Source: Beroe forskalii (lineage: Eukaryota > Ctenophora > Nuda > Beroida > Beroidae). From it: a stretch of DNA of 64,000 bases. The notes below the pieces were generated by a model. The model was not told the origin of the DNA and ran no database searches. It worked only from the letters and a program-made list of their open reading frames with translations. Below are positions 1 through 64,000 of the stretch, one piece after another (position 1 is the stretch's first letter; the number at the start of each line of letters is the position of its first letter). A program made the translations under genes and the position numbers. The stretch covers positions 682,001 to 746,000 of the forward strand of contig WFMF01000017.1 in the NCBI GenBank assembly GCA_011033025.1, in the 5' to 3' direction.

Positions 1-720
1 AGTTATAACATATAAGCTCATGTTACAATTAGCCTGTAATTGTATAAGATTTTCACAGCAATACGCTAGCAATTTATTTGCCAGACATTGTCTACCCCAT
101 AATTTTTTTCAAAAGTACAAACTCTGCAAGTCAGTGCGCGCACAAGCACACAGAAGGGGCCAAGCAGCGCCTGCCTGGCAACAATTTAATTATTCACCAA
201 AACGGCAAAACTGCAACATTTCGTCATTTGTCATCTTGAGCAATATATAAAGTTTCATTGCCCCAACAAATTGGACCCTGGCTTCGTGAACGTAGTGCGT
301 GGCGCGGCAAGCCCCTACGTTGCTAAACACGTATATCCCTGTCTGCGTTGCGCGGCGCGGCGCGCTTCCTCAGGGTAGCGCGGCGCGCGTACGCACACCT
401 ATGCGGACTTAGGAAGCCCCTACGCCCCTGGTTAGGGAAAAAAGTTTTATACTAATTAAATTTTTTGTCGTCAGCACAGCAGTGACAGCAACGCAGCGCC
501 GCGCACAATAGCGGGTCTGGTATCATGATCACCTTGGCCTTGTTCTACGTTGTATAGGACGCGCGCGCTTCGCGCGTGCGCCCACCGAAGGCGAAGGGGT
601 CAGACAACGTCTGACAACGTGTTGCCGTGTTCATCCCTAAGCCGCGCCCGCATAGGTGTGTGTACGCGCGCGCGACGATAACAGGGATATTCGTGTTTAG
701 CAACCGTGTTCAGGTATGGT
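1..720. other. Non-coding stretch, no gene seen
   Basis: No convincing ORF. Several GC-rich CpG-containing patches built of GCGCG motifs (about 300-400 and 550-690) alternate with AT-rich sequence. The short ORFs here have no recognisable domain or coding character. Confidence 0.5.
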
Positions 721-1063
721 GGCCGAGGTGGCTCACTTGAAAATAATTTTTCATGTTTTTGAAAAAGTGAGCCATTTCGGCCACCGCGTGGCCGAGCTGG
801 CTCACCTATATTTTTCCGACTTTGATGCAAAATTTAAATGCCAATTTTAATCCGAAAAGACAAAATTCGGCATGTATCTGAAACTAGAAAAGTTGCTCTT
901 TCCAACGGTGTAAAGATTAGGACCAACCGACCCAAAATGGCGGAGTTATAGCGCTCCAAAAAAGTGGGACGCCTCGGCCACGCGGTGGCCGAACTGGCTC
1001 ACTTGTAGTTTCAGTCTTCAAAGTGAGCCACGCCGGCCACCGCGTGGCCGAACTGGCTCATTT
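721..1063. repeat. Interspersed GGCCGARSTGGCTCA motif cluster
   Basis: The motif GGCCGARSTGGCTCA recurs at about 721, 789, 988 and 1046, interleaved with its reverse complement TGAGCC..CGGCCAC at about 768 and 1023. The alternating orientation gives several short potential hairpins around the core GGCCACCGCGTGGCC, itself nearly palindromic. It looks like a nested inverted-repeat element; I cannot define its ends. Confidence 0.5.
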
Positions 1064-1132
1064 GAAGAGCAACAAATGCGCGTTTCATACGTACGTGGTA
1101 TATTAAAACGCTTTCGCGCCGTACATACATTG

Positions 1133-1455
1133 TACGATTAACAAACGAATGGGAGTGTGATATCGAAAATTATCACACGAGGCGTCAGCCGAGTTTGACA
1201 ATTTTTGATATCACACGATCCATGAGTTTGTTAATTGTATTATTACCCGACAAAACAGTACTCCCTCCCACTCGGGTCTGACGACCCTCGTCTGAATTCA
1301 ACGTTTTTATAGATTTTGAGTGCTCCTTCATAAAATCATCAATTTATTCAACGATATTCTGCTCTATTATTCCGCCACTGAACAGTAGTTCTATAAAGGA
1401 GTGATATATCGATAATTATCACACTGGAGTTTGAGCCACGGGAGGGTAATAATAT
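1133..1455. repeat. Dispersed repeat, second copy inside a hAT-like element
   Basis: This segment, from TGTACGATTAACAAACGAAT to GGGAGGGTAATAAT, recurs with small differences at about 32182-32500 inside the hAT-like element there. It contains internal inverted repeats around GTGTGATATCGAAAATTATCAC. No coding potential. Either a small mobile element nested in the hAT copy, or a hAT fragment that moved independently. Confidence 0.7.
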
Positions 1456-1461
1456 AGGATA

Positions 1462-1626
1462 ATCAAACACCCTAAGGATACGTTTATATGAATTATCACA
1501 CGAGCGAAGCGAGTGTGATAATTTGAATTATTGCTCGAGCCGAAGGCGAGTGCAATAATTTCAATTATCACTCGAGCCGAAGGCGAGTGTGATAATTGAT
1601 ATAAACGTATCCTTAGGGTGTTTGAT
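1462..1626. mobile_element. Palindromic MITE with TA target duplication
   Basis: A 165 bp element whose ends are perfect inverted repeats of about 28 bp starting ATCAAACACCCTAAGGATAC and ending with its complement. It is flanked by TA on both sides (1460-1461 and 1627-1628), as expected for Tc1/mariner-type transposition. The interior holds short inverted repeats around ATTATCAC.CGAG.GAAG.CGAGTG. No coding capacity, so non-autonomous. Confidence 0.75.
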
Positions 1627-2119
1627 TAATCTATTATATAACGTGAGAAACGGGCGGAGATTGACATTGGTTTTGCAATAAGAGAGCGAATTTAAAGAAG
1701 GCTTTAAATATAAAATCCTTCGAACTAGAGATCTTGAAATTGAATCTTGAAAATATCAAGCTCCGAAGAGGATTAGATGGTGAATAGTGGCTATTTATAT
1801 TTAAATTTGCCTAAGAAAGTATGAATAAAAACGCTAAGTATGAATAAAAACAGAATATTCATAAACTTTGGTCATATCTTTTGATTAAACTTGGAACTAC
1901 AAAGTGATTGTCGATTGAAATGTATAACAATGTCAATATTTCTTAAGCTATGACGAAACAAAATAGAAAGATCATTTCCGTGATATGTGTGTAACGCCGT
2001 AACGGACGCACATTTATTGGCGAATTGCGGGCCATTCAAACAAGCGACATTTCACCGACGTGTACACTGTACAACAAGTATACAAAACACCAAAACAAGA
2101 AACATCACCCTAGGGCCAA

Positions 2120-2595
2120 AGCAACAAAATATAATGTGTATACGCTTGTGTATCATAATATAGACATTTTGTGAGGGTAAGTGGTCCTTGTGGCACGTGC
2201 GTGCGCGGCTCTTATAACGAGTATACATAAACTCATGAAACCAAAACAAGATAACATAATAAATGTATACACTGGTGTATCGTAATCGAGTGAGAGCAAG
2301 TGGTCTTACTGGCACGTGGGTGCGCGGCTCATATAATGATCAACAAGTATACATAAACTCATGAAACCAAAACAAGATAATATGTATACACATTACACTG
2401 GTGTATCGTAATGGAGTGAGAGCAAGTGGTCAGTGGTCTTACTATACTGCTTTACTGGCACGTGCGTGCGCGGCTCATATACCGAAAAACGTGAACGGTG
2501 AATGCATGAACTCATGAAACCCAAACAAGATAACATAAGATGTATACAGTATACACTGGTGTATGGTAATGGAGTGAGAGAATTGACTAAAAAGT
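2120..2595. repeat. Tandem repeat, units of about 118-150 bp
   Basis: Three to four imperfect units share CACGTGCGTGCGCGGCTC (about 2195, 2312 and 2458), AACTCATGAAACCAAAACAA and CACTGGTGTATCGTAATGGA. Spacing varies, so units differ by internal indels. No gene is supported. Confidence 0.7.
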
Positions 2596-3875
2596 CAGAT
2601 TAAATGATTTTACGTAGCAAATATAAATACGAATCATGAAATTCTAAAGTTTTGATTTTTGGGGTGTGATAACTTTTCAAAGGTGTGATAACTGTTCTTT
2701 GAGGGGTGTGATAACTGTACAGTTATCACACCTGCACCCCTGGAAAAATTATCACACCCCAAAATTTCGAAAATTTTAAAATCTTATGAAAATTATTAAT
2801 TGATTCCTAAACTCAATTTTTGAAGCCGTTATATAACAAAAATTATCGGAGCAAGAATTATATAACGATCGTTATATAATAGTAATTTACAGCTAATATT
2901 GTGGCAAATTTTGACGCGCATTCACAGATTGACAGAACCGTATAATCTGGAACCAGCACTCAACGAGGAGGGTATCGATCCTCTTCCGAGCCAGACTCTG
3001 CCTTGCTTTCGGTTGACCACGATTTCATCCCACTCACCAAACCCTAACCATACCATCCATCCAAACTCATAAAACCACACTTCTCATTAACTTCTGCGTG
3101 TATGGGAAATATTACAAATGAAGTGAGCTCATTTCAACCGCCTGTATGTACTCATCAGTCAAAAGTATCCAATGGGCAATAAAATGAGTCAGTTAGGTCC
3201 CGAAGCCTTCCATGGTGGAAATAACAACGTATCCAAAGAACCATTTATAGTTTATACCAACGTATTTTCCATGACTTTTCACTGATGAGCACACGTCTGA
3301 TAGTCTATTTTTGCACTTCGCGTGCCCCAAGCAAGGTTGCCCTCTTCGCCTTTATTCAAGATACGCTCCACCTTTATTATAGTAAGCGTGCAAAGCTACC
3401 AGAAAGTGCAGATTTAAGCACATTGGAACTACTTGGGAAAAGGCCAGGAAATTTGACCAAGGAAGTGTGGATGGATATTAAGGGTAGAAATATGAGTAAA
3501 GGCGCAAAAGGGGTCACCAAGTTAGGAGTTGATACTTAAAATTCTGTGTCTATTGATCAACATTTGGAGCACGCATCGCACATGAACAAGCTTGAGAGAA
3601 GAATTAAGTAAGTCTCATCAAACAAATTGAACAAAGAGAAACACAGTTATGGCTGTAATTTTCGAATATCAGGTTGATGTCTACAACAAATTACAATTAG
3701 TAGGTAATAATAAAATGTCTCTGAGCGGCATGAGATACTTAAGTATCTAGAAAGTTTAGCTTTAGGATGAACGATATTATTGACTAATTTGGAAGATTAT
3801 GCAATGCTGTTATAAGCACATAAGTCGGCATAAGTTTAAGAAAATTCTAAATCATTCCCTTGTCACAGTTGCTAT
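2596..3875. other. Intergenic, no supported gene
   Basis: AT-rich sequence with repeated GGTGTGATAACT motifs at 2664-2760, including a palindrome around GATAACTGTACAGTTATC. An 84-codon ORF at 3285-3539 has no recognised domain, so I do not call it a gene. Confidence 0.4.
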
Positions 3876-3879
3876 TTAA

Positions 3880-5193
3880 GGGGGGTTCAAGCCAAATTTT
3901 TGGGAAAACACGTTTCTGAGACAACGGTTGACCCAGCGGTATACCCCGTGAGCCAACTTTTTTGGCCAGGTTTGGTACCCCCAGACCCACTGGCGCCGCC
4001 GTGGCGCCGTGCCCAAATATGGGCACAAATGGGCATATTTTTCAAAATCAACTTGGGCGGGATCTGGGGTGTGCAATCGATAGATAATGGTCCCCTGAGT
4101 TACCATAAAAAATTTGAAGTCGATACCTCAAAAAATGGCTGAGTTATGGCCGAAAAACGTATGCCCATATATGGGCATACGCGCGTCACCGCAAGCCAAT
4201 TCTGGCCCATAACTAGGGCAAATATCAATATTTTTGAATGACCAATTCGATGAATAGCGTTGAATTGTGTGTTCTCTGCGGGTTTGGGGTTGATTGCTGC
4301 TTAAATGGCGATTTGAGGTCCAAAAAACCTCTTAAAAACCACAAAATCGCCATTTTCTCAGTTCGCGTTTTTTCCAAAGTGTACTTTACTCAAACGCTTA
4401 TAACTTCGGCTACGATTGATATTTTCGCATAATTCTTTTTTTTACGTGAAACTAGACTAAATTCCTCAGATACAAATGGAGCCGGATTTTTGAGTTGGGC
4501 CTCCAATTTTTTTTGGCGCCAAAAGCGCCAAATTTTTGCCAAAAATTTGGCGCTTTTGGCGCCAAAAATTTTTGAAGGCCTAACTCAAAAATCCGAGTCC
4601 ATTTGTATCTGAGGAATTTAGTCTAGTTTCACGTAAAAAGAATTATGCAAAATATCAATCGTAGCCGAAGTTATAAGCGTTTGAGTAAAGTGCACTTTGA
4701 AAAAACGCGAACTGAGAAAATGGCGATTTTGTGGTTTTAAGAGGTTTTTGGACCTCAAATCGCCATTTAAGCAGCAATCAACCCCAAACTTGCAGAGAAT
4801 ACATAACTCAACGCTATTTATCGAATTAAGTTGGTTTCAAAAATATTGATATTTGCCCATGGGCCAGAATTGGCTTTGTGACGCGCGTATGCCCATATAT
4901 GGGCATACGTTTTTCGGCCATAACTCAGCCATTTTTTTGAGATATCGACTTCAAATTTTTATGGTAACTCAGGGGACCATTATCGATTGCAATACCTCAA
5001 GATCCCGCCCAAGTTGCTTTTTTGAAAAAATATGCCCATTTTGTGCCCATATTTGGGCATGGCGCCACAGCGGCGCCAGTGGGTCTGGGGGTACCAAACC
5101 CGGCCAAAAAGTTGGCCCACGGGGTTTACCTTTTGGGTCAACCGTTGTCTCAGAAACGTGTTTTCCCAAAAATTTGGCTTCTGAACCCCCCCC
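3880..5193. mobile_element. 1.3 kb near-perfect palindromic element flanked by TTAA
   Basis: The left half (3880-4537) and right half (4541-5193) are reverse complements almost throughout, meeting at a 3-base centre (4538-4540) inside the motif GGCGCCAAAAGCGCC. The outer ends read GGGGGGTTC and GAACCCCCCCC, each bounded by TTAA (3876-3879 and 5194-5197), consistent with a TTAA target duplication as used by piggyBac-type transposases. Arm differences are scattered substitutions and short indels. The open frames within are palindrome shadows, not genes. A transcript through it would fold into a hairpin of about 650 bp. Confidence 0.85.
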
Positions 5194-5496
5194 TTAATAC
5201 AACGTTAACAAAAATAGCAATATCAAACCTTAAACTTTGAAAGAAATATTGAACATAGAAATAAATTTTCTTTCAAAATTTAGCTGTAACGATAGGATTG
5301 TATGAAATGTCAATATATAAGCACACCAAAGCTAAATCTTAAGCTTAAGAAACGCAATTTTCGCCACTTAAATGCTTATACAGTAGCCTCACGATAATAA
5401 TTTCAAGTTAGTAATTTCTAGTTACGTTCGGCTACCATGGTACTGCCTCTCTTTGCACTCTAATCAAAATGCGCTGTTGGCAGTAAATAAAGGGTT

Positions 5497-5593
5497 TATC
5501 ATCCGGATTGTATGCATTAATCAGTGCAATTAACAATGAGGCCGCAGGCCGAATTGTTAATTGACACGATTAATGCATTAAATTCGGATGATA
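5497..5593. repeat. Short inverted-repeat (MITE-like) sequence
   Basis: Arms starting TATCATCCGGATTGTATGCA and ending with an imperfect complement (TAATGCATTAAATTCGGATGATA) enclose ATTAACAATGAGGCCGCAGGCC. About 97 bp, no coding capacity. The flanking bases do not give a clear target duplication. Confidence 0.6.
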
Positions 5594-6303
5594 GACACTA
5601 TTTAACCATGACCCAAACGCTAAGATGGACCAAAACCACAAGATTTTGTTGGTGGTATTTCGGGGGAAGGGTTAAATAATGTATTCTCTGCGCGTTAGGT
5701 ACATAAAAAGTGGAGAGATACACTAAGCAGTTAGCCAGGCCATGCATTATAACGTAATATTAAATGGCTTAATTCTTAATAATAAATTTCTAATATTTGA
5801 CTTGAAGACAAATGATAAATTCCTGGACTATACTGTAAAAGTATAAAACTTTATGTTGAACCATTTACTTTTGAAGGAATTATAATCTTTCATGATTTGT
5901 CATGCAGTTAAATTCGCGCTACGACTTATCTTTTGCCAAGCAAATAGATGAAATAGCAGAATATTTTCCGAACACGGCAATATTCTCTAAGAATAAATAT
6001 AACCCAGTAGGCGAATACTTTCCAAACATGGCGAATTATTTCTCAAGAATGAATGTGTTACCCAGTAGGCGAATATTTTCCTAACATGGCGAAATAGAGT
6101 CTCGAAGATTGTTTATAAAACAGGCGAATAATTGCTTAGCATTGCGTGTGTTTACAAACATACGACCACTTTGGCGAATATAATGCTAGTGTGAATATTA
6201 CCCTGCACTTTACACGCATTCTTAGAAAGTTAACGCAGAGGGTGTGGCCTGTGGCGAATATCATTTTAACAATGCGATCATTTTTATAGTGTGGCGAATT
6301 CAA

Positions 6304-6751
6304 TACCTAGTGTGGCGTTGTTCTAATCTGGCAGGGGGCTTTATTAGACTTGTTACACCCTTTTCGAACTCTAAATATGGTAAAAGATGTTTTTCTCATA
6401 TTGCTCCAAGGATTTTCAATAGACTCCCAGTTAACATCTCTTCAGCAGCTAATGTGAATGAATTCAAATCAAAACTGAAAACTTATTTATTTAGACTCAA
6501 TTCTGTAGAAGTAGATAAATTATATAGCTAATTCTTTATGTTTATGTTTGCGCATATTTTTTTGATTGTGGTTTTAAGCTGACAAAAGCATTAACCTTTT
6601 TCTAAACTGCATAATAATTTATTGCTCACTTTTGATAATAACTTTCTGGTATCTTATTTCATATTTGTAGGTAATTAGTTTCAACACTGCTGAGTAAAAG
6701 TTATCTTTAAAGTAGTGTTTAAAGTTCAACTATTATTATTATTATTATATT
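6304..6751 (+). pseudogene. 5'-truncated LINE: C-terminus of reverse transcriptase plus 3' tail
   Basis: The reading frame ending at 6531 encodes a tail typical of jockey/CR1-like reverse transcriptases: TPFSNSKYGKRCFSHIAP, then RIFNRLPVNI and FKSKLKTYLF. This resembles the widespread RRSFSxxAPxxWNxLPxxIR...FKxxLKxxLF ending. After the stop, about 200 bp of AT-rich 3' UTR ends in an ATT microsatellite (6728-6748), as many non-LTR elements do. Everything 5' of this is missing, the usual outcome of incomplete reverse transcription. The N-terminal residues before about 6330 are probably not part of the element's protein. Confidence 0.75.
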
Positions 6752-6808
6752 GAGATAATGCGGGCCTGCCTGCTCGTTTAGCAGCATGTACAGTGCTGTG
6801 TACACACC

Positions 6809-7744
6809 ATGGTACTTCAGAATAGCGTTGATTTAGAGGGACTGGAGGATCCTGGAGACAAGAAGTTTCAGAGGACTCATGTGAAAAAGCTTGAAAAGGC
6901 AAAGAACAGTGTTTTTGTAGAGATCAGCAAGGAGATATGCAGCATTCCAGATAACCTCGCCTACGTTTGTCAGAATTACTTTCAGAGTAAGAAAACCATC
7001 ACAAAGGAAAAGCTTGGTTTATGGATCGAAACAGTTTGTACCATCCTCGATGATTTCTGATTTCCATGGCTGGTGAAAGCTGATGATGATATCGAGGCAT
7101 TGAATAACGAGAAGATAACAGATCAGAACAAGATTATCGACCTCCAAAACAAGCAGATCCAGAAGCAGGAAGAACAGCTCTCCGAAGTAAAGACTACAGT
7201 AGCAACAGAAATGAAGTCTTACGCTGCAGTTGTGTCAAAGAAATGTACGACAGCACTAGCGCCGAAAAAGCTCCAGGCAGCCGTTCAGAAAGCAACTGAC
7301 TCTAGTGAACGGAGTAAGAATCTCATTGTGTATGGAATTGAGAAGGAAGAGGAGCAACTTCAGAGCAAGGTTGAAGAAATCTTGGCGGAGATCGACAAAA
7401 AAACAGCGATCGAGAATTGTGCCATAGTTGGAATGAAGAAGGAAGATTCGGTAAGATCTGTCAGATTCTCACTGAATAGCTCTGTCCATGTGCAACAGAT
7501 TCTGAAAAGTGCACGAAAGCTACGCGATAAGGATGGGTTCAGATCAATCTACATCAGCATTGATCGGTCCCTGGAAGAGCGAAGAGCTTCCAAGAAGCTA
7601 GTCGAGGAACTAAAGTTGAAGAGATCTAAGGAACTTGACAACGTTCATGTGATCAAGAACAATAAGATTGTCAGTTCAGTAGAGACAGTGTGCCAGAGGC
7701 ATCTGGCAAGACCTGAGAAGTTTCACATATGTTATTGCGTGTGA
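6809..7744 (+). pseudogene. LINE ORF1-type RNA-binding protein with one in-frame stop
   Basis: The two open segments 6809-7060 and 7073-7744 are in the same frame, separated only by TGA at 7058-7060; together they would be about 311 codons. The second part begins with a Gln/Lys/Glu-rich coiled-coil stretch (residues about 8-45 of that segment), then NLIVYGI at 83-89, the start of an RRM-like fold common in ORF1 proteins of invertebrate LINEs (pattern RSxNxxxxGL, later RSxFISxDR-SxEER). Here the later block reads RSIYISIDRSLEERRASKKL. Expected role: chaperone or RNA-binding partner of a retrotransposon RNP. It lies just after a LINE 3' end on the same strand, so it is probably a separate insertion. 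Alternative: a domesticated gene whose stop is an assembly error. Confidence 0.65.
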
Positions 7745-7862
7745 AGCTTGCTTCAGATTAACGTGTTTGGTATCCCATCAAACTTTATTGGCGATGGCAG
7801 TTTTTTGGGATTTATATTTCAATTTCATTGCTGTTCAATATAGTTTGAAGAGTCTTATATTA

Positions 7863-8290
7863 AAAAATCGGAAAAAAGTGGACAAATCCAAGCGCCCTAA
7901 AAGTTGGTTATTCTGATTCGTCTCGACCAGACGAACTCATTGGTACCATATCTGTCTTTTATGGAGGAGAAACGTCGCGTTTTTCGGCCTTAAACTTCCC
8001 TTTTTGCCTTTTTTTCGCCAAATAGAGGTAAAACGTCAAAGGCTGAACACGTAAAAATACTCGCCCTCTCAAAAAACACCCCTTATATTCCAATCATTTA
8101 TGTTTCCCTTTAAATATTTTTTTTTCAGTACATTTTGGCCAAAAGAAATATATGGCTCTCAGAGACCTTCATTTTACGTCCGGCAAGCTAAAGAATTGTG
8201 CCATGAATGAGTTCGTATCGTCGAAACGTATCAGAATAACCAACTTTAGGGCGCTTGGATTTGCCCTGGACATTTTCCGAAATTTTCTAT
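7863..8290. repeat. Inverted repeat of about 430 bp
   Basis: AAATCGGAAAAAAGTGGACA and CAAGCGCCCTAAAAGTTGG at 7865-7915 return in reverse complement at 8230-8290 (CCAACTTTAGGGCGCTTGG, ATTTTCCGAAATTT). A third related piece at 8310-8425 repeats the adjacent CAGATATGGCT/CTCAGAGCTTCATTTTA block. Non-coding; MITE-like, boundaries approximate. Confidence 0.6.
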
Positions 8291-8433
8291 TCAGTGTTTT
8301 CAGCACATTTTGGCAAGAAGACAGATATGGCTATTAGCTCTCAGAGCTTCATTTTATGTTTGGCAAGCTTAAGAATGGTACCAATGAGTTCTTCTCGTCA
8401 AGATGAATCAGAATAACCAATAATCGTGACTTT

Positions 8434-8972
8434 TTTCAATATCTCGATTTTCCCACGCTCAAAATGGGCGTGGCCAAAACACAAAAACTGTTCGTTTTAG
8501 GCCAAAATTATTTTCAGGAATCGATTTCTCGTGTCAAAAAACGTTAAAGTAGACATCCACCAATGATGGATGTCTACTTTAACGTTTTCTGACATGAGAA
8601 AACGATTCCATCATGCCACATATTGATTTTTTCAAGATTTCGATTTTCCCAGGCCCAAAAAGGGCGTGGTCAATGGTCATAACACAAAAACCAAACATCT
8701 TAGGCCAAAATAAGTTGCAGGAATCGATTTCTCGTGTCAAAAAACGTTATTGTAGACACCCATCATGCCATATATTGACTTTTTTCGGGATTTCGATTTT
8801 TCCCACGCCCAAAAAGGGCGTTGCCATAACACAAAAACCAAACATTTAAGGCCAAAATAAGTTGCAGGAATCGATTTCTCGTGTCAAAAAACGTTATTGT
8901 AGACACCCATCATGCCATATATTGACTTTTTTCAGGATTTCGTTTTTTCCCACGCCCAAAAAGGGCGTGGCC
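8434..8972. repeat. Tandem repeat, unit about 140-180 bp
   Basis: Three full and one partial unit carry GATTTCGATTTTTCCCACGC, CCCAAAAAGGGCGTGG, GGCCAAAATAAGTTGCAGGA and ATCGATTTCTCGTGTCAAAA (starts near 8440, 8625, 8778 and 8930). The last unit runs straight into the foldback element at 8973. Short ORFs across it are repeat artefacts. Confidence 0.75.
8540..8586. repeat. Perfect 20 bp stem hairpin inside the tandem repeat
   Basis: AACGTTAAAGTAGACATCCA (8540-8559), a 7-base loop (8560-8566), then the exact reverse complement (8567-8586). Other units of the array keep only one arm (AACGTTATTGTAGACA), so this unit acquired or kept the second arm. Confidence 0.8.
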
Positions 8973-10403
8973 ATATCTATGGTGGCCGAGAGTGGCCATC
9001 GAAAAATTTTCAGCAGAAAAAAAAAACCTTCGAAAAAAAATCATGTGAAAAAAATCGCTCTTGGCCGAGAGTGGCCATCGAAAAATTTTCAGCAGAGAAA
9101 AAAACTTCGGAAAAAAATCACGTGAAAAAAAATCGCTCTTGGCCGAGAGTGGCCATCGAAAATTTTTCAGCAGAAAAAAATCATATGAAAAAAATCGCTC
9201 TTGGCCGAGAGTGGCCATATTGAAAGCAACATGCGTGTGCTCATGTATGTGCGTGCGTGTGATTGCTAAATGATATCACGCACAGCGACAAAGTTTACCT
9301 GTATGTGTCCGCATCAAACCATTGATTGACCCACCGACTGACCCATCGATAGACCTATTGATAATGCCATATTGAAATTTTAGATGCTCTCATTGACCAC
9401 ACGTACTAAATCGTTGTCAGACGTTGTCTGACCCCCGCTCAAGAGATTTCCAGAAATTCTTATATTAGACTATTTTCGATATCTCAATCTGAAGATTGGT
9501 ATGGAAGTATTTTTCGACGCTGATTCCAAATCACCCCCATGACGTAGGGTAAAAATGCAACCCTGAGAAGTAATAGGCGAAAAACTGATTTTTGTCTGGT
9601 CACGTGACCAGTGCTCGGCTAAACGGATGAAAAAGCCTTATTTCTTAGTCGGGTTAGGGTAATGGTTAGGGCAGTGGTATGGTTTCAGGTTTGGGAGGTC
9701 GGTTAGGGTCAGGGTGTGAAATCAAGGATTGAGAGCCGTATAAAAAGTAGTGCCACGTGATTGTGCGCTGGCGAGCGATTTAGTAAGAGCCCTTTCAACT
9801 GCAGACTAGGCCCTAGGGCACTGGTATTTGTCCTGCATGACACTATTCAAGTATGACCTGTATGTGTCCTAATGACGATTGTCGACCTGGGCCTGCCGAC
9901 TGATCCATCTGCATTGATACACCTATTGATAATGACATCACTTATCGTTGACGTGTGCATGAATAGGGAAATAGGTGTCAATGATAACATCTAAATTTGA
10001 ACATGGCATTGTCAATGGGTCTGTCGATGGGTCGGTCGGTGGGTCAAGCAATGGTTTGATGCGGACACATACAGGTAAACTGTGTCGCTGTGCGTGATAT
10101 CATTTATCAATCACACGCACGCACATACATGAGCACACGCATGTTGCTTTCAATATGGCCACTCTCGGCCAAGAGCAATTTTTTTCATATGATTTTTTTT
10201 TCTGCTGAAAAATTTTCGATGGCCACTCTCGGCCAAGAGCGATTTTTTTCACATGATTTTTTTTTCGAAGTTTTTTTCTCTGCTGAAAATTTTTCGATGG
10301 CCACTCTCGGCCAAGAGCGATTTTTTTTTCATATGATTTTTTTTCGAAGTTTTTTTTTCTACTGAAAAATTTTTCGATGGCCACTCTCGGCCACCATACA
10401 TAT
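8973..10403. mobile_element. Foldback-type element with about 400 bp inverted arms made of tandem repeats
   Basis: The left arm (8973-9375) holds three to four units of about 75 bp, each with GGCCGAGAGTGGCCATCGAA, a purine-rich run and TCTTGGCCGAGAG, followed by TGTGTCCGCATCAAACCA and GACCCATCGATAGACC. The right arm (about 9995-10403) is the reverse complement in reverse order, ending GGCCACTCTCGGCCACCATA. The roughly 600 bp middle contains TTAGGGT-like runs (9650-9720) but no gene. Subterminal tandem repeats within long inverted arms are a hallmark of Foldback/Galileo-like elements; this family assignment is inference. Confidence 0.75.
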
Positions 10404-10803
10404 CACCATGAGTTGCGTCGATACACGATGCGGCAGCACCTACAAGTTGTTTTATAAGGTCAAAACTGTTGAAAACCGTCGAGCAAACCCGTGGGGCTCA
10501 TAATGCACACAGGGCATGGCTCAGCTACTGTAGTAACAGTGTTGATGTGTTCCTCTTTTATTTCATTTTATCACTCTGGTTCTTATGAATTATCATCATT
10601 TGATCCTTTCTAACTTGACTTTGTTAATATTGCTTTACTATTTAAGTTATTATGTTTGTTAATTTAATCTTAATTACAATTGTCATATAACCAGAAAGAA
10701 TTAAACTGTTCAAATTATGGTGTAATGTGCTACTAAATGTAAACTTATTTGTTTTATTAAAAACTTATTGGTTTTTATTCTATTTACTAATTTTCCTTGA
10801 GTT

Positions 10804-11148
10804 ATGGCTTCCACTGGTCTAGTGGGACATGTGGTTAGGGCATGTATTAGAAGAGAAAGGTTCATTAAGGGACATAAACATCGTGGACCTAAAACAGGGA
10901 AAGATGACCGTACTGGATCATTTTGGAGGGATGACTTAAGAACTACATCAAGATATGGATATGTTTCAGAAGATGGTACTATGTTTATTGAGGACCCTAT
11001 TATGGTACCAAAATTTGTCGTACCTAATCTAGATAAGTTTAAGCTGAGAGCATTTGTATCATCTGAAATAAATATTAGGGAATCTGATTCTGATGAACCC
11101 ATTCAATATTTGGATACAATATCAATAAACACTGGAAGCTTTAAATGA
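10804..11148 (+). CDS. MRPL41: Mitochondrial large ribosomal subunit protein mL41
   Basis: A single uninterrupted 114-codon frame. Residues 68-86 (VPKFVVPNLDKFKLRAFVS) match the conserved core of mL41, which in animals reads VPEFVVPDLxGFKLKPYVS, and the basic N-terminal part (residues 16-33, GHKHRGPKTGK) matches the family's Arg/Lys-rich RNA-binding segment before it. mL41 is a nuclear-encoded structural protein of the mitochondrial 54S/39S subunit. The protein is somewhat shorter than the vertebrate form (about 137 residues), lacking part of the C-terminal extension. The ATG at 10804 is the first in frame; an upstream TTTTCCTTGAG could be a splice acceptor, so a 5' non-coding exon is possible. 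The neighbours are repeats, so context does not help. Confidence 0.75.
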   Translation: MASTGLVGHVVRACIRRERFIKGHKHRGPKTGKDDRTGSFWRDDLRTTSRYGYVSEDGTMFIEDPIMVPKFVVPNLDKFKLRAFVSSEINIRESDSDEPIQYLDTISINTGSFK

Positions 11149-12600
11149 TATTTGTTGTACATCCAAAAAATATTACAACCGATGTCTTGAAAACAAGGTC
11201 ATAAAAATTGATTCATTATTCTTATCTTATTGTTTCATTATTTCCTACTTCAACACAAGGTGTTTTGTTCTGCTAATCAATCCATACTTGATTTAGAATA
11301 TGGTTCTAGGAACATCTATCTGCAAGAATCTGGCTTGATTTTAACTAAATATAAACAATAAACTTGTTCCATGTGGTAATTTTGGTTGCATAAGAGCTCT
11401 GATCAGGAAGGATAAACAGGAAGGATGCTTTTCAATTGTTGCATGATTGTATAGCTAATTAAGATCCCTGAAGTACATATTATGCCTTTATGAAGAGGTG
11501 TGTGTGTGTCTGTGTGTACCTATGTTATTATATAAGATACTTACTATCATAAGATTCAATGATTAAAATAATGATAATTATTTGTTGTTCAACTTTGGGA
11601 AAGCCATATTAGAGCATCAGATTATTCTTATTTACCTAATAGGTAGAGATTTTGTTTGTTTTTGTTTTCCTAATTTAGCATTCTGTTAATGTGTTATGTT
11701 CTTGAAGACTGGTGAATACAAACCTGTCACTCAAGTTCAAATTGGATCTAGGGACACTTCTGTTTGATCATAGTTAGTCCTACAGTGCACACTTAACTCT
11801 GTATTTTGGAGCTGTACATTTTCAAAGTAAAACAGAAGTGGACTTAACCAACTTTTCTATAATCAAAACTATCATTAACTCTGACACCATTTACTGGTAA
11901 CAAGGTATGGCCTATCTTGTTCAAAATTTTCTGTTGATTTATGTAAAGTAGGGGGGTCACAACGCGTAGTTGCGCACAAAGTACTAGCACGAATTTACGA
12001 GAAAAAGTGAAACACAAATTTTAGCATTCAAATGGACATAACTCCAAATCTACTTGTCTGATCGATCTGAAATTTGGATATGTGCTAGGAAACACAATGA
12101 TGCACATGATAAGCGGACAGAATTTGAAAATTTTACTCAGAACGGAAATTATGGCCAAAATTGGCACTAAATTTTGTAAATTTCCGCTAAATTGCCTATA
12201 TCTCATCACTTGGATCGATTCGAAAAATTCTGTTCCGCTTGTCAACTCTAAAATTCTGTTCTCCGACATTTCTGAAAGTTTCATGATAATTCGATGAAAA
12301 ATGTGGACTGTAGAACTTTAGTAAAATCAATTTTTCAGTGCGACACATGAAACTGACAAAATATACCCAAACAACGAAACTAATCAGCGCGCACGTGATA
12401 CGTTTCAACATTAAGAATTGCGCGCACCGTGGGAATGCACGGGGGCGCTTGCGCGCTATTAAATAGTGTTTTCAGATTTGTTCTACGTCTATCCTGAGCC
12501 GAGTTATGGACGAAATACGTCCGAATTTTGACCAGTTGACTTTGAAGAATGATATCTCTCCTTCCACATAATGTATAACCCTGAAATTACTCCATGTTAC
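11149..12600. other. mL41 3' flank and intergenic sequence, no gene seen
   Basis: AT-rich sequence that includes the likely 3' UTR of the preceding gene. Short ORFs at 12021-12411 overlap each other on both strands without domain signals. From about 11950 the composition shifts to CpG-containing sequence. Confidence 0.4.
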
Positions 12601-12659
12601 GGAGCCTTATTTTGCGCGCGCAAGCGCGCCTCTTCAGAGAAGAGGCAAAATAAGGCTCC
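12601..12659. repeat. Short inverted repeat with GC-rich loop
   Basis: GGAGCCTTATTTTGC (12601-12615) and its exact complement GCAAAATAAGGCTCC (12645-12659) enclose GCGCGCAAGCGCGCC and the smaller palindrome CTCTTC.AGAGAAGAG. A compact hairpin; possibly a tiny MITE. Confidence 0.65.
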
Positions 12660-12796
12660 ACCATAATGGTAATAGTCGATGCGCGTCGTAACTAATTATC
12701 GCGCGCGCTGAAAATATCCCGCGCATTGGATTCAGCGTGGATGGTTTACATAACATGAATTGCATCGCCGCTGCACGAAATGTCATTATGCAGTAG

Positions 12797-15700
12797 AAAG
12801 AGCCGGTGCTCTGAAAGCAGCAAGCATAATCAAACGGGATACAAGGAGCCGGTGCTCACAGATTCACAAGCAATTAGCTAAAACAAATGGAGTAGATAGA
12901 GCCGGGCCCAAAGAGTCACAAGCAGCAAGCATTATCAAATGGGGCAGATAGAGCCAGGCCCACAGGCCAAGTCACCTGATGCAACAAAGCATAATCAAAT
13001 GGAATAGATAGAGCCGGGCACACAGAGTCTCCTGCAGCAAGTATAATCAAAAGGAGTAGACAGACATTACAGGCCAGAGTCACCTGCAGCAAGCATAATC
13101 AAATGGATTAATTAGAGCCGGGCAAACGGAGTCTCTTGCAGCAAGCATAATCAAATGGGGCAGATAGAGCCGGGCCCACAGGCCAGAGTCACCTGCAGCA
13201 AGCATAATCAAATGGAATAGATAGAGCCGGGCACACAGAGTCTCCTGCAGCAAGTATAATCAAAAGGAGTAGACAGAGCCGGGCCCACAGGCCAGAGTCT
13301 CCTGCAGCAAGCATAATCAAATGGAGTAGATAGAGCCGGGCAAACGGAGTCTCTTGCAGCAAGCATAATCAAATGAGGTAGATAGAGCCGGGCACACAGA
13401 GTCCTGCAGCAAGCATATAAATCAAATGGGGTAGATACTAGATAGAGCCGGGCACACAGAGCCACCTGCAACAAGCAAAATCAAATGGAGTAGACAGAGC
13501 CGGGCTCACAGAGTCTCCTGCAGCAAGCATAATCAAATGGGGTAGATAGAGCCGGGCACACAGAGTCCTGCAGCAAGCATAATCAAATGGAGTAAATAGA
13601 GCTGGGTCCGAAGAGTCACAAGCAGCAAGCATAATTACTTAATTAAATGGACTAGACAGAGCCGGGCACACAGATTCTCCTGCAGCATTAAGCATAATCA
13701 AATGGGGTTCATAGAGCCGGGCCAACAGAGCAACAGAGTCTCCTACAGCAAGCATAATCAAATGGGGTAGATAGAGCCGGGCCAACAGAGTCACCTGCAG
13801 CAAGCATAATTAAATGGAGTAGATAGAGCCGGGCACACAGAGTCTCCTGCAGCAAGCATAATCAAATGGAGCAGATAGAGCCGGGCACACAGATTCTCCT
13901 GCAGCATTAAGCATAATCAAATGGGGTTCATAGAGTCGGGCACACAGAGTCACCTGCAGCAAGCATAATCAAATGGGGTTCATAGAGCCGGGCACACAGA
14001 GTTTACTGCAGCAAGCATAATCAAATGGAGTAAATAGAGCTGGGTCCGAAGAGTCACAAGCAGCAAGCATAATTAAATGGAGTAGACAGAGCCGGGCCCA
14101 CAGAGTCTCCTGCAGCAAGCATAATTAAATGGAGTAGATAGAGCCGGGCACACAGATTCTCCTGCAGCATTAAGCATAATCAAATGGGGTTCATAGAGTC
14201 GGGCACACTGACACAGAGTCACCTTCAGCAAGCATAATCAAATGGGGTACCTTAGGAGGTGTATTTATGTGGGATGAAATTTCGGTGTTTCAAATTTTGG
14301 TAAGTTGAAAATATGGGGATTTTTCAAGTTTTTACTCTTGTTAACATATGATAATGACGTCAAGTCGAAATTTCATGGTGGGTGATAAAATGGTGATTTT
14401 TCTGAAAAATCCCCAAATTACAACCTTTATAAATAAACCTCCTAAGGTAGATAGAGCCGGGCACACAGACTCTCCTGCAGCATTAAGCATAATCAAATGG
14501 GGTAGACAGAGCCGGGCCCACAGATTCTGCTGCAGCAAGCATAATCAAATGGAGTAGACAGAGCAGGGCCCACAGAATCTCCTACAACAAGCATAATCAA
14601 ATGGAGTAGATAGAGCCGGGCACACAGAATCTCCTGCAGCATTAAGCATAATCAAATGGAGTAGATAGAGCCGGGCACACAGAGTCACCTGCAGCAAGCA
14701 TAATCAAATGGAGTAAATAGAGCCGGGCACACAGAGTTTCCTGCAGCAATTGCATAATCAAATGGAGTAGAAAAAGCCGGGCCCACAGAATCTCCTACAG
14801 CAAGCATAATCAAATGGAGTAGATAGAGCCGGGCCCACAGAGTAACCTGCAGCAAGCATAATCAAATGGAGTAGATAGAGCCGGGCACACAGATTCTCCT
14901 GCAGCATTAAGCATAATCAAATGGGGTTCATAGAGTCGGGCACACTGACACAGAGTCACCTTCAGCAAGCATAATCAAATGGGGTAGATAGAGCCGGGCA
15001 CACAGACTCTCCTGCAGCATTAAGCATAATCAAATGGAGTAGATAGAGCCGGGCACACAGAGTCTCCTGCAGCAAGCATAATGAAATGGAGTAGACAGAG
15101 CCGGGCCCACAGATTCTGCTGCAGCAAGCATAATCAAATGGAGTAGACAGAGCAGGGCCCACAGAATCTCCTACAACAAGCATAATCAAATGGAGTAGAT
15201 AGAGCCGGGCACACAGAATCTCCTGCAGCATTAAGCATAATCAAATGGAGTAGATAGAGCCGGGCACACAGAGTCACCTGCAGCAAGCATAATCAAATGG
15301 AGTAAATAGAACCGGGCACACAGAGTTTCCTGCAGCAATTGCATAATCAAATGGGGTAGAAAAAGCCGGGCCCACAGATTCTCCTGCAGCAAGCATAATC
15401 AAATGGAGTAAATAGAGCCGGGCACACAGAGTCAACTACAGCAAGCATAATCAAATGGAGTAGATAGAGCCGGGCCAGCAGAGTCTCCTGCAGCAAGCAT
15501 AATCAAATGGAGTAGATAGAGCCGGGCACACAGAGTCTCCTGCAGCAAGCATAATCAAATGGAGTAGATAGAGCCGGGCCCACAGATTCTCCTGCAGCAA
15601 GCATAATCAAATGGAGTAAATAGAGCCGGGCCAACAGAGTCTCCTGCAGCAAGCATAATCAAATGGGGTAGATAGAGCTGGGCACACAGAGTCACCTGCA

Positions 15701-16935
15701 GCAAGCATAATCAAATGGGGTAGATAGAGCCGGGCCCACAGAGTAACCTGCAGCAAGCATAATCAAATGGAGTAGATAGAGCCGGGCCCACAGAGTAACC
15801 TGCAGCAAGCATAATTAAATGGGGTAGATAGAGCCGGGCACACAGAGTCTCCTGCAGCAAGCATAATCAAATGGGGTAGATAGAGCCGGGCCCACAGAGT
15901 CACCTGCAGCAAGCATAATCAAATGGGGTAGATAGAGCCGGGCCCACAGAGTCTCCTGCAGCAAGCATAATTAAATGGAGTAGATAGAGCCGGGCACACA
16001 GAGTCTCCTGCAGCAAGCATAATCAAATGGAGTAGATAGAGCCGGGCCCACAGAGTCTCCTGCAGCAAGCATAATCAAATGGGGTAGAGTGCCAGGCCCA
16101 CAGAGTCACCTGCAGCAAGCATAATCAAATGGGGTAGATAGTGCCAGGCCCACAGAGTCACCTGCAGCAAGCATAATCAAATGGAGTAAATAGAGCCGGG
16201 CACACAGAGTCTCCTGCAGCAATTGCATAATAAAATGGAGTAGATAGAGCCGGGCACACAGAGTCACCTGCAGCAAGCATAATTAAATGGGGTAGATAGA
16301 GCTGGGCACACAGAGTCACCTGCAGCAAGTATAATCAAAAGGAGTAGACAGAGCCGGGCCCACAGGCCAGAGTCACCTGCAGCAAGCATAATCAAATGGA
16401 TTAATTAGAGCCGGGCACACAGAGTCTCCTGCAGCAAGCATAATTAAATGGAGTAGATAGAGCCGGGCACACAGAGTCTCCTGCAGCAAGCATAATCAAA
16501 TGGAGTAGATAGTGCCAGGCCCACAGAGTTTCCTACAGCAAGCATAATCAAATGGGTTAGATAGAGCTGGGCTCACAGGCCAGAGTCTCCTGCAGCAAGC
16601 ATAATCAAATGGGGTAGATAGAGCCAGGCCCACAGAGTCACCTGCAGCAAGCATAATCAAATGGAGTAGATAGAGCCGGGCACACAGAGTCTCCTGCAGC
16701 AAGCATAATCAAATGGAGTAGATAGAGCCAGGCACACAGAGTCAACTACAGCAAGCATAATCAAATGGAGCAGATAGAGCCGGGCACACAGAGTCTCCTG
16801 CAGCAAGTATAATCAAATGGGGTAGATAGAGCCGGGCCAACAGAGTCTCCTGCAGCAAGCATATAATAAAATGGAGTAGATATAGCCGGGCCCACAGAGT
16901 CACATCTCACAAGCAAATATCAATTAGCATAATCA
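12797..16935. repeat. Satellite array, about 52 bp unit, roughly 75-80 copies
   Basis: The unit is AGAGCCGGGCACACAGAGTC, then TCCTGCAGCAAGCATAATCA and AATGGAGTAGAT. Units vary at set positions: CACACAGAG or CCCACAGAG, CTCCTG or CACCTG, GGAGTAGAT or GGGGTAGAT, and CAGCATTAAGC in place of CAGCAAGC. Several longer blocks, for example about 14080-14245 and 14840-14990, recur as higher-order repeats. Edges degrade gradually (12797-12950 and 16880-16935). Reverse-strand ORFs (MLQETLCARLYLLHL-like) are translations of the unit, not genes. Confidence 0.95.
14250..14447. mobile_element. Tc1/mariner-type MITE inserted in the satellite
   Basis: A 198 bp segment interrupts one satellite unit at GGGGTA|...|TAGATAG. 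TA is duplicated (14248-14249 and 14448-14449), and the ends are 19 bp inverted repeats, CCTTAGGAGGTGTATTTAT and ATAAATAAACCTCCTAAGG. The surrounding units give the empty-site sequence (GGGGTAGATAG), so the boundaries are exact. No coding capacity. Confidence 0.9.
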
Positions 16936-18938
16936 AAACGGGTAGAAAAGTAGAAAGAGCCGATGGCCACACAAAACAAATAATTAAATGAAGTAATGAG
17001 TAGCAACGAACTGCGTAAAAACATCAACTGTTTATGTTTATGGAAAGCCGGACACATTCCTCACTCTAGTGCTCGGCAGATAGTTTATTCCATATATGGG
17101 TATCACCTGACAATTATTTCAAGGAATGCCTACAAACGCCTGTTAAACCTGACCTACGTCATCACGTTATCCAACGCGATTTGAAGGATCTCAAAATATG
17201 GTCAACTCTGCTAGAGTGACTCTCAACCTAGAGCGCGGCGTACGACGCGCGCACTCAAACAATTAATGCCCAAATATGGTAGAATCATTTAATAGGGGCG
17301 TAAAATATGCGCCCCGAGCTGAGGAGCGAATCTTGCCATTGTTGCGTGGCCCTGTTTGTGACTTTTCTACGAAAAGCGCGCGCAAGCGCGAACAAACAGG
17401 GACACGTAACATGTGGTAACCCTGAAAGTTTCGAGGAACGACAGAGGAATGATCAAGCTTTGATTTCCATGTCTTATCTTGTAGTTTGAGCGATGATTTT
17501 TCTTTTTATTGCATGTTTTGTGATGACGATTGATATGCGTAATTTGAAGCGAAATTTCGGCGTTGCTTATTTTGAGCGCGGCTCCTTGTGCACGTGCAGC
17601 CTATAACTCTCTCAAATCATCTTTAAGACCCATAAAACTTAGTTTGTTTGAAAGTACTCAGCGTGCTGATCATTTTGATACCATTTTTGTGGGGATTCGT
17701 CAAATTTGATTTTTTATGTGACCCCCCTATGTAAAGACTAGCAGGCCCGGTGGGCCTGCTATTAAATTGCTCACTTGGCGGCGCTACGCGCCGCCTCGTT
17801 CGCAAATTCTTAGAAAGTTACCAACTCCTTGCCCTAACCAGCGTCCTATTCTGCGTGGCGCGCCGTCGTTCCTCCTCGGCTGCGCGCAAGTAAGCATCTG
17901 GTTAGATGATTAGGTGAAACCAAAAGCCAGCAGAATGAAGTAAGTAAAAAGATAGGTTGATAGGAACTGAAGTTGCCGAAGTGCGTTGTCTGATGGCGCC
18001 AAGGTGAATGTTGATGTCAAAGGAGCAAACGACGAAAGTTGCGACGCGCTCGTGGTTAGGCATTAGGGAATACTAACGCATTGTTTGAGTCAAACTTTGA
18101 CTGGTCTTACCGTGAATTATGATTTTTCCTTTATTCGTTTACTGAATAAAGCTGCGTAAATAATGGAAATAAATTAAAAATTAATTTCAGGCCTTGCCTG
18201 GTGCGCGCTCAGACTAAAAAAATCAAATTCATAATTTTACGCCGCGCATCTTGTCTTGTAAGTTCCTTACTCTATCTGAAATAACTTTGCGACGCGCGCA
18301 GAGTTTCTGCGTTGCGCGCAAGATTAAAATGCGCGCGCGTACCGTCGCGTTTTGACGTTTTGTTCATTTCGTTAGTTCAACAATTTTGTTTTCCCTTACT
18401 TTTACGTGAAGTGTTCTGAATCGAAATTCGTGAACTTCTCATTAATTTTGAAACACGCCGAGACGTAGGAACATCGTTCGATGCGAATTTATTTCATCGG
18501 TTGAACTCTACTGTTTAGATATTTTTTGTAATAAATTCCTACTTTCCAAAACTTCCGTTAACTGTCGTTCAAAATATTCCTACATGCCTCATGAACTACA
18601 AATTTAAAAACATCAACATTTTAAAGCAACATCTCGACAGTTCAAATCACTAATGTAATATTAACACTGCTTTACAAACTACTTTATGTTGCACGTGCGC
18701 AAATATCCAATCTCCATAGCAACGGCACCTCTTTTCTCCCGTTTACATTCGTTTCTCTTGATAATTTCTTGGCAAGCTCAAATTTAATTCGGTGCGGAAG
18801 CACAAACATTATTCACGTGCTCTTACGAAATTATATATAAGATTATTTTCATTTCATTTATTTCATGTAGACATATAGTTTCCACTAAAATTATCTTATT
18901 TCAAACAGTTAGTCAGAAAAAGGGCAATGAAATTATTT
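16936..18938. other. Intergenic, no supported gene
   Basis: Mixed AT-rich and CpG-rich sequence with many GCGCGC runs (17230-17400, 17760-17900, 18190-18340). Short ORFs at 16996-17184, 17307-17489 and 17623-17805 carry no recognised domain. A hairpin-prone GCGCGCAAGCGCG core at 17377-17391 recalls the one at 12601-12659. Confidence 0.4.
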
Positions 18939-18980
18939 ATGAAACTTACTAAGTAGATTAGGAAGAAATTTTAGTAGTAA

Positions 18981-19135
18981 GGGATCATTCACATATTACA
19001 TAATCAATTTTTGGCCGATTTTAACCCCTCCCCCTCGTAATCAAGTTGACAGTAGTGGTATTTGCTACGATAACATGTAACGTAATCATTCTGAACCCCC
19101 CCCCCTAGGTGATTACGTAATATGTGAATGACTCC
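18981..19135. mobile_element. MITE with TAA target duplication (copy 1 of 3)
   Basis: Ends GGGATCATTCACATATTAC and GTAATATGTGAATGACTCC are imperfect inverted repeats bounded by TAA on both sides (18978-18980 and 19136-19138). A 3 bp TWA target duplication is typical of PIF/Harbinger-type MITEs. The interior has CCCCTCCCCC and a poly-C run. Confidence 0.8.
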
Positions 19136-20033
19136 TAAATAAATGAGATATCAGTTTTTGTAGAGTAGTCCATGAAACAAATGAAACTACAACAAGAATT
19201 GCGCCCGTTACCCATTTGCGGGCGCTTAATTTCCCTCCCCCGAGCTTGAAGAAAATATTAATAGAAACGCGCAATTCTAAATGCATGTGGGACACTGGGA
19301 CATGGGCAGCTTCGATCCACGTTGATGAGCTTTTTAACAACGCAATTGAATTACTTCACGAAGTTATTTATTTCATAAACTCCGTAGTTTGCCATGGTTT
19401 TCACGCAAGCAACTATTACTATAGCATTGATAATTCAATTTCATGTCGACGGATGTTGCCCGTCTATTTCTTCTTACTGGATGGCTATCAAAAGTGACGT
19501 CCAAATGTGGAACGTAGCGCCAATGCGCCGCGCGCGTGGGTAGGGTAACGAATTTCATGATATACAATTTCCACCATAAATTGTTCAAAATTGCTAGAAT
19601 TTCAAACATTGGTAAAGTGTTGACTCGGCGCTTGAATTTTCGCTAAAATTTGATAGGCTAACTAAAGCTTAACATGAGCGCGCCACGCATGATGTTGAGC
19701 CGCAGCGCCGCGCACAAAACTGTTCGATATGTACATCCATCCTGATCTTGCGGGTGAATTGCGCGCAACTGCACGCGCAATTAAGGTTGCTATGCGACTC
19801 CACCTGATGGTACCATTGTTGACGAAATCACCCTCAAATATGTGGACATCTCCCTCAAATTTGTGGACATCTCCCTCAAATTTTGTGGACATATCTCCCT
19901 CGGACTTTCCGGGCACTTTCCAGAAATTACACTAGTTGTATTGCAAATCTGGACCTGCTATGCACATATCCTATTTCTCACCTTCCCAAACATGAAACTT
20001 ACTAAGTAGATTAGGAAGAAATTTTAGTAGTAA

Positions 20034-20186
20034 GGGATCATTCACATATTACATAATCAATTTTTGGCCGATTTTAACCCCTCCCCCTCGTAATCAAGTT
20101 GACAGTAGTGGTATTTGCTACGATAACATGTAACGTAATCATTCGGAACCCCCCTAGGTGATTACGTAATATGTGAATGAAACTCC
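20034..20186. mobile_element. Same MITE family (copy 2 of 3)
   Basis: The duplicate of the 18981-19135 element, carried along by the 1053 bp tandem duplication; TAA flanks are kept (20031-20033 and 20187-20189). The internal poly-C is shorter. Confidence 0.8.
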
Positions 20187-21260
20187 TAAATAAATGAGAT
20201 ATCAGTTTTTGTAGAGTAGTCCATGAAACAAATGAAACTACAACAAAATTGCGCCCGTTACCCATTTGCGGGCGCTTAATTTCCCTCCCCCGAGCTTGAA
20301 GAAAATATTAATAGAAACGCGCAATTCTAAATGCATGTGGGACACTGGGACATGGGCAGCTTCGATCCACGTTGATGAGCTTTTTAACAACGCAATTGAA
20401 TTACTTCACGAAGTTATTTATTTCATAAACTCCGTAGTTTGCCATGGTTTTCACGCAAGCAACTATTACTATAGCATTGATAATTCAATTTCATGTCGAC
20501 GGATGTTGCCCGTCTATTTCTTCTTACTGGATGGCTATCAAAAGTGACGTCAAATGTGGAACGTAGCGCCAATGCGCCGCGCGCGCGTGGGTAGGGTAAC
20601 GAATTTCATGATATACAATTTCCACCATAAATTGTTCAAAATTGCTAGAATTTCAAACATTGGTAAAGTGTTGACTCGGCGCTTGAATTTTCGCTAAAAT
20701 TTGATAGGCTAACTAAAGCTTAACATGAGCGCGCCACGCATGATGTTGAGCCGCAGCGCCGCGCACAAAACTGTTCGATATGTACATCCATCCTGATCTT
20801 GCGGAGTGAATTGCGCGCAACTGCACGCGCAATTAAGGTTGCTATGCGACTCCACCTGATGGTACCATTGTTGACGAAATCACCCTCAAATATGTGGACA
20901 TCTCCCTCAAATTTGTGGACATCTCCCTCAAATTTTGTGGACATATCTCCCTCGGACTTTCCGGGCACTTTCCAGAAATTACACTAGTTGTATTGCAAAT
21001 CTGGACCTGCTATGCACATATCCTATTTCTCACCTTCCCAAACATGATCTCTGCTAACCCTCTCATTTGCCTTTTTGTATTCACAAAAAGGCCAATGGGG
21101 AGGGAAAAAATGATAAAGATTAAGGAGCTATCCTAAATCTTAAATTGAATGGAAATTATGTTTTGTTACATCATAATGATACCAATTCAAATATAGACTT
21201 TCGACCCTAGCAATATGATGTGACATTCAGTACAGTATTCAAGAAAAAATAGCTGCAATA

Positions 21261-24200
21261 ATGGCTCCAACTGCATCAGAGACACCCATTGCTGACAGCA
21301 GTCCTGGTGCTGAGTATAGTGATATGAACTTTGACTGTATGTTCAAAATCCTTTTAATTGGTAATTCTGGAGTTGGCAAGACATCCTTTCTACTTCAGGT
21401 TTGACCAATGATCATGATACCACAGAGAAATTATGAGTATATATAGCTTATATAAGTATAGGTATTACCATATTATTTGTCATGCATGGATCCCAATTGA
21501 CACTTCGATAATAAAAGTATTTGCTTTTCTGGACCTCAGCTAATTTGTTCTATTTCAATTCATCAGTACTGTGAAGGAAAGTTTAATCCAGCCTTTGTGA
21601 GTACAGTTGGCATTGACTTTAAAGTGAAAACTGTGAAAGTGAAAGACAAACGCATAAAACTCCAAGTTTGGGATACAGCAGGACAAGTAAGCATAATCAT
21701 TAATATCTAAAGTATATACTATATTATAATTTATCATACATGATTTATAATATGTTTCATAATACATCTGCTCTTGTAAGAGTCATTTGATCAAAGTTTA
21801 TTTTTTGATATTCAAATATGCTGTAAATATGGAATTGCCCATCCAACATGACCATCAAAGCATCGAGACCACTTACCTTTTCTTTTTTAATTTTTTCATT
21901 TAATCATTCCATAGTCATTTCATTTTTTGTGACCAATTCTGATCATATTCACTGTTCATAATGTTAGCTGTTTCTTGATGCTGTACAGAAACTTAAATTA
22001 GGGATTGTTCACATATCACATAATAAATTTCTGGCCGATTTTAAACCCCCTCGTTTACAGTAGTTGTATTCGTTACAATAACATGTAAGGTAATCATTCA
22101 GAACCCCCCCCCAGATGATTACATAGGTAATATGTGAACGATCCCTTACAACTTTACAATACCTACATCGGTAATAATTGAAATAAGACTTGCAAATTAT
22201 TTTTATAAAATATAACTGCTCTAGGAGAGATATAAAATCATCACCACTCAATACTACCGGCATGCTATGGGCTTCCTTGTGATGTACGATATCACTAATG
22301 AAACATCTTTTCTTGATATCAGAAATTGGCTGATTCAGGTGAGAAAATAAACATTGTATCATAATTAACACTGTAAATGTCCATTGTCGCTAGTTGCTGC
22401 CATGATATGATACCGATATAATGCATAATATTATTATGTATGTACTGCCTTGGACAGGCAATAGACATTAGACCGTAATCGACTTGCCAATTAATTGGTT
22501 TTAATTGGTTTGAGGAACTAATTAGTTCTGCACAGTAGATTTTTTATATCATAACAGGTAGAACAGCACAGCTTCGGCAATGCTCAGATTCTGATTGTAG
22601 CTAACAAGAGTGACCTTGAAGATCAGAGAGCAGTCGCCACACAGAGAGGGAAAGTAAGTGGACCCATAATTTCAGAGATATTAGATAATTGTTCGATGAT
22701 TACTCATTTTTAATGCACGAACTAACTTTTGCATCTACGTATCTAGCTTTAATATCTTGTGTCTAGAGAACTTTTGTAACTTAAGTACATTCAATGAGCA
22801 TCAACAAAATATTTCCCAAATAGATATTTCACCAATGACAACGAATAAATTTTGCAAAATGCTGTATGCTCAGCAGTGATGTGCGGAAATTAAGGCAAAC
22901 TTTGGCAAACTTTGGCAAACGCCCACTTTTTTTGAGTTTGCCAAAAAAGTGTTTGCCAAAGTTTGCCATAGTTTGCCAAAGTTTGCCAAAATTTGCCAAA
23001 GTTTGCCAAATATACCCCAAAATTTTTGTAATTTCTGATTTCTTGTCCACAGTGCATACAGGACGTGTGCATAGTGGTTTTCAAAGGAGCTGAATCGATA
23101 TCCAATGCTTAATTTTCATTCAGACCTTCCCCTTCGAGACTTTACGCCTGGACCTTCCCTCTCCAAGCACCATACTGTTTACAAAAAGGTATCCTAAGGC
23201 TGAAGGACAACGGTTAGACATTTCGAGAACCTTTTCGTTTGAGAAAAGAGATGTTTACAATTCCCAGGCATGGATGTACATGTATCTACTATCTACTATC
23301 TACTTATCTTTAACCAGTTCATCAGTTATCGTGTCTTCGTCAAAATGGTACCACAGGAACATGACCAAAATTAGCCTGCATTAGTATCCATGGGGCTGGA
23401 GGCTGAGTATAGGATAATTTCAAAAAAATTGCCTCCATTGAGGCTAATGGTTGCAATAGTCTAATTTTCGAAAAAAAAGCCTCCACTGTTGAGGCTAATT
23501 AGTGCGCACTAGCTTCCATAGGCCTCCACTCAACCTCTTTAGAGGCTAAAATTTTGATTGAGCCTCTACTGAAACTGAAGTATAAAATTTTTTCGTGGAG
23601 GCTAAAACTTTAATATGGAGCTTAATGGAAGCTAGTGGAGGCTATTGGGAGGCTCACTGGAGCCTTAATCAATTAGCTGAAACTGGTCAAATGTGCACTA
23701 ATTTAGTAATTTGAAAAACAATTTATAGATTCAAACTTTCAGATAGCTCCAACTATCCTCCACTGCGCACCACTCAGCCTCCACTAGGCTCCACCCAGCC
23801 TCCACCAGGCTCCACTAGCCTCCAATAGGCTCTTCTCAGCTTCCACTAGGCTCCACTCAGCATCCACACAGCCTCCACCAGGCTCCACCCAGCCTCCACA
23901 AGGCTCTAACCAGGCTCCACTCAGCCTCCAATAGGCTCCACTCAGCTTCCACTAGGCTCCACTCAGCCTCCACACAGCCACCACTAGGCTCCACCCAGCC
24001 TCCACCAGGCTCCACCCAGCCTCCACTAGGCTCCATCTCTCCATACAGCCTCCACTAGGCTCCACTCAGCCTGCAATAGGCTCCACTCAGCCTCCACTAG
24101 GATCCAATCCGCCTCCACTATGCTCCACACAGCCTCCACTAGGCTCCAGAAAGCCTCCACTAGGCTCCAGACAGCCTCCACTAGGCTCCACACAGCCTCC

Positions 24201-27200
24201 ACTAGGCTCCACACAGCCGCCACTAGGCTCCACACAGCCTCCACTTGGCTCCGCACAGCCTCCACTAGGCTCCACACAGCCTCCACTAGGCTCCACTTTG
24301 CCTCCAAGAGGCTCCACACAGCCTCCACTAGGCTCCACAAAGCCTCCACTAGGCTCCACTTAGCCTCCAAGAGGCTCCACACAGCCTCCACTAGGCTTCA
24401 CACAGCCTCCACTACTATAGAGTGGAGCCTAGTGGAGGCTGAGTGGAGCCTAGTGGAGGCTTTGTGGAGCCTAGTGGAGGCTGAGTGGAGCCTAGTGGAG
24501 GCTGTGTGGAGCCTAGTGTAGGCTGTGTGGAGCCAAGTGGACAACTAGTCTCTACAAAGCTTCCAATAGGCTTCACACAGCCTCCATTAGGCTCTACACA
24601 ACCTCCACTAGGCTCCAGTCAGCCTCCACTAGGCTCCACACAGCCTCCACCAGGCTCCACTCAGCCTCCACTAGGCCCCAACCAGCCTCCACTCAGGCTC
24701 CAATCAGCCTCTACTAGTCTCCACTCAACCTCAACTCAACCTCCACACAGCCTCCACTACAAGTGAAGGCTGATTGGAGCCTAGTGTTGAGGTGTAGAGT
24801 GGTCGGAGGCTGAATGGAGCCTAATGGCTCTGCAAAGCCTCCACTAGGGTCCAGACAGCCTCCATTAGGCTCCACACAGCCTCCACTCAACCTCCACTGG
24901 GCTCCGAGCAGCCTCCACTACTAATGAAGGCTGAGTGAAGTCTAGTGTAGAGTGAGTGGAGCCTAGTGGAGGATGATTGGAGGCTTAGTTGAGCCTAGTG
25001 GACCACTAGGATCCACACAGCTTCTACTAGGCTCTACAAAGTCCCCACTGGGATCCACTGAGCCTTCACTAGGCTCCTCAGAGCCTCCACTAGGCTCCAC
25101 TATGTCCTCTATAGTGGTCCTCTAGTGGTCCTCTATAGTGGTCCTCTATTGGTCCTCTATTGGTCCTCTACTGGTCCTCTAGTGGTCCTCTATAGTGGTC
25201 CTTTACTCCTCCACTCCAGTATCAGACTTGTGTAGCATGGATGCTTCGGTTTTAGGGCTTTATACAACAGTTTAATCGGACTACTTAGTACTTGAATGCA
25301 TAAATCTTAAAGTAAAACAATTTTTTTTAAACAATTCTAATTTTATTGAATTTACAACACACACACATAATATACGTTAATACTCTTACTATAATTTTGT
25401 AACCCCATTTAGAGAATTGTGAGTATGGACAAATAGGTTTAGATAATATGCGAGTGGATTATAAATCTTCACGACATGCCAAGTGACGAAAGTAACTGAT
25501 ATGGGTAAGAGAATGATAAGTCACCAGAAGCTTCTGTCGTCATATGTGTAGAAAAGGGTTAGACTAAAATTAAGTAAGAGGTTGTGATATATCTTATTTG
25601 TTACTGTAGCCTTCTACTCTATTCAATGTGGCTGTAGTCTCTGTTACAGCTTCCCGATAACGTCAAAATGTGAAACAGACCTTGGGAATCGATTCAGCAT
25701 CTTCAAAAAGCATATTATGGATACCTAAAGTGTTGCCAAAGTTGCTAATAAGGTGTTTTATTTTTGGCAAACTTTGGCAAACTTTGGCAAATGCTTCCAC
25801 TTTTTTTGGAGTTTGCCAAAAAAAGTGTTTGCCAAAGTTTGCCATAGTTTGCCAAAGTTTGCCTTACCCCCTCCCCTGTACCCCATTAAAACTTCTGGCA
25901 TTTCGAAAATTTCTAAATAGGTACCTACTTTTATGATATATACCCACGAGAAAACCCGTTGGGTTTTCTCTTTAATTGGACGTATATATTCAGTTGGACG
26001 TACAATAAATTGAACGAAGTCATTAATGCAATTTTTTGTTACTGGGGGTAGGGGTGCAACGTAGCGAAATTACGAAATATTTACATAAGATTTGTATATG
26101 AATCAAAATATATTGCAGAACTTGCGATTTAATGTCAATTGTCAAGGACACATAACAGTAAATAAGAAGAACACAAGAACAATGGTTTTATAATCCAAAG
26201 TTCTGATTCGGAGAAAAGATGGGCAACAAATTTGAATCCAATCTCATTGAAATCAAAATTGTACGCATTTTCATCTGTTTTTAACCCACTCCTAACTTTA
26301 ATTGGACGTATAGTCAGTTGGACGTACGTCGTACAATAAATTGAACGAAGTCATTGATGCAATTTTTTGTTGCTGGGGGTAGGGGTGCAACGTAACGAAA
26401 TTACAAAATATTTACATAGGATTTGAATATAAATAAAAATGTTGCAGATTTTGCGATTGTAAATTAATGTCGAGGACACAACATTAGATAAGAAGAACTC
26501 AAGAACAATGACCGTTTTCTAATCCAGAGTTCAGATTCGGAGAAAAGATGGGCAACAAATTTGAATCCAAGCTCATTGAAATCGAAATTGTCCGCATTTT
26601 CATCTGTTTAGAACCCACTTCTAACTTGAGTAATTATAAATTCCTCCTTCTGTCGAATCCTCACAGCCAACGGCCAACCATCGAAACTACAAATATCTTC
26701 ATACGAAACAATTATCGCTGATTTTCACAATGGAACAAATTGTTCTCTTACCTTTTCTCCTACAATAGTGATTAGAGTTGATATGCTTCTGTCGTAAACT
26801 TTTTACCAAACTCGAAAATTCCATTGAAGCATTGAGAACTTAAATACGTAAATTATGACTTTAAACAGTTGAAACGTTTCCAAAGTACACAGTAACGAAA
26901 TGGCAGATGCTTCGTTAAAATGCACGTGCAGTTTAGCGCGCGCAATCACCAATAACCATAGCAACGCGCGCAACTGGTGAATTTAACCTAGAACTCGATC
27001 TTCTTTTTAGGGTGGATTTTTCGGACTTTCGACGTTATTTACGAAAAATCTAAAGCCTAAATCAAAATTCTGGCCATGCTATCTTTTAAGTTTATCCATT
27101 TCCTACCGCCTTGCAAAAAATCGCGGCTTTTTAGCTCCTTTTGTGTCAGTTATTCAAGAACAAACGTAGAAGTGCCTCTTTCCTTTATATTAAAGATAAG

Positions 27201-28357
27201 GTACTTCTTATACTATTTACTTATATATAGTGCATTAGACATAATGTTATTTAGTACATTTAGTAACATTTAGTAACATTGGAAATTGAAATATACCAAC
27301 TTGAAGAAGTTGGAGAGTTAAATTATAATGTTACATTCTATTAAATTCTACTCGGAATCCATCCACTAGGATCTGGCTGATGAACATGGCTACGAGTTTT
27401 TCGAAGCAAGCGCCAAAACTGCTGAAAGTGTGCAATCAACATTCCATGCGCTTGTCAGCGCAATCTGTATCCAGGTAATCTTAACGTCACCAACCCACCA
27501 TTCTACACCATGATATTGACATGGTGAAAGGATGGATCTATCATACCCAATATATCTGTGATTGTTCTCAATCATTAGGTATTATAACTTAGGATGATTT
27601 CATACTTTCATACATTCGCTGCTAGATTTTAAGTTTGGGCCTTTTTTATTTTTAATTAATATTTGAAATACTTGATTTGAACAAAGATCAATGATCGTAG
27701 CTGCCGAAAAACCCTCTTTTTAGGCACACTCTCATGGCCTTTTTTAGAACTGTGCCCTTCAAACCCTCCTCATTGCCCCTCGGCTGAAACATAGGTACAT
27801 CAAGGGCTATTTAGATCGATTTGGAAAACATACGGTATGATACTGATCAACAATACTGCAATATTGTTGATCAATGCATGTTTTGGGTGGTCGTCAATGG
27901 AAAATGACTCACGGTATCCTAGGAAAAATGAGGAAAAATGTACCCATACTATTGACAAGAGATATCCAAGATTCAATAATTTGGATAAACGGGCTATACT
28001 CGACGGATTTGAGATGTGCCAGTTACGTCATCTGTGTAACATTTGTCATTGCTAGGTGACGTCACATGACCTACAAATCTTTATTCGGCCAAGTATAATA
28101 CTAATGATAAGCATTACTCACGATTGCACCCTTTGGGATGAGATTGGGATCAAAAACTGCCATCCGAACGATTTTCCTGAGGCCGGCAGCTATTTCATTG
28201 ATCCATTATTACTTTATTAATAGGTATGTGCCGCCTGTTTGAGATATAATCCTCTCTCCTTTAGATGGCAGACAGTGTGAATGCATTGCCAGACTCGCAA
28301 GACACCATCCCAATTGACAAGGGCGGCTCGCAATCAGATTCCTCTTGTTTCTGCTAA
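21261..28357 (+). CDS. RAB3: Rab3-type small GTPase, six coding exons
   Basis: Exons 21261-21398, 21567-21686, 22225-22338, 22558-22653, 27370-27474 and 28265-28357 all join in phase 0 with GT-AG introns and give 221 residues, the usual Rab3 length. Visible motifs: P-loop GNSGVGKT (about 35-42), the Rab3 effector-region signature [21 protein letters not shown] across the exon 2/3 junction, NKSD for guanine recognition, EASAK, and a C-terminal CFC prenylation signal. Known Rab3 role: membrane-anchored control of regulated secretory-vesicle exocytosis. Differences from typical Rab3 include [12 protein letters not shown] in place of ITTAYYRGAMGF and NKSD for NKCD. Intron 4 is 4.7 kb because two mobile elements inserted there. 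Another Rab3-clade member (Rab26/27/37) is less likely given the effector signature. A partial second copy lies at 50886-52404. Confidence 0.88.
22001..22145. mobile_element. Same MITE family (copy 3), in Rab3 intron 2
   Basis: GGGATTGTTCACATATCACA to TAATATGTGAACGATCCC, flanked by TTA on both sides (21998-22000 and 22146-22148). It shares the GGCCGATTTTAA and AACATGTAA.GTAATCATTC interior with the copies at 18981 and 20034. It ends about 80 bp before exon 3. Confidence 0.85.
22891..25866. mobile_element. 3 kb insertion in Rab3 intron 4, absent from copy 2
   Basis: Copy 2 of the block reads straight from CTCAGCAGT to GTACCCCATTAAAACTTCTG (51200-51222), while copy 1 has about 3 kb between. 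The insertion ends in inverted repeats TAAGGCAAACTTTGGCAAAC (22891) and its complement GTTTGCCAAAGTTTGCCTTA (to 25866), each part of a cluster of TTTGGCAAAC units with an internal hairpin (22915-22990 and 25766-25860). The interior includes the GGAGGCT minisatellite. About 10 extra bases lie outside each terminal repeat, so the exact ends and target duplication are unclear. No transposase seen. Confidence 0.7.
23745..25210. repeat. Minisatellite, about 21 bp unit, with orientation switches
   Basis: The unit is CCTCCACTAGGCTCCACACA with variants (CAGCC, AAGCC, TTGCC). It runs forward to about 24415, flips to the complement (GTGGAGCCTAGTGGAGGCTG) for 24420-24540, returns forward to about 24755, and flips again briefly near 24765-24820 and 24925-25000. 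The last part (25085-25205) degenerates to GGTCCTCTAGT units. Scattered GGAGGCTAA motifs from 23390 onward look like eroded units. The ORFs (HTASTRL and VEPSGGC repeats) are translations of the array. Confidence 0.9.
25969..27196. mobile_element. 1.2 kb TIR element in Rab3 intron 4 (copy 1)
   Basis: Bounded by TCTTTAAT and ATTAAAGA, this 1228 bp sequence is missing at the same place in block copy 2 (51280-51283) but present elsewhere there, at 52803-54008. Inside are two tandem units of about 330 bp starting TAATTGGACGTATA.TTCAGTTGGACG, followed by unique sequence. Just left is a perfect hairpin GAGAAAACCC.GTT.GGGTTTTCTC (25948-25970). No coding domain. Different sites in the two blocks show it moved after or during their divergence. 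Confidence 0.75.
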
Positions 28358-29716
28358 TTGAACATCAACATATTCCCTTTCCTGATTGTAGAATCATGGA
28401 CTCACAAACCGTAATATTACTGTATAGTTGTGACCCTTACTCAAGAACAAACTTAGTAAGAACTGATTTCAAAACAAACTGGATGAGGATCACACGAAAG
28501 ATTTGAAACGTTGTTTTCTATGAACTTACTATTCAATAAGTGGTGAGACAACAGTTGCATCGATATTAATGATTATCAAAAAGTCTTGTCTCTTTTTGTG
28601 GTAAATATTGGAGTACCTATAAAAACTTCAAAACACGATCTGGTGTTTACTGAAACAGTGAAACACGTTCGTTTGCATTCTTATTTGTAAATTTTAATTT
28701 TTTTAAATGTAATATTAAACAATTTAAGACAGATAACCATGAAGATCGAAGGTGAGATTTATATCACCATCATATGTGATGATAAGTTGATTGCAAGAAT
28801 TGATCAAGAACAGGTTTGATGAATATCATGAAGATACGACTCTTTGGAGACTCAATTATATTTCAATTAACAAGGAATGTACTGATAATCAACTTTTAAA
28901 TAGAATAATTAGATAACATAAATTCTATTCAGCACAGTGATAACAAAGATGAAAAACTGAGATTTTATAGTGATGATTAAACTTTTTGAACAGCTATAGC
29001 AGATATTGAGTTATTTTAAATGATGCCTAGGCTGGGCCTAGCTTTTATTACTTTATTAATGTCGTATGACACTTACTAAGTCGTAAGCCAATAATATTTT
29101 GATATTTGGAGGTTAATTTGACCTTTTCAATTCTTAAAAAATCAATTGAATTATTGAATTATTGAATTATTAATTAATTTTGCTTGATTCCCTCTTTAAT
29201 CAGTTAATCTGTGCTAATAATTCGATTGTTATCAGTGGTTGATGCTTATCTTGGACTTTGCTTCTGTTTCCTATAATATTGAAACAGAATACAGTATTGT
29301 AAAATTATTACAATAATAACTTAAGTTAATAATCATAATGATGAATATCTTTAATGATGCATTGTACTATGCAATTGGAAGTTTTGAGTTATTAATTAAT
29401 TATTGATATTTATTATTAATTAATTATTAATTTATTTTGTTATTGGATCACATTAATAACATATTAGTTGAACATTACATAAGCTTTGATAATTTGAATG
29501 ATATATCTAATACTAAGTATTTCGAATTTTTCTTTTAAATGAATTAGAAATGAATCTCCAGTAATAATTGAATTTGTTTTCTGTCATTCGCTGTTTCATT
29601 CTTGAGATAAGTAGAAAAATAGATCGTTTTTAAGTTTATGAAATTTAGTTTTGAAAGCATTTGCAATTTGCATACTATGCCTTGTCATATGGCACAGCGC
29701 ATCCTAGGAAGCGCAC

Positions 29717-29748
<32 letters not shown>

Positions 29749-30526
29749 CATACATACATACATACATAATATACATACATACATACATACTATATACTGA
29801 TCAATAATGTAGTGATATGACGTCAAAGCTTCCCATTGTTCCCAGAGAATCAGAATTCTGAAAATATTTTATATAGATTGATTATAGCGTCAGTGATCAA
29901 ACAACTGTAGATCAAGTACAGTACTGGTGACAGTGCTCGAACCAATAATTGCAATAAGCTTGTCCATAAATCATATCTATATTTGAAACCCATAAAAGCT
30001 TGGTGCTAGTCTATGATAAAGTCTTGCAATATCAAAATTGATTTCTTATGAAAAGACCTGTAGCAATGATTCAAAATTTCAAACCATTCCTTACTCCTCT
30101 TATCATCTTAATGAAATGAATTGATAGACATACTTTGCCACTCTTCATTTAAATCTCTAGGTCTTGTTACGCAACACTCAATGAGGTACTTTGTAGCTTT
30201 TGAGAACTAATTTGGAAAGCTATTTGTTATAAATTTGTAGCACTTCTTTAAATCGCTTTCTACATTTATGTAGAAGTATAAAAGCTTCATATAGCTTATT
30301 AACTTATCAAGAAGTGCAACTTGTCCGCTTGTAGACTTTGGGTTACATTACTAACCATCTTATTAATATACTTAATTACTAATTAAGTTAATACACGAAG
30401 TTTATTCTGCAGTAGTGTACCATGAGTCTAGACACGTCTTCGACTGTTGTGGCTATTATTTAAGAACTAAGAAGTACTATTAGAAGTATGCACCATGTCT
30501 AACTTGTCACCTATTGTACCCAGGCA
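28358..30526. other. Rab3 3' UTR and intergenic region
   Basis: AT-rich sequence between Rab3 and the RABIF/MSS4 homolog on the same strand. No ORF with a domain. Copy 2 lacks the segment about 28753-29058, where the 1.2 kb element sits instead. Polyadenylation sites cannot be assigned with confidence. Confidence 0.5.
29719..29791. repeat. (TACA)n microsatellite, short allele
   Basis: A CATA tetranucleotide run with one interruption (ATAATATA near 29767). The corresponding run in block copy 2 (54672-54859) is uninterrupted and about 188 bp long. Confidence 0.95.
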
Positions 30527-31027
30527 ATGTCAGAAGGTGAATGTGCATGACACGAAGCCCCAAGGTGACCTGCAATAACAAGTTCCACAACTTCGTGATC
30601 AACTCAAGGAAATCCAGAAGCTCTTGCTCGAGGAGCAACCCTTAACCCTGACTCTCCTCCAGCTGCCTCAGACAAGAAGTTCGTTGATTGGAGCAGTCTG
30701 AACTGCGTGAGCTGGACAGCAAAAACAGGCAGATCCACTGTCCACGGTGCCCCAGCAAGATATGTCTGGCAGACGTGGGGAAGCTGCAGAGCGAAATGAA
30801 GATGGCTAAGTACAAAGGTGGATGGGGCGGACAATGAGGTGGTTACCTTATTCTGGGTCCTGGGCTCCCTCATGTCCTTCGAGAATATCGGAGTTACCAA
30901 AGTGGTGGATAACATCAAGTTTTTATCGTGTGCAGATTGTGAGGTTGGCCCTCTAGGCTGGCATGACACCACTGATAACACTAAGTTTTACATAGCTGCA
31001 GACAGAGTTAGGTATCTGGATTCGTAG
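30527..31027 (+). pseudogene. RABIF: RABIF/MSS4 homolog, copy 1, frame-damaged
   Basis: Nearly identical to the intact gene at 62083-62586 but with at least seven indels relative to it: 2 bases missing after GTGCA (near 30546), TAA inserted in CAATAACAAG (30577), 1 missing in GCTCGAGGAGC, 2 added in CTGCGTGAGC (30707) and 1 added in AAAGGTGG (30816), among others. Only the C-terminal half (from about 30818) stays open, with FLSCADCEVGPLGWH intact. Reads as a pseudogene, but the number of single-base indels across this window also fits uncorrected long-read error. Confidence 0.8.
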
Positions 31028-32069
31028 GGTAGTTTATATTGTAGGCAGTTGAAGCTTTATATTACCTAGATGTTTCCTACTGTACTTGGATGCCTGGAAA
31101 GCCTGATGCATCTGTTATTGCCCTTAAATCTTTAATTCAGTGCCAATCATTTGTAATGAAGTATTAGGTGACCACTGATCACTGACCTAGTCGCGCTGGT
31201 TACGACAATTTGCTGTTCAGTGTCATAAATGATCACAATTTGAAAATTAAATTTTCACATACTTGGCACGGGGTATTTATTGCTTTACATTTGAGATATT
31301 CTTGTATGAATCTGGTTACTGTTATGCTGTATTTACTGAAGAACTTACTATTGTCTAGCCTGTAGCCAGCTGACGGAACTTTGTATTGCCACCAATCAAA
31401 AGCCAATAAGATCCAATAGCAGACTTGGTAGATAGATCTAAAAGCCAGGTGATTTATGACTGCATCAGACAAGGCTGTATAAAAGGAGACCTTAGTACTT
31501 TGAAAATCCCCCATTACACTTTTTTTTACTGAATATTGAATACTAGCTTTAGTAGAGCAATTATCAAACGCAGAATAGATAAAGATAATATTCTATGAAG
31601 CTCCTGTTCGATATTCATAGAACTCTTGGCAGGTTGTAAATTATAATTGCTATTTCATTGGTGGTGGATTCATCAATTCATGATCAGAATGTTTCCAATT
31701 TGACCGCATAAACCATCATTTATGTCTGCTGGTTGCTGTTAATTTTATTTGTTATGAATTATGATTTCTTATTACTGTCATTTGATTCATTAAAAATTGA
31801 TTGAAAATCACAATTAAATTTGACTCAAGATAATTCATACTTTTATTTCATGAAAGACGTATCTTTTATTGATCATTTTCATGTCTCAATGTAATAATTC
31901 AATACTTCAATAGCTACCATGATCATTAAAATCATGTCAGAAATACTCTTATTGTCTTCCTTTGAGTTTTATAGAGGCTAACATTTAATTTGTTTACCTT
32001 AACTTGAACCTACTTATTCATGAGATATTTACTGATGGATCAAAATATCAATGATTGAAAATCTCTCGT
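31028..32069. other. Intergenic between RABIF/MSS4 copy 1 and the hAT-like element
   Basis: AT-rich, collinear with 62587-63630 in block copy 2. The reverse-strand ORF 31233-31514 has no domain and is not kept intact in copy 2, so it is not supported as a gene. Confidence 0.5.
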
Positions 32070-32077
32070 GTAGCAAT

Positions 32078-32832
32078 CAGACCCGTAGACAGAGGGGGGG
32101 CTAGGGGGGCTGCAGCCCCCCTCAGAAGAAAAGGTACCATTTCAAAAAATAGTTAGAATAAAAGTTTTTCGACTGATAATGTACGATTAACAAACGAATG
32201 GGAGTGTTATATCGAAAATTATCACACACGAGGCGTCAGCCGAGTTTGACAATTTCGATATCACGATCCATGGCTTGTTAATTATATTATTACCGACAAA
32301 ACAGTACTCCCTACCACTCGGGTCCTGACGACCCTCGTCTGAATTCAACGTTTTATAGATTTTCGAGTGCTCCTTCATAAAATCAGCAATTTATTTAACG
32401 ATATTCTGCTCTATTATTCCGCCACCGTTCAGTAGTCCTATAAAGGAGTGATATATCGATAATTATCACACTGGAGTTTGAGCCACGGGAGGGTAATAAT
32501 CATAATTATAAACTTTGGCTTGGTTAAATAGTGGCAGTTTAATCTTATTCTGACTGTTATAGCTTGTTTATATTTGACTGTATACTACTTCGATGCTCTA
32601 ATTTTAACAAATATCGTCCTGTTCATTTCCTGTACATTTCTTTGTTGTAAAAATCATCCGACAGCACCCTAATTTCCCTAAAATTTTTCGGGGGCTCCGC
32701 CCCCTAACTCCCTGACAGGGGCTTGCCCCTGGACCCCGCTGGGGGCTGCGCCCCCAGACCCCTGCCGCAGCTTGCTCGCTTCGCTCGCAACTCTAGGGCC
32801 CCTCCCGGAAAATAATCCTGGCTACGGGCCTG
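32078..32832. mobile_element. hAT-like non-autonomous DNA transposon, 755 bp
   Basis: Flanked by the 8 bp direct repeat GTAGCAAT (32070-32077 and 32833-32840). Block copy 2 has the single unoccupied sequence TGTAGCAATATAGCAATATG at about 63630. Terminal inverted repeats are CAGACCCGTAGACAGA and, complemented from the right end, CAGGCCCGTAGCCAGG. An 8 bp TSD with CAG-starting TIRs is the hAT signature. The right half has G/C-rich subterminal runs (GGGGGCTGCGCCCCCAGACC). It contains the repeat also found at 1133-1455. No transposase frame. Confidence 0.92.
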
Positions 32833-33095
32833 GTAGCAATATAACAATATGATATGAAGCACCAGCTTATAGTGGCACCAGCTTATAGTGGCTACAGTTG
32901 AACATGCTTTACGATATTGCAATGAAAATTAGGTATTTATTCAATCGAGTTAGGAACAGGAATATATAGGTATTGAATAAATTATTGCCTCAGGTAGGCA
33001 TTGGTGTAATTTTGAACTACTAGTACTGTATACCCAGAATTTTAATTCTCTTGTGTTACATATTACCTTGCTTGTTGTTCCTTAAATTATGAAGA

Positions 33096-34102
33096 ATGCA
33101 GATGTTGGAACATGTATATGACTTTCTGAATGGACTTCATGTACATTGGTACTGTTTAATCAAATACTCGTGGTTGGCTATCCTTCTTCTGTTCCTGTGG
33201 AAGCTTGTAACACTTGATCATGATCTCATGGTGTTGTTTGCCTCTCTCAGATACCCTTCTTGGAGACTTCGCAAGCATTTCTGGGAAAGTAATATGGATT
33301 ACTGGAGCCTCATCAGGTCTTGGCAAAGCACTTGCAATACAATTAGCAAGGTTTCCCTGTATTCTTGTACTTTCCTGCAAGAAGGAAAGATGCGAGCTAG
33401 AGAAAGTTAAACTAGAATGTGAAAGTTTAGGTTGTGTCTCAAATGATGGTGTTACCAATGGATTCTGAATTTGACAAGTTGCCGGGTTTGCAGCAAATGT
33501 TGTTGATGTAAGGAACTATTGATGTGTTAGTCAACAATGCTGGTAGAGCTCAACGAAGCCTTATTAAAGATACAGAACTTGCTGTTGATAAGGCTATCAT
33601 GGAACTCAATTATTTTGGAGTGTAGCTCTGACTAAAGCTGTTTTGCCACACATGGTTAATAAGAGTAATGGTGCAATACTTGCAGTAAGTAGTATTACAG
33701 GTAAAATGGTAGCTTTCTGCTCAGCTGGGCTATGCTGCCAGCAAGCATGCAACTCAGGTTTCTTTCACCCCTCCGTTCAGAACTGTTCTCTCATGGAATC
33801 AATGTGCATCATATGTCCTGGTCCAGTAGACAGTCGGATAGGATTCCCATTCTTTCACTGATACAGTCAACAAAGCTTACAATCGAAAAAGCTGGGCGTG
33901 AGTCTTGAAACAAAGTGCAGAAAGATATGCTGAGCTTGCAGTTGTTTCCCTTGTTGCCAAGTTACCTGAGCGGATAAGGCTTCAGCCTTACCTTTGTCAA
34001 CATATGTGGCACAATACTTGCCAGTCATAAAGCACTCTGTCATAGGCAGCAGCAGAGCAAAGTCGAATCAAACGGTTTGAAAGGAATGAATGCTTACAAT
34101 AA
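33096..34102 (+). pseudogene. DHRS7-like short-chain dehydrogenase, broken copy A
   Basis: Starts with an N-terminal hydrophobic segment (about residues 24-36, WLAILLLFLW) and FASLRYPSWRL, as in the better copy at 41444. Two bases are then lost at CATTTCTGGG (about 33282), shifting ITGASSGLGKALAIQLARFP into another frame. Later recognisable pieces are VNNAGR (about 33531), LPHMVNKSNGAILAVSS (33640), the active-site region corresponding to YxASKHA (about 33735, frame-shifted) and CPGPV (33817). DHRS7-type enzymes are ER-membrane NADPH-dependent reductases of retinoids and steroids. Multiple frameshifts make this a pseudogene as it stands. Confidence 0.8.
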
Positions 34103-34833
34103 CTACAAGTTAATGGGCTATTCCACAAAAGGAGTTACTAAGGCAAGTAAGGGTTTCCATGTATCCTGTTTCAACACAGGCTTAAAAAACTCAATATTGA
34201 GATGCTTATATTATATATTGCCAGAGCCTGTAGCCTCCTAGATTATAAGAAGGTCCAATCAGAGCCCTAGCAATGTATGATGGAGCTTTGGGATAACCCA
34301 ATCTTTCTTCATGATCCTGGGTATGCGAGACTGATAAATTGCGTTTTGCCAAAAACATTATACTTTGGAGTACCTACTTAGTTATTAAAATGTACAAAGA
34401 TTATTATCATCCTGATCAAAACTTTGGTACTTTCGTCCATAATGTTTTCGTTTTACCTTGATTGTCACTATTTGCAGATATTTGAAGGTTATTCAATATT
34501 CAAAATGAACTAATTTTCAGGAGATATAGAGGTATGTAGGTAACATGTCACTTATTTTAATTTCCTTACATATTATCATGTTTTAATAGCTTTTTGATAA
34601 ATTTTGATTAGGTAAGCATGGAATCGTTCATTTTTGATCATAACTTTTAAAAATTGAAACTTTTATTAATTATACTGATGAACAGTGTTCATGGATTATT
34701 GATTTTGATAAGGTCACAATGCCAATTTTTTCCTTAATTGGTTTGCTGCATCTCTGTCTGGCTATGCTCTACTGGACTCCTGGCTAGCTGATGTGTTTCC
34801 TACCTGATCCCCTTCCCTGATGCTATCTGTATT
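34103..34833. other. Spacer and probable LINE 5' UTR
   Basis: AT-rich sequence between the broken DHRS7-like copy and LINE ORF1. The LINE's 5' end should lie here, but with no second copy in the window I cannot place it. The C-rich stretch at 34725-34833 directly before the ATG resembles the coding part in composition and may be 5' UTR. Confidence 0.4.
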
Positions 34834-36941
34834 ATGCCACCAAAAAAATCAAACATCCAGTCTCCCAAATCGTCAAGGAGTAGCATTCCTAAAGGCCAAC
34901 ACAGGCAAAGTGAACGTATTGCTACAGCTTCTGTGGGGCTGTCAAATCCCCCTGGCACCCCCAAAATTGACAAGACCAACAGCAACACTGAAGAAATGAT
35001 AGATGTTGAACAACTGTCCAAGAAACCATCTGATGTTAAGAAGGTGAATAAAGACACCTGCCCCTGTGGCAAATCCTCTGGTGGACAGTGCTGGGTCCTA
35101 GCCTGTTCACAATGCAAGCAATCGTGGCACCAAGCCTGTGTAGGACTCAAAGTTGAATTAGACAAGGACACAGTCAATTCACTAATGCGCTCATGGCAGT
35201 GTCCCTGGTGCTTCACCTGTCCCTACACGAAACCAGACTCCCACCCCTCAACTAAATGTGCCAAGAGTATCCAAGAAAAGGTTTTTGTCACATCCACTGT
35301 CCAGGGCATTATTGATTCCGTTACTGCTGAAAACTCAAAGTTGGCTGCCATGATTTCTCACCTTGAAGACAGATTAGGGTCCGTGTCGTCAGATATTGAC
35401 TCTATACATGGCATACAGAATGCCATCTCAGAAAGAGTTGTCAAAATTGCCGATCTAGAGACCCATTTGCAGCACCAAATCATGAGCCAGGCTGCTCTTG
35501 ATCAAAAAATGAAGTCCCTCCAACTGGCTCTTTCTGAAATCCAAGAAAATGTCACCAAGTTTTCAGAGCATACCCCAACCCATTCTCATTCTACTTCCTC
35601 TGCAGCACCCTCTCAGATCCCAGTAAACTCTGGAGCTTCTGATCTCCCTGAGCATAACCTAGAAGCTACTTCTGGAATCAAAGAGGAATTTATTACTGAA
35701 GAGCTTTCTGAAAGGCTAATTGAATTCTTGGACACTATCTCATTCAAAGCTGAAAATGGTCACTCTGTAACTGCCTTTGGGTCTCCCTATAAATACACAG
35801 GCTCTCAGACACCAGAAGAACCTGAACCTGTCCCTGAATTGCTGAAGCCATTACTTGAGCAAGTAAACAATTTGCAAAAGGATATCCATATTGGAAAGTA
35901 TCCAGACAGTGTCAGATTTAACAGAGCCCACCCTCAGATTAATTCAATATTGATCAACAAATACAATGGCCCTGAAGCCTTTCTACCAAAGCATTCTGAT
36001 AATGAAGAATCAATTCACCCTGAATCTCATATTTTTACTCTATCACTTGGGGCTGAATGCAAGTTGGACTTCGACTGCAAGACTTCCTCCAGCAACCAGC
36101 CACCAATTTCTATGTCCTGTCCCCCCAGATCGCTTTATGAAATGAGCCGCAAGTCACAGGAAATCTTCACACATGAGATTAAACCTGGAAGCACAGAGGC
36201 TGGGACCCGTTACAGTCTCACATTCCGCTCAGTAAACAGATGGAATAAAAACTCTTGCTGCATAATTGGTGATTCCAATACAGGGTCACTGCACTTTGGC
36301 TGTGACAAGCGCAAAACATTCGGTGAAATGATGCCTGGGCAGCGCTTCTGGGCCCCAAAAATCGAAACTATTGAACCATCTATATGTTGTTCCTACAACA
36401 ATGTAGTAATCATGTGTGGCACAAACGATGTCAGGCAGCGTAGTGTGAACGGCCCACGAGATGTAGAGTCTATTTACCAGATGTATGTTGACAAATTGAA
36501 TGAGATACGGAAGTTTAACTCAAAATGTAGAATCTTCGTTTGTCCTATCTTACCAACAAAGACTCAAAGAGTAGTCAAATAAATAGAGGGGCACTATATT
36601 TCAACAGACTTATATTTGAAAATCTCATGAACTCTAACTTAGGGGTGCATTGTGTCGAGGGATTTGACGATTTCTTGGATGAGGATGGGAGTGGCCTTCT
36701 CTCCAAGAGCTTGTCAAAGAATGTTGACCGAAACAACAGGCCAGACATTTTGCACCTCAACCTTTATGGTGTCAGGAAGTTGGCTAGTTTTATCAAACAG
36801 GCAATATTTGGTAGGCTACGTAATACAGGAAATGGGAGGAACCTGAGTAATATTACAACAAATCGAGTCAATGGTCGTTCTTATTCAAGTGTTGCTGCAC
36901 CACCAGCTCCCACTGGTGATCACGCAAGGCCTGGAACCTGA
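34834..36941 (+). CDS. LINE ORF1: PHD finger, coiled coil, AlkB-like dioxygenase, SGNH hydrolase (one frameshift)
   Basis: The first 582 codons are open to a TAA at 36580-36582; the frame continues at 36540-36941 after one shift near 36570. PHD-like zinc ligands are C76, C78, C91, C94, H99, C102, C123 and C126. A coiled coil spans about 155-243. The AlkB-like domain (about 312-470) shows FGSPYKYTG, NKYNGPEAFLPKHSDNE with Fe ligands H387/D389, H447, and RYSLTFR with R459 and R465 matching the 2OG-binding and neighbouring arginines of AlkB. The SGNH part has GDSN (479-482, nucleophile S481), GTND (529-532) and, after the shift, DILHLN as the Asp/His block. Role is inferred: RNP assembly plus oxidative demethylation of nucleic acid. 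SGNH esterase domains are known from CR1 ORF1; I do not know the AlkB fusion as a standard LINE feature. Confidence 0.85.
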
Positions 36942-39900
36942 TACCAAAATTCAATAATTGTATCAGAGAAAAATGTAACCACTGTGTTAAGAACATAAAC
37001 GTTGGTCAGAGTGCTTACGAATGCTTTGATTGTGACAAAATTTTTCATCAAAACTGCTTCAAAAGATCCAAGGGCGAAATCCTTAACCAAAATTCTTACT
37101 GTTCCACATGTAAAATAGATGTAGAGACTAGATATCATCCTCTGTCTGGGCAGGACAATGAGGATGAAAATGATGAATTTTTGAATAGGCTCTCCAGCAT
37201 CTTAAACAACTGCAAATCTTACGACATTGATAGCTTTAACTCAAGTTATAATGGTAGTACCAAAGCACAGGGCAGTATGTTGTTTCAGAACATCGATGGA
37301 AACAAAAGTAACTTTGACTTATTCATAGCTCAACTCCACCGTCTAGATTTAAAGTTCTCTATTATAGGTCTAGCAGAAACTAACACCAGTGTTGAAGAAA
37401 GTCCTGTATATAATTTACCTGGATACATGCCCTTTTATCAAGATGTCATAGAAGGCAAGTCTAAAGGAACAGGAGTTTGCCTCTATGTAAGTACTTCATT
37501 GAACGCAGTGATTGAACCATCCTTTTCATCAGTAAGTGAAAACCTAGAAACCCTATTTGTAACCATAGTAAGGATGATAAAACGTCAAGTACTGTTGGTG
37601 TAGTTTATCGCCCCCTAGTGGCTCTCTGAATGATGCTATGAATGAACTGAATGAAATAGTAAGACAACTGCCTAAAAAGTCTGTCCACATCATAGGTGAC
37701 TTTAATATAGATCTACATAAAGGTAACTCTAGGGAAGTGCAAATGCTCGAGGACACCACTGTTGCTCTTGGAATCTATCCTCTCATATCTACTCACACTC
37801 ACGAGAAACCTGGCTGTAAGAAGTCATGTATAGACAATATCTTCACTAACGTTCCTGAAAGTAGTTTATCATCTGGAACACTTAAACTCTGTATCTCCCA
37901 CCACTTAGCTCCATTCCAAATATGTGAAGACATTCTGTCCCATAGTACTAATGATAGCAAGCATATTCAATATTCAATATGTTGATAAATTAAGGGATAA
38001 ACTTAAAGAAGAGTTCTCGAATAATCCCCCTAAGAACTTTGAACAGTTCGCAAGCTGTTTTCAAGATAACCTTGACCAATCTTGTAAGTTAGTTAAACCT
38101 AAGCACTCTAAGCGCACAACAGCTAACAATCCGTGGATAACAAGTGGGCTTATTGCATCTATTGCCAATAAAGATAACTTATTCAAATTGTGGGAAGCTG
38201 CCAAAAAGAAGAAGTGTGTCAGTAAATTAACAGAGATGTCAGAGCGTGACAAGTGTGACTGTGTTTTCTGTGCTGATATTCGACTGAAGTACGTTAGATT
38301 TAGTGACTATAGAAAAAGGCTCAAGTTCTTGATCAATTTTAGGAAAGCTAAATACCTAGGCTTAAAGGTAGAGGAATGTGTAGGAGACAGTAAGAAAGTC
38401 TGGAAAATTATCAATAATGTACGGGGCAAAAATAAACAGCTTATTAAACCCAATTTTGTTATAGATAATAAACGTATTACAGATAGGAGAGTGATAGCTG
38501 ATGAATTTAATAAATACTTCGTTTCACTGGCTCCTTCACTGAACAAAGCTTACATTGATGAAAATGGTGTAAGGATTAATAGGCTATCAAATTTCAGTAA
38601 CTTCCTTAAGGAGAAGTGCCAAAACACACTTAAACTTAGAGAATGTAATCAGGAAGAAATAGAATCCATTATAACTGAACTAAAGCTAGGTAAATCTAGT
38701 GATATTCCTGTCCATGTAATTAAGTCTACAGCTGGCGTTTTATCTCCAATATTATCTACAATATTTAACAAATGCATGATTGATGGGTACTTTCCCTTGG
38801 AACTCAAGACTGGTAGAATAAGTCCAATATTCAAAAAAGACAATGCAGAACTGCTAGAAAACTACAGGCCTGTCTCTACATTACCAATATTTGGTAAGAT
38901 ATTTGAGAAGTTGATATATGACAGAATCTACCAATTCTTAGAGGACAATAACATAGTATATGAAAACCAATATGGATTTAGGAAAGGACACTCCACTGCC
39001 CATGCTCTGAACTATTCAGTTAAACATATAAGAGATCAAATTAAATTAAAAAGTTCACCATAGGTATCTTTATTGACTTGAGTAAAGCTTTTGACACATT
39101 AGACCACAGTATATTGATAGATAAGCTGGACCACTATGGTATTCGTGGGAATGCACTCAACCTAATTAAAAGCTACCTCTCTGACAGAAAGCAACTAGTC
39201 AGTGTGCTAAGTGAGAATTCTGAAACTCTCCCTGTCAGGTTTGGTGTACCCCAGGGCTCTGTTCTGGGTCCCCTGCTCTTTATTCTGTATATAAATGACA
39301 TATGTAACTCTGCTGGTAATTGTAAAACCATCCTATTTGCTGATGATACTAATATATTTGTTACTGGTGATAGCAAAGAATCAGTCTATAAAAATGCTAA
39401 TGAGATCTTATATAATATATCAAGATACATGGAATCTAACTTACTACATATTAATACCAAAAAATGTTGCTACATGCTTTTCTTTGAAGGTAAGAGGGAG
39501 CCCACTGTCTCAAATGACCTAAACATATCAATAAATGGTAAAATTGTCAAGAAAGTTAGTGAAGCAAAATTTTTAGGAGTACTGATGGATGATAATTTAT
39601 CCTGGAAACCCCACATTGCACAATTAAACAAAACTTTAAAGAGTGCATGTGGTAGACTCTATCGTATTGCTAATTCTCTACCATCTAAGCTTCACAAGCA
39701 GATTTACCATTCTCTATTTGAATCACACCTTAGTTATGCAATTTCCGTCTGGGGAGGGGTAGCCCTAAGTAATCTGGAGCCAATATTCCGCACCCAAAAG
39801 AAATGTTTACGTATAATGTTTGGAGACACAGAAACTTATCTAGAAAAATTCCGCACTTGTGTACGGGCTAGGCCATTTGGTGAACAAAAACTTGGAATAG

Positions 39901-40307
39901 AGTTTCACAGTAGGGAGCCATCTAAACCACTTTTCACTGAGCACAATCTGCTAACTGTACAAAACCTCTACCGTCTAAGATGTATAATGGAGCTTGTGAA
40001 AATCGTCAAGACTAGAGAACCAGCACCCCTACATGGGACTCTATATATATCTAAGCAAAATACTAATCGCTTTATAACACCCGATCCCTCTATATACTTC
40101 TTTTATCAAGCACCTATGCTTTGGAATAATTTTAGGAAAAGCACTCACAATCTTGGCCTTGAACAGGATGAAAATCTTATCAAAAATATTCTGAAGAATT
40201 CCCTTTTATCAGCACAGCAGCAGAATCTAGATTATTGGTCTAACATTAATTTTACTGAATTTCTTGCAGCTGACATCGGTAAAACTGGAATAGGTGAAGC
40301 ATCTTGA
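36920..40307 (+). pseudogene. LINE ORF2: zinc finger, endonuclease, reverse transcriptase (frameshifted)
   Basis: The frame opens at 36920 overlapping the ORF1 stop and has no in-frame ATG early on. A PHD/C1-like finger (Cys codons from 36959; CNHC, CFDC, FHQNC, CSTC) precedes the endonuclease (IIGLAETNT, later GVVYRPPSG, IIGDFNIDLH, SCIDNIFTN). The RT follows: PIFKKDN.ELLENYRPVS, QYGFRKGHST, DLSKAFDTLDH, VPQGSVLGPLLF, FADDTNIF (FADD at 39336-39347) and FLGVLMDDNLSW. Frame changes occur near 37572, 37612 (in a C5 run), 37955 and 39062. ORF2 would nick target DNA and prime cDNA synthesis. This copy cannot make a full protein as read; homopolymer-linked indels leave room for sequencing error. 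Confidence 0.9.
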
Positions 40308-41443
40308 TTATGTAGCAGACTTACGTTTATGTTCACATTTTATCGAACTTTGATGAAATTGATCAATTTGAGGTTCAACTTGGATAGATACGACCATGGC
40401 TCGGTAGTTTTACAGCTTTATGTGGCAAGTAACAAAGATACTTGACATATCGATCCAAATCTTAAACATGATTTAATAGGTAGTGTTGTTAAGTCTCTCA
40501 ATGTCTAGCTAGGCTTTCCAAACTTTTTACCATCTAACCAAGTGTGTAAAATTGACTTTCATTTTTATTGAGAGTCATACATGATATTGAAATATTGCGA
40601 GGCTTCACACTACAGTTGAAGACAAGAGGAAGTTGGTTTTCAATAAGCCAGGTATTGTATTGATACTGTTGGGCTCCCATTCTTTATGCAAATTTTATTT
40701 GAAAGTTAGATATAGTTGACCCCGATCTGTGTTGCAGGTGGTCCCCAAGGGCACTCTGAAGCAAATAGCCACTGTGACCTTTCTCCAACCACATCTACTG
40801 CAACATGGATCACAGGGTCTTACCAAAGGAATTGGCTAAGTTTAACTTATCTCAAACCATGAGATTTTTGTAGCCAATTTTTATTCGCCTCGTCATCATG
40901 TCAATGTTATTCAAACTAGAATACTTTAATACCTAATGTGCAATAACACTCTAACATACCTATGTTGCATCGTATGGTATGTTAATATCAGAAGACATGT
41001 TTCTTTTGAATAGCACATTATGTACAAAAGTCTTCTAAACTTTTTTTGTCTTACTTTCTTTCAACGGCCAAGGATGGCCCAAATGAATAACAACATTTAT
41101 ACATGACAAGATGATAACCCAAATGTTTTACTGAGCTAACCTAAATGTCCTATTCCTCATGATAAGACATTCAATTAATGTTATCACAAAAGGGCGGCAA
41201 TATATTGAGATTTTAATCCCTAATGTTCCTATGTAAGTATATCAACCTTTTAAGCCAATGATATGGATTATACTTCAAATTGTTTCTAACAATTAATGGT
41301 CATTTAATACTTTTATGAAATATTAGACAGCTTGGTGATCTCTAGTCAATGGAAATGAAAGTTATCTGATATTATGGAGTAAATAAAAAATTATTGTTTA
41401 ACTCAAAAAAAAATTATTGTTTAACTCCTAGACCATCCAAGAC
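40308..41443 (+). other. LINE 3' UTR
   Basis: About 1.1 kb without ORFs between the RT stop and the tandem AAATTATTGTTTAACTC tail; the next recognised sequence is the DHRS7-like copy B. Part of this could be host sequence, since the LINE boundary is judged only from the tandem tail. Confidence 0.5.
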
Positions 41444-42434
41444 ATGTTTCCGTGGTGGTTGTCGAGCAACATTTCTCCGAGATACATTTTGATACTGTTA
41501 CTTCCTCTGTTCCTGTGGAAGCTTGTAACACTTGATCATGATCTCATGGTGTTGTTTGCCTCTTTAAGATACCCTTCTTGGAGACTTTGCAAGCATTTCT
41601 CTGGGAAAGTAGTATGGATTACTGGAGCCTCATCAGGTCTTGGCAAAGCACTTGCAATACAATTAGCAAGGTTTCCCTGTATTCTTGTACTTTCTGCAAG
41701 AAGGAAAGATGAGCTAGAGAAAGTTAAACTAGAATGTGAAAGTTTAGGTTGTGTCTCAGATGTGATGGTGTTACCAATGGATTCTCTGAATTTGACAAGT
41801 TGCCGGGTTTGGTAGCAAATGTTGTTGATAAGTATGGAACTATTGATGTGCTTGTCAATGTGCTGGTAGATCCCAGCGAAGCCTTGCAGAAGACACTGAG
41901 CTTGCTGTAGATAAGGCTATCATGGAACTTAACCTGTTTGGCTACATCGCCCACACAAAAGCAATTCTTCCAACCATGATCAAAAAATAGATCTGGTACA
42001 ATTGTCGCCATTAGTAGTGTCGGGAAAGATGGGTGTTCCTGTCAGCACAGCTTATTCTGCTAGTAAGCATGCAGTTCCACGGCTTCTTTGATGCCTTGCG
42101 CATGGAACTTTACTCTCAGGGAATCAGTGTTTGTACTGTCTGCCCAGGACCAGTACGGAGTAATATAGGCTTACATTCATTCACAGAGACTGTCAACAAA
42201 GCATTTAACAAAGAAACTCTACAAGAAGGGAGAAAACAGAGTCCAGAACGATTTGCTCAACTGATGTCAATTGCAATTGCTGCAAGGTTGCCAGAAAGTT
42301 GGATCAGCATACAACCTTATCTTCTATATACATACATCGCCCAGTACTTACCAACTGTGTTTCAGTCATTTTTAGTCAATGCAGCTGGTCAGGGTCGTAT
42401 TAGAAAGTTCAGAAATAGTGAATGTCTGTATTAA
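41444..42434 (+). pseudogene. DHRS7-like short-chain dehydrogenase, copy B (several small indels)
   Basis: The first frame (41444-41815) has a membrane-anchor segment (residues 12-26), then VVWITGASSGLG (57-67; TGxxxGxG cofactor-binding motif), the LSARRKDELEKVK strand typical of DHRS7, and VLPMD. The rest is readable only with frame changes: VN.AGRSQRSL near 41855 (two bases short), a TAG at 41987-41989, SSV.GKMG near 42020, YSASKHA (42052-42072; catalytic Tyr/Lys) and one extra C near 42078. The final 42033-42434 frame is long and clean: RMELYSQGISVCTVCPGPV through SWISIQPYLLYTYIAQYLP, ending CLY. The conserved C-terminal half argues for recent or ongoing function; scattered single-base indels may be assembly errors. 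DHRS7-type enzymes are ER NADPH reductases. Confidence 0.82.
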
Positions 42435-45400
42435 AATCTTAAAATCGCATGAATAAGCCAATTACTTGTTTTACTTGCTAAATCTAAAAGCTAGAATATC
42501 TAATATCTTTTTTACTTACAGGTATGTAGTATTGAAATAATATTATGTTAATATGCCAGTTTCTACAAAATACAAATTAGAGTCATCTGATTTAAGATAT
42601 TATACATTCCATTTCAACGCTACCAGCTAGACCTGTTAACTTACACCTGTAGGCATATTTCTTGCCTCTTTGATTGATTGATAGTGTCGTTTTTTAAATT
42701 TATGTTGTAGTAATGTGATGCTATAATAGGTGATAGTTAATAAAATTTTTCAGTCTTGATACTTTAATTATATTTAACTCTCTCCTCCTCTAGTTTTACA
42801 ATATTAAACTGTATTTTCTTAAATTATTAATTAAATTTTTCTATTTTTACACTATACTTTTAGATACCTTATTTTAGCTCATTATCTATTTATGATTTTC
42901 GAACATCCACGTACATTCATTCTTATTATAGAATGGCTGACCTGGAGTTGAGAATTGAACATATGACAGAATAGTAGAACTTCAGCAAACAATTTCAGTC
43001 ATTTGTGACAGATATTAAGGTACGATTTTTGACAAGTTTTTGAACCACTCATCACCAAAAGCGTAAAGGAAAGCTTCGCCATCGAAAAAGATCTAGAGTC
43101 GACTCTAAAATAATGAAATTGTTTCAGTGAAAATAAAGTTTCATCTAGTGATGTTACAAGTGCTTTCGATCTGTTGCCTCCAGCGCCAAGCTAGAACTTT
43201 ATTCATTTCTTGCTAGCAATGACAGAATCATGAATCTGGAAGCAACATTTCAGACTTGGAGTTTGATCCTGATGAAAGGATGAAAGTTAGAATGAAAGTC
43301 CCAGGAAAAGTCCAAAGTGGAACTTATGAAGCTGCAGCGAGACAGCAAACGAGAAGGCAAGAAATTTAAGGAGGTAAAAGTCCATCAGGCTGCAGAACAA
43401 TCATGGAGAAGCATAGAGGTTTAGTAACACTGGAAGACTATGCCTCAAGTGAATAGAGGCCTCAAGCTCAGTTGCCCCACAGAAAATGCAAAATTTGCCA
43501 AAACTGACACGATAAAAAGCAGGATTAATTTTTCGTTTGAGGAAATAATTCATATAAACTATAAAACCAATCCAATTTCTGATTAGTTTTATGGTTCAGA
43601 ATTTAACAGAGCAGAACTCAGATTATGAAATGCTCCACTGAAATACTCACTGGAAATGATAGAGGTTGTATGTATGTAGGTTTTTCAAATGATGACCAAA
43701 GGCGAAATTTTGACGTCCTTATTCGTTTTAAAGTGGACCGAAGGGGTGGTTGGTCTAAGTATGACCTCACTCGCAGTTTGGATGTGAAACGGAACCTGAA
43801 AAGAGCAAAATGGACTGATCCACAAACCAACGAACGAGGTACTAGACAACCGTATTGGTGGTTATTAAATCTTTAAATGATGAGATGGGGATGGGGAATT
43901 ATTTTCTTTAAATGGGGAAATAGTGATGGGTTTTGGTATGTTTTCCCAAAAAAGGTCGTTTTTTGGGAAAAAACTCATTTCTGGATGGCCCCCTTGGCCC
44001 CACTATTTTTTTTATATTTTTTTTTCTATTTAATTTGACGCTTTAACAGAAATGACCCTATTTTTTATAATCAACTTTTTTTCAATATATCTAAAATTTT
44101 TTAAAAAGCTTTTGGAATTTTCCCAATGATAAAGGTTATAGGTTTTTTCGGTGGTACCCTAAAAAAGTGGTGGATTGAAGTTTGGAGATTTCTGTCTTTC
44201 CTTCCTTGGGTTTAAAATAAAATTTTTAAGGGTGCAAAGAAAAATTAAAAAAAAAAGGGCATTGTCCTATTTTACACAAAAGGTTTTCTTGGGGAACCCC
44301 TTTCCCCCACTTGATCTCAGGGGGAAAGATTTCAGTACATGTTCATTATGAAGTCTTAAATAATCTTTGCGACCCCTTTTTTTCCCTTTTCAGTCTCACC
44401 TATTTTTCGAAGTGTTGCTTTTCAACCTATGAGACCACATGTCAGTTACACGGAACTGTCTTACCTTGATGCCTTAAAATGCAATTAATCTTTTACAATA
44501 TGTGATAGGACTGTTGTGATAAATGCTACCAAACTTGTTGGTGAAGTGTGGTTATTTTCGGTTGATTTCTTCAAATTTTAGTTTCACTTCTCATGTGAAG
44601 ATCAATCATTACAGTTTGGGCTTTCTCTGCTGGGACTTGGTTCGGGTTTACGTGTTAGGGGCTTCGCATTTTTTTAATTCTTTTAATAATCTCTTTTGTT
44701 CTTTTACCTTTCGAAGTCTGACATTGCATGTTTGTAATCTGACTTATAATTCTATTCTTATTCTTACAGGATGAAGTTTAGTTATGAGTTTAGTAACTTG
44801 TGGGACTGTCTACAAGGGAGAAACCTCATCTTTTCCCCCTGACAGCATGCATGCTAGTCCTGTTGGCATAAGAATCTATGTTTGACATGAAAGCAGGTAC
44901 ACGCTTCCACTGATTTGTTTCTTGGATATTTCAAATATAAATTCATTTATTAAGCAAAAACCTGTATATTTTAAATGCTGAGTGACTTACCTATTTCCTT
45001 CTTTCATTATATATACATATACCCGCAGCCTCTGGGCTGAATTTCTTCATGGCATCGTCGTTAATTACCCCTCGAGGCGCTACCCCAGTGGGATATTCAT
45101 TATACGCCAGGGCTCGAGAGCCCAGTGCTATCAAATTTAACCATGAGGCGAGGATATAGTATATATCCACTCCGTGAGCTTTTTGGGAGAATAGCTTTAG
45201 AATAAAAAAAGTTGAATGTTCAAAAAATCCTCAATTTGAACACACAGGAAGGTTTTTGCAACAATAATATCAGGTTTTTCTCTAATTAACAAAATTTAAA
45301 TTTTTTCACAAATGCAATACAAACACGATTAAGCACCGTAAGTATTTGATCGAAGGGGTTGGCAAACATGTAAAGTTATGAGCCGAGGGCCCGAAGAACT

Positions 45401-46430
45401 GAGGCAACTAAAGGCGAATCGAATCAAAGCATGGATCAATCTCAAGGTCTTGCAATCGAAGGATTATTGGCTAAAAATGTGTTAGATCTTGTTGATTAAA
45501 CTTAAAACACTAGCAATCTTGGAAAACAAAACTAATAATTGGAAAAACAAACAAAGGAAAATGGTAGCGTGTCACTTTGTGAAAACGCATCAGTTACAGC
45601 AGAACTTGAAAAAAGATACAAACGATGAAAAAGAAAATGGGTTAAAATAGGCAATTTACATTTGGTGAAATAAAGCACTGTTATAATAGACAAATGAGAA
45701 TGAAGCAGCAATTACCATGGACAGATATGGTAAGTCAATAGGATAAGTGTCCTGAAATTTTCTCATGAGAGTTGCACAATGTATCTGAGTGTCGCGATGA
45801 GTGGGCGGCATTCATTTACATCGTATCCGCTGTTGTGAGGAAAAATAATTCACCAGTATTTACTAATGATAATGACGTATTGCTCTCCTCACCTCTTGCT
45901 ATTTCCGAAAAGATGTGTAACCATGACAACATGGCATTGCAATTAATAAGTCAACACAAATGGTCCCTAACTTTATTTCATGATGTTAATATTTCATTCT
46001 CTCGTTTTTGATTTTGTATCTTTTTTACTTCTCTTTCTCGGAATGATTGCTTTTACAGATTTTTACCCAGAATTGCTGCTATCACTGCTATCATTGCTAT
46101 CACTGCTATCACTGCAGTTCACTGTTTTCTTTGCTATTTGTTTCGACTTTTTGTCTACTGTTTGGCCACATATTTTGCTGAATATTTATTAATTCTATTT
46201 CGAAGTTGAACTACTTCTCATAATTTTCATGATTCAATGGCTGCTGAACAATGATGAATGTCAGTTTCAGTGTTTTGACTCTAACTTTCCATCGCCTCGA
46301 TGTTTTTGTCGATAAACAACTCAAAAAATTTTTTCCTTCTTTTGCCAAAGTTTTTGGCCCCTCCCCTTGATTTTCCGGATATTTTGCCCGCTAAATTTGT
46401 TGGGAGTTGACACCGCTCCAAAATCTTTGA
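42435..46430. other. Gene-poor region, nothing firmly recognised
   Basis: No ORF here has a domain I recognise, including 43625-43876 (83 codons). 43900-44400 is rich in homopolymer runs (A, T, G and C of 6-8). 45010-45180 contains CTCGAGGCGC, GGGCTCGAGAGCCC and matching GAGGC ends, a possible small inverted-repeat element. 46076-46115 is a TATCACTGC 9-mer run. Confidence 0.4.
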
Positions 46431-47107
46431 AGTCACTCGTTATCCTTGACATCACATCTTATTGTTGACATCATTCTTTATCATGACACGACTCCACAAT
46501 CCGTTACACCACTCATATCCTGACACTCCTTATTCTTGACACCACTCCGGGTCATTGACATCCTCTTCAATCCTTGGCATCACTCAAATCCTTGATATCA
46601 CTCTTTATCCTTGACATCACTCCTTATCCTTGACATTACTCTTCATCCTTGACACCCATCCACAATCCTTGGCACCACTACAATCATGACACCACTACAA
46701 TCCTTGACACCACTACAAACTCTTTGACATCACTCTTTATCCTTGACATCATAATTCCTTATCCTTGACGTCACGCTTTATCCTTGACACCACCTACAAT
46801 CCTTGACTCCACTCAACAATCCTTGGCATCACTCACAATCCTTGACATCACTCTACAATCCTTGACACCACTCTTTATCCTGACATCACTCCCTTATCAT
46901 TGGCACACCCACAACCTTGACACCACTCAAAAATCCTTGAAATCACTCTTATCCTTGACTTCCTCCACAATCCTTGCATCACTTCACAATCCTTGACACT
47001 GCTCCACAATCCTTGACGCCACCCTTATCCTTTTGATTCTTGACGTCACTTCTATCCTTGACACCTTTAAAATGCTTTCAAATGAGTAACTCTGAATGGC
47101 ACTCTGA

Positions 47108-47626
47108 ATGGCAGAGCGGATGGAAATCGCAAAATCCTTCTACAACTCAATCAAGAATGAATTCGGAACTGAGCAATACTTTGACCTCAACCTGAAAGCA
47201 GATCATGCAAAGCGTCTGGCTCAGTTCCGCACCAGCTCTCACAAGTATAAGATTGAGACTGGGAGATATGGAAACAAGAGGCACTCCATTGTCAACAGGA
47301 TCTGCCCACACTGCATCGCATCTGAAGAAACGATAAGAGACCTGAGCCTTCTGCCATTCTTTGAGCCTATCATGGAAGACAGATGCATGTTCTTCAGTCA
47401 TGCCCCTGTATGACAAAGAGCAGAATAAACTCAGCCAGAACATCCAGAAGATCATCACATCAGGGTCAAAAGAAGCTCTCCAGAACATCTTCATGGACTC
47501 CAAAGCCACTCGTGAGCTGGCACGATATCTATCACGTTGTCATCGCCTGCGATTTCCAAAGACAGACGAGAAGGATGGGTCACCCAAAGACATCGCCACT
47601 CCAATCTGTTCGACCGGACCTCAATA
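47108..47626 (+). pseudogene. LINE reverse transcriptase C-terminal fragment, unit 1
   Basis: Encodes HKYKIETGRYG, RICPHC and, in a second frame from 47361, the continuation to NIFMDSKATRELARYLSRC. The pattern L.IETGRY...R.CP.C....EDE.H.L..CP.Y...R is a common C-terminal zinc-knuckle region of LINE reverse transcriptases. The frame breaks near 47360 and again around the CP.Y motif, and no polymerase domain precedes it. Confidence 0.75.
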
Positions 47627-48292
47627 AGGACTTTTGGACTACTCTCTGTGAAGCTATTCTTTGAGTGTGCAAATATTCGTAATGTGTGCAATTATTCTTG
47701 ACACCACTCCGGAGTCATTGACATCACTCTTCAATCCTTGGCATCACTCCAAATCCTTGATATCAATCTTTATCCTTGACATCACTCCTTATCCTTGACA
47801 TAACTCTTCATCCTTGACACCCATCCACAATCCTTGACACCACTACAATCCTTGACACCACTACAATCCTTGACACCACTACAAACTCTTTGACATCACT
47901 CTTTATCCTTGACATCATAATTCCTTATCCTTGACGTCACGCTTTATCCTTGACACCACCCTACAATCCTTGACTCCACTCAACAATCCTTGGCATCACT
48001 CCACAATCCTTGACATCACTCTACAATCCTTGACACCACTCTTTATCCTTGACATCACTCCTTATCATTGGCACCACCCCACAACCTTGACACCACTCCA
48101 AAATCCTTGAAATCACTCTTTATCCTTGACACCACTCCACAATCCTTGGCATCACTTCACAATCCTTGACACCGCTCCACAATCCTTGACGCCACTCCTT
48201 ATCCTTGATTCCTTGACGTCACTTCTTATCCTTGACAAGTTGACACCTTAAAAATGCTTTCAAAATGAGTAACTCTTGAATGGCACTCTTGA

Positions 48293-48813
48293 ATGGAGCG
48301 GATGGAAAATCGCAAATTGTCCTTCTACAACTCAATCAAGAATGAATTCGGAACTGAGCAATACTTTGACCTCAACCTGAAAGCAGATCATGCAAAGCGT
48401 CTGGCTCAGTTCCGCACCAGCTCTCACAAGTATAAGATTGAGACTGGGAGATATGGAAACAAGAGGCACTCCATTGTCAACAGGATCTGCCCACACTGCA
48501 TCGCATCTGAAGAAACGATAAGAGACCTGAGCTCTCTGCCATTCTTGAGCCTATCATGGAAGACGAGATGCATGTTCTTCAGTCATGCCCCCTGTATGAC
48601 AAAGAGCGGAATAAACTCAGCCAGAACATCCAGAAAATCATCACATCAGGGTCAAAAGAAGCTCTCCAGAACATCTTCATGGACTCCAAAGCCACTCGTG
48701 AGCTGGCACGATATCTATCACGTTGTCATGGCCTGCGATTTCCAAAGACAGACGAGAAGGATGGGTCACCCAAAGACATCGCCACTCCAATCTGTTCGAC
48801 CGGACCTCAATAA
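48293..48813 (+). pseudogene. LINE reverse transcriptase C-terminal fragment, unit 2
   Basis: A near-identical copy of 47108-47626 with one main frame change near 48545. From 48556 it reads MEDEMHVLQSCPLYDKERNK and ends ICSTGPQ. The Cys/His pattern CPHC...H.LQSC is complete here. Carried with its minisatellite as a tandem unit, not as an independent insertion. Confidence 0.78.
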
Positions 48814-48860
48814 GGACTTTTGGACTACTCTCTGTGAAGCTATTCTTTGAGTGTGCAAAT

Positions 48861-50280
48861 ATTCGTAATGTGTGCAATTAAGGGAACTTTTGGGTTACAG
48901 TTTGGTTTTTCTCTTAGCCGTGCGTTTGTATCTTTTGAGTGCATTGTGACCGTCTGATTTTCAGTGTGTGAGTGTGTGTGAGTAGTGAGTGTTGGTTCCA
49001 CGCTGTCTGTGTACCTTTTTACTTTGTGTAACTTTGTGTAGTTGACATGTTGATTTGTTTATTTCCTTTACCCTATTTTGTAAATATTCTTAATTTGACT
49101 AAATATGTGGGGACAATTTTATTTGTATTTGATGGATTTTGTTTTAACTCTCAATTTTTATGTGGGGACATTCTTGTCTGATTCTAACGTGTAATTTTGA
49201 ATTTTTTACTGCCTTCTACATGTTGCTCTCTTTTGAATTTGTATGTGTGTTTAGAAATGCTTATTTAATTGATTGGTTATATATTTTTTAAATTATTTAA
49301 GATTTAGTAGACCTTTAGAAACTTTATTCAAATTCATTCATGTATATCTCGTCCAAACAGAAGTGTTAGTGCTTCTCTGGACTAGTTATGTTTAATTCCT
49401 GTTTAATTCCGGATACGAATTTTTGAAATCCTTATTCTTTTTGATTTATGAAATTTTGCAAAGGTGTCGATGTAAAAATCCATAAATTGGCCGCTTTTTA
49501 TCCAATTTGAAAATGATTTTGCGAGGATATTCATACCTTCAATTGGTGTGATTCAAATCATTAAGATTTGACCACCACAACTTGAGTTATGATCGTTCCA
49601 CGATAATGCACAAAAATCATTTTTTGCTGTGACGGTTTTCAAAAGATACAAGTTTCAATCAGTTATTCATTCTATGATGAAATTAAGATGAATGACTTTC
49701 TAACGTGAAATCGTCTGGAAATTATCCCTCAACCATTCATTTTGAGTTCATTATTACGGTTTTTGCTATAGGCTCTAATACAAGTGCAAATCATTTTGAT
49801 ACACCCTAAGTATTTAAATTGAGAGTCGGCTGTGTATTTGAGTCTGCTAGGTGATTCGACGCATCTTAAGGAAGGGACATTATATTGTAAAATTGGTAAA
49901 AGTCGGTAAATCGGTAAGAAATTACCGATTTTTACTGATTTTACTGATTTTTAGCCGTAATAGTAATATCTCTAAAATTTTCGTTATTAATTCATATGGC
50001 GTTGTCTGACTCGGTATCCAATATTTTTTTAAGGAGTCAACCGTGGTTATTGCGAAAATTAATGTTAAGTAGCTAATTATGCTGATGATTGGTGTTACAA
50101 CCATGAAACTAAAGTATTGTATCATTGTGTATAACTCGCTCCTTATTCCATTAGTAGAGCACTTTCAAGTGGATTGTATCCTCTGAACTTGTATTCTAAT
50201 ATATTTTATATTTATTTCATCATTAATAACATTAGATAAAGTGAATTTCACAAACCAATAAGTAAAAATTCATGTTTTTA
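48861..50280. other. Intergenic, no gene seen
   Basis: AT-rich, T-rich sequence without supported ORFs. 49890-49960 has short repeats of TAAAATCGGTAA and TTTTACTGATTT forming a weak hairpin (AAATTGGTAAAAGTCGGTAA against TTACCGATTTTTACTGATTT). Confidence 0.4.
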
Positions 50281-50294
50281 ACCTGCCCAAATTT

Positions 50295-50720
50295 CTTCTC
50301 TCTCGAATTTCTCTCCCGAATTTCTCTCCCGAATTTCTCTCCCAAACATCTTCTTTGTTGCATCTAAAAGCTGATGTGTAAAATAACGTACACTGACTTA
50401 CACACAAAACGCTTTTCTACACTCTAAGACAACATTTCAGCACTTTTTTCGCAGTTTTAGTCGCATTTTTGACTCTCTTTGTGGTGTTTTTGACACTTTT
50501 TGGCGCGTTTTTGACGCTTTTTGACGCTTTTTGGCGCGTTTTTTTACCATTTTTTGACACGATTTGTCGCTTTTTTGGACGCTTTTTGTCGCGTTTTGAC
50601 ACTTTTTGACACTTTTTGTCGCTTTTTTGGACGCTTTTTGTCGCGTTTTAACACTTTTTGACGCTTTTTGTCGCCTTTTTGGACGCTTTTTGACACTTTC
50701 TGGACATTTTTCGTGCACAC
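50295..50720. repeat. Two short tandem arrays
   Basis: 50300-50345 repeats TCTCTCCCGAATT three to four times. 50455-50700 repeats a loose 10-16 bp unit around TTTTTGACGCTTTTTGTCGC. Lysine-rich reverse-strand ORFs across it are artefacts. The second array ends about 40 bp before the duplicated Rab3 block begins. Confidence 0.8.
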
Positions 50721-50885
50721 TTTAACCGAAATTGACGTATTTGTCGCCGTCCCCCTAGAAATGTATGTACTGCCTTGGACAGGCAATAGACATTAGACCG
50801 TAATCGACAAGTTGCCAATTAATTGGTTTTAATTGGTTTGAGGAACTAATTAGTTCTGCACAGTAGATTTTTTATATTATAACAG

Positions 50886-52404
50886 GTAGAACAGCACAGC
50901 TTCGGCAATGCTCAGATTCTGATTGTAGCTAACAAGAGTGACCTTGAAGATCAGAGAGCAGTCGCCACTCAGAGAGGGAAAGTAAGTGGACCCATAATTT
51001 CAGAGATATTAGATAATTGTTCGATAATTACTCATTTTTAATGCACGAACTAACTTTTGCATCTTACGTATCTAGCTTTAATATCTTGTGTCCAGAGAAC
51101 TTTGTAACCCAAGTACATTTAATGAGCATCAACAAAATATTTCCCAAATAGATATTTCACCAATGACAACGAATAAATTTTGCAAAATGCTGTATGCTCA
51201 GCAGTCATGTACCCCATTAAAACTTCTGGCATTTCAAAAATTTCTAAATACCTACTTTTATGATATAATATACCCATAAGGTACTTCTTATACAATTTAC
51301 TTATATATAAGACATAATGTTATTTAGTACATTTAGTAACATTGGAAATTGAAATATACCAACTTGAAGAAGTTGGAGAGTTAAATTAATGTTACATTCT
51401 ATTAAATTCTACTCGGAATCCATCCACTAGGATCTGGCTGATGAACATGGCTACGAGTTTTTCGAAGCAAGCGCCAAAACTGCTGAAAGTGTGCAATCAA
51501 CATTCCATGCGCTTGTCAGCGCAATCTGTATCCAGGTAATCATAACGTCACCAACCCACCATTCTACACCATGATATTGACATGGTGAAAGGATGGATCT
51601 ATCATACCCAATACCGGAAACATCCCTGATTGTTCTCAATCATTAGGTATTGTAACTTAGGATGATTTCATACTTTCATACATTCGCTGCTAGATTTTAA
51701 GTTTGGGCCTTTTTTATTTTTAATTAATATTTGAAATACTTGATTTGAACAAAGATCAATGATCGTAGCTGCCGAAAACCCTCTTTTTAGGCACACACTC
51801 TCATGGCCTTTTTTAGAACTGTGCCCTTCAAACCCTCCTCATTGCCCCTCGGCTGAAACATAGGTACATCAAGGGCTATTTAGATCGATTTGGAAAACAT
51901 AACTGCAATATTGTTGATCAATGCATGTTTTGGGTGGTCGTCAATGGAAAATGACTCACGGTATCCTAGGAAAAATGAGGAAAAATGTACCCATACTATT
52001 GACAAGAGATATCCAAGATTCAATAATTTGGATAAACGGGCTATACTCTACGGATTTGAGATGTGCCAGTTACGTCATCTGTGTAACATTTGTCATTGCT
52101 AGGTGACGTCACATGACCTACAAATCTTTATTCGGCCAAGTATAATACTAATGATAAGCATTACTCACGATTGCACCCTTTGGGATGAGATTGGGATCAA
52201 AAACTGCCATCCGAACGATTTTCCTGAGGCCAGCAGCTATTTCATTGATCCATTATTACTATATTAATAGGTATGTGCCGCCTGTTTGAGATATAATCCT
52301 CTCTCCTTTAGATGGCAGACAGTGTGAATGCATTGCCAGACTCGCAAGACACCATCCCAATTGACAAGGGCGGCTCGCAATCAGATTCCTCTTGTTTCTG
52401 CTAA
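50886..52404 (+). pseudogene. RAB3: Rab3 exons 4-6 only (partial copy)
   Basis: Exons at 50886-50981, 51431-51535 and 52312-52404 keep frame, GT-AG sites and all coding motifs (NKSD, EASAK, C-terminal CFC). Exons 1-3, with the P-loop and switch regions, are absent: similarity stops at about 50760, where unrelated tandem repeats begin. On this sequence alone it cannot encode a GTPase. If the block is a misplaced haplotype, these are simply the other allele's last exons. Intron 4 is only about 450 bp here and probably shows the state before the copy 1 insertions. Confidence 0.88.
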
Positions 52405-52802
52405 TTGAACATCAACATATTCCCTTTCCTGATTGTAGAATCATGGACTCACAAACCGTAATATTACTGTATAGTTGTGACCCTTACTCAAGAACAAACT
52501 TAGTAAGAACTGATTTCAAAACAAACTGGATGAGGATCACACGAAAGATTTGAAACGTTGTTTTCTATGAACTTAATATTCAATAAGTGGTGAGACAACA
52601 GTTGCATCGATATTAATGATTATCAAAAAGTCTTGTCTCTTTTTGTGGTAAATATTGGAGTACCTATAAAAACTTCAAAACACGATCTGGTGTTTACTGA
52701 AACAGTGAAACACGTTCGTTTGCATTCTTATTTGTAAATTTTAATTTTTTTAAATGTAATATTAAACAATTTAAGGCAGATCACCATGAAGATCGAAGGT
52801 GA

Positions 52803-54008
52803 TCTTTAATTGACGTATATATTCAGTTGGACGTACAATAAATTGAACGAAGTCATTAATGCAATTTTTGTTACTGGGGTAGGGGTGCAACGTAACGAAA
52901 TTACGAAATATTTACATAGGATTTGAATATGAATCAAAATATATTGCAGATTTTGCGATTTAATGTCAATTGTCAAGGACACATAACAGTAACTAAGAAG
53001 AACTCAAAACAATGGTTTTATAATCCAAAGTTCTGATTCGGAGAAAAGATGGGCAACAAATTTGAATCCAATCTCATTGAAATCAAAATTGTACGCATTT
53101 TCATCTGTTTTTAACCCACTCCTAACTTTAATTGGACGTATAGTCAGTTGGACGTACAATAAATTGAACGAAGTCATTGATGCAATTTTTTGTTGCTGGG
53201 GGTAGGGGTGCAACGTAACGAAATTACAAAATATTAACATAGGATTTGAATATAAATGAAAAATATTGCAGATTTTGCGATCGTTAATTAACGTCGAGGA
53301 CACAACATTAAATAAGAAGAACTCAAGAACAATGGCCGTTTTCTAATCCAAAGTTCAGATTCGGAGAAAAGATGGGCAACAAATTTGAATCCAAGCTCAC
53401 TGAAATCAAAATTTTCCGCATTTTCATCTGTGTAGAACCCACTTCTAACTTGAGTAATTATAAATTCCTCCTTCTGTCGGATCCTCACAGCCAACCATCG
53501 AAACTACAAATATCTTCATACGAAACAATTATCGCTGATTTTCACAATGGAACAAATTGTTCAACTCTTACCTTTTCTCCTACAATAGTGATTAGAGTTG
53601 ATATGCTTCTGTCGTAAACTTTTTACCAAACTCGAAAATTCCATTGAGAACGTAAATACGTAAATTATGACTTTAAACAGTTGAAACGTTTCCAAAGTAC
53701 ACAGTAGCGAAATGGCAGATGCTTCGTTAAAATGCACGTGCAGTTTAGCGCGCGCAATCACCAATAACCATAGCAACGCGCGCAACTGGTGAATTTAACC
53801 TAGAACGCGATCTTCTTTTTAGGGTGAATTTTTCGGACTTTCGAAGTTATTTACGAAAAATCTAAAGCCTAAATCAAAATTCTGGCCATGCTATCTTTTA
53901 AGTTTATCCATTTTCTACCGCCTTGCAAAAAATCGCGGCTTTTTAGCTCCTTTTGTGTCAGTTATTCAAGAACAAACGTAGAAGTGCCTCTTTCCTTTAT
54001 ATTAAAGA
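52803..54008. mobile_element. 1.2 kb TIR element (copy 2), downstream of Rab3 exons
   Basis: The same element as at 25969-27196, bounded by TCTTTAAT and ATTAAAGA, but located after the last Rab3 exon. It replaces about 300 bp present in block copy 1 (28753-29058). It holds the same two ~330 bp internal tandem units (from about 52808 and 53130). The open frames 53004-53303 and 53288-53494 are translations of these repeated units. Confidence 0.75.
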
Positions 54009-54669
54009 TTAATGTCGTATGACACTTACTAAGTCGTAGGCCAATAATATTTTGATATTTGGAGGTTAATTTGACCTTTTCAATTCTTAAAAAATCAATT
54101 GAATTATTGAATTATTGAATTATTAATTAATTTTGCTTGATTCCCTCTTTAATCAGTTAATCTGTGCTAATAATTCGATTGTTATCAGTGGTTGATGCTT
54201 ATCTTGGACTTTGCTTCTGTTTCCTATAATATTGAAACAGAATACAGTATTGTAAAATTATTACAATAATAACTTAAGTTAATAATCATAATGATGAATA
54301 TCTTTAATGATGCATTGTACTATGCAATTGGAAGTTTTGAGTTATTAATTAATTATTGATATTTATTATTAATTAATTATTAATTTATTTTGTTATTGGA
54401 TCACATTAATAACATATTAGTTGAACATTACATAAGCTTTGATAATTTGAATGATATATCTAATACTAAGTATTTCGAATTTTTCTTTTAAATGAATTAG
54501 AAATGAATCTCCAGTAATAATTGAATTTGTTTTCTGTCATTCGCTGTTTCATTCTTGAGATACGTAGAAAAATAGATCGTTTTTAAGTTTATGAAATTGA
54601 GTTTTGAAAGCATTTGCAATTTGCATACTATGCCTTGTCATATGGCACAGCGCATCCTAGGAAGCACAC

Positions 54670-54671
<2 letters not shown>

Positions 54672-54701
<30 letters not shown>

Positions 54702-54859
54702 CATACATACATACATACATACATACATACATACATACATACATACATACATACATACATACATACATACATACATACATACATACATACATACATACAT
54801 ACATACATACATACATACATACATACATACATACATACATACATACATACATACATACT
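54672..54859. repeat. (TACA)n microsatellite, long allele
   Basis: A pure CATA tetranucleotide run of about 47 units; the allele at 29719-29791 is under half that length and interrupted. All overlapping YIHT/MYVC ORFs are artefacts. Confidence 0.98.
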
Positions 54860-55614
54860 ATATACTGATCAATAATGTAGTGATATGACGTCAAAGCTTC
54901 CCATTGTTCCCAGAGAATCAGAATTCTGAAAATATTTTATATAGATTGATTATAGCGTCAGTGATCAAACAACTGTAGATCAAGTACAGTACTGGTGACA
55001 GTGCTCGAACCAATAATTGCAATAAGCTTGTCCATAAATCATATCTATATTTGAAACCCATAAAAGCTTGGTGCTAGTCTATGATAAAGTCTTGCAATAT
55101 CAAAATTGATTTCTTATGAAAAGACCTGTAGCAATGATTCAAAATTTCAAACCATTCCTTATAATAGAGTCAAATCTGGGCCAGAATAGCTCAAAATCGG
55201 AACAAATTCTACACCAAGCGATTTTGACTGTTTTCCATAGTTTTTTGCCCAAAAAATCGATCTAGCAACTTTCCAGGACTTTCCGGGGTGGAGAAAGTGC
55301 CGAAAAATCGATTTTTAATTGATGCGCAGCTGACTGATCTATGAAAAATCGTAACTTGGCTCAGGAAGGTCGTAGAGACTTCGTTTTGGGCTTAAAAGAA
55401 GCGCAATGGCCATATTTATATACGACTTGTAAATAAACATATGCCCTTAAATGCTCAGGAAAAGAGTTATGGGCGAAAAACTGATTTTTGGGCACACGCG
55501 ATACATTGCGGAGGCGATTTTTGTATCTCAGCTCAGGAAGGTCGTAGAGACTTCGTTTTGGGCTGAAAAGAAGCGCAATGGCCATGTTTATATACAACTT
55601 ATTGATAAACATAT

Positions 55615-57584
55615 CGTCACCTTCAAATCAAAAGGTGATAACTCGAGTTATCACCTTTTCAAAAAAACCTTACCAAGTGATTCAGAATCTCATTGCGCAC
55701 CCGTGAGTGAAATTTTGAAGTGATTTGAGCAAAATCAGCAACAAAATTTTTTTAGAAAGTTTTGCCAAAAAGTTATAACCCGAGTTATTACCTCCTAAAA
55801 ATAATTTGAAATAATAAAATAAATTTTATAGGGCTATAACTCAACATATCACCTTTAGTAACGAATAAAACAGTCCAAAATTCCGAAAAAAGGTTATAAC
55901 TCCAGTTATAACCCTATTTTTGAAAGATTGTTTGCTTTTTCTATTAATTTTCAGGTTATAACTTGAGTTATAACCCAGTTTAGTAATTTTTCACATATTT
56001 AGGTTTCTCAATTTGAGAAATAAGAAATTGTAAGAATGTTTTTAAGTACTATAATGTGCCTCTGTTGTATCAAAAGATTCGTCTAGGAAATCTAAAAATA
56101 CCTATTATAGTAATTTCAGAGTAGGTACTAACAGTATATGGAAGTTTTTGACGTGCTTTCGTGAGCATTGGTCAGCAATAATATAGAGAAGTATCGAGGT
56201 GAAACATTTCTTTTCAGTGCCAACAGTTCATTTTTGACAACTTGGAGTATGACATAGTTATGCATTTTCCAAATTATTTCCATTATTATGTCACCCATTT
56301 GTTTTAAAATTGAGTACCTGTAAACAATGCTGTAGTGATTGATGATTAGGGTACTATTGCTCTATTACTAAAATATTTTTGCCTTATTTGGAATCTGCAA
56401 GTTAGGAAATTACTAATAGGAAATTCAAGGAGCCACGATTTCATTTCTACGATGAATGGATGATTTGCTGATTTGGAGGATTTTTTCTGATTTAATCAAT
56501 TGGAATGACATATAGGTTGTAATAATAAGATGACCACAGTGGTATTAACCATGATCAGAACCACATATCTGACCGAAAACACACGATTTTATCCCTATGG
56601 TTGTCAGTTTGTTAAATAAAATAAAATGTTAATTTCTGGCCATTCTTCACAAAAAACAAAGTAACAAGTAAAACTTGATAGATGTAAAGTGGTATTTTTG
56701 TGACTGATAAAAGGAATGTGTAAATCCTCAATAAAGCACGGAGTTTGCTCAAGACGTCATGATGATATTGTTAATTTAGATGGTGTTTAGTGTTTCTACT
56801 TCCATACTTTCTGAATAGTTTGAAATATGTAATTTCAAGCAGACATGACATGTCAAAGCTTTATGCTAGTATGGTACATAGTACTACCGAAAAGTAGTTT
56901 GATGAACTCACACAAATAGCTAAATAGCAGCCACAATTTGAGTTGAAACTTAATACTTTAATAAGGATTTTAGGGTACAAAATAATTGTGAACAGTATCA
57001 TGAAAGGGGCTAAATGAAAATTAATAGGGCTTTCTTTCTTAAAATCACTACAAAGGCGCTAAAAATCGTGAAATTTCGTAATGATGTCATTAAATTTCAT
57101 GAAACTTTATAATTTTAGTGTTTTTGAAAATAAAATAAGAACCGAAGAAAATAACAAAAAGGATGTCGTCTTCAAATATCAGTTTTAAATAATTCAAGAA
57201 CATTTTGATATCTTGAAATTATGGAATTTAAAGGCAATAAGGTGATAACTCAATATAATATGTGATAATACTGCTGTCTTTAGTAGGAGAAAAAAGTAAT
57301 TCAAAGGTTATAATTAGAGATATCACCTCTTCAAATCATTTTTAAAATTAAAGTTTCGACCAAAGGTGATAACTGTCAACTTTTCAATTAATTAATTAAT
57401 TGTAATTAATTGGGTGGACATCGGGAGGAGTGAAAACATTATCTGATCATACTACATTATTACATACTATTCAAAAAACCATAAGTTGAGAACATTTGAC
57501 CATTAGTTTTGAAGAAAATTAGTTTTTTTCGATTATCTCAAAACTATACTTTTCAAGTTATCACCTTTTGATTTGAAGGTGACG
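55615..57584. mobile_element. Nested 2 kb element with ATAT target duplication
   Basis: Terminal inverted repeats of at least 28 bp, starting CGTCACCTTCAAATCAAAAG, sit at both ends, flanked by ATAT (55611-55614 and 57585-57588). The unoccupied sequence AAACATATGCCCT is preserved elsewhere in the host element (55437-55449 and, complemented, near 60430), and the host's sequence resumes after 57588. The interior is AT-rich with many TTATAACTCGAGTTATAA-type palindromes and no coding domain. Confidence 0.88.
55624..55975. repeat. Cluster of TTATAACTNNAGTTATAA palindromes
   Basis: GGTGATAACTCGAGTTATCACC (55634-55655), GTTATAACCCGAGTTATTAC (about 55771), GTTATAACTCCAGTTATAAC (about 55893) and GGTTATAACTTGAGTTATAA (about 55951) recur at 60-140 bp spacing. 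The half-site is GTTATAACT or GTGATAACT, also present near 57300-57370. Could be transposase binding sites; inferred only from the repetition. Confidence 0.65.
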
Positions 57585-57699
57585 ATATGCCTTAAAATGC
57601 TCAGGAACAGAGTTATGGGCGAAAAACTGATTTTTGGGCACAAGTGATACATAGCGGAGGCGATTTTTGTATCTCAGCTCAGGAAGGTCGATCCTTTAG

Positions 57700-59060
57700 G
57701 ACACGTCGATCTGCAAAACTTCACTAAGTATCTTAGCAGAAAATGGTCATGGTCGGTTTAATCAACCTGGCCGGTGACAGCCATGTAAAGCACACAGACT
57801 TCCCTAAACACTTCTACACTAGTCCAAGGGTGTGAACTCCTGGGCGGTTTAGAGACCACCCGACTGTTGGGTTATATCCAGAGCTGAGAGCAGAACCCAG
57901 TCATGGATCACACAGGTCTGGGATTCCACTAGTGCCCCTGGCTTCAAACAGACTGCAAAGCAAATCGACTAATCGAGGCATGCCTTCAGATTAGGTCAGC
58001 TATCAGCCAAAAGTGCCTATCTACCACCTCCCTCCGACTAATGATGCACGGGATGGTCTACAGCAATAGTCTGTAAACATAGAGTCCCTTCTGTTTTGGA
58101 TAGAGCTTCAGCCAGGTACAAAAGGGCATAAACCCAGACAAAGATTTAGTGGCTCTTTGGAGACCAAATAAGAAGTAGGTATTACTTATTATACCCCTCC
58201 CAAGCTTGTTTTAGTGACCGTGTAAGTTTGGTTATACGGTCTCCACTGAATTACAGTGCAAAATAGGTAAAAAATGAAATTTGATTTTATAAAGGAGCAC
58301 TCAATAATCTACTTAAGCATTGAATCCGGACGAGGGTCGTCAGACCCGAGTGGAAAAATAATGTTGTTTACTGCGGTATACGGTCACCACTTCGACATGT
58401 AACCGCTTATTATACACACTGCAAGACTTCACTCCAACTCTGGACTTGAACTTTGACACAATTTCTTGAGAAATTCTATGCAAGAACAGCCTATTATCCA
58501 AATGAGTCACAACTAGATGCGTGGTGTGCAGGCATCTTCTGTCCAATACCTACCTCGGCTTTCAGGGTGTTTAACCTGGTAAAAACCCCGAAAGTTCAAC
58601 ACCTCTATTCCATATCTATGAAGTAAGGCTCGATTCAGAGACCTGGTGAGCTGGTCGTCCAATTCCTGGCCCTGCTCATTGTGCTAAGGGTGAAGATTAT
58701 TACCTTCAAAACACCTACGCAGCCACACAGTTCACTCAACCGAGTGTACGGGAAACAGTGCAGGAAAATTAAATCGAGGAGTTGAACATTTGAATATTTT
58801 GGATAGTATGCCATACATATTAACAGCTCATCTATAATTGATATAAGATCTGGTTATGGAGTGACCATAACCAGATGAGTAAATCATTTAGTTTACTTTT
58901 GCTAAGCAGTAAGTTTGTCAGCGGTAAAGCCCAACAGAGCATCAAGAGGCTAAATTCTCATGAAAACATAATGATCCATCAATGACCCCTGAGTCCTAGC
59001 TCTACGACCTGTATTATATGGCGGATACCCAAAAAGTCCATTGTACTGCTTTCTGGCCTT
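57700..59060. other. Interior of the 5.5 kb element, no recognised gene
   Basis: Higher GC than the surroundings. No ORF above about 70 codons has a domain. GACGAGGGTCGTCAGACCCGAGTGG at 58330-58353 is the complement of a piece of the 1133-1455 repeat. An intron-containing transposase gene could be hidden here, but I see no conserved motif. Confidence 0.4.
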
Positions 59061-59075
59061 GGATTTTAATATAAA

Positions 59076-60005
59076 ATACATAGACACGGTGCGCGAAGGG
59101 ATCTATTTCAGATAGAACCCGCTACGCGGGTTCTATCTGATAGAATGATACGAGTGCACGAGTTTTCATTCTTTGTGTAATCCCGAGACGAAGTCGAGGG
59201 GTTACACTTAAATAGACTCTGAGAGCACCGTGTCTATGTATTATAGATGAGTCCGGGTTATTGCATGAGAGTCTAAAAACACAACTAATGGAAAGAACTG
59301 GTAACACAATTGGCAGAACAAGCATTTCAGCTTTTCAAGAGATTCAGTGCTTTGATTGGCTGATTTGAAACTTTGCAGTATTGACTTGAGGATGGCAGGA
59401 GAAGGATGGTTCATGAACAGAAATAAGTCTATGAATTAAACAGGAGTATGTTTCAAAGAGGACTATTGTACGATAACAAATGCAACAACAAAAACAATAT
59501 CAATCAAAGAATCAAAACAACAAACACAATATCGACGAATATTAGGGCATTACGATAATCTGCAGGAGCATGCAAAAGAGGTAAATTGACCTCTTCTCGC
59601 CGTGTTAACAAGTAAAGCAGAGCCAGAACGGCGAAACGAAACAGAAATTAAGTGCAAAAACTGTGTATGAGAGAATGAGAAACCGTTTGCTGAAGGATAT
59701 TGCTCCGAAACCAGTGGCACGTGCGCGCGCGCGCAACACGTGACCTTGATTTGGTACAGTAACAGTGGCACGTGTGCGAGTCACGTGGGACGGTAATTAC
59801 ATGTTTAGAGAGATTCTCGTGGGAACGAAACATTTGGTATACATGTTGCGAGTAAGAGTGCATGTTGTTTGAAAGGAGTACAATACACTGAAACTATGTG
59901 ATAGAGACAGTGAATGTATTTGATAGAGGGATTATGCCAGCGTGTCTATCGCTCTATTTTTTATCCTCCGCTGGCTAAATCCTCACGCAATAACCCAGAC
60001 GAATC
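59076..60005. mobile_element. 0.93 kb repeat flanked by TATAAA (copy 1)
   Basis: Starts ATACATAGACACGGTGCGCG and ends CCCAGACGAATC, between TATAAA at 59070-59075 and 60006-60011. Closely similar throughout to 60842-61783. It contains hairpins: GATAGAACCCGC.TACGCGGGTTCTATC near 59113, and the first 17 bases return inverted at about 59227. It is nested in the 5.5 kb element. Confidence 0.8.
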
Positions 60006-60841
60006 TATAAATAGATAGACACGCGCCTATCAGGTCCATTTTGGGATACTGCCCGAGGGCGTAAGCCCGAGGGTGGTATCCGGTTTTGGCCCGAGCCCGT
60101 AGGGCGAGGGTCTAAACCAATATGGACCCGATCAGGCAAGTGTCTATATATTATAGACCCGCATGAAAACTGCAGAGGGTTCTATAAGTGAGTAAGTGCC
60201 TCAGTGCTGCCTCATGGCCCAGGAGTGAATCAGGTTGTCGCCCAGGAATATTTTAAGGTTTAAAGTGGTATATAAACATGGCCATTGCGCTTCTTTTAAG
60301 CCCACAACGAAGTCTCTACGACTTTCCTGAGCTGAGATACAAAAATCGCCTCTGCTATGTATTGCGCATGGCGCATGCCCAAAAATCAGTTTTTCGCCCA
60401 TAACTCTGTTCCTGAGCATTTTAGGGCATATGTTTATTAACAAGTCGTATATAAACATGGCCATTGCGCTTCTTTTAAGCCCAAAACGAAGTCTCTACGA
60501 CCTTTCTGAGCCAAGTTACGATTTTTCATAGATCAGTCGGCTGCGCCTCAACTAAAAATCGATTTTTCGGCACTTTCCCCACCCCGGAAAGTCCCGGAAA
60601 GTTGCTAGATCGATTTTTTTGGCAAAAAACTATGGATTATAGTCAAAATCGCTTGGTGTAGAATTTGTTCCTGAAAAAATTAGGATTTGACTCTATTATT
60701 ACTCCTCTTATCATCTTAATGAAATGAATTGATAGACATACTTTGCCACTCTTCATTTAAATCTCTAGGTCTTGTTACGCAACACTCAATGAGGTACTTT
60801 GTAGCTTTTGAGAACTAATTTGGAAAGTTATTTGTTATAAA

Positions 60842-61783
60842 ATACATAGACACGGTGCGCGAAGGGATCTATTTCAGATAGAACCCGTGTAGCGGGTTCT
60901 ATCTGATAGAATGATACGAGTGCGCGCAGCGCACGAGTTTTCATTCTTTGTGTAATCCCGAGACGAAGTCGAGGGATTACACTTAAATAGACTCTGAGAG
61001 CACCGTGTCTATGTATTATAGATGAGTCCGGGTTATTGCATGAGAGTCTAAAGACAGAACTAATGGAAATAACTGGTAACAAAATTGGCAGAACAAGCAT
61101 TTCAGCTTTTCAAGAGATTCAGTGCTTTGATTGGATGATTTGAAACTTTGCAGAATTGAATTGAGAATGACAGGAGAAGGATGGTTCATGAACAGGATTG
61201 AAATCATTGTAGGAATTGAACAGGATTATGTCTCGAAGAGCACTATTGTACGATTACAAATGCAACAACAAAAACAATATCAATCAAAGAATCAATATAA
61301 CAAAAACAATATCAACAAATAAGGGCATAACGATAATCTGTAGGAGCATGCAAAAGAGGTACATGGACTTTTTCTCTCCGTGTGAACAAGTAAAGCCGAG
61401 CATGAAGGGAGAAACGAAACAGTATCAAGTGCAGAAACTGTGAATGAGAGAATGAGAAACCGTTTGCTGAAGGATATTCCTCCGAAACCAGTGGCACGTG
61501 CGCGCGCGCAACACGTGACCATGATTTGGTACAGTAACAGTGACACGTGTGCGAGTCACGTGGTACGGTAATTACATGTTTTGAGAGTTTCTCGCGGGAA
61601 CGAAACATTTGGTATACATGTTGCTAGTAAGAGTGTGTGTTGTTTGAAAGGAGTACAATACACTGAAACTATGTGATAGAGACAGTGAATGTATTTGATA
61701 GAGGGATTCTGCCAGCGTGTCTATCGCTCTATTTTCTATCCCCTCCCGCTGGCTAAATCCTCATGCAACAACCCGGACGAATC
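60842..61783. mobile_element. 0.94 kb element flanked by TATAAA (copy 2)
   Basis: Block copy 1 has the empty site TTGTTATAAATTTGTAGC at about 30225; here TATAAA appears on both sides (60836-60841 and 61784-61789). Inner pairs are inverted: ATACATAGACACGGTGC (60842) with GCACCGTGTCTATGTAT (about 60999), and GAGTCCGGGTTATTGCATGA (about 61024) with an imperfect complement at 61762-61783. Several CACGTG boxes lie at 61494-61562. No coding domain. Confidence 0.85.
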
Positions 61784-62082
61784 TATAAATTTGTAGCACT
61801 TCTTTAAATCGCTTTCTACATTTATGTAGAAGTATAAAAGCTTCATATAGCTTATTAACTTATCAAGAAGTGTAACTTGTCCGCTTGTAGACTTTGGGTT
61901 ACATTACTAACCATCTTATTAATATACTTAATTACTAATTAAGTTAATACACGAAGTTTATTCTGTAGTAGTGTACCATGAGTCTAGACACGTCTTCGAC
62001 TGTTGTGGGTATTATTTAAGAACTAAGAAGTACTATTAGAAGTATGCACCATGTCTAACTTGTCACCTATTGTACCCAGGCA

Positions 62083-62586
62083 ATGTCAGAAGGTGAATGT
62101 GCAGATGACACGAAGCCCCAAGGTGACCTGCAACAAGTTCCACAACTTCGAGCTGATCAACTCAAGGAAATCCAGAAGCTCTTGCTCGGAGGAGCAACCC
62201 TTAACCCTGACTCTCCTCCAGCTGCCTCAGACAAGAAGTTCGTTGATTGGAGCAGTCTGAACTGCGAGCTGGACAGCAAAAACAGGCAGATCCACTGTCC
62301 ACGGTGCCCCAGCAAGATATGTCTGGCAGACGTGGGGAAGCTGGTGCAGAGCGAAATGAAGATGGCTAAGTACAAGGTGGATGGGGCGGACGATGAGGTG
62401 GTTACCTTTTTCTGGGTCCTGGGCTCCCTCATGTCCTTCGAGAATATCGGAGTTACCAAAGTGGTGGATAACATCAAGTTTTTATCGTGTGCAGATTGTG
62501 AGGTTGGCCCTCTAGGCTGGCATGACACCACTGATAACACTAAGTTTTACATAGCTGCAGACAGAGTTAGGTATCTGGATTCGTAG
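62083..62586 (+). CDS. RABIF: RABIF/MSS4 homolog, Rab-binding zinc protein (intact)
   Basis: A 167-codon frame. The C-terminal two thirds match MSS4: CPRCPSKI with C72/C75, WVLGSLMSFENIGVTK (111-126) and IKFLSCADCEVGPLGWH (131-147) with C136/C139 as the second zinc pair; the human protein has FIFENVGFTKDVGNIKFLVCADCEIGPIGWH at the equivalent place. MSS4 binds nucleotide-free exocytic Rabs (including Rab3, Rab8 and Rab10) as a weak exchange factor and holdase. The N-terminal 60 residues are longer than in mammals and unassigned. An upstream ATG at 62051 opens a different frame, so either 62083 is the start or the CCAG before it (62075-62078) is a splice acceptor. It is downstream of Rab3 exons on the same strand. 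Copy 1 is at 30527-31027. Confidence 0.92.
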   Translation: MSEGECADDTKPQGDLQQVPQLRADQLKEIQKLLLGGATLNPDSPPAASDKKFVDWSSLNCELDSKNRQIHCPRCPSKICLADVGKLVQSEMKMAKYKVDGADDEVVTFFWVLGSLMSFENIGVTKVVDNIKFLSCADCEVGPLGWHDTTDNTKFYIAADRVRYLDS

Positions 62587-63881
62587 GGGTAGTTTATATT
62601 GTAGGCAGTTGAAGCTTTATATTACCTAGATGTTTCCTACTGTACTTGGATGCCTGAAAGCCTGATGCATCTGTTATTGCCCTTAAATCTTTAATTCAGT
62701 GCCAATCATTTGTAATGAAGTAATGGGTGACCACTGATCACTGACCTAGTCGCGCTGGTTACGACAATTTGCTGTTCAGTGTCATAAAATGATCACAATT
62801 TGAAAATTAAATTTTCACATACTTGGCACGGGGTATTTATTGCTTTACATTTGAGATATTCTTGTATGAATCTGGTTACTGTTATGCTGTATTTACTGTG
62901 AAGAACTTACTATTGTCTAGCCTGTAGCCAGCTGACGGAACTTTGTATTGCCACCAATCAAAAGCCAATAAGATCCAATAGCAGACTTGGTAGATAGATC
63001 TAAAAGCCAGGTGATTTATGACTGCATCAGACAAGGCTGTATAAAAGGAGACCTTAGTACTTTGAAAATCCCCATTACACTTTTACTGAATATTGAATAC
63101 TAGCTTTTAGTAGAGCAATTATCCAAACGCAGAATAGATAAAGATAATATTCTATGAAGCTCCTGTTCGATATTCATAGAACTCTTGGCAAGGTTGTAAA
63201 TTATAATTGCTATTTCATTGGTGGTGGATTCATCTATTCATGATCAGAATGTTTCCAATTTGACCGCATAAACCATCATTTATGTCTGCTGGTTGCTGTT
63301 AATTTTATTTGTTATGAATTATGATTTCTTATTACTGTCATTTGATTCATTAAAAATTGATTGAAAATCACAATTAAATTTGACTCAAGATAATTCATAC
63401 TTTTATTTCATGAAAGACGTATCTTTTATTGATCATTTTCATGTCTCAATGTAATAATTCAATACTTCAATAGCTACCATGATCATTAAAATCATGTCAG
63501 AAATACTCTTATTGTCTTCCTTTGAGTTTTATAGAGGCTAACATTTAATTTGTTAACCTTAACTTGAACCAACTTATTCATGAGATATTTACTGATGGAT
63601 CAAAATATCAATGGTTGAAAATCTCTCGTGTAGCAATATAGCAATATGATATGAAGCACCAGCTTATAGTGGCACCAGCTACAGTTGAACATGCTTTACG
63701 ATATTGCAATGAAAATTAGGTATTTATTCAATCGAGTTAGGAACAGGAATATATAGGTATTGAATAAATTATTGCCTGTAGGCATTGGTGTAATTTTTTG
63801 AACTACTAGTACTGTATACCCAGAATTTTAATTCTCTTGTGTTACATATTACCTTGCTTGTTGTTCCTTAAATTATGAAGA
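62587..63881. other. Intergenic between RABIF/MSS4 copy 2 and the DHRS7-like gene
   Basis: Collinear with 31028-33095 of block copy 1 minus the hAT-like element. The unoccupied hAT target GTAGCAAT lies near 63630-63640. No gene seen. Confidence 0.6.
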
Positions 63882-64000
63882 ATGCAGATGTTGGAACATG
63901 TATATGACTTTCTGAATGGACTTCATGTATATTGGTACTGTTTAATCAAATACTCGTGGTTGGCTATCCTTCTTCTGTTCCTGTGGAAGCTTGTAACACT
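63882..64000 (+). CDS. DHRS7-like short-chain dehydrogenase, N-terminus only (cut by window end)
   Basis: Starts ATGCAGATGTTGGAACATGT, the same as broken copy A at 33096, and runs open to the window edge through the membrane-anchor residues WLAILLLFLWKLVT. One base differs in this stretch (GTATATTGG for GTACATTGG). Whether this copy is intact further on cannot be seen; copy A loses its frame about 190 bp into the gene. Confidence 0.7.
   Translation, partial: MQMLEHVYDFLNGLHVYWYCLIKYSWLAILLLFLWKLVT

Follow-up and report, generated by a model that had tools for sequence, protein, structure and literature searches.

Open frames and Pfam matches in a 64,000-nucleotide stretch of the ctenophore Beroe forskalii genome (hereafter, the window) reveal a LINE whose first open reading frame (ORF1) carries an AlkB-type 2OG/Fe(II) dioxygenase domain and is followed on the same strand by APE endonuclease and reverse transcriptase (RT) frames. 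An AlkB dioxygenase inside a LINE ORF1, as a preliminary description of this DNA had claimed, is fully supported by the evidence below and is absent from the described LINE ORF1 types in the literature as far as it is accessible. AlkB enzymes take methyl damage off DNA and RNA, and a complete-looking domain of this kind in ORF1 suggests that the elements mend or unmark their own nucleic acids ahead of copying.

The element and its AlkB domain

The order of ORF1, APE and RT on one strand, with no LTRs, is that of an APE-RT LINE (Table 1). A segmental duplicate about 31 kb farther along the contig (C214:746001-749500) matches window positions 33215-34738 (94%) and 41424-42975 (97%) but not the sequence between them, and we therefore regard the LINE as an insert of about 6.7 kb. 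At the LINE site the duplicate has a different stretch of 382 bp, so either the insertion deleted 382 bp or the duplicate gained it. A target-site duplication was sought around the insert and none was seen. The sole direct repeat seen across the insert (33183-33876 and 41501-42202, 81% identical) is host-gene sequence outside it, which we take, from a TGASSGLGKA motif, to be a short-chain dehydrogenase-like gene. At the 3′ end of the insert, ATTATTGTTTAACTC is present twice around an A run (41390-41427), perhaps as a 3′ tail repeat of the LINE. The wider duplication pairs 30228-34738 with 61784-64000 and on to C214:747553, in pieces 94-98% identical, the second copy being without the LINE. The window also holds a satellite-like tandem array of about 76 copies of a 52-bp unit with strong AT skew (12817-16901), and an open frame of 227 aa without a Pfam match at E 0.01 (7061-7744).

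Table 1. Features of the LINE in the window; row counts refer to an alignment of 79 ORF1 proteins.
Feature	Position	Strand	Remarks
LINE-holding insert	34739..41423	+	both flanks, not interior, match the duplicate (L056)
LINE ORF1	34834..36582	+	582 aa; ATG 34834, TAA 36580-36582; cut short within SGNH
PHD-type zinc finger, residues 76-126	35059..35211	+	PF00628 E 8e-4, under curated cut-off
Probable coiled coil, residues ~157-247	35302..35574	+	inferred from weak matches to coiled-coil families
AlkB-type 2OG/Fe(II) dioxygenase domain, residues 281-470	35674..36243	+	
YxY lid motif (Y319, Y321), base recognition	35788..35796	+	Y319 in 75/77, Y321 in 76/77 rows
HSDNE: Fe ligands H387 and D389, plus E391	35992..36006	+	H.D.E in 77/77 lettered rows (79 total)
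H447, third Fe ligand	36172..36174	+	78/78 lettered rows (79 total)
RYSLTFR, R459 and R465, 2OG site	36208..36228	+	both in 78/78 lettered rows (79 total)
SGNH/GDSL hydrolase, N-terminal part	36244..36579	+	GDSN 479-482, G-x-N 529-531; within confident model 35674-36579
SGNH remainder, different frame, with D-x-x-H	36531..36938	+	open frame; DILH read from DNA
ORF2 fragment, zinc finger and APE endonuclease start	36920..37603	+	C1/PHD-like finger and weak PF03372, all under cut-off
ORF2 fragment, pre-RT region and RT start	37909..39063	+	RVT_1 E 1.1e-8
ORF2 fragment, RT catalytic part and C-terminus	39045..40307	+	RVT_1 E 1.8e-25

The preliminary description correctly placed residues 312-470 of this ORF1 at 35767-36243 from the ATG at 34834, and it correctly read the AlkB order of residues: FGSPYKYTG, NKYNGPEAFLPKHSDNE (H387, D389), H447, and RYSLTFR (R459, R465). 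Its identification of the domain stood, while its start at about residue 312 has to be moved to about residue 281 (35674), because the confidently predicted structure for 35674-36579 can be aligned with ALKBH2 starting at its first residue. The Pfam search that it proposed returned PF13532 (2OG-FeII_Oxy_2) at ORF1 residues 311-465 with 60.7 bits (E 3e-16), above the curated cut-off of 31.2, and the same family matched the 159-aa piece alone at E 7.4e-17, far past chance. The HxD...H iron triad and the two 2OG arginines, which are invariant in 77-78 of 79 rows with the rest gapped, and the double-stranded beta-helix fold likewise place the domain in the AlkB family.

The LINE copy in the window is dead, with a stop at 36580 inside SGNH and an ORF2 split over several frames, and its AlkB part is intact. 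Full-length ORF1 homologs in the protein database have about 530-860 aa. The SGNH part retained in ORF1 weakly matches the GDSL lipase family PF13472 over residues 509-575 (E 0.011, under the cut-off); the GDS, GxN and DxxH motifs of type IV (esterase) ORF1 proteins are all present, split in this copy over two frames. The APE-side frame of another copy (L027) is 37% identical over 93 aa to window positions 36920-37603.

Conservation, selection and a lineage without catalytic residues

ORF1 has 78 homologs in the protein database, with PF13532 precomputed in 74 and a GDSL family also in 12; three are Mnemiopsis leidyi hypothetical proteins, and most of the 78 have ENA as a source. Besides the AlkB residues listed in Table 1, the 79-protein alignment retains the SGNH residues (GDSN in 78/78 rows, G529 in 76/77, N531 in 77/77) and the C/H ligands of the PHD finger, each kept in 63-65 of 63-66 lettered rows. 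The late D and H of the SGNH domain (DxxH) are nearly invariant in the structure alignment, which covered 73 of the 79 ORF1 proteins.

In the host genome (216 Mb) there are 189 candidate PF13532 matches, and the 150 that were scored all exceed the cut-off, 140 of them having no stop in the matched stretch by our own count. The ORF1 protein matches at least 93 places (75 of 365 candidates were scored); other than at its own locus the identity is 27-68%. Most matches lie in open frames of at least 400 aa, some rows representing two pieces of one frame. Of 20 AlkB loci, taken from the top of the match list and so among the best-scoring rather than random, 11 show the co-occurrence with RT that had been proposed for checking, the RT lying downstream on the strand of AlkB. 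The nine others comprise two Helitron-type loci (L015, L023), four host-like genes (L009-L012) and three loci (L017, L021, L026) whose ORF1 is LINE-like but for which no RT was matched.

The AlkB domain is under purifying selection and has been kept across diverged lineages and other sequence sources. Among six copies of the window lineage (15 pairs), pN in the AlkB region is 0.157-0.266 against a saturated pS (0.724-0.878), and pN in the linker before AlkB is 0.265-0.649. All AlkB comparisons but one are saturated, or close to it, at synonymous sites (dS >1.5); the exception is the L034/L036 pair from another lineage, for which dN is 0.020, dS 0.22 and their ratio 0.09 over 282 codons of AlkB-SGNH.

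Sorting by likeness of ORF1 and RT gave four lineages: A (the window copy and L029-L033), B (L013, L016, L020, L024, and others), C (L026, L027) and D, with L034-L038 and L018 forming further branches in the AlkB tree. RT identity is 43-46% between A and C, 24-43% between A and B, and 22-30% between D and the rest. SGNH directly follows AlkB in lineages A and C. Lineage B gives weak SGNH matches (11.8-18.3 bits in six loci; PF13472 E 0.04-0.05 in L020 and L024), and none was found when sought in L013, L014, L017, L021 and L025, nor any PF13472 match in L013.

The preliminary description had named the failure of an AlkB profile match, or other copies lacking the domain or its HxD...H...R residues, as grounds for giving up its claim. 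Neither occurs in the lineages with a complete domain, where these residues are invariant. Two cases qualify this: a further LINE lineage has the fold but has lost the catalytic residues, and one locus with an SGNH ORF1 and APE (L047) has no AlkB frame of at least 120 aa on that strand of the fetched stretch. The former is lineage D (L046, L049-L055; contigs C1002, C305, C409, C580, C423, C492, C325), in which an AlkB-like domain is followed by a long spacer and SGNH. Its ORF2 in C423 is 1122 aa long, matches the RT of L013 at E 5e-26 and has an APE-like frame before it, and an APE match is present in L047. The AlkB-like domain falls under the PF13532 cut-off (E 8e-5 and 1.7e-4) and aligns to a LINE AlkB profile with an hhalign probability of 96.4% (E 1e-9). 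Its structural model is poor (pLDDT 54.5), and all 50 Foldseek matches listed are AlkB or other 2OG-type oxygenases; we count this as weak support and the profile match as better. In seven aligned copies the HxD aspartate is gone (H-I-x-Y, once S-I-x-Y), as are both arginines. Thus, the domain appears to be kept there for a non-catalytic use, and judging from these residues it is likely a pseudoenzyme retained as an ORF1 domain.

An intact ORF1 without AlkB was sought in seven stretches upstream of ORF2s with no listed AlkB, and all seven proved free of AlkB matches. As expected of 5′-truncated copies, four of them (L041, L042, L044, L045) have no ORF1 and two (L039, L040) have only its 3′ part; one (L043) is cut to 140 bases by the contig end. 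The next stretch fetched beyond L039 on its upstream side (L048) likewise contains no frame of at least 120 aa. An intact AlkB-less ORF1 of these lineages was therefore not found among the fetched stretches, and may exist.

Type of AlkB and its possible function

Searched against PDB, a profile built from LINE rows only matched ALKBH2/ALKBH3 at E 4e-23 to 3e-20, ALKBH5 at 2e-4 and NMAD-1 at 4.5e-4, and FTO was not among the matches listed at E 0.001. An earlier profile that took in host ALKBH rows leaned to ALKBH2/3, and only the repeat with LINE rows is quoted here. Membership of the ALKBH5 or FTO type was not supported, as ALKBH5 falls behind ALKBH2/3 in this comparison. The window domain alone, searched against PDB without a profile, has the chance match YTA7 in first place (0.0014), with ALKBH2 behind it at E 0.007. 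The HxDxE and YxY residues accord with the ALKBH2/ALKBH3 subfamily: E391 aligns with ALKBH2 Glu175, whose role is treated in the available portions of two papers (PMC3985658, PMC12295762), the former of which also describes the YXY/F motif. By reading of the alignments, the position of ALKBH2 Arg110 holds His in the window lineage and Arg in other LINE lineages. Taken together, sequence profile and structural model point to the ALKBH2/ALKBH3 repair type over the m6A eraser ALKBH5, and we infer that the LINE AlkB is catalytically active as an Fe(II)/2OG dealkylase of that type.

The likeness to ALKBH2/3 is one of profile and fold, as the AlkB tree places the LINE AlkBs outside both branches, on a branch of their own (97/89), with host ALKBH2/3-like genes elsewhere. 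The tree used 75 of 226 extracted domains, among them 24 LINE homologs, picked by taking one id in three, and 18 standalone AlkB-like proteins, and its rows are ALKBH2/3-like, standalone AlkB (mostly bacterial or unnamed) and transposon sequences only; the placement among ALKBH and viral clades proposed earlier was thus achieved in part, without rows for ALKBH1, ALKBH4-8, FTO or viruses. Human ALKBH2 and ALKBH3 share about 20% identity with the LINE AlkB, which differs from them in its separate branch and in lying within a multidomain transposon protein.

Non-LTR elements copy their RNA template by target-primed reverse transcription, and both m1A and m3C prevent base pairing and stop reverse transcriptases. 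The preliminary description had suggested that AlkB guards RNA or cDNA or else erases host marks, and either purpose may apply. The reading we prefer, to which we give roughly even credence, is of a group of APE-RT LINEs whose ORF1 protein consists of PHD finger, coiled coil, AlkB dioxygenase and SGNH hydrolase, and whose AlkB clears methyl lesions from RNA or cDNA. ORF1p would bind its own element RNA in cis; its AlkB domain would remove Watson-Crick-face methyls (m1A, m3C) from the template RNA, the nascent single-stranded cDNA or both; and lesions that stop RT would be cleared before or during target-primed reverse transcription. AlkB may also supply a contact with nucleic acids otherwise missing from esterase-type ORF1 proteins, which have coiled coils and a lipid-binding esterase and no known RNA-binding domain according to the accessible part of the source (PMC3905857). 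Several observations weigh against this reading: lineage D keeps its AlkB-like domain without HxD and the arginines, nearly all selection comparisons are saturated at synonymous sites, the window lineage has His at a position that matters for ALKBH2, and the LINE AlkBs lie outside the ALKBH2/ALKBH3 branches, with the window domain alone reaching ALKBH2 at E 0.007 only.

It is unlikely that AlkB instead strips a host mark such as m6A off element or host RNA, so that the element escapes recognition or decay, as proposed for an orchid Gypsy element whose protein is called ALKBH5-like. The LINE-only profile puts ALKBH5 far below ALKBH2/3, and human L1 retrotransposition is helped by m6A and suppressed by ALKBH5 (PMC7873242, from the part available); both points weaken the m6A-eraser explanation, but the hosts differ. 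Retention of the AlkB fold for nucleic-acid binding or RNP assembly, with catalysis dispensable, is rather unlikely: lineage D, with its conserved domain lacking HxD and R...R, is what it would lead one to expect, as is the absence of RNA-binding domains from esterase ORF1 proteins in the accessible text of PMC3905857, but every other lineage examined keeps its Fe and 2OG residues without variation, and a scaffold would not need them. Removal of DNA methyl marks such as 6mA or 4mC from the target site or the newly made copy, delaying silencing while the PHD finger reads chromatin, is quite improbable; the PHD finger lies within the same protein and the 6mA demethylase NMAD-1 is among the structural matches of the AlkB model, but NMAD-1 matches the LINE-only profile at the modest E-value given above. 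Although the window copy is a broken insert, a single capture of a host ALKBH gene or a misassembly has a negligible chance and is ruled out by the number of scored and stop-free PF13532 matches, the database homologs with the domain, and the position of host ALKBH2/3-like genes elsewhere in the tree.

Plant RNA viruses carry AlkB in a replicase context and are likewise selfish RNA-based elements with this domain. The Phalaenopsis Ty3/Gypsy (Ogre/Tat) retrotransposon also encodes an AlkB-type 2OG dioxygenase, which binds RNA and removes m6A in vitro, as described in the accessible portion of PMC9289625. According to the same text, the orchid element is an LTR element confined to one plant genus, with an ALKBH5-like AlkB in a separate ORF and of recent acquisition, whereas the LINE described here is non-LTR, has an ALKBH2/3-like AlkB in ORF1 beside SGNH, and occurs in diverged lineages and other sources including Mnemiopsis. 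An orchid-type Gypsy was rejected for the window element, which lacks LTR gag-pol and has an APE-RT ORF2. CR1/L2 LINEs with type IV (esterase) or type III (PHD) ORF1s share a PHD finger or coiled coil, SGNH and an APE-RT ORF2 with it (PMC4120745, PMC3905857, in the parts available), and its resemblance to CR1/L2 rests on the PHD/SGNH ORF1. In a survey of 448 Jockey-superfamily ORF1s (PMC4120745), the accessible text does not contain AlkB, dioxygenase or 2OG and reports esterase ORF1s only in two vertebrate groups. No description of AlkB in a LINE or Helitron was found in the titles and abstract openings of the papers listed by searches of the open literature; an earlier note may exist in Repbase, Dfam or subscription papers, which lay outside this scope.

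A second class of elements and wider meaning

At one locus (L023; C847, L023:2277-8354, + strand) a single frame of 2026 aa contains a GDSL lipase (residues 11-170, 31.7 bits, just short of the 32.9 cut-off), AlkB (246-376, E 3.8e-19), DUF6570 and Helitron_like_N (1752-1952, E 7e-24). Upstream of a second Helitron_like_N locus (L057, C297) lie degraded relatives of its SGNH (77% over 64 aa) and AlkB (53% over 176 aa), the latter piece having no Pfam match at E 0.01. A third locus (L015; C225, L015:2155-5661, + strand) has SGNH and AlkB 60% identical to those of L023 over 390 aa; a Helitron match there was sought in the list of 20 Helitron_like_N matches and none was found. The three loci thus place the module in a second class of element, in reversed order (SGNH then AlkB), and in the AlkB tree the Helitron AlkB has a long branch of its own (100/99). 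AlkB lies in or beside two of the 20 Helitron_like_N matches listed, those two being the ones opened, and the SGNH-AlkB Helitron is rare as far as seen. A database search for this form gave two weak matches only (1e-5 and 1.6e-4), the latter a LINE ORF1. Other rolling-circle elements with extra enzymatic domains are Helentrons and Helitrons with OTU and APE (PMC6431247), and in platyfish a Helitron has captured an SGNH gene (PMC4021074), another instance of SGNH on a rolling-circle transposon; in the accessible parts of both papers, AlkB beside SGNH in a Helitron_like_N frame as in L023 is unmentioned.

We tentatively raise the possibility that SGNH and AlkB form a module that recurs among mobile elements, was put together on two or more occasions and would strip methyl damage or marks from single-stranded intermediates, and that one LINE lineage has made its AlkB catalytically dead; transposable elements would then carry their own repair or unmarking enzymes as normal transposition machinery.

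ORF1 proteins are the least understood half of the LINE, and those of the esterase type have no known RNA handling. A conserved repair-type dioxygenase in ORF1 makes testable the idea that base methylation of the template limits retrotransposition enough for elements to carry an eraser, and it presents a natural pair of AlkB and RT enzymes for reading through methylated RNA.
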